IMG/VR virus record: IMGVR_UViG_3300025449_000038
Coordinates: 1 to 30,683 of that record
From: a virus
Length of the DNA stretch: 30,683 nt
Strand: one strand, 5' to 3'
In this document: one piece after another, positions 1 through 30,683 of the stretch
Layout of the letters: each line of letters begins with the position of its first letter
Position numbering within the stretch: position 1 is the stretch's first letter
Translations under genes and position numbers: made by a program
The notes under the pieces: generated by a model
The model's database searches: none
Told to the model about the DNA's origin: nothing
Seen by the model: only the letters and a program-made list of their open reading frames with translations

Positions 1-240
1 GCCCAATTCAACAGGAAAGTTTCTCCAACCACCATCGGATTTTTTAGATTCTGTTAAAGCAAAGTCTTGCTCCACAGTTCTAAACACTTCCTCTATTTCC
101 TCATCTGTTAGTGTCTTTGCTGGATGGGTATAAAGTGGAATCCATGTGCCTTCAAGATGGTCAATCACTTGTAAGTTAATTAACTTTGGCTTGCGGTCTT
201 CCAACCCTAACAACATCCACGCTACTGGTTCATTGTTCAT
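1..240 (-). CDS. Phage hypothetical protein, C-terminus cut by window edge
   Basis: Eighty codons are open from ATG at 240 to the left edge with no stop, so only the N-terminal part is present. The protein begins MNNEPVAWMLLG and contains IPLYTHPAKTLTDEEIEE. The EPVAW...PLYTHP...LTDEE pattern recurs in small uncharacterised proteins of proteobacterial phages and prophages (general knowledge, no search run). The start overlaps the stop of the upstream gene by four bases (ATGA), consistent with translational coupling. The KTLTDEEI block is also present in that upstream gene, so the two may share a module. Function is unknown. Confidence 0.75.
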   Translation of the reverse strand, partial: MNNEPVAWMLLGLEDRKPKLINLQVIDHLEGTWIPLYTHPAKTLTDEEIEEVFRTVEQDFALTESKKSDGGWRNFPVELG

Positions 241-566
241 TTCTCTTGTGCTTTTCTTAGTATTGCTCTAGCAAACCCAAGCAAATCCATTGGAGTAAAA
301 ATAATAGGAAACACAGTTATAAATTCTCTTATTTCCTCATCTGTTAGCGTCTTTGCTTTCAACGCTTCTATTTCAACTTGTTGCTGTTTATGTTGCATTT
401 CTAGTATTGCAATTCTGTCACGCTGTACTACATGGCGCAGTTCGTACTTGGTCAGCTTTTCTTGTTGCTGGCGTAGCATGGTGGCTGCTTTGTCAAACAG
501 TTTGTAGTCCGTTGAGTAATATGGTTCAGTTTCCTGAAGTGCATCAGCTAGTTCATTTGCGTTCAT
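237..566 (-). CDS. Phage hypothetical protein with coiled-coil centre
   Basis: A 109-residue protein starting MNANELADAL. Residues about 28-72 are rich in Q, E, K and L (AATMLRQQQEKL, then MQHKQQQVEIEALKAK) and look like a coiled coil. KTLTDEEI follows, then a hydrophobic C-terminal stretch (FPIIFTPMDLLGFARAIL). The ELADAL...AATMLRQQQ arrangement is common in small phage proteins of unknown role. The start lies inside the end of the upstream gene (14-base overlap) and its stop overlaps the next start by four bases, so it is part of a tightly coupled minus-strand operon. No enzymatic motif is visible. Confidence 0.8.
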   Translation of the reverse strand: MNANELADALQETEPYYSTDYKLFDKAATMLRQQQEKLTKYELRHVVQRDRIAILEMQHKQQQVEIEALKAKTLTDEEIREFITVFPIIFTPMDLLGFARAILRKAQEK

Positions 567-705
567 TTTTAATGTTCTCTTCGATCTGTTTGATTAGCTT
601 GTCAGCCAGTGGGTTTGGCTTTTTAAATATTGCATCCCGGTTGCTGTCAAACTTTTCTTTGTCCTGAATTGGGCGTGGTGTATCGCCCTTACCGCCGTTT
701 CTCAT
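553..705 (-). CDS. Small hypothetical protein (50 aa)
   Basis: The start is placed at ATG 703-705 because AGGAGATAAC lies directly upstream, an excellent Shine-Dalgarno site. An in-frame ATG at 744 has no such site and would overlap the upstream gene. The product is polar and charged, beginning MRNGGKGDTPRPI and ending KQIEENIKNERK. The MRNGGKGD...RP opening is reminiscent of short phage proteins often found near replication genes, but no function can be assigned. Confidence 0.75.
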   Translation of the reverse strand: MRNGGKGDTPRPIQDKEKFDSNRDAIFKKPNPLADKLIKQIEENIKNERK

Positions 706-706
706 G

Positions 707-955
707 TTATCTCCTAAAATAACTAATTGGTTTTTTAATGCCATACACCCTACGAATTTTTCGCATACTTATAGTGCCAAATACCCTATTACGCCAGCCT
801 TGATGCGCACGTCTTGCCTTTTGCATTTTGGTGCGTTTAAACTGTTGCTTTGGTTTAGCATAATATTCAGTAATCAAGCGTCGACGCCCAACACCACCAA
901 AGACGATGTTAAACAGTTTGCGCTTAATGGTACGTGGAAACCTAAACTTTTTCAG
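707..955 (-). CDS. Very basic 82-aa protein, probable CTG start
   Basis: A frame of 83 codons is open between the primase stop and the next gene, but it has no ATG in its first half. The best start is CTG at 953-955: it overlaps the primase stop as CTGA, just as ATGA junctions do elsewhere here, and AGAGGAAATATT lies directly upstream as ribosome-binding site. The product would begin (M)KKFRFPRTIKRK and is extremely rich in Arg and Lys throughout, ending ISYFRR, which suggests nucleic-acid binding. If the CTG is not used, the frame could be non-coding or start at an internal TTG. Placement in the gap and lack of stops support a real gene; the start codon is the uncertain part. Confidence 0.55.
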   Translation of the reverse strand: MKKFRFPRTIKRKLFNIVFGGVGRRRLITEYYAKPKQQFKRTKMQKARRAHQGWRNRVFGTISMRKIRRVYGIKKPISYFRR

Positions 956-3264
956 AATATTTCCTCTTCAAAATTACTGATTGAGTCCACATACTTTTGT
1001 GCTTTGTCATTTAACTTAACGCCACGATACACATGAATACGATTACCGTCAACTCTTTTGCTATCCGATATGATTCTATGCTCTTGGATTGCTGCTAAGA
1101 AACGACGTTTAAACGCAAGCTCTGTGCCTGGTGGTATGCTCTTCTTAAGCGCCCAGTGTTTGTAGCATGAGAACACATGGTCTTTGTTTACCTCAGCTTC
1201 AGGGTTAATCTCTAAAGCATCTTCAACAAACGAGCCGATAGGGTTGCCAAGTTCCGACATAAGGTCAAGAAGTTCACGACCAGAGTGGGGTTGGATAAAG
1301 TGACCGCCACGATCTTTACGACGTTTTAATCCTTCCGTAGACCAGTTAAAAATACCTGACAATTCAGCACGTAGCTTTGTAGATAAGTTGGTGTCCTCGT
1401 TGTCATAGAACGAACGGGTCATCTTTAGCACCACCATACGACCAGTTAGCGCATTAGAGTTTTCTGTTAGTTGAAGAACCTCATTACTGTAAATAACAAT
1501 GCGAGTAGGCAGATAGCCATTCCAAGACTCTTTGTTTTTCCGGTTGACAGTAACGGTATCACCGCCCACAATACGAAGGAGCTGAGATACAACAGCAGAT
1601 CGGTTGCGCTCAGGTGCTCTTGCATCAGTAAAAGAAGCGAGGAGCTTACCCAGCCAAGGCTGCAGACCAAATGTATCACAGAGTTCCTCCAATTGTGGTG
1701 CTACGGTGTTGTGTTGACCCAATAAGTCTACTAACACCTTATTGATAGTTCCCTTGCCGGAGCGACGGGGGCCGATAATGTTAAAGAATTTCTGTTGGTT
1801 GGTCTCACCAGACAGGATATAACCAAACATCTCTTGCAGTGTGTCGATTGACTCTTGGTCATCGCCCCATACTGACTCTAAGAACGCTAACCACTGTGGG
1901 CACTGTGCAGTCTCATCATACGCAAAGGGCAAAGAGTTCTGTGTAAAGAACCCCAGCGAGTGCGGTAACACCACGTTGTCCTGTAAGTCAAAGATACCGT
2001 TCTTAAGTGATACTAGGTGCGCTGCGTGTGGTTTGTTCACTGCGTAAGAAGATAACCAAATTGGTGGCTTGGTGTTAGCGTGGTTCTCAAGGTGGACAAT
2101 AGACTTCACTGCATCAAGAGCTGCGGATACAGATGCTGGAGATGGGTTGAACGGAGTTAGTTCACCTTTCTTACCTGCTTTCTTGCACTTATCCAATAAG
2201 GCGTATAGCTTTGACCTTACGGTGGCTTCTTCAATTACCTCATAGTGTGTGCCCATGTAAAGGTAAAAGTCCTGTGCGTAATGCACAAGGCGGTAGCCTT
2301 CTTCACTGGCATACTGTGTATCTAAGAAAATGCGAGCATGGTTCATAGCCCCCTGATCTAGGATAATCTCGCCCCTAGCGAGGGCTTCCTCTCGCTTTTG
2401 GTGGTTGACCTTAAAAATAAGAGAGCGTAGGGTTGCACCTGAGCCTTTAAATGTTTTCCACTTGTTGTGACAGGAGTTCATGCCTGTCTGCGAATACTTT
2501 TGGGTGTTGCCGTCGTTATAAGACCAGCGATCCCACAAATCTAAGGCTTCGTGGTCGTCTTTACCAAACTGATGGTGTAGTGCCATGCCTACTAGGAGCC
2601 AATCTGAATACCCACCATCGGGATCAAGGTTAGGCAGTAGCTCTGTCTCTACCCTAGATAGGTCATACTCCGGTACTGGGGGTGTGTAATCCTCAAACGA
2701 GTCACCTGTCTTGTAAGACTCCCTCTCAGGAATAATCGAAGCTATGTCCTGTGTTTCTTGTGGTATGGTGCCAGAGATGTAATGTCCCGTTACGGTGAAG
2801 TATCTACCTTTGGGATATATCTCTAATCCTTTAGCGTGGTCAACATGGGCAGATTTAAGGTCAGCCCTTGTGAATATCTTTACGCCAGTCCCAGAGGGGG
2901 ATACTTCCATGTAACCCTGAACGGAGTCTGCAATTTGCTGCAGTGCAGCATTATTGAAACGCTGGGCTGTGGCATCATAGCAATCATCTAAATCCACCCC
3001 AATTAGGTTGTCTTCATCTGAGAACACAAAACCTACACCAGCAAAGCGGGTTGGGTCGGCTTCATAGGCAGCTTGGACAGTTAGGAAGTCAGCCCATGTG
3101 TCTGGGTCGGTAGAGGAAGCAGATAGACCATTGGTCTGGGTTGGTAGTTTACTCCAACGGGGTGGTTCTCCCACCTCAACAAGGCGCCAGAGAACCCAAC
3201 GAGGGATACGCTTTAGTTCCATCGGTATGGAGGAAAAGTTTACGGGCAATATTTGTGGTTTCAT
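952..3264 (-). CDS. D5/P4-type primase-helicase
   Basis: A 770-residue replication protein. The start is set at the third in-frame ATG (3262-3264), preceded by GAAAGGAAATGAT; earlier ATGs at 3285 and 3279 lie inside or next to the promoter motif. The N-terminal ~170 residues resemble an archaeo-eukaryotic primase domain: GVDLDDC (about 89-95) supplies the acidic pair, and SPSGTGVKIF (about 122-131) and GRYFTVTG follow. A PriCT-2-like segment (GYSDWLLVGMALHHQFG, then WKTFKG) spans about 205-290. The C-terminal half is an SF3 helicase with Walker A GPRRSGKGT (about 498-506) and a sensor-like IVIYSNE (about 590-596). It should prime and unwind phage DNA at the fork. It is the first gene behind the leftward promoter at 3281-3300. 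No separate DNA polymerase gene is seen in the window. Confidence 0.9.
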   Translation of the reverse strand: MKPQILPVNFSSIPMELKRIPRWVLWRLVEVGEPPRWSKLPTQTNGLSASSTDPDTWADFLTVQAAYEADPTRFAGVGFVFSDEDNLIGVDLDDCYDATAQRFNNAALQQIADSVQGYMEVSPSGTGVKIFTRADLKSAHVDHAKGLEIYPKGRYFTVTGHYISGTIPQETQDIASIIPERESYKTGDSFEDYTPPVPEYDLSRVETELLPNLDPDGGYSDWLLVGMALHHQFGKDDHEALDLWDRWSYNDGNTQKYSQTGMNSCHNKWKTFKGSGATLRSLIFKVNHQKREEALARGEIILDQGAMNHARIFLDTQYASEEGYRLVHYAQDFYLYMGTHYEVIEEATVRSKLYALLDKCKKAGKKGELTPFNPSPASVSAALDAVKSIVHLENHANTKPPIWLSSYAVNKPHAAHLVSLKNGIFDLQDNVVLPHSLGFFTQNSLPFAYDETAQCPQWLAFLESVWGDDQESIDTLQEMFGYILSGETNQQKFFNIIGPRRSGKGTINKVLVDLLGQHNTVAPQLEELCDTFGLQPWLGKLLASFTDARAPERNRSAVVSQLLRIVGGDTVTVNRKNKESWNGYLPTRIVIYSNEVLQLTENSNALTGRMVVLKMTRSFYDNEDTNLSTKLRAELSGIFNWSTEGLKRRKDRGGHFIQPHSGRELLDLMSELGNPIGSFVEDALEINPEAEVNKDHVFSCYKHWALKKSIPPGTELAFKRRFLAAIQEHRIISDSKRVDGNRIHVYRGVKLNDKAQKYVDSISNFEEEIF

Positions 3265-3280
3265 ATCATTTCCTTTCATA

Positions 3281-3300
3281 CCCATATACTAATGCAAAAA
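3281..3300 (-). promoter_or_regulatory. Phage promoter copy A (leftward, primase)
   Basis: On the minus strand this reads TTTTTGCATTAGTATATGGG, matching the core of the four rightward copies. Unlike them it lacks the GGGCGK box 11 bases upstream; a GGGC abuts the T-run instead, and a TTTCATAATGTGAAA palindrome (3315-3329) occupies the place just upstream. It would drive the primase gene and those after it. The altered upstream part suggests different timing from the late copies. Promoter activity is inferred from conservation and position. Confidence 0.7.
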
Positions 3301-3314
3301 CTGCCCTTTTGTCA

Positions 3315-3329
3315 TTTCACATTATGAAA
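3315..3329 (-). promoter_or_regulatory. Operator-like inverted repeat, copy 1
   Basis: TTTCATAATGTGAAA on the minus strand: half-sites TTTCA and TGAAA around a 5-bp spacer. The identical 15-mer occurs on the plus strand at 14714-14728, and six variants lie in the three control regions. It sits immediately upstream of promoter copy A. Confidence 0.6.
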
Positions 3330-3334
3330 TAGTG

Positions 3335-3384
3335 CTTTAATATAACTAAAGTGTATAAAGGGTAGACTTTTATATAACCAAAAG
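3335..3384. repeat. Two AT-rich palindromes, 32 bp apart
   Basis: CTTTAATATAACTAAAG (3335-3351) and CTTTTATATAACCAAAAG (3367-3384) are two near-copies of one imperfect palindrome (CTTTN-ATATAAC-NAAAG) spaced 32 bp start to start, three helical turns. They lie between the large hairpin repeat and promoter copy A, so they could be protein-binding sites. No direct evidence of function. Confidence 0.45.
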
Positions 3385-3391
3385 TTATAGA

Positions 3392-3500
3392 AAGACAGGG
3401 TATCCATAGAAGTCAGGGTTACTTTACTTATTTCTTTATTTTTATTTTTTCAATGTGAAAAATATGAAAAAGAGTAAAGTAAGGGTGGATACCCTGTCTT
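3392..3500. repeat. Large inverted repeat IR1 with AT-rich centre
   Basis: Outer arms AAGACAGGGTATCC (3392-3405) and GGATACCCTGTCTT (3487-3500) pair perfectly over 14 bp. Inner arms TACTTTACT (3420-3428) and AGTAAAGTA (3473-3481) pair over 9 bp around a 44-nt loop that is almost all A and T. A related element lies at 14898-15015. Read in the direction of the adjacent promoter, both begin GACAGGGAAGACA and end GGATACCCTGTCTTTCTA. Each stands 70-90 bp upstream of a phage promoter. Candidate roles are replication origin, nucleoid or protein-assembly site, or transcription barrier. Confidence 0.65.
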
Positions 3501-3511
3501 CCCTGTCTCCG

Positions 3512-3526
3512 TTCCGCATTATGAAA
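3512..3526 (-). promoter_or_regulatory. Operator-like inverted repeat, copy 2
   Basis: TTTCATAATGCGGAA on the minus strand, a variant of the 15-bp operator-like family. It overlaps the stop codon of the 74-aa gene at 3519-3743, at the distal end of the sigma operon. Confidence 0.45.
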
Positions 3527-3743
3527 TGCTAGACCGCATAATTGCGGCAACATTGGGGTCGATAATGGTCACATCTGACGGGTGGACAACGATCACATGA
3601 TCCCAGCCACCATCCATCCAGATTCGCCTTACGGTGGTTTCCCCCTCAGATTTGGAGTTAGGCTGTACCTGACCCAAAGCCCCTTCCTCGTAGCCCCAGT
3701 TAATTAGGTCTCTATTTAGGATAACCCAGTCACCTGTCTTCAT
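3519..3743 (-). CDS. Hypothetical protein (74 aa), SH3-like
   Basis: Begins MKTGDWVILNRD and contains IWMDGGWDHVIVVHPSDV. The opening KTGDWV...L, with regularly spaced hydrophobic and Trp residues, looks like a small beta-barrel of KOW or SH3 type, but this is only a pattern impression. The C-terminus DPNVAAIMR resembles the ends of the 61-aa and 68-aa genes at 5530 and 5719 (KEVVDIMRG, KEVADILRG), so the three may be distant paralogues. It overlaps the upstream gene by four bases (ATGA) and is the last gene of the sigma operon. Confidence 0.75.
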   Translation of the reverse strand: MKTGDWVILNRDLINWGYEEGALGQVQPNSKSEGETTVRRIWMDGGWDHVIVVHPSDVTIIDPNVAAIMRSSIS

Positions 3744-3955
3744 TTAGGTATACGGTAGCCTTTTTGCTCAATAACCCTATATGCCCATTCTCTGAATTTA
3801 ATGCGGTGTTCGGAGTCTTGAGGGTCGTTAGGATCCCACTCTGCGTCAATGATATGCTTGCCTTCCTTATCATTGAACTCAATACGGGTCATATTGCCGT
3901 CTTTGTCATATACATCTACGGGGATAGCTATCCCTAATTTAATGATTTCGCCCAT
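3740..3955 (-). CDS. Hypothetical protein (71 aa)
   Basis: Begins MGEIIKLGIAIPVDVYDKDG and is rich in charged residues (DAEWDPNDPQDSEHRIKFREW). The start follows the upstream stop after one base, with GAGGATTAAG serving as ribosome-binding site. Its stop overlaps the next start (ATGA). No family recognised; translation is likely coupled to the neighbours. Confidence 0.75.
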   Translation of the reverse strand: MGEIIKLGIAIPVDVYDKDGNMTRIEFNDKEGKHIIDAEWDPNDPQDSEHRIKFREWAYRVIEQKGYRIPK

Positions 3956-3956
3956 C

Positions 3957-4295
3957 TTAATCCTCTTTTAGTTTGGAAAATGTGTCTTTAACCCCATGCT
4001 CTTGGTCTTCCCAACTGTCAGACTGACCATAGTCACCCCGAATAGCACTCATTCGTTCCGCCTTACGGGAGGGTGGCTCGACTGCAAGCCAAGCGTCAAA
4101 AGAATCTAGGTATTCTTGATATAGGGGATTGGGTTCAAATAGGGGGTGGTTTAAACCCGCTACATCTACTGTTTGAACAATTTGGGATTTGGGGACATGA
4201 CCTTGTTTTGCTACTCTGTTATACCCCATTCTGTTTCTAGCCCGAATAAATCGGTCATACGCTAACTGTTGCTCTTTCGTTAATTCAATCATCAT
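3957..4295 (-). CDS. Hypothetical protein (112 aa) after sigma
   Basis: Begins MMIELTKEQQLAYDRFIRARN. Two adjacent ATGs (4295 and 4292) could start it; GAAGGAA lies 5-8 bases upstream, inside the sigma gene, and the overlap is 11 bases. The N-terminal ~25 residues look helical and basic. The rest is polar with several Trp and Pro. Co-transcription with sigma makes a regulatory or transcription-related role possible, but nothing in the sequence shows it. Confidence 0.75.
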   Translation of the reverse strand: MMIELTKEQQLAYDRFIRARNRMGYNRVAKQGHVPKSQIVQTVDVAGLNHPLFEPNPLYQEYLDSFDAWLAVEPPSRKAERMSAIRGDYGQSDSWEDQEHGVKDTFSKLKED

Positions 4296-4863
4296 TTCCT
4301 TCGTCTAGGTGTTTTTGCTGGTTCACTACATCTAACGAGATAGGTTCTCGCTTTATGTATCCTTTTAATTGGTGGATTCGTGACTCAGGCAATTCCATCA
4401 CCTTAGATAATTCCGAAATTCTTGGTTTTCGGTTTAGTATTTGGGTTAAACCCTTTTCTGCTATGCTTAACTTTTTGATGTCTTGCATTATGTTTACGGG
4501 CAATCTAATAAGATTGGCAGTATTATTCAACTCCCTACGCACCCCTCTTTCAATGAAGGGTTTTGCGTAGGTTGCGAATGATGAATTGTTTGTGGGTGTC
4601 CAACTTCGCCCCGCCATAAACAGGGCTTCGTTTCCCATAGCTACAATGTCCATCTGAGGGACTTTGCTATGTTGCCAAGCAGACGATTTTGTCACTACAT
4701 GGATTACGAATCTTAGGTTATGCCTTACGAGGGCTTCTAAGGCTTCGTCATCACCATCAGCTATTCTTTTAGCTAACGCGTGTTCTTCATCTATGCTTAA
4801 TTGTCTTATGTCTTGGGCTAGTAAACCTTGTAAGTATTGATCTATGTATTCTTTATCACTCAT
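4285..4863 (-). CDS. Sigma70-like factor lacking region 4
   Basis: A 192-residue group-type sigma factor. Region 1.2-like sequence is at about 5-36 (YIDQYLQGLL...SIDEEHALAKRI). Region 2 is at about 42-120: LVRHNLRFVIHVV, MDIVAMGNEALFMA, then SSFATYAKPFIERGVRREL and IRLP, matching the core-binding and -10 recognition helices. Region 3 is at about 121-165 (LSIAEKGLTQILNRKP...ELSKVMELPESRIHQL). After KREPISLD, where the linker to region 4 normally begins, the protein ends, so the -35-binding domain is absent. It should direct host RNA polymerase to promoters recognised through the -10 and extended -10 only. This fits the conserved phage promoter found five times here. The gene is the first behind a TATAAT promoter framed by three operator-like sites. 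Its ribosome-binding site is weak (GGAATCGT). Confidence 0.88.
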   Translation of the reverse strand: MSDKEYIDQYLQGLLAQDIRQLSIDEEHALAKRIADGDDEALEALVRHNLRFVIHVVTKSSAWQHSKVPQMDIVAMGNEALFMAGRSWTPTNNSSFATYAKPFIERGVRRELNNTANLIRLPVNIMQDIKKLSIAEKGLTQILNRKPRISELSKVMELPESRIHQLKGYIKREPISLDVVNQQKHLDEGNDD

Positions 4864-4867
4864 ACGA

Positions 4868-4931
4868 TTCCATAATGTGAAGTATAACTTTAATTATACC
4901 ACATTACGGAATGGAATACCACAATATGAAA
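4868..4931 (-). promoter_or_regulatory. Sigma-operon promoter with three operator-like sites
   Basis: Minus-strand TATAAT at 4893-4898 preceded by TGG gives an extended -10; no good -35 is placed 17 bp upstream. Three members of the 15-bp family frame it: TTTCATATTGTGGTA (4917-4931, minus), TTCCGTAATGTGGTA (4897-4911, minus, running into the -10) and TTCCATAATGTGAAG (4868-4882, plus, inside the leader over the expected start region). A palindrome GTATAA-CTTTAA-TTATAC also covers 4882-4899. Dense overlap suggests repression, possibly by a phage regulator not identified here. Confidence 0.65.
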
Positions 4932-4935
4932 TCTT

Positions 4936-5061
4936 TTATTCGTTATGCCTATGGGTCATTATGTAAATCCCCAATAACAAGCAACCTAGAAGTGGAATTG
5001 TGATACTGTTGTAATACATCTCGTATAAAGAAATCAAGCTAATTATGCCACCTAAGATCAT
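4936..5061 (-). CDS. Small membrane protein (41 aa)
   Basis: A 42-codon frame beginning MILGGIISLISLYEMYY and ending YIMTHRHNE. Two hydrophobic stretches (ILGGIISLISL and ITIPLLGCLLLGIYIM) suggest a small two-pass inner-membrane protein. The start overlaps the stop of the upstream gene as ATGA. It ends just upstream of the sigma promoter region. Too short for most gene callers. Confidence 0.6.
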   Translation of the reverse strand: MILGGIISLISLYEMYYNSITIPLLGCLLLGIYIMTHRHNE

Positions 5062-5183
5062 ATTAAGGCTTCTCCAAGTCGTTTAAACACAACACTAAAT
5101 GTAAATTTTTTTGGCTTTCGCTTGGGTTTTGGCGGTTCTTTCCACACCAACTCCCCAAAATCATCATACTTATTCAATGACAT
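5058..5183 (-). CDS. Small basic hypothetical protein (41 aa)
   Basis: A 42-codon frame: MSLNKYDDFGELVWKEPPK, followed by a lysine/arginine/proline-rich stretch (PKPKRKPKKF) and ending KRLGEALI. The start sits within the last codons of the upstream gene (14-base overlap) and its stop overlaps the next start (ATGA). An internal GTTTAAAC lies at 5081-5088. The basic centre could bind nucleic acid. No family recognised. Confidence 0.6.
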   Translation of the reverse strand: MSLNKYDDFGELVWKEPPKPKRKPKKFTFSVVFKRLGEALI

Positions 5184-5526
5184 AGAACACCTGATCGCTT
5201 ACCTTCTGCCCTATGCCATCAATCTGCTCACCATTGGAGATAATCTGCAAGATGGCTACCTTATCCAAAATCCACTTGGGGACTTCGGCTTTGTTTAAAC
5301 ACTTTGTAGTAATAAAATTTTTTACGGCTTTGGCTAGGGTGAAATCAGATAACTCTATCTCGTCATTGTCTAATAGTTTGACCCGCCAAATCTGCTCTAG
5401 CGGGGTGCATAGGTCATTAGCTATCATCATCATGTAAGACAGGGGGTCTATTGCCGACTGCTTGCCGACACTATTTAAAACCAATTCGTCAATCCTTTGC
5501 ATTGTTATGATACTTGGTTTACGCAT
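5170..5526 (-). CDS. Hypothetical protein (118 aa) with shared C-terminal module
   Basis: Begins MRKPSIITMQRIDELVLNSV. The start follows GAGAGGTGTTTAAACA, an SD plus GTTTAAAC spacer. The last ~36 residues (PKWILDKVAILQIIS...GIGQKVSDQVFYVIE) align with the end of the 266-aa protein at 5910 (PESISDKMAVLDIMT...DIGLKEKDNVYWVMV), so both carry the same C-terminal module. Residues 27-60 contain SYMMMIANDLCTPLEQIW, a helical region. Function unknown. Confidence 0.75.
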   Translation of the reverse strand: MRKPSIITMQRIDELVLNSVGKQSAIDPLSYMMMIANDLCTPLEQIWRVKLLDNDEIELSDFTLAKAVKNFITTKCLNKAEVPKWILDKVAILQIISNGEQIDGIGQKVSDQVFYVIE

Positions 5527-5529
5527 TGT

Positions 5530-5715
5530 TTAAACACCTCTCATTATATCAACTACTTCTTTGGTTATGGGTATGCAGTCTTTGGGTGACACTTGTATAT
5601 TGTTTATCCATGTTCTTAGCGGTTCTATTGTTTTAATTTGAATAGAACCATCTGTATGTTCTCGCCATACTGTCCATACTATATCGTCAAACAAAACATA
5701 GCTACCCACCCGCAT
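5530..5715 (-). CDS. Hypothetical protein (61 aa)
   Basis: Begins MRVGSYVLFDDIVWTVWRE, ends KEVVDIMRGV. The RVGSYVLF...W opening resembles small SH3-like beta-barrels. Both start and stop involve the GTTTAAAC junction: the start is preceded by AAGAGGTGTTTAAACA, and the stop is the TAA within the next copy. The C-terminus closely matches the next gene upstream (KEVADILRGV), suggesting duplicated ends or paralogy. Function unknown. Confidence 0.7.
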   Translation of the reverse strand: MRVGSYVLFDDIVWTVWREHTDGSIQIKTIEPLRTWINNIQVSPKDCIPITKEVVDIMRGV

Positions 5716-5718
5716 TGT

Positions 5719-5925
5719 TTAAACACCTCTTAATATGTCAGCAACTTCTTTGGTGACAGGAGTAGTCACCAATGTTGTGGTGATACCCCTATGACCTAAG
5801 TTTAGCCAATAAACATCAAAACTGCGGTTTTCTTTGGGGTCACCGAATCTTAACCATTCAGGTATATCAGCGACCCCTATCGACCCATTTTTATGCAATA
5901 GGTATTGTTTCAAACCATGACCCAA
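5719..5925 (-). CDS. Hypothetical protein (68 aa), probable TTG start
   Basis: No ATG is available in frame. TTG at 5923-5925 has AAGGA nine bases upstream and overlaps the end of the upstream gene. A second TTG (5913) opens (M)KQYLLHKNGSIGVADIPEW. At this junction the usual GTTTAAACAATG is degenerate (GTTTGAAACAATAC), which may explain the poor start. The C-terminus is KEVADILRGV and the stop is the TAA in GTTTAAAC. Function unknown. Confidence 0.6.
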   Translation of the reverse strand: MGHGLKQYLLHKNGSIGVADIPEWLRFGDPKENRSFDVYWLNLGHRGITTTLVTTPVTKEVADILRGV

Positions 5926-6710
5926 TAAACATTATCCTTTTCTTTTAAACCAATGTCCTCAATGTAATCCTTTTCGGTCATGATGTCTAAAACTGCCATC
6001 TTATCGCTTATGCTTTCGGGTAATTGGCTTCGATCTGTGACAATGGTATCTTCATCACCCTTCTTTTTGCGGTAGATTACCTTGTTAGGTCTAACCCACA
6101 CCCCATACCACTCAGGGTCAAAATTACGATACTTGGCTATGGTTTCCCTCTCCTGCTTTAAAAAATTTAATGATTGCGTTAATTTTTGGTTGTCAGTTTG
6201 ATAACCCCCATCAATAAGTTTAAACATTTCGTCAATTAAGTAATCGGGTGCATTTTCTGTGTTGCGGTAGATCATGCTATTGATTGTGTTTCTCTTTTCG
6301 TTTATAGCACTACCAAAACTGTAAAAATACTTGTCTTGAATGTATTTCATGTCAGGAGTTTTAAAATTCTTAATCGCTATGCTTGCGGTTGTCTTTATGT
6401 TCTTTGATCTGCGAATATAATCGGGGGCTTCGTAGCACCAACGACCATTCTCCATGCTCACATAATTTACAAAATACTCACCATCTTGCAACTGACCGAT
6501 AAAGCCAATAGCAAAATCGGTGTCATCTGATTGATAGACTTCAAGGTAATTAAAGTTTCTAGGTGTTGATCGGGTGCTATGATCGTCTTTGCGTTCCTTC
6601 GGTTTAAACACTAGGTCGCTTCGCTTCTTTTTGATTGCTTCCATAAGATCAATAGCACCTTGCTTGATCTCCATGTTTTCATAAGTGGTTAGTATAAATT
6701 TGTCAGTCAT
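5910..6710 (-). CDS. Hypothetical phage protein (266 aa)
   Basis: The start is taken at the ATG preceded by GGACATGGGTTTAAAT, a degenerate form of the GTTTAAAC spacer; an upstream in-frame ATG at 6722 lies inside the preceding gene. Begins MTDKFILTTYENMEIKQGAI. Rich in Lys, Asp, Tyr and Asn with no transmembrane segment and no recognisable catalytic motif. The last ~36 residues form the module shared with the 118-aa protein at 5170. It and the following 297-aa upstream gene are the two largest unknowns of the early arm. Confidence 0.75.
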   Translation of the reverse strand: MTDKFILTTYENMEIKQGAIDLMEAIKKKRSDLVFKPKERKDDHSTRSTPRNFNYLEVYQSDDTDFAIGFIGQLQDGEYFVNYVSMENGRWCYEAPDYIRRSKNIKTTASIAIKNFKTPDMKYIQDKYFYSFGSAINEKRNTINSMIYRNTENAPDYLIDEMFKLIDGGYQTDNQKLTQSLNFLKQERETIAKYRNFDPEWYGVWVRPNKVIYRKKKGDEDTIVTDRSQLPESISDKMAVLDIMTEKDYIEDIGLKEKDNVYWVMV

Positions 6711-6712
6711 AT

Positions 6713-7606
6713 TTAAACCCATGTCCTATAACGATCTTTTGCTGGTGTGCCAAGTGGCACAGACTCTTTAATGAATGGCTTTGCCACTCTGTATAAATCT
6801 TTAATCATAAGGTCTTTTACATCACCCCTATACCATTGGTTTTTATGCTTATATCTCTCAGCGATTGTGAACCAACTATCAGGCACATCATCACCAACTT
6901 TGTTTAGCACATTACTACCAAATTCCTCAAGGGGGTTGCCATAAAAGTATGAGGTCTTATCAATCAATGGTGCGACCACATTGTAATACTCTAAGAATGG
7001 CTCAATAGACTTACGCAACTCTTTGGTCTTGCTTCGGTCAAGAGAATGTTTAAACTCTCTATGAACCACAACAGGCTTCCAATACTTCTCACCACTTCTG
7101 CGTTGGAGTGTAATATCTCCCTTTTCAATCGTGTAATAGGTTGGTGGTGAATCAGAATTATCAACTTGCACATATTTACATGACTTATGGTTAGCCATGC
7201 TTAAACCATTGGGCAAATTGTAATTAAAGAAGTGATAAACAGATGATGAGCTAAATTCATAGGGTGCTAATCTGCCTCTGTTTTCATTATTCCATGTAGA
7301 TTTTGGAGTGTGGACTGTAATTATCTCCCAATCACCTCGTTTAAACCAAGTGATTGACCGATTGTGATTACCCTCATCACGACCCCGCCATGCGTCATGG
7401 CTAATGTAGTATTCGTTTTCATTTACCATGAATACTCTCTCCCAATCCCTTCGCCTTTCGTTAAGAGGGCGAACATTTAGGTCTTTGCGTTTACCTCGCA
7501 AGGGTTTAACTGCTTCATACCTTGCCTTGATGGTGTCGAATGTAAAACGACCCCCATTATCAGCTTGCACCTGTTCAGGTGATCTTCCATAATAACCATA
7601 ACCCAT
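6713..7606 (-). CDS. Hypothetical phage protein (297 aa)
   Basis: Begins MGYGYYGRSPEQVQADNGGR. Contains PLNERRRDWERVFMVNENEYY, ITWFKRGDWEIITVHTP and several Tyr/Trp-rich beta-like segments, and ends TPAKDRYRTWV. Its stop is the TAA of a GTTTAAAT junction. Two bases (TTAA) separate it from a small upstream gene. No family recognised. Overall composition (basic, aromatic, no membrane segment) resembles the 266-aa neighbour, so the pair may act together, but that is only an impression. Confidence 0.75.
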   Translation of the reverse strand: MGYGYYGRSPEQVQADNGGRFTFDTIKARYEAVKPLRGKRKDLNVRPLNERRRDWERVFMVNENEYYISHDAWRGRDEGNHNRSITWFKRGDWEIITVHTPKSTWNNENRGRLAPYEFSSSSVYHFFNYNLPNGLSMANHKSCKYVQVDNSDSPPTYYTIEKGDITLQRRSGEKYWKPVVVHREFKHSLDRSKTKELRKSIEPFLEYYNVVAPLIDKTSYFYGNPLEEFGSNVLNKVGDDVPDSWFTIAERYKHKNQWYRGDVKDLMIKDLYRVAKPFIKESVPLGTPAKDRYRTWV

Positions 7607-7780
7607 TTAATTTACTCCCTTTTCTATATCGTAAACTGCTTGCCATTGTTTAAACACTTCGGGGTTTACTACTTGAAGCCAATCGTATAAGTGGAGTGGG
7701 GGCGAACCTTCAAAATCACTTTGATAATTATGTAGCCTTTCCTCAATCCATTCGTTGCGAATCCAATCCTCATCTGTCAT
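7607..7780 (-). CDS. Small hypothetical protein (57 aa)
   Basis: Begins MTDEDWIRNEWIEERLHNY and ends VYDIEKGVN. The ATG directly abuts GTTTAAAC (7781-7788), preceded by the SD-like GACGAG. The upstream gene stops inside the same motif. The stop TAA abuts the next ATG. Acidic and Trp-rich. A second GTTTAAAC at 7648 is internal, read as VFKQ. Short enough to be missed by standard gene calling. Confidence 0.65.
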   Translation of the reverse strand: MTDEDWIRNEWIEERLHNYQSDFEGSPPLHLYDWLQVVNPEVFKQWQAVYDIEKGVN

Positions 7781-7782
7781 GT

Positions 7783-8955
7783 TTAAACCTCGTCTATGTG
7801 GATTGTCTGACCAACAGGTGCGATTGCGTTTTTGTTATGCACAATGCACCACAACACTTGGCTAGACCAATTCCCGCCCCAATCGTTGCCTACATACCCA
7901 TCAGTCAAAACGATTGCACACTCAGGCACAATGTTATTGTCTTTAAGATACTTGGTAATGCAAGATGGGCTTGTGCCACCCCCGCCTTTTGGCTTGGTTG
8001 ATTGCTTCATTTTATCGGCTTCGTTTAAACCATATACCTCATGGCTTGCAACTTCGTTGTCCCAATAAAGTAAATCCACCAACTCAGGATTGACATTTTC
8101 CATAATGCTTGCCACTTCGCTAATGAATCGGTTGAGGATATACCCATCAATACTACCTGATGTATCAATCGCCACAACTACCCGCCCCATTGTTTCGCTA
8201 ACTGTTGAAGGCATATAAACATCATGTTGTAGCCATCTGCGAGAGGGCTTCGCCCATGTGCTATCGTCTTTGCCTTTGCACACACTTGATACAAACTCCC
8301 TTAATGCTTCCTTCCAATTCACCTTCGCACTCATCAGGTCAGTAAAACTGCGGTCAATGCGACCATTCACCTTACCCGCTAGAATTGCACCTTGTCTAAT
8401 GGCTTGGTCAATCTCGCTGGTTAGCTCTTTGATCTCATCAGGGGTCATGCCTTCTGCCCCTTCCCAATCATGCTCATCTAATCCGCTACCCTCGCCAATA
8501 CCATACCCGCCCTCATCAGGTGGGTCGGGCAATAAATGGAACACTTGCCCCGAATCTAGCCCTCTAAACTTCTCATTAACTAACCCGCCTTTGGGTAAAG
8601 ATACGAACCCATTGGACTGCTTGCCCTCATCTACTAATTCAAGATTGATAACATAGTCGCAAGCCATGTTAGCCTTCTGCGGGTTGATCTTGTTTAAATG
8701 TTTCCATGTTGCCATGTGCCGATACATTTTATGCTTGGCTTCATGCAGTATCACACCCCGCAAATCAGAATCGTTTAAACTCTCTACAAACTTGCGACCA
8801 TAATAAACATCACGACCATTGGTGCAAGCAGTAGGTAGATCGTCTTTGACTTTGCACTCGCCAATCATCAGAATACCCGAATATGCTACAAAATCAGGGG
8901 ACTTCATTAAATCAATGTGGCACTTCTCAATTCTCTGTTCGGCAGTTAGAGCCAT
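7783..8955 (-). CDS. Metallopeptidase-like/VWA protein paired with MoxR ATPase
   Basis: About 390 residues; the start is taken at ATG 8955 (MALTAEQRIEKC), with GGGAG upstream, rather than ATG 8964, which is too close to that site. The N-terminal half has HEAKH (about 71-75) in VILHEAKHKMYRH, a zinc-metallopeptidase-like HExxH, as in the putative metallopeptidase/VWA family (DUF2201-like). The C-terminal half is a von Willebrand A domain with the MIDAS residues DTSGS (about 264-268), Thr in GGGGTSPS (about 328) and Asp in VLTDGY (about 352). A MoxR-type ATPase lies four genes upstream in the same operon. Such ATPase/VWA pairs act as metal-dependent chaperone-like machines in bacteria. The phage role is unknown. 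Its stop lies in GTTTAAAC. Confidence 0.8.
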   Translation of the reverse strand: MALTAEQRIEKCHIDLMKSPDFVAYSGILMIGECKVKDDLPTACTNGRDVYYGRKFVESLNDSDLRGVILHEAKHKMYRHMATWKHLNKINPQKANMACDYVINLELVDEGKQSNGFVSLPKGGLVNEKFRGLDSGQVFHLLPDPPDEGGYGIGEGSGLDEHDWEGAEGMTPDEIKELTSEIDQAIRQGAILAGKVNGRIDRSFTDLMSAKVNWKEALREFVSSVCKGKDDSTWAKPSRRWLQHDVYMPSTVSETMGRVVVAIDTSGSIDGYILNRFISEVASIMENVNPELVDLLYWDNEVASHEVYGLNEADKMKQSTKPKGGGGTSPSCITKYLKDNNIVPECAIVLTDGYVGNDWGGNWSSQVLWCIVHNKNAIAPVGQTIHIDEV

Positions 8956-8957
8956 AA

Positions 8958-9155
8958 TTAACATTCTCCCATGTTGGCTAACATTATCAAGTAATCCACC
9001 ACTTCAGTATTATCCATGCTTTGATAATCGTCAAGAGTAGCGGTGTCAATTAACTTAAATGCTTTATCAGGAACATTCACACCCAAGTATTTCAACTCAC
9101 GCATTTCAATTTCTAAATTATCCCGCCAATCATTTAATTTTGATGTTATTGCCAT
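8958..9155 (-). CDS. Hypothetical protein (65 aa) between VWA and MoxR genes
   Basis: Begins MAITSKLNDWRDNLEIEMRE and ends YLIMLANMGEC; acidic and mainly helical in appearance. AAAGGATAAAGTAA precedes the ATG as ribosome-binding site. It overlaps the end of the upstream gene by 26 bases. Its place next to the VWA gene suggests an accessory role, not shown by sequence. Confidence 0.7.
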   Translation of the reverse strand: MAITSKLNDWRDNLEIEMRELKYLGVNVPDKAFKLIDTATLDDYQSMDNTEVVDYLIMLANMGEC

Positions 9156-9330
9156 TTACTTTATCCTTTCCCATGTTTAAACAGTCTGCCTTGCGTTCTG
9201 CACCTAACCGACTGCTATATGTTCGCTTCAACTTCTCAAACTGATAACGACCATCTACGACCATATTGCGACCAACTCCATACCTTTCATCTGAGTGGTC
9301 AAGTGCGTATGCTTCCCATTCTAAGACCAT
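9130..9330 (-). CDS. Hypothetical protein (66 aa)
   Basis: The start is assigned to ATG 9328-9330 (MVLEWEAYALDHSDERYG) because AGAGAGG lies six bases upstream; an in-frame ATG at 9360 has no good site and would overlap the upstream gene. Basic C-terminus ending NGNNIKIK. Contains one GTTTAAAC near its 3' end, read as CLN. No family recognised. Confidence 0.65.
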   Translation of the reverse strand: MVLEWEAYALDHSDERYGVGRNMVVDGRYQFEKLKRTYSSRLGAERKADCLNMGKDKVNGNNIKIK

Positions 9331-9331
9331 A

Positions 9332-9520
9332 CTAGACCTCTCTAACTGATACTGTGTCATTTTCTATGATTACCTTAGCCCTACCCTCGCCAATCATCTT
9401 AAAGCCTAACTGTTGCACTATGATGACCATTTTATATTCTGACATTTTATGCCTGAAATAAACTGCAAGGGTAGTGGCTAGGATAGCCCAAGCCAATAAA
9501 AACAATTCGCTATATTCCAT
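9332..9520 (-). CDS. Small membrane protein (62 aa)
   Basis: Begins MEYSELFLLAWAILATTLAV, one clear N-terminal transmembrane helix (residues 6-22), followed by a ~40-residue soluble tail ending DTVSVREV. The start is preceded by GGGGAAAGGGTTTAAACATC, the SD plus GTTTAAAC arrangement. Likely a single-pass inner-membrane protein of unknown role. Confidence 0.7.
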   Translation of the reverse strand: MEYSELFLLAWAILATTLAVYFRHKMSEYKMVIIVQQLGFKMIGEGRAKVIIENDTVSVREV

Positions 9521-9525
9521 GATGT

Positions 9526-9693
9526 TTAAACCCTTTCCCCTGTATCAATGATTTCGCAACTCAACTCGTCAATCTCCATACAGTCGGGAATAGAATAAAC
9601 AACTTCGTCTAACTTCTTCCATGCCTGTTCTTCCGAATTGGCTTCAACTGATGTATAGATAATGGCTTCTTCTCTAAATGTATAGATGGTCAT
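9526..9693 (-). CDS. Small hypothetical protein (55 aa)
   Basis: Start placed at the ATG that abuts GTTTAAAC (9694-9701), giving MTIYTFREEAIIYTSVEANS; an in-frame ATG at 9714 lies in the preceding gene. Pattern of strands and one helix (EEQAWKKLDEVV) resembles small ferredoxin-like phage proteins of unknown function. It ends in Val at the TAA of the next GTTTAAAC. Confidence 0.65.
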   Translation of the reverse strand: MTIYTFREEAIIYTSVEANSEEQAWKKLDEVVYSIPDCMEIDELSCEIIDTGERV

Positions 9694-9700
9694 GTTTAAA

Positions 9701-10777
9701 CTATGCCTGTGCAAATAAGTAATTGTTAGCGGTAGCCCATTTAATAAATGCTTGGTTCGTGCCTACTGTTGCCTTCTTGCTGGTTCGCATTACTGATGTT
9801 GCAAATAGCCCCTGTTGCTCTTTACTAAGCCTTTCCAAATACTTCATAAACTTAGAAATTGTGTCCTTCTCAACTCGCTGGATTGCTGAATAGACCAACA
9901 TACAAACTGCACTTGGGCTTTTTGGTATTGGTGTGGTTTCGGGCTTGTCAATGATCGCTTCCCATTCGGGCAACTCATCACTTAATTGGATAATGCTCAT
10001 CATGTCGTAGGTTGCCCTGTTGCCAATCGTGCCTTTTAGCGTGTGGGCTAATACATCATGCCCTAAACCCTTTGCCTTTTTGATAATGTCACTCGCCTTG
10101 TTTAAACTGCGTGGGGTGCAAAATGCGGGGCGGGGTGTGCGTGGGTCGTAGATGTATTCGTTATCTTTAGGGTCGGAATAATCCTCAAAACTTGCCAACA
10201 TCTGCGGGAATTGCTTCACACTTAGCAACACTTCGGGGGCTATGTCATGGTCAATCGCCCAATCAATCCATTGGTCTGCGGTTGGTTTACCTACCTTGAC
10301 CACACTCATGCGGTTGCGGGCATGGGGCGGTAATGTATCACCAATGCCTTCTGTGGCTAGGTTGGTTGTAGCGAAAACAATAGAGCCTTCAGGTAGGCTA
10401 TAAGTGCCTAATTTTCTCTCTAACATTAAACGCAAGCAAGCATTCATAACTGCTTTGGAAGCCTTGCCGATCTCATCAAGCATTAAAACAATAGGCTTGT
10501 CAAAGTGAAAGCCAAACTCCTCATTGGGGATAAATGAACACACCTCAACACCATCAAGGGTGCGAATCTTTGGCACTAAAAAATCGCCAACATCTTTGGT
10601 AGTCATGTCCCCATAACAAAAGTGGTGCGTGGTGTTTAAACGACTTTGAAGGATTTTGAGGATAGACGATTTACCTATCCCCATCTCACCTTGAGCCAAT
10701 ACTGTGGTGGTATCGCCTACTGCTTGAATCAGGTCAGCACATTGGGTCAATGATATTGTTTTGTATAAATCTGACAT
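9701..10777 (-). CDS. MoxR-type AAA+ ATPase
   Basis: A 358-residue AAA+ protein with Walker A GEMGIGKSS (about 30-38), Walker B VLMLDEIG (about 97-104), sensor-1 ATTN (about 136-139) and arginine-finger-like ARNR (about 153-156). The layout matches the MoxR/AAA_5 group, which remodels or activates partner proteins together with VWA-domain proteins. The VWA/metallopeptidase protein lies downstream in the same operon with four small genes between. The start follows AGGATAATTAA. A hairpin and a short possible open frame precede it. Stop TAG sits next to GTTTAAAC. Role in infection is unknown. Confidence 0.85.
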   Translation of the reverse strand: MSDLYKTISLTQCADLIQAVGDTTTVLAQGEMGIGKSSILKILQSRLNTTHHFCYGDMTTKDVGDFLVPKIRTLDGVEVCSFIPNEEFGFHFDKPIVLMLDEIGKASKAVMNACLRLMLERKLGTYSLPEGSIVFATTNLATEGIGDTLPPHARNRMSVVKVGKPTADQWIDWAIDHDIAPEVLLSVKQFPQMLASFEDYSDPKDNEYIYDPRTPRPAFCTPRSLNKASDIIKKAKGLGHDVLAHTLKGTIGNRATYDMMSIIQLSDELPEWEAIIDKPETTPIPKSPSAVCMLVYSAIQRVEKDTISKFMKYLERLSKEQQGLFATSVMRTSKKATVGTNQAFIKWATANNYLFAQA

Positions 10778-10812
10778 TTAATTATCCTATTAGTTTATGG
10801 TGGTTTAATACT

Positions 10813-10827
10813 GCCCCTTTCGGGGGC
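10813..10827. other. GC hairpin upstream of MoxR gene
   Basis: GCCCC-TTTC-GGGGGC forms a short strong stem about 35 bases before the MoxR start. There is no U-run on the minus side, so it is not a typical terminator; it may affect mRNA stability or translation. Confidence 0.4.
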
Positions 10828-10828
10828 T

Positions 10829-10930
10829 TTAAAACTGTTTACATGGCTTCACCCATTGGTTGTAAGGGATTACTGCCCCCGCTTGTCTAGGCGGGTTTAT
10901 GGTTCGCTTGCTGGTGGTTTTATCTCCCAT
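10829..10930 (-). CDS. Possible 33-aa peptide
   Basis: A 34-codon frame MGDKTTSKRTINPPRQAGAV... ending CKQF. It fills the otherwise empty 10,778-10,944 interval and reads through the GCCCCCGC/GGCGGG stretch. No convincing SD precedes the ATG. Could equally be a leader segment of the MoxR transcript. Confidence 0.3.
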   Translation of the reverse strand: MGDKTTSKRTINPPRQAGAVIPYNQWVKPCKQF

Positions 10931-10944
10931 TAGTTAGCAAATTT

Positions 10945-11031
10945 TCAGTAAGTATATAGATCAGGGGCTAAACAAAAAACTAGGAATAACCCTACTAAAA
11001 GCAAAGCCACTAAATAATCATCTCTCGTCAT
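10945..11031 (-). CDS. Single-pass membrane miniprotein (28 aa)
   Basis: ATG abuts GTTTAAAC with GGAG directly before (GGAGTTTAAACATG), identical in layout to confirmed gene starts nearby. The peptide MTRDDYLVALLLVGLFLV... has one strong hydrophobic helix (about 7-21) and ends DLYTY. The start overlaps the end of the upstream gene. A realistic membrane peptide, perhaps regulatory, that would be missed by length cut-offs. Confidence 0.55.
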   Translation of the reverse strand: MTRDDYLVALLLVGLFLVFCLAPDLYTY

Positions 11032-11206
11032 GTTTAAACTCCATAATCCAATCAATGTAAACTTCATTAAAATCTAGCCATCTAGCTAGTCGCTTGCGGT
11101 TGGGCTTGTCAATGGGGTAATTAAGCAATAGCCCCCACTCACCCACTCTAACCAACTCAAAAAATTCAGGCTGGTTAGGCTTGCGGTATAACTTAATCAC
11201 CCGCAT
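11018..11206 (-). CDS. Hypothetical protein (62 aa)
   Basis: Begins MRVIKLYRKPNQPEFFELVR; a beta-rich N-terminus (VGEWGLLLNYP), then a basic helix and WLDFNEVYIDW. The start is preceded by GGGGTGTTTAAACA. The opening of three antiparallel strands suggests a small barrel, but no family is recognised. Confidence 0.7.
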   Translation of the reverse strand: MRVIKLYRKPNQPEFFELVRVGEWGLLLNYPIDKPNRKRLARWLDFNEVYIDWIMEFKHDER

Positions 11207-11396
11207 TGTTTAAACACCCCGCCCATCTTTGCCATACTAATTCGTCTTTGACTAACCTACGCATTAACTGACTAGAATTAAGGTCTAATTCTTTACAGTA
11301 GGTGTCCCATCTTTGTTTTAATTCCAAATCTACAAAAACAGTTAAGTGTGTTCCTGTCGTATCGGTCTTTTCGGTTCGTGGTCTGCCCCTAGCCAT
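11193..11396 (-). CDS. Ribbon-helix-helix DNA-binding protein (67 aa)
   Basis: Start placed at the ATG abutting GTTTAAAC (11397-11404) with AAAAAGGT before it. The protein begins MARGRPRTEKTD, an arm typical of basic DNA-binding tails, then THLTVFV (about 16-22) as the beta ribbon, and two helices (DLELKQRWDTYCKEL, then SSQLMRRLVKDEL) in the Arc/MetJ/CopG arrangement. Such proteins bind short palindromes as dimers or tetramers. It is the only clear small DNA-binding regulator in the early arm, so it is a candidate to recognise GTTTAAAC or the TTTCATAATGTGAAA sites (inference). Confidence 0.7.
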   Translation of the reverse strand: MARGRPRTEKTDTTGTHLTVFVDLELKQRWDTYCKELDLNSSQLMRRLVKDELVWQRWAGCLNNAGD

Positions 11397-11697
11397 GTTT
11401 AAACACCTTTTTATCAATCCATTTAAAATTAAATGAAGGTTGTGGGTTGCCGAAAGGCGATTCAATCATCTCAATCGTTGCGTAATCTGCTTCGACAACA
11501 GGGGGGTGTTTAAACGCTTCGGCTATCCATTCGGCTTCTTGTAAACTTTGAGCCACACTATCTCCAAAAGTAAACCCGCTATATTCATCTGCACCCACAT
11601 CATAACTAAATTCATGGGCTTTAATAATGGGTTCGTCATCAGGGTAGCGTGAATCTATATAACGAATGGTGCGGTGATGCCAATAAAAATCTGACAT
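11389..11697 (-). CDS. Hypothetical protein (102 aa)
   Basis: Begins MSDFYWHHRTIRYIDSRYPD, acidic with many aromatic residues; contains FTFGDSVAQSLQEAEWIAEAF. The start is preceded by GGGGAGTGTTTAAACC. It overlaps the RHH gene by eight bases. A GTTTAAAC at 11508 is internal (AFKHPP). Function unknown. Confidence 0.7.
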   Translation of the reverse strand: MSDFYWHHRTIRYIDSRYPDDEPIIKAHEFSYDVGADEYSGFTFGDSVAQSLQEAEWIAEAFKHPPVVEADYATIEMIESPFGNPQPSFNFKWIDKKVFKHG

Positions 11698-11700
11698 GGT

Positions 11701-11844
11701 TTAAACACTCCCCAAGTTTTTAATGTTGGTTATCATGCGGGAATGTGGCGGGTCATCAAATCTGATCGTTATCCACTCGCCTTCAATAGATAGGATTGTG
11801 GCTAGTGATTCGCCACACCATAACACCCTATCGCCCCTACTCAT
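11701..11844 (-). CDS. Small hypothetical protein (47 aa)
   Basis: MSRGDRVLWCGESLATILSI, then WITIRFDDPPHSRMI and the C-terminus KNLGSV. The opening RGDRVLW...ATILSIEGEWITIRFDD looks like a small SH3/KOW-like barrel. The stop is the TAA in GTTTAAAC at 11699. It overlaps the end of the upstream membrane gene by eight bases. Confidence 0.6.
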   Translation of the reverse strand: MSRGDRVLWCGESLATILSIEGEWITIRFDDPPHSRMITNIKNLGSV

Positions 11845-11992
11845 GGTTTTCGCCCAAAATAAAGCCGAAAGTAAAGCAAGACAACACTAGCCCCGCAACT
11901 GCCCAAAATGGGGTTTGTTCTATGACTGTCTGTATGCACAACACAATCAGGGTGACAGTAATGCTTATGACTGCAATAAAAAATGTGTTCAT
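11837..11992 (-). CDS. Two-pass membrane protein (51 aa)
   Basis: MNTFFIAVISITVTLIVLCI forms one transmembrane helix; FWAVAGLVLSCFTFGFIL forms a second; tail GENHE. The start follows GGAAGGTGTTTAAACACC. Likely a small inner-membrane protein. No lysis or exclusion motif can be identified; small size and two helices would also fit a holin-like or superinfection role, unproven. Confidence 0.6.
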   Translation of the reverse strand: MNTFFIAVISITVTLIVLCIQTVIEQTPFWAVAGLVLSCFTFGFILGENHE

Positions 11993-11997
11993 GGTGT

Positions 11998-12246
11998 TTA
12001 AACACCTTCCTGATTGAACATACTGTCAAAAAACACTTGGGGCTTTTCTGTGGCTTGCACACCATCTAGCCACTTGTTTATATGTCGGCTAGTGGTGACT
12101 GACCATTTTTTATCGGTGCGATAGTAGTCATAGGTGTGCTTGTCATAACAGGCAACAGGGGTCGCATAACTGAATAAAACATTATGGCGGGGGGTTTCGA
12201 TTAGTGTCATGTTGCTTGCTAATTGTTTGAGTTTGAATGATTGCAT
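11998..12246 (-). CDS. Conserved phage hypothetical protein (82 aa)
   Basis: Begins MQSFKLKQLASNMTLIETPR. The core NVLFSYATPVA, then YYRTDKKWSVTTSRHINKWL, resembles a small protein family recurrent in proteobacterial phages (recognised by pattern, no search). Function unknown. The start follows a GC hairpin and GTTTAAAC without a clear SD outside the stem, so translation may depend on hairpin opening. It ends EGV at the TAA of the next GTTTAAAC. Confidence 0.75.
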   Translation of the reverse strand: MQSFKLKQLASNMTLIETPRHNVLFSYATPVACYDKHTYDYYRTDKKWSVTTSRHINKWLDGVQATEKPQVFFDSMFNQEGV

Positions 12247-12256
12247 GGTTTAAACA

Positions 12257-12276
12257 TGGCGGGGTTTCCCCCGCCA
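12257..12276 (-). terminator. Terminator-like hairpin before 82-aa gene
   Basis: TGGCGGGG and CCCCGCCA pair over 8 bp with a 4-nt loop. On the minus strand the stem is followed by TGTTTAAACC rather than a long U-run. It separates the genes at 12289 and 11998. It could be a weak terminator, or a hairpin that masks the start of the 82-aa gene. Confidence 0.45.
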
Positions 12277-12288
12277 AGCCTTTCGTGG

Positions 12289-12492
12289 TTAAATGGTTGG
12301 TTTGCCTAGCATTAGTGCTAATTCGTTGTAAACAGATTCCCTTGAGCCTTTTAATCCTAGCTCTTTTTTAATCAGGCTATACATGGTCATACCTCTGCTC
12401 ATGCGTAGCCCTTGCAATTCAAGTTTTAAACCCCTTAGCATGGTGCAATATCTAAAGTGTGCGATTTGTGTCGGGTTGGTGATCATTGTCAT
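12289..12492 (-). CDS. Conserved phage hypothetical protein (67 aa)
   Basis: Start at the ATG abutting GTTTAAAC (12493-12500) with GGAGT before it; an in-frame ATG at 12507 lies in the upstream gene. Sequence MTMITNPTQIAHFRYCTMLR, then LKLELQGLRMSRGMTMYSLIKKELGLKGSRESV. The LRSxLKLE..GM...G.SxYxIIKxExGxKG pattern is common in small phage proteins of unknown function. Helical. Confidence 0.75.
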   Translation of the reverse strand: MTMITNPTQIAHFRYCTMLRGLKLELQGLRMSRGMTMYSLIKKELGLKGSRESVYNELALMLGKPTI

Positions 12493-12494
12493 GT

Positions 12495-12860
12495 TTAAAC
12501 ACTCCATTGGTTGATTGGATAATTTTCGGGATTGGCGAGGGTAATCCCCTCAATGATTGGGAAGAATTGCCCGCCCAGACTGTCATCATAAAATGACCCT
12601 TGAGTTAATTGGCGAGCATAAATAACCGAATCACGATAAATTGTGCCATCACTATTGCCTAGCACAATTCGCCCCGTTAATTTGCCTTTTAGGGCTTGGG
12701 TGTCGCTTGATGTTGCACCACTTCTAAAGTGCATTTTAGAATTGGCGGTGTGCCTGTCTGTATCCCAATATGGCTTATAAGCGAATACTGCGACATTGGC
12801 GGGTTCACCATCACTACATAACACCCGCTTGGCGGTGATTCTATAAACATAAACTCCCAT
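12495..12860 (-). CDS. Hypothetical protein (121 aa)
   Basis: Begins MGVYVYRITAKRVLCSDGEP, beta-rich, with GNSDGTIYRDSVIYARQLTQ and C-terminus PINQWSV. An AAGGAATAGAACATT site precedes the ATG. This is the first gene behind leader repeat copy 1, so it heads the operon running down to about 4.9 kb. Fold and function are not recognised. Confidence 0.75.
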   Translation of the reverse strand: MGVYVYRITAKRVLCSDGEPANVAVFAYKPYWDTDRHTANSKMHFRSGATSSDTQALKGKLTGRIVLGNSDGTIYRDSVIYARQLTQGSFYDDSLGGQFFPIIEGITLANPENYPINQWSV

Positions 12861-12978
12861 AATGTTCTATTCCTTTTTAGGTTAGTAATCAAGTGCGAAT
12901 TGCACAATCAAATTAGATCAAATTGCGGGGGCATTGTCTAATATAGAAAAGTAATATAGAAGCGGGTTTTTATACTTA

Positions 12979-13080
12979 GGGTTTACCCTCGAAAATCGAG
13001 ATCAGGGGGCGGGTGAGGTAAGGGTAGCCTGAGCATAAAAAACGGCTAAAAAGGGGCTTAAAATGAGTCTGATTAGATTA
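12979..13080 (-). repeat. Conserved leader repeat, copy 1
   Basis: Shares with 14386-14486 the blocks (minus strand) TCAGACTCATTTTAAGCCCC-TTTTTAGC, CAGGCTACCCT, CTCGATTTTCGAG (a self-pairing stem) and GGGTAAACCC. Both copies lie upstream of a minus-strand operon. The order of blocks and spacing are kept while the linkers differ, as expected for a structured RNA or a regulatory DNA element. Confidence 0.65.
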
Positions 13081-13150
13081 TGGAATATAGGGCTAATAGG
13101 GGGTGCGATTTTTTGGCGGGTGTGGCATTGTTTAAACAATATGAGGGGCA

Positions 13151-13176
13151 AAAAAAATCGGGGCATAGCCCCGATT
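13151..13176 (-). terminator. Rho-independent terminator (minus strand)
   Basis: AATCGGGGC-TAT-GCCCCGATT gives a perfect 9-bp stem followed by an unbroken U-run on the minus strand (eight T including the stem end). It lies 18 bases past the stop of the papain/C39-like gene and closes that operon. Confidence 0.85.
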
Positions 13177-13193
13177 GGTTTAAACATGGCGAG

Positions 13194-13586
13194 CTATGAT
13201 TTTCTAATCCAATACCCATAAATCATTTTATGAGAGCAATCCCATGTGTCATGCGGTATTCCATCTATGATAGCCACATAATGCCCCGCTTGTCGAGCTA
13301 TCACTATCCCGCTAGGCATATCGGAACAGTAGGCTTTTCTGCCCTCAAATTTTGGGGCTGGTTGCCATAGCCAATTAAACACCAATAAAACATTGGCATA
13401 AATATGCCTATCTACCCCATTCCTAGCCGATTTAATGCCATGATGTTTGAAATTCGCATGGGCTATATGGTCATAAGCCTTTTGATAATCCATAGCTAAG
13501 GCAATAGCCATAGCCCTAGCCCCGCAATCGCCAGCAGAGCCTTTATAGCCCGCCTTAGCTCTGCCCCCATCATTAAATTCGAACAT
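13194..13586 (-). CDS. Papain/C39-like phage protein (130 aa)
   Basis: Begins MFEFNDGGRAKAGYKGSAGD and continues CGARAMAIAL. The FNDGGR..AGYKG.AGDC.ARAMAIA opening, the GHYVAIIDG centre (about 101-109), HDTWD and the closing YGYWIRKS match a recurrent phage and prophage family with a papain-like (C39-type) arrangement: Cys21, His102 and a following Asp are the plausible catalytic residues. Substrate unknown; a peptidase, amidase or transglutaminase-like activity is possible. RBS GGAAGGAAAATAGATT. A terminator follows directly. Confidence 0.65.
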   Translation of the reverse strand: MFEFNDGGRAKAGYKGSAGDCGARAMAIALAMDYQKAYDHIAHANFKHHGIKSARNGVDRHIYANVLLVFNWLWQPAPKFEGRKAYCSDMPSGIVIARQAGHYVAIIDGIPHDTWDCSHKMIYGYWIRKS

Positions 13587-13614
13587 AATCTATTTTCCTT
13601 CCGTAGTGTTTAAA

Positions 13615-13637
13615 CAGGGGGCAAGATTGCCCCCCTG
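13615..13637 (-). terminator. Terminator-like hairpin after SprT-like gene
   Basis: CAGGGGGCAA pairs with TTGCCCCC(C)TG with one bulged base. On the minus strand the stem is followed by TTTAAAC, so any U-run is short. It lies between the stop of the SprT-like gene and the start of the papain-like gene. Probably partial termination. Confidence 0.5.
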
Positions 13638-13643
13638 ATTGAT

Positions 13644-14294
13644 TTAGCCCTCGAATCCCTCGCCATCTTCGGGCTCATATTCTGACCACATTTTGCCATG
13701 ACCTAGCGGGCATTTTGGCATGGCTATTTTTATCCACTTGCTAGTGGTGCGGATAGCGTAGCCACACTTCAAACACTTACAGGCTAGATTGCGGGTTGTT
13801 TGCCTTTTGTAGCTTGCGGTGAGTTTTGAGTGTGGATATTCGCCCTCATTTTTAACCCACTCTTGAATCAAGGCACTAAGCCACTCGCCAGCTTTAGTGC
13901 TGGTGAGTTTGCCCTCTAATCCAACTGATCTAGCACACAAGCCAAACACCTTATTGTGACCCTCTTTATTGCCAACAGTAGCGTGGCATAGCTCATGGAT
14001 AAGAACATCAACTACCCGAACAGAATCGGCTAGGCTTGGCACAATCATTATTTGAATGGTGTCATCAGATGACATGGAAGCGGGATAGCACTCGCCAAGT
14101 GCAAATCTCTTTTGGTGTTTCTTAGTGTGAATCCCGCCACTAGCTAGTGAACAGGATAGGCGAACATTGGCGGGGATTGCGTAGCCCTTTGAAGCAAATA
14201 GGGGGCGAATGTATTTATCGGTGATGAGAGTAAGCCAAGCCTCTCTGTTGGCATTGGTGCTGGTTGGTGCTGGTTGGTAGGTGAGTAATAACAT
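13644..14294 (-). CDS. SprT-like zinc metalloprotease
   Basis: Start chosen at ATG 14292-14294 (MLLLTYQPAPTSTNANREAW), preceded by AAGGAATAAAACA; an upstream in-frame ATG at 14348 directly after GTTTAAAC would add 18 residues but has no SD. The catalytic motif HELCH (about 100-104) with a downstream His in EGHNKVFG is a HExxH...H zinc site. The C-terminal CKCLKCGY (about 172-179) and CPLGH (about 195-199) form a zinc ribbon, the usual SprT/Spartan plan. Family members degrade DNA-crosslinked or DNA-bound proteins. A phage role in clearing bound proteins from DNA is inferred. Leader repeat copy 2 lies upstream. Confidence 0.8.
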   Translation of the reverse strand: MLLLTYQPAPTSTNANREAWLTLITDKYIRPLFASKGYAIPANVRLSCSLASGGIHTKKHQKRFALGECYPASMSSDDTIQIMIVPSLADSVRVVDVLIHELCHATVGNKEGHNKVFGLCARSVGLEGKLTSTKAGEWLSALIQEWVKNEGEYPHSKLTASYKRQTTRNLACKCLKCGYAIRTTSKWIKIAMPKCPLGHGKMWSEYEPEDGEGFEG

Positions 14295-14385
14295 TGTTTT
14301 ATTCCTTATGTTTTGGTTAAGTGGAAAATCCACACCTAATAATCGCATGGTTTAAACATTGTCCATATTAGGGGAAACCCTATTA

Positions 14386-14486
14386 GGGTAAACCCTCGAA
14401 AATCGAGATCGCAAGGGGGTTGGGGCTAGGGTAGCCTGACCGATCAACTCAGCTAAAAAGGGGCTTAAAATGCGTCTGATAGGATA
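14386..14486 (-). repeat. Conserved leader repeat, copy 2
   Basis: Minus-strand blocks TCAGACGCATTTTAAGCCCC-TTTTTAGC, CAGGCTACCCT, CTCGATTTTCGAG and GGGTTTACCC are shared with copy 1 (12979-13080). It lies ~100-190 bases before the SprT-like gene. An operator-like TTTCACAATGTGGGA (14487-14501) touches its upstream end. Confidence 0.65.
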
Positions 14487-14501
14487 TTTCACAATGTGGG
14501 A
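14487..14501 (+). promoter_or_regulatory. Operator-like inverted repeat, copy 6
   Basis: TTTCACAATGTGGGA, a member of the TTYCR-YAWTG-YGRNA family, at the upstream edge of leader repeat copy 2, where a promoter for the SprT-like gene would be expected. Confidence 0.5.
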
Positions 14502-14555
14502 TTTGGGGGTATCTATTCACCCCTTCCCCTCAACCCTCGCACCCGCATAGCCATG

Positions 14556-14693
14556 CCACCTGATAGCCATGTTGCACCGCAACACCAATGCACCAACATG
14601 GTGCAATCCCTTACTGCCAATGTGGGTATTGTTTAAACCACCTCGCTACCTGTCAGCCATGTTGCACCGCACCATCATGCACCACTATGGTGC
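14556..14693. repeat. Tandem ~90-bp degenerate repeat with palindromes
   Basis: Two units share AGCCATGTTGCACCGCA, then ATGCACCA...ATGGTGC. The palindromes GCACCAACATGGTGC (14590-14604) and GCACCACTATGGTGC (14679-14693) have the same 6-bp arms and differ only in the 3-bp centre; they are 89 bp apart. An (A/C)ATTGTGGG-like sequence follows each. Possible iterons of an origin or binding sites of a regulator. Confidence 0.6.
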
Positions 14694-14728
14694 TTCCGCA
14701 TTGTGGGATAGAGTTTCATAATGTGAAA
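14694..14728 (+). promoter_or_regulatory. Two adjacent operator-like sites (copies 7 and 8)
   Basis: TTCCGCATTGTGGGA (14694-14708) and TTTCATAATGTGAAA (14714-14728) are centred 20 bp apart, the same spacing as the pair at 4904/4924 in the sigma promoter. Same-face helical spacing suggests cooperative binding. Confidence 0.6.
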
Positions 14729-14845
14729 AAGGAATTCTTATTTAGCTAAGAGGGGGGTCTGTTTAAACTCGATACCCCTAAAAAATAGACCCCCGTGCCC
14801 TCGGGACTGGGGCCCCACCAAGACTAAGTTTTTATATTTTTCTAC

Positions 14846-14862
14846 ACCGGACCCCGGTTTTT
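14846..14862 (+). terminator. Weak hairpin terminator (plus strand)
   Basis: ACCGG-ACC-CCGGT followed by TTTT. Only a 5-bp stem with a 3-nt loop, so at best a weak stop to rightward background transcription. Confidence 0.3.
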
Positions 14863-14897
14863 GCTAAGTCATTGATTTATATAGAGGGGGCCTTTTC

Positions 14898-15015
<118 letters not shown>

Positions 15016-15066
15016 CTAGTGGTTGGGCTCTCAAAAAACACTACATCTAGTAGGTCAAAATATTGT

Positions 15067-15102
15067 GGGCGTTTTTAATTGGGTTTGTGCATTAGTATAT
15101 GT
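15067..15102 (+). promoter_or_regulatory. Phage late promoter copy B
   Basis: GGGCGT, 11 bases, TTTGTGCATTAGTATATGT. It fits the consensus GGGCGK-N11-TTTKTGCATTAGTATA. It would transcribe the 102-aa gene, the intein-like gene and TerL. The ATG of the 102-aa gene begins at motif offset 36, as in copy D. Confidence 0.8.
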
Positions 15103-15411
15103 ATGAGTCAATACGTGTACCAAATCCACGGAGCATTGGAAAATGCAGAGGGCCAGTTCAAAGGGCTAAGGGTTTTGGTATGCGACTTATACAATTTCGA
15201 GTCTGTGGATGTCCCAGTCGAAATACTAGACAATGAAACGGCAAAATATATCCAGTTTCGCTTAAAAGTAACAACCCAGCCATTGGATATTCAAAAGCTA
15301 CCCGTTTCAGTTCAAAACCGAATCAGAGGGCCGTTAGGGCACTGGTTAGATTATTGGGTGACTAAAAACTTCTATGGCGGTCCTAGCAAATCAAAAGATA
15401 CTAACGCTTGA
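15103..15411 (+). CDS. Hypothetical protein (102 aa), first late gene
   Basis: Start at ATG 15103 (MSQYVYQIHGALENAEGQFK); an upstream TTG at 15079 is inside the promoter. No SD is visible, and the ATG is so close to the -10-like block that the transcript may have little or no leader. Contains DVPVEILDNETAKYIQFRLK and ends SKSKDTNA. Position before TerL would suit a small terminase subunit, but there is no helix-turn-helix signature, so this is not claimed. It overlaps the intein-like gene by 38 bases. Confidence 0.65.
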   Translation: MSQYVYQIHGALENAEGQFKGLRVLVCDLYNFESVDVPVEILDNETAKYIQFRLKVTTQPLDIQKLPVSVQNRIRGPLGHWLDYWVTKNFYGGPSKSKDTNA

Positions 15412-16369
15412 TTATTGGAAAAGAGCAGACCAGGTCCAAGAAGGTGACCTGTTACTAGACCGCAATGGTCAACCTGCCAAAGTAACCTTAGTCCAAAAAT
15501 ACACCCCGCCACATTGCTATGAGGTTTTATTCAACGACCACCTGACCATAGCTGGAGATGATAAGCTGGGGTTTGTGGTTGAGACACACCTTGACCGCTG
15601 CAAAGAATCCCAATACAAAGGTCTACGTCCTAGAGACCGCCAATACCGGGTCAAGCAAATCTCAGACCTACTTATTGAACCCCTACATAATCCAGTCCAG
15701 CATCATTTTATCTATTCGGTTCCAACAACCAAACCACTGCAGCTACCGCACCAAGACTTACCAGTGCCGCCGTTTATTTTTGGATTCTGGTTCTTTAACC
15801 GTAAGAAGCGCAAACAGATGGTAGCATTCCAGGACTTTCAAGATGACATACATCAGGCCTTTAGAGATGCTGGATATCGTGTTAAACTAGGGTGTAAAAT
15901 AAAACAATTGCGCTATGAGTTTACAACAACCCCTACAATCGAATCCCAGCTTGCACCTAATGTGCCAGTTCGTATCCCAAACAACTATCTCATGGGTTCG
16001 TATGAGCAAAGACTTGAATTGCTCAAAGGAATACTGCAAGCTAAACACCGGCAATACAATCCACGCACTAAAGTGTTTAGAATAACAAACATGAACGAGG
16101 CTTTGGTACGTCAATGTCAATGGTTAGTGGAATCGTTGGGCCATAAAACCACGTTTTTCTTCAACGACCAGGTTAAAAATCACACCCTTACGTTTAAATC
16201 TCGCCTAAATTTGATACCTAACCAAATTCCACCAGTCAAAAAACGAGTGTTAGCCCGCCGCCAGATCAGAGAAATCTACGAAATCCAGCAACAACCTTGC
16301 GTTCACATTGAAACCACTGGAGATCGCGGTACGTTTTCAGTAGGAGAAGGATTTATTTCATGCCTTTAA
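15374..16369 (+). CDS. Stand-alone degenerate intein-like (Hint + LAGLIDADG) protein
   Basis: 331 residues with intein order. The N-terminus MAVLANQKILT aligns with intein block A but has Ala in place of the nucleophilic Cys, then VQEGDLLLDRNGQPAKVTLV as in Hint domains. The block B region (LTIAGDDKLGFVV) lacks the TxxH motif. Two LAGLIDADG-like helices are present: PPFIFGFWFFNRKKRKQ (about 132-148) and RLELLKGILQAKHRQ (about 213-227); the acidic catalytic positions read N/R and Q/K. The C-terminus IYEIQQQ...GTFSVGEGFISCL matches blocks F and G but has IS instead of HN before Cys. It should therefore neither splice nor cut DNA in the usual way. It sits immediately before TerL, overlapping its start by 10 bases in another frame. 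The SD is poor. Role unknown; domestication for packaging is an inference. Confidence 0.75.
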   Translation: MAVLANQKILTLDYWKRADQVQEGDLLLDRNGQPAKVTLVQKYTPPHCYEVLFNDHLTIAGDDKLGFVVETHLDRCKESQYKGLRPRDRQYRVKQISDLLIEPLHNPVQHHFIYSVPTTKPLQLPHQDLPVPPFIFGFWFFNRKKRKQMVAFQDFQDDIHQAFRDAGYRVKLGCKIKQLRYEFTTTPTIESQLAPNVPVRIPNNYLMGSYEQRLELLKGILQAKHRQYNPRTKVFRITNMNEALVRQCQWLVESLGHKTTFFFNDQVKNHTLTFKSRLNLIPNQIPPVKKRVLARRQIREIYEIQQQPCVHIETTGDRGTFSVGEGFISCL

Positions 16370-17805
16370 CAGCAAAACAAGAGCTAGTCCTTAAAAAATT
16401 TGCTCAAAACAATAAACACTGGCCCAAACAGCAGCTAGAAGCGGCTATGTGGCAAGTAAAATGGCAGATTCAAGCCCTGCCACACCAAAGGGAGCCAGAA
16501 GATGGAGAATATGACACGTTCCTTATGCTTGCCGGTCGTGGATCTGGCAAGACGCACACTGCTTCTCATTGGATTGGCATTCGTGCTTGGAAATACGATA
16601 ACACACGCTGGCTCGTCACAGCCCCAACCTCAAACGATATCCGAGCAACCTGCTTCGAAGGGGATAGTGGACTCCTTAATATCATCCCACCCAGCATTAT
16701 CAGGGATTACAACAAGTCGCTCTTCGAAATCACCCTTACCAACGGCTCCATTATACAGGGAATCCCCGCCTCCGAACCGGAACGCTACCGTGGTAAACAA
16801 TTCCACGGCGCCTGGTTCGACGAGCTCTGCGCATTCGACTACCTTGACGAAGCCTACGACGGTGTGCAGTTCACGTTGCGTCTTAAAGATCCCCGCATCC
16901 CCCGAGTCCAGCAAATAATCACCACAACCCCCAAGCCAAAAGAACTAATTGTAGACCTTAACGAGGGAAAAATTGGTGGCGATGTGTATGTGGTCAACGC
17001 TTCGTCCTTTGACAACCGAGAAAACCTATCTGAAACCTTCTTCAAGCAGTTAGAAACATACGAAGGCACCGACATGGGCCGCCAAGAGATCTATGGCGAG
17101 ATCTTGGACCCAGAAGCATCTGGTATTGTCAAACGTAAATGGTTTAAAATGTGGCCAGCCTCAATTCCAACCCCAGACCTTGAGTACGTTATTGTTTCCT
17201 ACGACCCGGCTACCAGCGAAAAAACAACCAATGACCCAACCGCATGTACGGCGTGGGGCATTTTTGAAAAACAAGACGCTGGTACTTGTGTTATAATGCT
17301 AGATGCTTGGGACCATCACCTTAACTATCCTGAGTTGCGCCGTAAAGTAATTGATGACTACAAAGAGGTTGTGTACGGAGCCGACAATGATTTTGGTAAA
17401 GGCAAAAAAGCCGACATGGTTTTGATGGAAGACAAATCCGCTGGTATCTCACTGATCCAAGAACTTCAAGGTTCTGGTATTTATGTGCAAGGTTACAACC
17501 CAGGGCGGGCGGATAAAGTACAGCGTTTAAACATTGTGGCACCCCTAATTGCCAAAGGAAAAATTTATATTCCGGAAGATCCTGTAAAGAAAGGTGAGTT
17601 TGCAGACTGGTCCAAACGTTTCATACGGCAGGTGTGTTCTTTCCCAGTCGCTGGTGGGCATGACGATTATGTTGATTCTCTTAGTCAAGCACTTCGAGTA
17701 CTTAGAGATTCTGGTTGGGTTAATTTGGACCCGATTCCAGTTAGGGATTATGATTATGCGGACCAAGATCCATCTAAACGTAGTGCAAATCCTTATGCTC
17801 AATAA
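16360..17805 (+). CDS. terL: Terminase large subunit
   Basis: A 481-residue packaging motor. The ATPase domain has Walker A AGRGSGKT (about 58-65), Walker B AWFDE (about 151-155) and coupling motif ITTTPKP (about 187-193). The nuclease domain (RNase H fold) has VSYDPA (about 277-282), LMEDKSAG (about 352-359) and GGHDDYVD (about 448-455) supplying acidic metal ligands. It docks on the portal, translocates phage DNA into the prohead and cuts it. It begins within the last codons of the intein-like gene, with AGGAGAAGGA upstream as ribosome-binding sequence. It contains the only GTTTAAAC of the late arm (17525). Confidence 0.93.
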   Translation: MPLTAKQELVLKKFAQNNKHWPKQQLEAAMWQVKWQIQALPHQREPEDGEYDTFLMLAGRGSGKTHTASHWIGIRAWKYDNTRWLVTAPTSNDIRATCFEGDSGLLNIIPPSIIRDYNKSLFEITLTNGSIIQGIPASEPERYRGKQFHGAWFDELCAFDYLDEAYDGVQFTLRLKDPRIPRVQQIITTTPKPKELIVDLNEGKIGGDVYVVNASSFDNRENLSETFFKQLETYEGTDMGRQEIYGEILDPEASGIVKRKWFKMWPASIPTPDLEYVIVSYDPATSEKTTNDPTACTAWGIFEKQDAGTCVIMLDAWDHHLNYPELRRKVIDDYKEVVYGADNDFGKGKKADMVLMEDKSAGISLIQELQGSGIYVQGYNPGRADKVQRLNIVAPLIAKGKIYIPEDPVKKGEFADWSKRFIRQVCSFPVAGGHDDYVDSLSQALRVLRDSGWVNLDPIPVRDYDYADQDPSKRSANPYAQ

Positions 17806-17808
17806 TTA

Positions 17809-17848
17809 GGGCGGAAAATACGTTATTTGTGCATTAGTATAAGTAGGA
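17809..17848 (+). promoter_or_regulatory. Phage late promoter copy C
   Basis: GGGCGG, 11 bases, TTTGTGCATTAGTATAAGTAGGA begins four bases after the TerL stop. It would drive the HNH endonuclease, portal and 73-aa genes. Position 36 of the motif, ATG in copies B and D, is AGG here, and an ~80-base leader follows. Confidence 0.8.
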
Positions 17849-17879
17849 ATACGAAAAGCGCCTGCAGCGCCTGTTTGGA

Positions 17880-17923
17880 CCCTACATCCAATCTAGTTTC
17901 CGGCCAATTAAACTTGTAGGGAG
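17880..17923 (+). promoter_or_regulatory. SD-sequestering leader hairpin of HNH gene
   Basis: CCCTACA (17880-17886) pairs with TGTAGGG (17915-17921), which covers most of the SD GGGAG (17919-17923) of the HNH gene. AGTTT...AAACT forms an inner stem directly stacked on it. A GCGC-CTGCA-GCGC element lies just before. This should limit translation of the endonuclease. Confidence 0.55.
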
Positions 17924-17928
17924 TTAAA

Positions 17929-18402
17929 ATGAAAAAACTTAAACGTGGCGACGTACGTGAAGACGGTATGGTATTTTGGGTTAAAAGATCAACTTGCCAA
18001 AACGGTGAATATTGGATAACAAAAGATCAATACCTAAGTTTTAATAAAAAAGAACAAGATAGGCACCATAAACAAGTATCTTCCAAAGATGGTCACTTAA
18101 GAAAAAATTTAGCAAGTATAAAACGACGGGCTAAATTAAAAAATTTAGATTTTGATTTAGATTTTGATTATTTAATTAAAATTGCTCCAGATTTTTGCCC
18201 CATTTTAAATATAAAACTAGGATGGGGTCGTAGAACTAAAGGGATAGCAGAATTTGATAGCCCGTCATTGGACAGAATAAATCCAAAATTAGGATATACA
18301 AAAGGAAATGTTGCTTGGATTTCAAATAAAGCAAACATGATAAAAAATGATGCGCAGCCCGAAGAACTTCGAGCTGTAGCAAATTGGATGGAAACTCAAT
18401 AA
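17929..18402 (+). CDS. HNH-type homing endonuclease
   Basis: 157 residues beginning MKKLKRGDVREDGMVFWVKR. The C-terminal half has CPILNIKL (about 87-94), SPSLDRINPKLGYTKGNVAW (about 110-129) and ISNKANMIKNDA, the typical pattern of small phage HNH endonucleases (C..l...L, SLDRI...GY..GNV, AN.iKn). The DNA is more AT-rich than the flanking genes, which supports later insertion. It stands between TerL and portal, three bases before the portal start. Likely a free-standing mobile gene cutting phage relatives that lack it. Confidence 0.8.
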   Translation: MKKLKRGDVREDGMVFWVKRSTCQNGEYWITKDQYLSFNKKEQDRHHKQVSSKDGHLRKNLASIKRRAKLKNLDFDLDFDYLIKIAPDFCPILNIKLGWGRRTKGIAEFDSPSLDRINPKLGYTKGNVAWISNKANMIKNDAQPEELRAVANWMETQ

Positions 18403-18405
18403 CCT

Positions 18406-21321
18406 ATGGCCCAACCACAATTACCAATTCAAGCCGGAGCTGCCCTCCCAAGTTTGGACCGCGAGGAAGATGTACAACAAGCTGCGGATCAAGATGAAGA
18501 TATCGAGCAGCTTGAAGAAGCGCTTGGTTTGGATTCCGATGAAGCCGAACAAGAAGTTATTGAACTTGAAGACGGTTCTGTTGTAATCAACTATCAAGAA
18601 AAGAAAAGCCCAAAACAAGATCCAGATTTTTACACTAACCTGGCAGAGATCCTGGATGAAGATGTACTTGCCAACTTGGCAAACGAGTATCTTGACTACA
18701 TTGACGTAGACAAAGAGGCTCGCAGTGAAAGAGACAAACAGTACGAAGAAGGTCTTCGTCGTACAGGACTAGGTAAGGACGCACCTGGAGGAGCCACGTT
18801 TGACGGAGCTTCCAAAGTCGTCCACCCTGTTATGGCAGAAGCATGCGTTGACTTTGCTGCGTCTGCTGCTAAAGAACTTCTTCCACCAGATGGTATTGTT
18901 AAATCAAATATCAAAGGCGATGCAGACCGCATCAAAGAAGAAACAGCAAACCGTAAAGTATCATTTCTAAATTGGCAACTTTCTGAGCAGGTACCTGAAT
19001 ACCGCGACGAAATGGAGCAACTGCTCACACAACTTCCACTTGGCGGATCGCAGTATCTCAAGTGGCGCTTTGATGACGAACAAAAACGTCCTCTGTGCGA
19101 ATGGGTTCCAATTGACAACATCATTCTTCCTTATGCTGCAACCAACTTCTACACTGCACAGCGTGTAGCAGAGCAGCAAGACATTACAGAAGACACATAT
19201 CAAAAGCGTATTGACGACGGCACATACCGTGACCTCGATAATCTCAATTACAGCTCAGACGCACCACTAACAGATCAAACTCGTTCTGAAGTAGCGAACA
19301 ACAAGATTGAAGGCAAACGTGAACCTTCCAAAAACATTGATGGATTGCGTCGTGTTTATGAAATTACTTGTTACTTACGTTTAGAAGAAGATCCGTTAAC
19401 AGAAGGTCGTCGCGCCCCCTACATTTTAACAATTGATGAGTCAAGCGGTGACGTCTTGGCTCTTCGTCGTAACTGGGAAGCCAATGATGAGAAACTCGAA
19501 AAACTGGATTGGTATGTTGAGTTCAAATTCATTCCTTGGCGCGGTGCTTATGCTATTGGCCTCCCCCATCTTATTGGTGGCCTCTCTGCTGCTCTTACTG
19601 GTTCTCTACGTGCTTTGCTTGATGCTGCTCATATCAACAACAGTCAGACAATGCTTAAACTCAAAACTGGACGAGTTAGTGGCCAGTCTGACAGAATTGA
19701 ACCAACCCAAGTAATTGAAGTAGAATCTGGCCCCGGCATTACTGACATCCGTCAGATTGCTATGCCAATGCCGTTTAATCCACCTTCGTCAACTCTGTTT
19801 GATTTATTAGGTTGGTTAACAAACGCAGCAAAAGGCGTAGTTACAACGGCAGAAGAAAAGATTGGCGAGATTAACTCCAATGCTCCAGTCGGTACAACAC
19901 AAGCTCTGATTGAGCAAGGAGCTAAAGTATTCTCTAGCATCCATGCACGTTTACATCGCTCTCAGGCTAAATCCCTAGCAATTATTTCTCGTCTAAATCA
20001 CTGGTATTTAGAAGAGATGGACAACGAGTCTGGCTCTGAAGTTAAAGTACGTGACTTTGCTTATAACAACGATGTTCGTCCCGTTTCAGACCCTAACATT
20101 TTCTCTGAGACCCAGCGTTTAGCACAGAACCAAGCCCTGTTACAAATGGCTACCTCTGCGCCTCCTGGTATGTTTGACATCCGCGCTGTGTATCGCCGTG
20201 TATTAGGCCAGCTCAAGGTGCCTTCAGTAGATGAAGTGTTACCAAACCCATTAGGTGCTAAAGAATCTAACCCAGCTCTTGAAAACGTCTCAATGACTAT
20301 GGGCCGTCCAGCAGCTGCTTACCCAGACCAGGACCATTTAGCCCATATCAAGATTCACTTAGAGTACGCAATGAACCCAGCCTACGGTGGCAACCCCGTA
20401 ATTGGACCAACATTTGCACCACAAGCCTTGCAGCATATCAAGCAGCACTTGACATTGCACTATCTGCAGTCTGTTCGCGGTTATGTAGCTCAGGCTTCAG
20501 ACAATGGTAAAGATGTGTTTGATCTGCATCAAGAAAAACCAATGACACAGCAGGCGCAACAAGCTATTGCATTGGCTTCACAGTTGGTAAACGAAGAGTC
20601 ACAGCAAGATCTTGGACCATACATCCAACAGATCCAACAGTTGTCACAAAAAGTTCAACAGATGCAACAAGCTCAGCAGCAGTCTGCTATGATGGCTGAC
20701 CCAACAGCTGCAGTAATTCTCAAGACCCAAATGGCTGAGACTCAGCGTAAACAGCAAGAAGCTCAAGCTAAGATGCAACTTGACTTGCAAAAAGCACAAC
20801 AAGAGTACCAGATCAAAGTGGCTCAGTTGCAACAGCAAGTTCAAGAGTTGGCAGCTAAGTACACAACCCAATCTAACATTGATAGCCAACGTAATGCTAC
20901 AGATATTGCAATGGCTAATATCAACAACTCTGCTAAAGAACGTGTTGCAATGATTAGCGCTGGAGCCGCAATGGACCAGCAACAAGCTAAGTTAGAACAT
21001 GAGCAAAACATGTCTGCAATGGAAGCTACTATGGCTGCCGAACAAGATATCCGCCAACATGGATTAGAAGTTCAGCAGCAAGCATTCGAGCAACAAGCTG
21101 CCCAGGTTCAAAACAATATTGAGGCACAGCATCAAGCCACAATGGCACAGCAGCAACAAGCACAAGCTGCACAAGAGCATCAACAGGGCTTACAACAAGC
21201 CGATCAACAGCATCAACAACAGTTAGCCCAAGCAGACCAGCAGCATCAACAACAGATGCAGCAAATGCAAGAGCAACAAGCAGCACAACCACAGCAACAA
21301 CCACCCACAGAGGAAGCATAA
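18406..21321 (+). CDS. Portal protein with long Gln-rich tail
   Basis: 971 residues. After an acidic N-terminus (to about 65), the body contains ASKVVHPVMAEACVDFAASA, EYRDEMEQLLTQLPLGGSQY, PWRGAYAIGLPHLIGGLSAA and PVGTTQALIEQGAK, consistent with portal proteins of the podovirus/P22-like size class. From about 715 onward the protein is a Gln/Ala-rich coiled coil, ending with near-repeats (QQADQQHQQQ, QADQQHQQQ). The portal is the dodecameric DNA gate at the capsid vertex. The ATG has no close SD, probably because the HNH gene was inserted just upstream; coupling to its stop may help. It overlaps the next gene by one base (TAATG). Confidence 0.82.
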   Translation: MAQPQLPIQAGAALPSLDREEDVQQAADQDEDIEQLEEALGLDSDEAEQEVIELEDGSVVINYQEKKSPKQDPDFYTNLAEILDEDVLANLANEYLDYIDVDKEARSERDKQYEEGLRRTGLGKDAPGGATFDGASKVVHPVMAEACVDFAASAAKELLPPDGIVKSNIKGDADRIKEETANRKVSFLNWQLSEQVPEYRDEMEQLLTQLPLGGSQYLKWRFDDEQKRPLCEWVPIDNIILPYAATNFYTAQRVAEQQDITEDTYQKRIDDGTYRDLDNLNYSSDAPLTDQTRSEVANNKIEGKREPSKNIDGLRRVYEITCYLRLEEDPLTEGRRAPYILTIDESSGDVLALRRNWEANDEKLEKLDWYVEFKFIPWRGAYAIGLPHLIGGLSAALTGSLRALLDAAHINNSQTMLKLKTGRVSGQSDRIEPTQVIEVESGPGITDIRQIAMPMPFNPPSSTLFDLLGWLTNAAKGVVTTAEEKIGEINSNAPVGTTQALIEQGAKVFSSIHARLHRSQAKSLAIISRLNHWYLEEMDNESGSEVKVRDFAYNNDVRPVSDPNIFSETQRLAQNQALLQMATSAPPGMFDIRAVYRRVLGQLKVPSVDEVLPNPLGAKESNPALENVSMTMGRPAAAYPDQDHLAHIKIHLEYAMNPAYGGNPVIGPTFAPQALQHIKQHLTLHYLQSVRGYVAQASDNGKDVFDLHQEKPMTQQAQQAIALASQLVNEESQQDLGPYIQQIQQLSQKVQQMQQAQQQSAMMADPTAAVILKTQMAETQRKQQEAQAKMQLDLQKAQQEYQIKVAQLQQQVQELAAKYTTQSNIDSQRNATDIAMANINNSAKERVAMISAGAAMDQQQAKLEHEQNMSAMEATMAAEQDIRQHGLEVQQQAFEQQAAQVQNNIEAQHQATMAQQQQAQAAQEHQQGLQQADQQHQQQLAQADQQHQQQMQQMQEQQAAQPQQQPPTEEA

Positions 21322-21542
21322 TGGCAACTAAAAAACAAGACGGCGGAGAATTAGGTTTCAAAAAAGCCTATAAAATGACCGGCACTCCCGGTTACGCTGG
21401 CGGCCCAGATCAAAAAGTAGAAACTGGTGCATCCGGTAGCAAACGCGCTAATAACGCAGTATTAAACCAAAATAAAGTTAAATCAAGCAAAGTTGGTCCA
21501 GATAAGAATCTGAACGAAATTGGCGGTGGTAACTTTTATTAA
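21321..21542 (+). CDS. Small Gly/Lys-rich protein (73 aa)
   Basis: Begins MATKKQDGGELGFKKAYKMT and ends EIGGGNFY. Basic, low-complexity, probably disordered. It starts at the last base of the portal stop (TAATG), so translation is coupled. Likely a minor head component or assembly factor by position. No family recognised. Confidence 0.7.
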   Translation: MATKKQDGGELGFKKAYKMTGTPGYAGGPDQKVETGASGSKRANNAVLNQNKVKSSKVGPDKNLNEIGGGNFY

Positions 21543-21548
21543 AATTTG

Positions 21549-21586
21549 GGGCGGGTTTTTTAGTATTTTTGCATTAGTATAAATAT
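21549..21586 (+). promoter_or_regulatory. Phage late promoter copy D
   Basis: GGGCGG, 11 bases, TTTTTGCATTAGTATAAATA, containing TATAAATA, identical to the T4 late -10 sequence. It would drive the genes from 21585 to the terminator after the capsid gene. The ATG of the 63-aa gene begins at motif offset 36, overlapping the -10-like block. Confidence 0.8.
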
Positions 21587-21776
21587 GAAGGACCCAATCT
21601 CAGAATTTATTGGCCGCTTGAAAGAAGCTGGCGACGAATTGAGTCAGGCTATTACAGCTGGCGTCAATATCCACTCGTTCGATGACTATCGGGCAATGGT
21701 GGGTAGGCATGAGGGCTTAATGGAAGCTCTTGATATTTTAAACAACCTCTTGCAGGAGGATAGCGAGGCTGAATAG
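21585..21776 (+). CDS. Small hypothetical protein (63 aa)
   Basis: Begins MKDPISEFIGRLKEAGDELS; YRAMVGRHEGLMEALDIL near the C-terminus resembles small phage proteins often found beside structural genes. The ATG overlaps the promoter motif and has no SD. Either transcription from the preceding promoter provides the message, or translation is leaderless, or an internal codon is used. Confidence 0.65.
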   Translation: MKDPISEFIGRLKEAGDELSQAITAGVNIHSFDDYRAMVGRHEGLMEALDILNNLLQEDSEAE

Positions 21777-21795
21777 CCTAAAGGAGCACTGAATA

Positions 21796-22233
21796 GTGTT
21801 TGACTTAATGCAAAATGACGAACCTGATACAAGATCTGAACAAGAATGTTTTCCAGATATTGATCATGGAGTTGAAGTAGCTGGAGACCGTGTTTTAGTC
21901 CAACTAAGACGCGAAAAGTCAACCAGTAAGGGCGGAATCATCCTAGTTGATGAAACCAGACAGACGTTAAGATTCAATGAAACCGTTGCTAAGGTTCGCC
22001 AAATTGGCCCCCTAGCATACAAGTCACCAGATGACTTAACACCATGGGTTGAAGGACCCTGGTGTAAAGAAGGCGACTTAGTTCGTACCATTAAATACGG
22101 TGGCGATCGTTTCATAGTGCAACCAGATGATGAGGGCTCCCCAGTGGTGTTCATTACCATCCAGGCACGTGAAGTCATCTCTCGCATCAAGTCGTTTGAG
22201 CATGCGCAGAAGATGAAAGCGTTTGTAGATTAA
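21796..22233 (+). CDS. GroES-like co-chaperonin
   Basis: 145 residues from a GTG at 21796 with AAGGAG nine bases upstream (MFDLMQNDEPDTRSEQECFP). Residues about 28-110 follow the Cpn10 plan: GDRVLVQLRREKSTSKGGII (mobile loop GGIIL at about 46-50), VAKVRQIG, EGDLVRTIKYGGDRFIV. Relative to GroES it has a ~25-residue N-terminal and ~35-residue C-terminal extension. Phage co-chaperonins such as T4 gp31 adapt host GroEL to fold the capsid protein. Placement before scaffold and major capsid fits that job. Confidence 0.8.
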   Translation: MFDLMQNDEPDTRSEQECFPDIDHGVEVAGDRVLVQLRREKSTSKGGIILVDETRQTLRFNETVAKVRQIGPLAYKSPDDLTPWVEGPWCKEGDLVRTIKYGGDRFIVQPDDEGSPVVFITIQAREVISRIKSFEHAQKMKAFVD

Positions 22234-22249
22234 CTTTTGAAAGAAAAGT

Positions 22250-23269
22250 ATGGCAGAAAATGAAAAAGATATTCCTGTAAAAGAACAGGATGATGGGACA
22301 GCGCTAGTAGCATTAGAAGAGCACCCAGAAGATCTTTTAGTTCTTGAAGAAGGCGAAGAGGCCGAAAAAGAGAGCAAAAAGAAAAAGAAAAAAGAGAAGG
22401 ACGATGAACCTTCTGCAGAAGACGAAGATCACGACGAAGAAGATCACGACGATGAGCCAAATGATGGCGAAACCGAAGAAGAACGTGAAAAAATCCGTGA
22501 AGCAAGACGCGAAGAGCGCCGGCTTAAGAAAGATTTAAAACGTCAGCGTGAAATCTCTGCAAAAAACAAGATTCAAGCGCTTGAGCGCCGCAATGAAGAG
22601 CTAGCTAAGCGGTTAGCAGCAGTAGAAAGCACCGCTTCCTCGTATCAACTTGCACAACTCGATAAAGCCGTGGAAGATGAAGCCACCCGAGTTGAGTATG
22701 CTAAGATGCGAATGGTACAAGCAGCTCAAGAAAACGACGTTGCTGCTCAAATGGAATACTTGGAACAGTTAACAGACGCTAAACAACGTTTGGCTCAGGT
22801 CCAAGCATATAAGAAACAACAACTCGAGACAGCCAAGTCTCCAAAGCAAAATGTTCCAAATCCGATTAATACGGAAGTGCAACAGAATGCTACCAAGTGG
22901 CTCAAAAAGAACTCTTGGTATGACCCACAGGCTCGAGATACAGATAGTAGAATTGCCAAAGTAATTGACCAAGAACTTGCCGGTGAAGGCTGGGATGCAG
23001 CAGATCCAGAATACTGGGAAGAACTAGATAATCGTTTACAGGCACGTTTACCACACCGCTACGCATCAAAGGGCAACTCGTCCAACAAGAAGGCAGGACC
23101 AACATCCTCCAATCGGTCGAGCAGCTCACAGGTAGCAAAGCCAGGAACCGTCATGCTTAGTCGTGATCGAGTTCAAGCAATTAAAGATGCTGGCGCATGG
23201 GACGACGTAGCTAAACGAAACAAAATGATTCGTGCGTATCAGGCGTACGACAGACAAAATAAAGGTTAA
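22250..23269 (+). CDS. Scaffolding-type head assembly protein
   Basis: 339 residues, highly charged: an acidic N-terminus with a lysine block (about 43-49) and an Asp/Glu/His-rich stretch (about 52-80), a long coiled coil (about 76-190), then NATKWLKKNSWYDPQARDTD, WEELDNRLQARLPHRY and a Ser-rich linker. Composition, length and place upstream of the decoration and capsid genes match scaffold proteins, which template prohead assembly and leave before packaging. No prohead protease is evident, so it may exit intact. SD is weak (GAAAG). Confidence 0.75.
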   Translation: MAENEKDIPVKEQDDGTALVALEEHPEDLLVLEEGEEAEKESKKKKKKEKDDEPSAEDEDHDEEDHDDEPNDGETEEEREKIREARREERRLKKDLKRQREISAKNKIQALERRNEELAKRLAAVESTASSYQLAQLDKAVEDEATRVEYAKMRMVQAAQENDVAAQMEYLEQLTDAKQRLAQVQAYKKQQLETAKSPKQNVPNPINTEVQQNATKWLKKNSWYDPQARDTDSRIAKVIDQELAGEGWDAADPEYWEELDNRLQARLPHRYASKGNSSNKKAGPTSSNRSSSSQVAKPGTVMLSRDRVQAIKDAGAWDDVAKRNKMIRAYQAYDRQNKG

Positions 23270-23274
23270 TTAAA

Positions 23275-23832
23275 ATGGCAAATCCAAGAATTAAACGTGA
23301 CTTAGATGATCGCTTAGCCGATCGAGCACAAGAAGTAATGGAACGCGCAACAACTGCGAATCCAGATGACATTGCACGTCGTGAACGCCTTGATGCGTTT
23401 AGAGACAAGTGGGCAAATAGTGCGTTGCCCGATCTTCCTGCAGGGATTATCCCGGGGATGCACTTGTGTTGGTTGTCAACAACCAATACTTACGACAGTA
23501 TCGACAAACGTATGGCGTTGGGTTATGAGCCAGTTAAAGCCTCTGATTTAGGTAAGGGCTTTGAAGGACTAGGCAAAATGAGCTCGGGCAAGTTTGAAGG
23601 CTGTGTTAGTTGTAACGAAATGGTGCTCTTCAAATTACCAGAAGACATCTACCAAGAAGTTATGCGCATGCTACATCTCGAGGATCCTCTCGAGCACCAA
23701 CGCAACATCACGGCTCAAGTCCGTGGGGCTGCAGAGGGAAAAAATGGCGGCCGTAGCCACTTGGAAGGTGGTCTTTTGGAGATGGAAAAGGACACCGCAA
23801 AAGCGAATAATAAAAACATTCGTTTCCAATAA
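23275..23832 (+). CDS. Hypothetical structural-region protein (185 aa)
   Basis: Begins MANPRIKRDLDDRLADRAQE. Contains GMHLCWLSTTNTYDSIDKRM, LGYEPVKASDLGKGFEG and FEGCVSCNEMVLFKLPEDIY. This kind of protein is common directly before decoration/capsid genes in marine and freshwater phages, function unrecorded. RBS AAAGG nine bases upstream. The C-terminus is basic and Asn/Lys-rich. Confidence 0.7.
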   Translation: MANPRIKRDLDDRLADRAQEVMERATTANPDDIARRERLDAFRDKWANSALPDLPAGIIPGMHLCWLSTTNTYDSIDKRMALGYEPVKASDLGKGFEGLGKMSSGKFEGCVSCNEMVLFKLPEDIYQEVMRMLHLEDPLEHQRNITAQVRGAAEGKNGGRSHLEGGLLEMEKDTAKANNKNIRFQ

Positions 23833-23862
23833 CATTCTTCAAAAACAAAGGAAATACAATAA

Positions 23863-24537
23863 ATGTCCACAACATTTAAACCCTTTGGTCTGAAGCCTGT
23901 CTACCACCCAAGTGGCTTAGATCGTTCTGTACCATTTGTAGGCACCAATACCTACAATCCAGGAACAACCTATACAGCCCCTTACAGTCTGACTAGCGCA
24001 CAAGTTGCGTTTTATCAGTACACCCCAGTGGCTTTGACAGCATCAGGTCAATTAACAGTAGCAGCACAAGCAGCAGCATCCACAACCATTGGTCGTGTAT
24101 ATGGCTCTTTCGATGGCGTTGAGTACACCAACTCTGACGGTCGTCGTGCAGTAGCTAAATACGCAACAAAGGCAACTTTGGACGCTTCTACTCAGATCAT
24201 TTTCTGGATCTTCCAAGACCCACAATTGATCTATGAAATCCAGTGCAATGGCTCAGTAACAACTGCAGCTATCGGTACTCAATACAACTTTGACACAACC
24301 TCTGGCTCCCTCGTAACTGACGGTACAGCTATTGGTGTAGGTGGCGCAGGCTTCTCTACTACAGCTCTTTTGGCAACTCCAGTTGCTGCAGGCGCTCAAG
24401 GTCAAGTACGTGTTGTTGGATTAGGCCGTGAAGTAGCATATCCAGCTGGCAGCAATAACAGCTGGGGTGATGCTTACACGATTGTTCAAGTACAGATCGC
24501 AAACAATATGTTTGTAGCCGCTTCGGTCTCGATCTAA
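23863..24537 (+). CDS. Putative capsid decoration protein
   Basis: 224 residues beginning MSTTFKPFGLKPVYHPSGLD. The FKPFGLKPVYHPSG opening, GSFDGVEYTNSDGRRAVAKY, FWIFQDPQLIYEIQCNGS and GREVAYPAGSNNSWGDAY match a family frequent next to major capsid genes in marine and freshwater phages (pattern recognition). Beta-rich with Thr/Ala-rich linkers. A head decoration or stabilising role is likely by position. RBS AAAGGAAATACAATAA. Confidence 0.7.
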   Translation: MSTTFKPFGLKPVYHPSGLDRSVPFVGTNTYNPGTTYTAPYSLTSAQVAFYQYTPVALTASGQLTVAAQAAASTTIGRVYGSFDGVEYTNSDGRRAVAKYATKATLDASTQIIFWIFQDPQLIYEIQCNGSVTTAAIGTQYNFDTTSGSLVTDGTAIGVGGAGFSTTALLATPVAAGAQGQVRVVGLGREVAYPAGSNNSWGDAYTIVQVQIANNMFVAASVSI

Positions 24538-24559
24538 TATAATACGAAAGGAATAAGCA

Positions 24560-25477
24560 ATGGCAACCCCAATGCGTAGTACAGACTTTCGTGCGGTAGT
24601 CGAGCCGATTATCAACGAAGTCTTTGATGGCGTTTACGAACAACGCGACGACGAGTGGAAAGGATTTGTTGAACAGATCCAAGGTATCCCACGCAATTAC
24701 CATGAAGAAGTAATGCTTTATGGTATGAACGCAGCTCCTGCAATGCCTGATGGCACTCCAGTTAGCTACGATCAAGGTGGTACACTGTACATCACTCGCT
24801 TTATCTACCAAATCTATGGCTTGGCATACGCCTTGACCAAAGTTTTGATGGAAGACGGTGATCACATCCGTATCGGTTCAACATTTGCTAAGCACCTTGC
24901 TCAGTCAATGATTGAAACCAAAGAAACATTGTGCGCTAACTTGCTCAACTTCGCATTTACAACCGGCTATGTCGGTGGTGATGGCGTAACATTGATCAAT
25001 ACAGCTCACCCTGTTGCTAACGGTTTGACATACTCTAACCAATTGTCTACAGCTGCTTCTTTGAGCCAAACTTCTGTTGAACAGATGTTAATTCAAATCC
25101 GTGGCGCTATCGACAACAACGGTAAGCGTATCCGTTTGAAGGCAGAACAGTTAGTTGTTCCACCAGCACTCGAGTTCCAGGCAGAAGTTATTCTGAAGTC
25201 TGTTCTCCGTTCTGGTACAGCTGACAACGATTTGAACCCAATCAAATCAACAGGTATGTTGCCAAAAGGCACACACGTGGTAACACGTTTGTCCTCAAGC
25301 AAAGCCTGGTGGGTTCAAACCGATGCAGAAAATGGTCTCATGCTCGTAATGCGTCGTCCAATGGAGAAATCCATGGAAGGCGACTTCGAGACTGATTCTA
25401 TGCGTTACAAAGCCACTGAGCGTTATGCTACAGGTTGGCACGATGCACGTAACGTGTTCGGTACAGCTGGTTTGTAA
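24560..25477 (+). CDS. Major capsid protein
   Basis: 305 residues beginning MATPMRSTDFRAVVEPIINE. Contains INTAHPVANGLTYSNQLSTA, RLKAEQLVVPPALEFQAEVI, LKSVLRSGTADNDLNPIKST and DFETDSMRYKATERYATGWH, a combination typical of HK97-fold major capsid proteins of tailed phages (TAHP, PPALE, NDLNPI, RYKATERY). Strong SD GAAAGGAATAAGCA and preferred codons suggest high expression. A strong terminator follows. Confidence 0.85.
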   Translation: MATPMRSTDFRAVVEPIINEVFDGVYEQRDDEWKGFVEQIQGIPRNYHEEVMLYGMNAAPAMPDGTPVSYDQGGTLYITRFIYQIYGLAYALTKVLMEDGDHIRIGSTFAKHLAQSMIETKETLCANLLNFAFTTGYVGGDGVTLINTAHPVANGLTYSNQLSTAASLSQTSVEQMLIQIRGAIDNNGKRIRLKAEQLVVPPALEFQAEVILKSVLRSGTADNDLNPIKSTGMLPKGTHVVTRLSSSKAWWVQTDAENGLMLVMRRPMEKSMEGDFETDSMRYKATERYATGWHDARNVFGTAGL

Positions 25478-25497
25478 TCCAAACCTCTCGTAGTAAC

Positions 25498-25526
25498 AAA
25501 AAAGCCACCCACAAGGTGGCTTTTTT
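25498..25526 (+). terminator. Strong hairpin terminator after capsid gene
   Basis: AAAAAAGCCACC-CACAA-GGTGGCTTTTTT: a 6-bp GC-rich core flanked by A6/T6, functional in both directions. It isolates the capsid unit from promoter copy E nine bases later. Confidence 0.9.
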
Positions 25527-25534
25527 GCATTTTA

Positions 25535-25574
25535 GGGCGGAAAAGGTGTGGATTTTGCATTAGTATAAATAGGA
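25535..25574 (+). promoter_or_regulatory. Phage late promoter copy E
   Basis: GGGCGG, 11 bases, ATTTTGCATTAGTATAAATA then GGA; includes TATAAATA. It drives the tail/fibre unit from 25661. Promoter directly after a terminator is strong positional support. Confidence 0.82.
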
Positions 25575-25576
25575 AG

Positions 25577-25645
25577 ATTAATCCCATTCTGACCGCCGAC
25601 ACTTCCCGGTGAGACGACTTAGAGACAGCTTGGGATACCCACTAA
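25577..25645 (+). other. Leader of the structural/fibre unit
   Basis: An ~85-base untranslated leader follows promoter E. ATCCCA (25581-25586) can pair with TGGGAT (25631-25636), with CTG/CAG extending the stem, so the leader can fold into one long hairpin ending before the SD (AAGGAAATTAAA). Possibly stabilises the mRNA. Confidence 0.4.
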
Positions 25646-25660
25646 GATAAGGAAATTAAA

Positions 25661-26230
25661 ATGTCCAGCACATTTACAACACCCATTCGCGTATTTAAAC
25701 GCAATAACCCAACAAACAACGGCACAATCGCCCCAGACAACACTGGTGCAGCCCGTCTGTCACAACAAAGCTACATCACCAACCCAATCGTAGGTACAAC
25801 TTCTGGCGCAACAGTTTTAACAACTGCTGACATCGGTTCTACTACAGTAACTCCATTTGTATTGCCAGCTGGCGCAATCATTGAAAGCATCGCCCTCTAT
25901 CAAGACGTAGCAGCTACTGGTTTGACTGGTGGTGTAATCACTGTATCTATCGTTCAGACTAGCCCAACCGATGGTTCTTTGACAACTACAGCAATTGGTA
26001 CAATTACTCCAACCGCAGCTGGTGGTCGTATCGCTGGTGTATTCACAGCAACTGCAGCAACTGCAGCTATTATTGAAAACATTGGCACACTCGACGCCAC
26101 ATTGACATTCTCTGCAGCTACTGTATCTGCCAACACCGGTACTTTGGGTGGCACAATTTCTGTAGATTACACTGCACGTAACGTTGACGGTTCTATCACT
26201 GCCTACGGTTCTGGTTATACAAATAACTAA
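25661..26230 (+). CDS. Structural protein, beta-rich (189 aa)
   Basis: Begins MSSTFTTPIRVFKRNNPTNN, then Thr/Ala/Val-rich beta sequence (VLPAGAIIESIALYQDVAAT, TLTFSAATVSANTGTLGGTI). VLPAGAIIESI resembles virion surface proteins. First gene behind promoter E with a strong SD. Likely a virion component; exact role unknown. Confidence 0.7.
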   Translation: MSSTFTTPIRVFKRNNPTNNGTIAPDNTGAARLSQQSYITNPIVGTTSGATVLTTADIGSTTVTPFVLPAGAIIESIALYQDVAATGLTGGVITVSIVQTSPTDGSLTTTAIGTITPTAAGGRIAGVFTATAATAAIIENIGTLDATLTFSAATVSANTGTLGGTISVDYTARNVDGSITAYGSGYTNN

Positions 26231-26237
26231 TTTAGAT

Positions 26238-26260
26238 GGCGGGCTAGTCCCGCCTCTTTT
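26238..26260 (+). terminator. Hairpin terminator, moderate
   Basis: GGCGGG-CTAGT-CCCGCC followed by TCTTTT. It lies 7 bases after the stop of the 189-aa gene and 20 before the next ATG, so it may reduce downstream transcription or protect the mRNA end. Confidence 0.6.
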
Positions 26261-26279
26261 AACCGTCTAGGAGAAATAC

Positions 26280-27068
26280 ATGGCTAACGCCTACAATCCG
26301 TTTACATCCCCTCCCCATTCCGTAACTGTTCAAGGTGCTTACGAGCCATTTGACTTACAAGTTTCACGTGGTCAAATTATGGGGCACCAAACATTAAGTT
26401 TGTTTGGCTACCAAGCTGCCGTAGGCAATACTTCTATTCCAGTTTGGGAAAACGCAACAGCTTATACATACCCAACTTCAGCGTCTACGATGACTGTTGT
26501 AAGTACATCTACATCTGATGATACTAGTGCAAAAATTTTAATTTCTGGTTTAGATGCAAATTTTTCTCCAATTTCTGAAACTATTGCGCTAAACGGCACA
26601 ACTGGTGTTACAACTGTCAATAGCTACTTCCGTATTAACAGTTTGTTAATGACATCACCAGGTACAAGCCAAACAACTAACGTTGGTACAATTACTGTTA
26701 AACAGTCTAGCAATATTTTAGCTCAAATTAACGCCGGTATTGGTAAATCACAAAGTACGGTATACACTGTCCCTGCAGGATATACTTTCTATTTGGATTT
26801 TGCAGAAGTTAATACATCAAATAGCTACACATCAGCAAACATTGTCACTTACAAAGTACAAGCTATTAACAATAACACCGGTATAAAATTAACTGTTTTA
26901 CAACAACCATTTGTATCCATTTACACAGCCAATAGAACTTCTGATCCATTTGCTTATACAGAAAAAACTGATATTCAATGGCAGTTAGTAACAAGCACAG
27001 CTACTACAATTGCTGCGGGTGTAATTATTGCTGGTAAATTGATTAAAAACGATTGTCAGTCAGCTTAA
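26280..27068 (+). CDS. Putative virion structural protein (262 aa)
   Basis: Begins MANAYNPFTSPPHSVTVQGA. Contains SRGQIMGHQTLSLFGYQAAV, PVWENATAYTYPTSASTMTV and GKSQSTVYTVPAGYTFYLDF. Similar sequence patterns are widespread in marine phage structural regions. All-beta, Ser/Thr-rich, no membrane segment. SD TAGGAGAAATAC. Probably a tail or head-surface component. Confidence 0.7.
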   Translation: MANAYNPFTSPPHSVTVQGAYEPFDLQVSRGQIMGHQTLSLFGYQAAVGNTSIPVWENATAYTYPTSASTMTVVSTSTSDDTSAKILISGLDANFSPISETIALNGTTGVTTVNSYFRINSLLMTSPGTSQTTNVGTITVKQSSNILAQINAGIGKSQSTVYTVPAGYTFYLDFAEVNTSNSYTSANIVTYKVQAINNNTGIKLTVLQQPFVSIYTANRTSDPFAYTEKTDIQWQLVTSTATTIAAGVIIAGKLIKNDCQSA

Positions 27069-27077
27069 GGCAGTTAA

Positions 27078-27695
27078 ATGCCTGTTTACATTGATACGCG
27101 GGGTAATTCAGTCCTATCTGTGGCGATCTGCGATCGCTGCAGTAGGAAATTTGCGTATGTAGATTTAATGCCAGACCCCAATTTCCCCGGAATGAGGGTA
27201 TGTAAGGAAGATCGAGATAATTTTGATCCTTGGCGTCTTCCAGCTTTACAAACAGAAAACATTGCATTGCGTTTTCCACGTCCTGATGTATCTATTGCTA
27301 CTGGCCCAATTGGCGGTAACGAAATTACAACAGAAAACGGATTTCAAAATGGTAATTCAATATTTATTGAGGGTGTTCCATCAGCAAATACCCAAGGTGA
27401 TTTGAATACTATGAGTAACGTGGTGCCATCACCTATGACATTGGCTCCAAAAGTGGGTTCTATATCTCCCGCCACTGGACCAAAAACTGGTGGCACAAAT
27501 GTCACAATTCATGGCAGTAACTTTACAGATATTGCAACTGTTAAGATTGGTGGTGTTGTAACAACATTTAATTTAGTAGACTCATTAACTATTACAGCAG
27601 TGACACCAGCGTATGCGGTTACTGGTATTGTAGACGTTGAGGTATTTTCTCCGTTTGGCAATAGTACAGCATACGGTGCGTTTACTTATACCTAA
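27078..27695 (+). CDS. Structural protein with Cys cluster and IPT/TIG domain
   Basis: 205 residues. The N-terminus has ICDRCSRKFAYVDLMPDPNF and RVCKEDRDNFDPWR, three Cys in a zinc-ribbon-like setting (about 18-44). The C-terminal ~80 residues (KVGSISPATGPKTGGTNVTI, then TVKIGGVVTTFNL and VTPAYAVTGIVDVEVFSP) form an IPT/TIG immunoglobulin-like domain. Ig-like domains on phage virions often bind cell-surface sugars. Likely a surface or tail accessory protein. Confidence 0.78.
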   Translation: MPVYIDTRGNSVLSVAICDRCSRKFAYVDLMPDPNFPGMRVCKEDRDNFDPWRLPALQTENIALRFPRPDVSIATGPIGGNEITTENGFQNGNSIFIEGVPSANTQGDLNTMSNVVPSPMTLAPKVGSISPATGPKTGGTNVTIHGSNFTDIATVKIGGVVTTFNLVDSLTITAVTPAYAVTGIVDVEVFSPFGNSTAYGAFTYT

Positions 27696-27697
27696 AA

Positions 27698-28372
27698 ATG
27701 GCAGATCAGTCGATAACCCAATTACCAGTCGCTATCTCCGTAACGGGCGATGAGCAGACTGTAATTGTACAAAGAGGCGTTACAAAGCAAGTACAAGTAA
27801 GTCTGATTGCTAACGCAGTATCACCTGGTAAGTTAATTACTAACGTAGTACTAAATGCTCAAAACTATTTAGTATTTTATTACAGTGATGGAACAACTTC
27901 TACCACCGGCCCAATTCCTGGGTACACAAATGCAACAATTAATGGTGCTGGTCATTTAATTCTGACCTTAACCACCGGTGGTACAGTTGACTGCGGTAAT
28001 GTAGTCGGCCCACAAGGACCTACCGGACCAACGGGACCTGTAGGCCCCGCTGGAGCATCAGCTAGTGTAAATGCAGGTTCTGCAACAACACTACCTTATG
28101 GTTCTACACCAACAGTAACAAATACCGGCACAACTCAAAATGCGGTGTTTAACTTTGGTATTCCGGCTGGTCAACCCGGAGCTGGTGGGGCTACAATTGC
28201 AAATGACAACAGCACCAACGCAGTACGCTACCCAATTTTTACAGATGTAACCAGCGGCACATTAACCACAGAATATGTGTCGTCTTCAAAACTACAATTT
28301 AACCCCGGAGCTGGCACACTAACAACTCCAATCGTTACCGCAACAGCCGGCATCGGCGGCGGAATATTTTAA
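27698..28372 (+). CDS. Fibre-like protein with collagen-like segment
   Basis: 224 residues beginning MADQSITQLPVAISVTGDEQ. A short Gly-X-Y run (GPQGPTGPTGPVGPAG, about 108-123) marks a collagen-like trimer segment. The tail half has TLTTEYVSSSKLQFNPGAGT, typical of the connector before fibre shafts, and ends GIGGGIF. Starts two bases after the previous stop, without a clear SD. Part of the tail fibre set. Confidence 0.75.
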   Translation: MADQSITQLPVAISVTGDEQTVIVQRGVTKQVQVSLIANAVSPGKLITNVVLNAQNYLVFYYSDGTTSTTGPIPGYTNATINGAGHLILTLTTGGTVDCGNVVGPQGPTGPTGPVGPAGASASVNAGSATTLPYGSTPTVTNTGTTQNAVFNFGIPAGQPGAGGATIANDNSTNAVRYPIFTDVTSGTLTTEYVSSSKLQFNPGAGTLTTPIVTATAGIGGGIF

Positions 28373-28381
28373 GGTAAATAC

Positions 28382-29740
28382 ATGGCACAGTCAGGCTATA
28401 CACCCATACTACTATACAGCTCAACGACAGCGTCTCAAGCGCCGTCTGCAGCCAACTTAACTAATAGCTCTAGTGGTTCTGAGATTGCCATCAACGTTAC
28501 CGATGGTAAGTTATATTACAAAGATAATACTAACGCTATTCAGCTAATTGGCAGCAAAAGTGCTGCAGCGGGTATATTTAGCTCAGTAACAATCACTGGC
28601 GGCACAATCAACGGCACAGCTATTGGTGGTTCAACACCTGCAGCTGGTGCGTTCACCACGCTATCTTCTAGCGGTTTAGCAACCCTTAACAGCTTATCTG
28701 TTACTGGTCTTACTGGTTACCTATACGCTAACGGCGCAAGCGCTGCTACAGCCTCTACAACAATTCCTACAAGTGCTTTGAGCGGCACCATTAGTAATGC
28801 TCAGTTGGCAAACAGCTCCCTGACAATTGGCACAACAGCTATTTCGTTAGGCGGTACATCACTTACACTAGCTGGATTGACAAGCGTTACTGTAACGCAA
28901 GATCCAGTTAGCGCACTGCAGTTAGCAACCAAACAGTATGTTGACTCTGTGGCGCAAGGCTTGAGTACTAAAGCTCCAGTATTAGTTGCCACTACAGCAA
29001 ACATTACGTTATCTGGCGAACAGACAATCGATGGTATTACTACATCGTCTAGCCGTGTTTTGGTTAAAAATCAATCTACACCAGCTAATAATGGTATTTA
29101 TGTATCATCTTCCGGCGCATGGAGCCGCTCATCTGATGCCAACACTTGGAACCAATTAGTTTCTGCTTATGTGTTTGTTGAAGAAGGCACAACCCAAGCC
29201 GACACCGGTTGGGTATGTACATCCGATCCGGGCGGTACGCTCGGTGTTACGGCAGTTACTTGGGTACAGTTTTCTGGAGCTAACACTTATGTTGCTGGTA
29301 CTGGTTTAACTTTAACAGGTAATACATTTAGTATTACCAACACAGCAGTAACTGCAGGTAGCTACACAATCGGTAACTTTACTGTTAACGCACAAGGTCA
29401 GCTCACTGCAGCTTCTAGCGCAGCGACAACCGGTTCTGGCAGCGTAGTATTAGCCACATCACCAACATTAGTAACCCCAGCATTAGGCACACCTAGCGCG
29501 TTGGTTGGTACTAACATTACAGGTACCGCAGCAGGCTTGTCAATCGGTGGTAACGCCGCAACAGCTACTACAGCAACAAACGCCACTAACGTGGCAATTA
29601 GCGCTGGCGCAGCAACAACAAACTACATTACCTTTGTTACCGCAACTACTGGTAACTTACCTAATTTAATTAATAGCTCACTTACTTACAACTCATCCAC
29701 CAATGCTATCACTGGTGGAATTGCAGGAGGCACATTCTAA
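28382..29740 (+). CDS. Tail fibre protein
   Basis: 452 residues beginning MAQSGYTPILLYSSTTASQA. The N-terminal ~60 residues (TDGKLYYKDNTNAIQLIG) recur in the next gene and probably anchor the fibre. Residues about 180-265 (LQLATKQYVDSVAQGLSTKA, VLVKNQSTPANNGIY) are a fibre module known from many phage tail fibres. The rest is Ala/Thr/Ser/Gly-rich beta structure, ending GGIAGGTF. Attachment to host surface is the expected role. SD AAGGTAAATAC. Confidence 0.8.
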   Translation: MAQSGYTPILLYSSTTASQAPSAANLTNSSSGSEIAINVTDGKLYYKDNTNAIQLIGSKSAAAGIFSSVTITGGTINGTAIGGSTPAAGAFTTLSSSGLATLNSLSVTGLTGYLYANGASAATASTTIPTSALSGTISNAQLANSSLTIGTTAISLGGTSLTLAGLTSVTVTQDPVSALQLATKQYVDSVAQGLSTKAPVLVATTANITLSGEQTIDGITTSSSRVLVKNQSTPANNGIYVSSSGAWSRSSDANTWNQLVSAYVFVEEGTTQADTGWVCTSDPGGTLGVTAVTWVQFSGANTYVAGTGLTLTGNTFSITNTAVTAGSYTIGNFTVNAQGQLTAASSAATTGSGSVVLATSPTLVTPALGTPSALVGTNITGTAAGLSIGGNAATATTATNATNVAISAGAATTNYITFVTATTGNLPNLINSSLTYNSSTNAITGGIAGGTF

Positions 29741-30683
29741 TGGCAGCAGCAGGTTACACACCCCTAAGTTTATACTACAGCACAACCGCATCTGCAGCTC
29801 CAACAGCTGGTAACCTCGTCAATGGTGAGTTGGCGATCAACATCACCGACGGCAAGTTGTACTATAAAGACAACGCCGGTGTTGTGCAGATCATCGCTGG
29901 TAAAGGCGGTGCTGGTATTGCAGGTGGCTCAAACACCCAAGTTCAGTACAACTCAAGCGGGTCATTGGCTGGTTCTGCCAACATGACCTTTAACGGCACT
30001 ACATTAACTTTAGCTAATGATGCTTCTATATCAGGTCTTACTGTTGGTAAGGGTGGTGGCAGTGTTTCAGGAAATACAGCACTTGGTTTAAGTTCTTTGT
30101 CTGTAAACACAACTGGTTCAGCAAATACGGCATCTGGTAATCAGTCTTTATTTGCAAATACAACAGGAAACAACAATACCGCTTTTGGTTCTAATGCAGT
30201 TAGAAACACTACAACTTCTAATGATAATACTGGTGTTGGATATATTGCTTTATACACAAATACAACTGGCGCATCAAATACAGCCATTGGTAGCTCTGCA
30301 TTATTCTCAAACACCACCGCATCTAATAACACAGCAGTAGGTTATCAAGCTGGTTATACAAATTCTACAGCTATTGGCATTCATGCGTTTGGTTCTGGTG
30401 CATTATATTCAAATACCTCAGGTCAAGATAACTCTGCATTTGGTGGTACAAATGGAGTTAGCAATGGTGCTGCGCTTCAGTTTAATACTACAGGTTCATC
30501 AAATGCTGCTTTTGGTGGCGGTGCATTAAATAGCAATACAACAGGCTCATTTAATACAGCCGTTGGTTTTACTGCACTTCGTGGAAACACCACCGCATCT
30601 AATAACACAGCAGTAGGTTATCAAGCGGGGTATAGTAACGTAACTGGAACCCGAACAACTTTTGTTGGTAACCAAGCTGGCTA
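29741..30683 (+). CDS. Tail fibre/adhesin, YadA-head-like repeats, cut by window edge
   Basis: At least 314 codons open from ATG 29741 (TAATG with the previous gene; GGAGG upstream) to the right edge. The N-terminus (MAAAGYTPLSLYYSTTASAA, TDGKLYYKDNAGVVQII) is a paralogue of the previous fibre. From about residue 105 it consists of ~12-16-residue units such as SLFANTTGNNNTAFGSNA and ALFSNTTASNNTAVGYQAG, the left-handed-coil pattern of trimeric adhesin (YadA) heads. Probably a trimeric receptor-binding fibre. Confidence 0.85.
30309..30626 (+). repeat. Exact 42-bp direct repeat within fibre gene
   Basis: The same 42 bases lie at 30309-30350 and 30585-30626 (coding for NTTASNNTAVGYQA), 276 bp apart and in frame (92 codons). 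Surrounding units have diverged, so this copy is recent or maintained. It could mediate in-frame loss or gain of 92 codons. Confidence 0.8.

Follow-up and report, generated by a model that had tools for sequence, protein, structure and literature searches.

Inteins are thought to disappear after splicing is lost, when their sequence is no longer protected. Few genes of tailed phages are as well conserved as TerL.

The defining features of class 3 inteins are a WCT triplet and a position 1 without a nucleophile (PMC5050341; PMC7664689), and phage examples have been described in Mycobacterium phage LittleE gp9, Brevibacterium phage Rousseau DnaB and Colt gp205 (PMC5050341). One decayed class 3 intein has been studied and is a pseudogene (PMC3196547). 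Among stand-alone intein-like proteins, the HO endonuclease of yeast is known to be domesticated (PMC7282813).

Here we analyzed a 30.7-kb fragment (the window, that is, the whole stretch of DNA under analysis) in which a stand-alone Hint-LAGLIDADG frame lies directly upstream of TerL, and compared it with sequences from IMG/VR. The TerL clade that carries this Hint ORF is called group A below. The locus appears to hold a doubly dead intein that is kept intact by selection at one fixed position in a large and old phage clade. It offers a concrete example, open to experiment, of how a selfish element can be turned into a working part, and it suggests that DNA packaging or the control of late genes may involve a hitherto unrecognized component.

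Predicted fold, class 3 descent and catalytic residues

A sequence-only reading of the window had aligned the intein blocks A, B, F and G and two LAGLIDADG helices in order, and this part of it was borne out. Over its whole length the window protein aligns colinearly with six class 3 inteins that are in frame in phage TerL, DnaB and other genes, and its intein blocks and both LAGLIDADG helices follow the order found in true class 3 inteins. In the isolates that matched best, TerL, DnaB or other proteins contain an in-frame intein, and a PHROGs search with the Hint ORF returned intein-bearing TerL families. Searches of the sequence gave no match in Pfam or NCBIfam, the WhiA family included, and no match to a TerS family.

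The AlphaFold2 model of the Hint protein, built from an alignment of 42 proteins from the window and IMG/VR, has a mean pLDDT of 89.1 and contains a Hint domain and a LAGLIDADG domain with the two-repeat fold. The best PDB match found by Foldseek was PI-SceI (1jva, E = 6.8e-13), followed by the TliVMA and PhoVMA inteins, which are bifunctional like PI-SceI, and then by I-DmoI (E about 2e-5). VIA-align gave a Z of 25.0 across 314 residues for the model against PI-SceI and a Z of 18.1 (rmsd 1.9, 128 residues) against the class 3 MchDnaB-1 intein (6rix). These matches of the predicted model are far above chance. The predicted structure and the alignment together show a stand-alone protein of class 3 descent with a Hint-LAGLIDADG fold.

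All six aligned inteins belong to class 3, with no nucleophile at position 1 (Ser in one), a Trp in block B, the F:4 Cys and a THN end. We surveyed the corresponding residues in 163 distinct complete relatives that are 25-100% identical (Table 1). The position-1 Ala, which stands immediately after ATG, GTG or TTG in 255 of 255 ORFs, had been noticed before but misread as a lost Cys1. Because the closest inteins are class 3 and have no nucleophile at this position, the alignment identifies Ala as the ancestral state. What the window protein has lost relative to class 3 is the Trp and Thr of the WCT triplet, the final HN and the block B His. The Trp column holds Phe or Leu in the family. The missing TxxH of the earlier reading is true of the window protein, in which the block B His is absent, but not of the whole family, as this His is present in 55 of the 163 relatives.

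The endonuclease acids had also been described as replaced, and the survey agrees. The acid position of helix 1 is Asn in 110 of the 163 relatives, and the two relatives with Glu in helix 2 have Ser in the first motif; none of the 163 has both nuclease acids, and none has a THN end. The claim that all catalytic motifs are lost was slightly too strong, since the F:4 Cys is kept (161 of 162 relatives). Flanking exteins are also missing: the frame opens with an ATG of its own and is 331 codons long, with neither an HN nor a +1 nucleophile. The loss of His-Asn before the final Cys was thus correctly seen, but that Cys is not an intein residue. A penultimate or final Cys occurs in 160 relatives and coincides with the TerL start (NATGY or NGTGY), so Cys330 is kept because the overlapping start codon dictates it and not as a +1 extein residue. 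Judged by its residues, the protein almost certainly neither splices nor cuts.

Table 1. Features of the Hint-TerL locus and key residues of the Hint protein, with positions in the window
Feature	Position	Strand	Basis
Divergent intergenic region 5' of the operon, with phage-specific repeats	14349..15102	.	
orfU, 102 aa, opens the rightward operon, 38-nt overlap with Hint ORF	15103..15411	+	
Stand-alone class 3-type Hint-LAGLIDADG protein, 331 aa, almost certainly catalytically dead	15374..16369	+	ORF, model pLDDT 89.1, PDB matches, relatives
Ala2, intein position 1, right behind the start codon	15377..15379	+	Ala in 163/163 distinct relatives
Lys64, in place of the block B His (B:10); class 3 Trp column is Phe67	15563..15565	+	
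Asn142, in place of the catalytic acid in LAGLIDADG helix 1	15797..15799	+	D/E in 0/163
Lys224, in place of the catalytic acid in LAGLIDADG helix 2	16043..16045	+	K/R in 150/163, Glu in 2
Cys309, block F:4 Cys, class 3 nucleophile, kept	16298..16300	+	
AGGAGAAGGA, likely TerL Shine-Dalgarno, within the codons of the conserved VGEGFI end	16342..16351	+	Inference from sequence
TerL, 481 aa, uninterrupted, Walker A LAGRGSGKT, Terminase_6N/6C	16360..17805	+	Family match
Cys330 codon, out of frame with the overlapping TerL ATG (16360-16362)	16361..16363	+	

Position beside TerL, family history and selection

The intact Hint frame is the second gene of a rightward operon, between orfU and TerL; minus-strand genes lie to the left of the divergent intergenic region. 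That the frame ends over the TerL start was confirmed, with an overlap of 10 nt in the window and of 7-10 nt in nearly all loci. The orfU product is conserved, and its model, which combines two helices with three strands, is confident (pLDDT 88). We considered it as a TerS or another known fold and rejected this, as it has no PHROG or Pfam family match and no PDB match better than E = 0.04. At some loci (L181, L188-L192 and L043), ORFs resembling part of an HNH endonuclease stand in place of orfU and still overlap the Hint start. Another HNH endonuclease-like gene lies at 17929-18402 of the window, between TerL and portal (PHROG 3322, E = 1e-31).

A TerL-based search that was independent of the Hint ORF kept 80 contigs; the Hint ORF was present, whole or in part, in all 78 that extend upstream, and the other two start at TerL. 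TerL adjoins the Hint ORF in 252 of the 254 loci with downstream sequence, a count in which some contigs were fetched twice. One exception is L127, the one locus with an interrupted (frameshifted) Hint frame. In the other, L121, an HNH-like gene separates two intact ORFs, so direct overlap with TerL is not indispensable. The carriers of the stand-alone Hint protein are a large freshwater phage group, and no intein was seen inside the TerL of this clade. The Hint ORF is lacking in the sister TerL clade (80 loci, about 52% identical), where nearly all loci have TerS immediately upstream of TerL; group A enters this comparison with TerL at 77% identity or more. The sister locus L205 was considered as an intein-interrupted TerL and rejected, as it has an upstream partial TerL-like frame and no intein.

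In the tree, the stand-alone proteins form one clade against the class 3 inteins (support 100/100), which fits one ancestral inactivation followed by long divergence. The identity of the Hint protein to that of the window falls to 25% in loci where the adjoining TerL is still at least 80% identical, and the minimum TerL identity over all Hint loci is 77%. Among pairs with dS between 0.15 and 1.5, the Hint ORF had a median dN/dS of 0.081 (309 pairs), compared with 0.040 in TerL and 0.186 in orfU. The Hint ORF is under strong purifying selection.

The core of the sequence-only reading, a stand-alone protein dead for splicing and cutting that selection keeps beside TerL, is thus upheld by the fold, the family-wide loss of residues, dN/dS and adjacency. 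Of the checks that it had named, structure prediction, homologues beside TerL and dN/dS came out in its favor; the Hint fold that it expected was found in the model, and the TerL inteins that would have spoken for recent decay did not appear in the clade.

Candidate roles of the Hint protein

The position of TerS in the sister clade, where there is no Hint ORF, gave rise to the idea that the Hint protein replaces TerS. A search with Pfam TerS families missed even known TerS types of the sister clade and was replaced by HMMs built here, with which the sister-type TerS was absent from group A genomes, including three that have terminal repeats and look complete. These HMMs also missed, in most genomes, a gene that was spotted in the gene list of one complete genome: a TerS-like gene of 128 aa in the replication module (L285:12347-12730, minus strand), which matches the terminase small subunit family PHROG 309 (E = 5e-13). 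In group A phages the PHROG 309 gene is distant from TerL and oppositely oriented, and it was found in 9 of 11 group A records and in 0 of 9 sister records; the window is among the two without it. Replacement was rejected because complete group A genomes carry this gene, and TerS has therefore been displaced, not replaced. The TerS of the sister clade (L194-L273) is itself modular, with at least three unrelated N-terminal parts on one C-terminal tail (EHNxNVFGELLKxIKxQRQ), which is perhaps the TerL-binding part.

We tentatively propose that the Hint protein is a domesticated, catalytically dead class 3 intein that has been kept as a DNA-binding protein and partner of the terminase, a reading to which we give somewhat less than an even chance. 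The starting point would have been a phage intein of class 3 that carried a LAGLIDADG endonuclease and became a gene of its own directly upstream of TerL; splicing and cutting would have been lost once, in the ancestor of the phage clade. The retained protein would bind DNA without cutting it, as suggested by its basic domain and by Lys or Arg at the catalytic Asp position. The net charge of the nuclease-derived domain is on average +12.3 (4 to 18), compared with -1 to +8 in six intact class 3 inteins, and its variability is highest in several of the predicted saddle strands (2.3-2.7 bits), the Hint parts being more conserved. These features fit non-cutting DNA binding with a changing target, and that target is unlikely to lie inside terL, because TerL hardly changes. 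The overlapping frames suggest that the Hint protein is translationally coupled to TerL. In the least certain step, it might assist the TerL/TerS complex in recognizing or holding phage DNA when packaging begins. This role is proposed because of the fixed link to TerL and the translational coupling, both of which are indirect. Against it stand the separate TerS-like gene, so that no stand-in for TerS is needed, and the HNH gene between the Hint ORF and TerL in L121. A more specific version, in which the inactivated intein was exapted as a packaging DNA-recognition factor, its fast-evolving DNA-reading strands set phage-specific packaging or late-gene sites, and the TerS gene moved to the replication module, is conceivable but rather doubtful.

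The divergent intergenic region has been considered as a target. In the window it contains 33-nt repeats at 14555-14587 and 14645-14677 with TGTTGCACCGCA (at 14570 and 14660), and other clade members have different phage-specific repeats in the same region. An upstream 9-mer present at least three times was found in 91 of 97 group A loci versus 8 of 59 sister-clade loci. The window also has 35-nt inverted-repeat arms (77% complementary) around a long T-run at 14909-15014, just 5' of orfU. A tie between the repeats and the nuclease-derived domain was not supported: the AUC of 0.61 for repeat sharing fell to 0.50 when close relatives were removed, which also counts against the packaging model, and TerL, as a proxy of general relatedness, predicted repeat sharing better. 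An autoregulator is a serious but less likely alternative: the dead LAGLIDADG protein would bind this region and, working in the manner of WhiA, would govern the early-to-late switch in transcription. The WhiA precedent and the place of the Hint ORF, second in the operon behind the repeat-rich region, agree with such a regulator, but motif sharing does not track the nuclease-derived domain, the repeats also occur elsewhere in some genomes, and the Hint gene stays with TerL and not with the promoter-proximal orfU.

The invariance of the F:4 Cys and the stronger conservation of the Hint parts could instead reflect a new catalytic or protein-binding role of the Hint domain. We consider this improbable; the partners of the Cys in the class 3 triad (B:10 His and G:5 Thr; PMC7664689) are mostly absent, which makes cysteine-protease chemistry unlikely. 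It is still less probable that the Hint ORF matters only for the translation of TerL. The short overlap and the likely Shine-Dalgarno within conserved C-terminal codons agree with this, but the dN/dS of about 0.08 and the invariant residues extend across 331 codons, and the last 30 nt cannot explain them. Slightly lower again we place immunity by occupancy, in which the dead homing endonuclease would shield TerL against cutting by active relatives: active-looking class 3 inteins do occur in the TerL genes of other phages (PMC5050341), but a TerL with a dN/dS of 0.04 predicts conserved terL-reading strands, several of which belong to the most variable part, and the Hint-carrying clade shows no TerL intein. 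A defence function was also considered and dropped, as PADLOC gave no match. Recent decay of an active TerL intein is scarcely credible. Decayed class 3 inteins exist (Arth_1007, PMC3196547), but this reading is contradicted by the hundreds of relatives that are intact at identities as low as 25% and include no active member, by purifying selection and by the stable position.

Comparison with known systems

We found no description in the open-access literature searched of an intein dead for both splicing and cutting that is under selection beside a terminase. The Hint protein resembles TerS (Sf6 and PHROG 309 types) only in position, as the TerS of the sister clade is also located upstream of TerL; the two share no relation of fold or sequence, and a separate TerS-like gene is present in the same genomes. 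WhiA (PMC3781837) is likewise a homing-endonuclease relative, acting as a DNA-binding regulator, but it has an HTH domain, has no Hint domain and is found in different organisms. The HO and WHO elements of yeast (PMC7282813) are also stand-alone and intein-like, with no exteins and no motif G. However, they have an active nuclease and a zinc finger, whereas in the Hint protein the acids are absent and the chain ends right after block G with no added domain.

The closest among known systems are the phage class 3 inteins, with which the Hint protein shares a colinear Hint-LAGLIDADG arrangement, a non-nucleophilic position 1, the F:4 Cys and the same predicted fold. Those inteins lie in frame inside host proteins and have an intact WCT triplet, the B:10 His and THN, whereas the Hint protein stands alone, W, T and HN are missing from it, and neither nuclease acid is left. 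The Arsp-FB24 Arth_1007 intein (PMC3196547) is similar in being a class 3 intein that is inactive and does not sit in a genuine host protein. It is, however, a single decaying pseudogene that lacks the F:4 Cys and retains W and T, whereas the Hint clade shows the opposite pattern, is large and is under purifying selection.

Follow-up and report, generated by a model that had tools for sequence, protein, structure and literature searches.

A Shine-Dalgarno-masking leader fold, kept by matched mutations before unrelated phage nuclease genes, has the look of a new RNA control element that they share

The window, by which we mean the whole stretch of DNA analysed (a 30.7-kb viral record of 30,683 nucleotides), carries between its terminase and portal genes a late-type promoter (promoter C), a structured leader and an endonuclease gene (Table 1). 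The product of this gene matches phrog_3322 'endonuclease' (E = 1.4 × 10−31) and the HNH endonuclease phrog_3118 (1.5 × 10−8); it has no relative by sequence in the PDB, and its AlphaFold model is weak (mean pLDDT 65.5, below 50 in residues 103-140). The original prediction had called it an HNH homing endonuclease, of which the endonuclease part is borne out by the two phrog matches, whereas Pfam offered no HNH-type match (0 families). That the gene was inserted, as also predicted, is evident from L002 and L004, whose portals are 97-99% identical and in which only 62-64 bp lie between terminase and portal. Away from the insertion, the window and L002 are 94-100% alike; in the final 600 nt of the terminase gene identity drops from 89 to 76%, and it is back at 96-100% from portal nt 300 onward. 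The more distant phage L087 shares the leader, and its nuclease is 97% the same as that of the window; it is otherwise 80-89% identical to the window, but 100% identical in the last 100 nt of the terminase gene. This flank pattern is homing-like, in that co-conversion during homing would leave such a trace, and the combination seen here, presence or absence at one site among close relatives together with co-conversion-like flanks, is the one by which a free-standing homing endonuclease is recognised. Directly before the terminase gene, a 331-aa ORF (15374-16369, ending ...GEGFISCL) matches positions 83-318 of phrog_15 (terminase large subunit) and presumably resembles a free-standing Hint/intein-like domain. 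Elsewhere in the window, GTTTAAAC occurs 35 times, at 835-14768 and at 17525 (0.94 expected; largest of 100 shuffles, 5), nearly always among the minus-strand genes and in several cases only 0-3 nt ahead of a start codon (e.g. 5717, 7781, 11208, 11699, 12248 and 14350).

Table 1. Features of the terminase-portal junction in the window, with the basis of each assignment
Feature	Position	Strand	Basis
Promoter C: GGGCGG 17809-17814, 16 nt, GCATTAGT 17831-17838	17809-17838	+	motif copies and junction conservation
Predicted transcription start, +1 = A	17845	+	placed by GCATTAG-N7 and by the ATG register at site A
Structured leader RNA through start codon	17846-17931	+	covariance model R1
P1 5' arm GGAA, pairs with TTCC 17898-17901	17846-17849	+	other paired types in relatives
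P0 hairpin GCGC-CTGCA-GCGC	17858-17870	+	covarying stems in relatives
S1 5' arm GTTTGGA, pairs with 17887-17893, one T.T mismatch	17873-17879	+	20-leader table
S2 5' arm = S1 loop CCCTACA	17880-17886	+	11 S2 types, all perfectly complementary
S1 3' arm TCCAATC	17887-17893	+	20-leader table
P1 3' arm TTCC	17898-17901	+	other paired types in relatives
Putative P5: AACT 17911-17914 / AGTT 17922-17925, flanks S2 3' arm	17911-17925	+	ACT/AGT in 20 of 20 leaders
S2 3' arm TGTAGGG, holds GG of Shine-Dalgarno	17915-17921	+	11 S2 types, all perfectly complementary
Shine-Dalgarno GGAG	17920-17923	+	sequence; 5 nt before ATG
Endonuclease gene, phrog_3322, 157 aa, ATG at 17929	17929-18402	+	phrog match; gene absent in L002, L004-L007
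Portal gene, original first gene behind promoter C	18406-21321	+	phrog_1216; directly after promoter C in 47 junctions

The promoter-like motif is present in 4 copies in the window, a number reached by 0 of 100 shuffles. To establish to which gene promoter C belongs, we compared 80 portal relatives, 77 of which include the terminase end, giving 78 junctions with the window. The terminase-portal gap is 61-110 bp in 47 of these junctions and longer in 31. GGGCG and GCATTAG-type elements at a 16-nt spacing are found in all 78, including 47/47 without an insert, and because of this constancy we assign the promoter to the portal gene. Of the two possibilities raised in the original prediction, that the mobile gene carried the promoter or exploited it, the comparison, which had been proposed as a check, thus favours the second: judged from these junctions, the nuclease gene exploits the portal promoter and did not bring it. 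The leader is present in 4 of the 78 junctions (window, L001, L003 and L055), all with a nuclease, and absent from the other 74, which include junctions with different inserted ORFs. Other cargo ORFs, rich in repeats like LKTPQQxLxEEAG, stand behind this promoter in the relatives L040, L043, L051, L056, L063, L069 and others. Nuclease-free portal leaders (L008, L009, L016, L024, L042 and others) have a different short hairpin between promoter and ATG, which varies in sequence (e.g. TTGTTGC/GCAACAA).

Among 39 distinct site-A upstream regions, 38 have an ATG exactly 7 nt past GCATTAG (or GTATTAG), with a second ATG four bases earlier in 7 of the 38; L076 is the exception. A start codon at this place needs an mRNA that begins at or just before it, and by the same register we infer the +1 of promoter C to be A17845. 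Relative to it, GGGCGG lies at -36 to -31 and GCATTAGT at -14 to -7, a spacing as for a sigma-70-type promoter. The window encodes a sigma-factor-like protein (4285-4863, minus strand; phrog_351, 4 × 10−21), which is a candidate reader of the GGGCGG-N16-GCATTAG promoters. An ATG at the predicted +1 of a GCATTAG promoter also occurs in the window at 15087-15105 and 21569-21587, as in the 38/39 site-A regions of relatives, and these mRNAs are apparently leaderless. We also considered a start 6-7 nt past TATAAA, with which the late RNA would lack P1, and rejected it, as the site-A start codons would then lie upstream of it.

Comparison of relatives gives a leader of about 85 nt, in which P1 closes a three-way junction with the hairpins P0 and S1, and all 6-7 nt of the S1 loop are complementary to the segment containing the GG of the Shine-Dalgarno sequence (SD), with which they form helix S2. 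R1 matches the window at 17836-17931 with 90.5 bits (E = 5 × 10−18), the window being part of its training set. The masking of the SD by CCCTACA and TGTAGGG had been predicted with the same arms as we find, and the pairing is kept by compensatory changes; on the alignments described below, this hairpin is one helix of a larger RNA. The inner AGTTT/AAACT stem of the original prediction, in contrast, did not hold up: AGTTT is present in only 5 of 20 tabulated leaders (window, L085, L084, L107 and L114), the others having AGCTT, AGCCC and so on at that position, and in the conserved fold AGTTT spans J3/P1 whereas AAACT contains the P5 5' arm. The GCGCCTGCAGCGCC palindrome was considered as a terminator and rejected; it is P0, whose stems covary in relatives.

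The fold starts at the predicted +1 register in 15/15 promoter-borne leaders examined; in L087 P1 starts at +1, and in L219 it may extend two bases further upstream. Directly upstream of four site-3 leaders, and of L313, we saw no promoter of this kind. Because the fold begins at the predicted +1, the late RNA should hold it entirely, and A17845 lies upstream of every helix, such that promoter-C RNA and read-through RNA would both contain it. This bears on the I-TevI design of T4, where the position of the late promoter keeps part of the structure out of late transcripts (PMC2988022). The original prediction had proposed the I-TevI design for this locus, with a leader hairpin that blocks translation of early read-through RNA; under that design, late RNA would start inside the hairpin and escape it. 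The ingredients are indeed the same (a late-type promoter, an SD-masking structure and an endonuclease), and the SD lies in a helix as it does there, but a late start that excludes the structure is at odds with the predicted +1, with the ATG at that register in 38/39 site-A genes and with the four site-3 leaders that have no such promoter directly upstream. We consider this design very unlikely here.

To quantify the pairing, we tabulated 20 distinct leaders, namely 16 from a structure scan and the window, L085, L084 and L114 forms added by hand, as the scan misses these four owing to its demand for a 6-bp S1. For L018 and L313, the S1/S2 letters were taken from the DNA scan and kept in the S1/S2 and P5 counts, while their P0/J2 letters were mistyped; L021, nearly identical to L018, has no row of its own. 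With related contigs not being independent in these counts, 126/126 S2 cells are Watson-Crick and 11/11 S2 sequence types are perfect, compared to 0/110 perfect combinations when arms are swapped. In S1, 132 of 140 cells are Watson-Crick, 3 are G.U and 5 are mismatched, and 12/16 types are fully standard vs. 14/240 swapped combinations. The first divergent but matching S2 arms were CCCGTA/TACGGG, CCAGTA/TACTGG and CCGATA/TATCGG. Pair types in relatives include GAGGG/CCCTC, GGAAG/CTTCC and GGAC/GTCC for P1, and GGAGC/GCTCC, AAAGC/GCTTT, AGAGC/GCTCT and AGAGT/ACTCT for P0, which L084 lost by a 9-nt deletion that kept the remainder of the leader.

Covariation was counted on plain, structure-blind MAFFT alignments. 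The 9-sequence alignment is 99.1% paired, with a covariation of 0.432 vs. 0.141 in shuffles (0/500 reach it) and at most 0.060 in slid controls; one of five measures, further pair types, was not above shuffles (8 vs. 8.2). The 5-sequence alignment is 97.1% paired, with a covariation of 0.957 vs. 0.239 (0/500 reach it) and at most 0.157 when slid. A hairpin loop pairs with a distant stretch and both helices covary, as in a pseudoknot. One might suppose that the shared leader reflects only recent common descent and homing co-conversion, with incidental pairing and no RNA function: the window and HNH-2 leaders are nearly identical, and a conserved tract could ride with recombination. The compensatory changes over 11 S2 and 16 S1 types, together with the failure of the slid and shuffled controls, contradict this in the case of S1 and S2, provided that the alignments are right, which leaves it scarcely credible. 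It is comparison among relatives that establishes S1, S2 and their link to the SD, and likewise the promoter, the insertion and the association with nucleases, and it supports the prediction that a mobile endonuclease gene standing behind a late-type promoter has its SD masked.

Folding of single sequences was dropped as evidence, as the window fold is not significant against shuffles: 57 nt around the fold give z = -0.06 (87/200 shuffles fold equally well), and the bare 42-nt hairpin gives z = -1.49 (16/200). We consider the fold significant because its outer stem is kept by compensatory changes across relatives, not because of single-sequence energy. P1+P0+S1 is the unprompted minimum-energy fold in 3 of the 5 relatives folded (L147, L116 and L111) and is not in L018 or L313; in the window, the energy model prefers a simple S2 hairpin (-14.8 with P0) over P1+P0+S1 (-10.4), loop-loop pairing being uncounted. 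For L147, L116 and L111, the program also draws a small hairpin around the S2 3' arm, at the position of P5. ACT before and AGT after this arm are present in 20/20 leaders vs. 63/610 distinct GGAGT sites (leaders included), and P5 has at least 4 bp in 16/20 leaders, the fourth pair being A-T in 13, T-A in 3 and A.A in 4. The invariance of ACT/AGT leaves little covariation available, and because P5 hardly varies we call it inferred; it would turn S2 into a loop-loop kiss covering all of GGAG.

The structure scan required GGAG before the start codon, a perfect S2 of 6-7 bp and a flanking stem (S1) of at least 6 bp. In 430 loci (3.34 Mb) it found 16 valid distinct sites, compared to 5 matches in 10 shuffled sets together, and 15 of the 16 precede nuclease-like ORFs; a 17th match, L295, had a negative distance and was discarded as an artefact. 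The pattern scans are biased towards GGAGTTA and GGAGTATCAA forms; when the SD was omitted from the search pattern, there was no additional leader among 68 stretches. In total, counting over the scan listings, we found at least 35 copies of the leader in at least 33 contigs, window included. Among the leaders listed, it stands before five unrelated nuclease types, in six or more places and once before a native gene. The places are the terminase-portal junction (in the window and the majority of the others), a second promoter of the late type ahead of a small ORF rich in lysine and glycine (L111, L115, L125, L133 and L147), the gene starting at window 15103 (L018, L021 and L087), a helicase-like gene (L219), a gene starting MTAHALLSASGSKRWLSC or MSAHALLSASGSKRWLSC (L220, L225, L286 and L332), and another context in L313. 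The nucleases are phrog_3322 (window, L111, L118, L124, L125 and L147 by search; L107/L108, L114 and L116 by alignment; L133 and L332 by eye), HNH with NUMOD3 (L085 and its like), T5orf172, which we take to be a GIY-YIG relative (L018), Endonuclease_7 (L220, L225 and L286) and HNH_3 (L313); the ORF of L219 is HNH-like by eye, without a Pfam match. In L055, the window leader stands almost letter for letter before a different nuclease (HNH with NUMOD3, phrog_655; NUMOD1 below cut-off). Where a genome has two copies, their S2 5' arms can differ: one contig has both CCGATA and CCTAAC, and another has CCCTACA and CCATTC.

Relatives that keep the HNH gene and lack the hairpin, the case named in the original prediction as refuting, do exist at a distance: 4 of 10 HNH relatives have the leader, and the 6 without it (L095-L100; all read by eye, 5/6 also searched with R1) are more distant (52% or 32-38% identity) and at other places. 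The leader at 1501-1587 of L221 (minus strand) is decayed: its S1 loop is complementary to AATATG at the start codon, and it is followed by a fragmented nuclease ORF. Two further matches are regarded as non-members, as no S2 was seen: that in L198 (25.6 bits) precedes a NUMOD3-like ORF, and that in L246 (23.8 bits) lies within a gene. The low R1 matches in L050, L028, L029 and at window 21457-21546 (minus strand; 19-21 bits), opposite-strand matches over the L124-type leader (21.7 bits) and matches in L222-L224 (13.7-20.7 bits) were taken as noise. R1 found no leader in four isolate or named genomes searched whole, MW202545, Caulobacter phage RW, CRP-901 and HTVC027P (one 16.2-bit match, E = 0.4), and a blastn search of 50,697 phage records with two leaders as queries found none either. 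In GTDB genomes there was no leader among 79 pattern-fitting stretches, and a stricter pattern gave 0. Rfam yielded no meaningful match, whether for window 17700-18500, for 6 loci at the gathering threshold or for the leaders of L147 and L225 with E values of up to 1, and the titles and abstract beginnings found in searches of an open-access library contained no description of this RNA.

These observations make it quite probable that the leader is a cis-acting, 5'-terminal and portable translational repressor of homing nucleases. The SD of the mobile nuclease gene would be held in S2, the helix of loop and SD, in which the S1 and P5 hairpins probably form a kissing loop braced by the P1/P0/S1 three-way junction. 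The leader would thereby lower or gate translation of the nuclease from the late RNA, which is driven by a promoter of the host phage itself, the ribosome binding only once S2 (and P5) opens. Leader and nuclease may travel together, or the leader may be kept while nuclease genes are exchanged, and unrelated nucleases would thus share one control module. Repression of translation by the leader is our reading of this arrangement. Its degree is suggested by two observations. S2 duplex energies of -5.7 to -9.7 are near the SD/anti-SD value (about -6), and masking may therefore be modest, tuning rather than abolishing translation. In addition, one of the L087 leaders (593-688) directly precedes a native gene, another standing before the nuclease; if that gene is needed, the leader is not a complete off-switch, which favours tuning or gating.

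A role as an mRNA stabiliser or 5'-end protection element, with the SD pairing secondary, would suit a leader at the predicted 5' end, and the unrelated hairpins between promoter and ATG in nuclease-free portal leaders (e.g. L008 and L042) point the same way; we nevertheless think it unlikely, as the GG of the SD forms the end of S2 in every case and the fold was not found without GGAG except in the decayed L221. A conditional form of the repressor explanation, possible though doubtful, is a ligand- or protein-responsive riboswitch or operator, in which the unpaired GAA (J1) and TAG (J3) would be a binding site that opens or locks S2. Most rows are conserved outside the helices, and a leader that serves a native gene in L087 must be openable; on the other hand, J1, J3 and the P0 loop vary in distant members (L018, L313 and the L225 group), the shared nucleotides may reflect recent common descent, and no ligand or partner is known. 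Tentatively, the repressor may also represent a new class, a conditional translational switch adopted as a common control part by mobile nucleases of unrelated families. Its kissing-loop leader would begin at the late start site of the phage, the loop pairs of copies in one genome would have diversified so that each copy folds on itself, and a phage or host factor would open it late in infection.

In the TAR-TAR* and RNAI-RNAII kissing complexes, loops of 6-7 nt are fully complementary. The S1 loop resembles them in this complementarity, with the pairing here proposed to lie within one molecule and to include the ribosome-binding site. In the preQ1 and SAM-II riboswitches, the SD lies inside a pseudoknot helix; unlike these, the leader has no Rfam match and no known ligand, and its genes are mobile nucleases rather than metabolic genes. 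The gene 32 mRNA of T4/T2 has a pseudoknot 67 nt upstream of the start codon that nucleates gp32 binding (PMC3014915); it is likewise a 5' pseudoknot of a phage mRNA that governs translation, as proposed here, but in our leader the pairing includes the SD itself. Leaders that sequester the ribosome-binding site are known for I-TevI, I-TevII, I-TevIII, segB and Aeh1 mobE (PMC2988022). As far as that account describes them, they share with the present case a phage endonuclease gene, an SD in an RNA helix and a phage promoter nearby. They differ in being local hairpins escaped via the start site, whereas here we find a 5'-terminal three-way junction with long-range loop-SD pairing, a fold that the late RNA is predicted to contain and that unrelated nuclease families have in common.

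Masking of the ribosome-binding site of homing endonucleases has so far been known as gene-by-gene hairpins in T4-like phages. From the sequence comparisons, the fold described here, kept by matched mutations before unrelated nuclease genes, has the look of a new RNA control element that these genes share. If a compact, compensated fold is common to several unrelated nuclease families and is used again behind many promoters, selfish genes would be seen to pass on regulation itself as one of their parts; small, clear and testable with reporters, the fold lets one ask directly whether a regulatory RNA spreads together with a nuclease.
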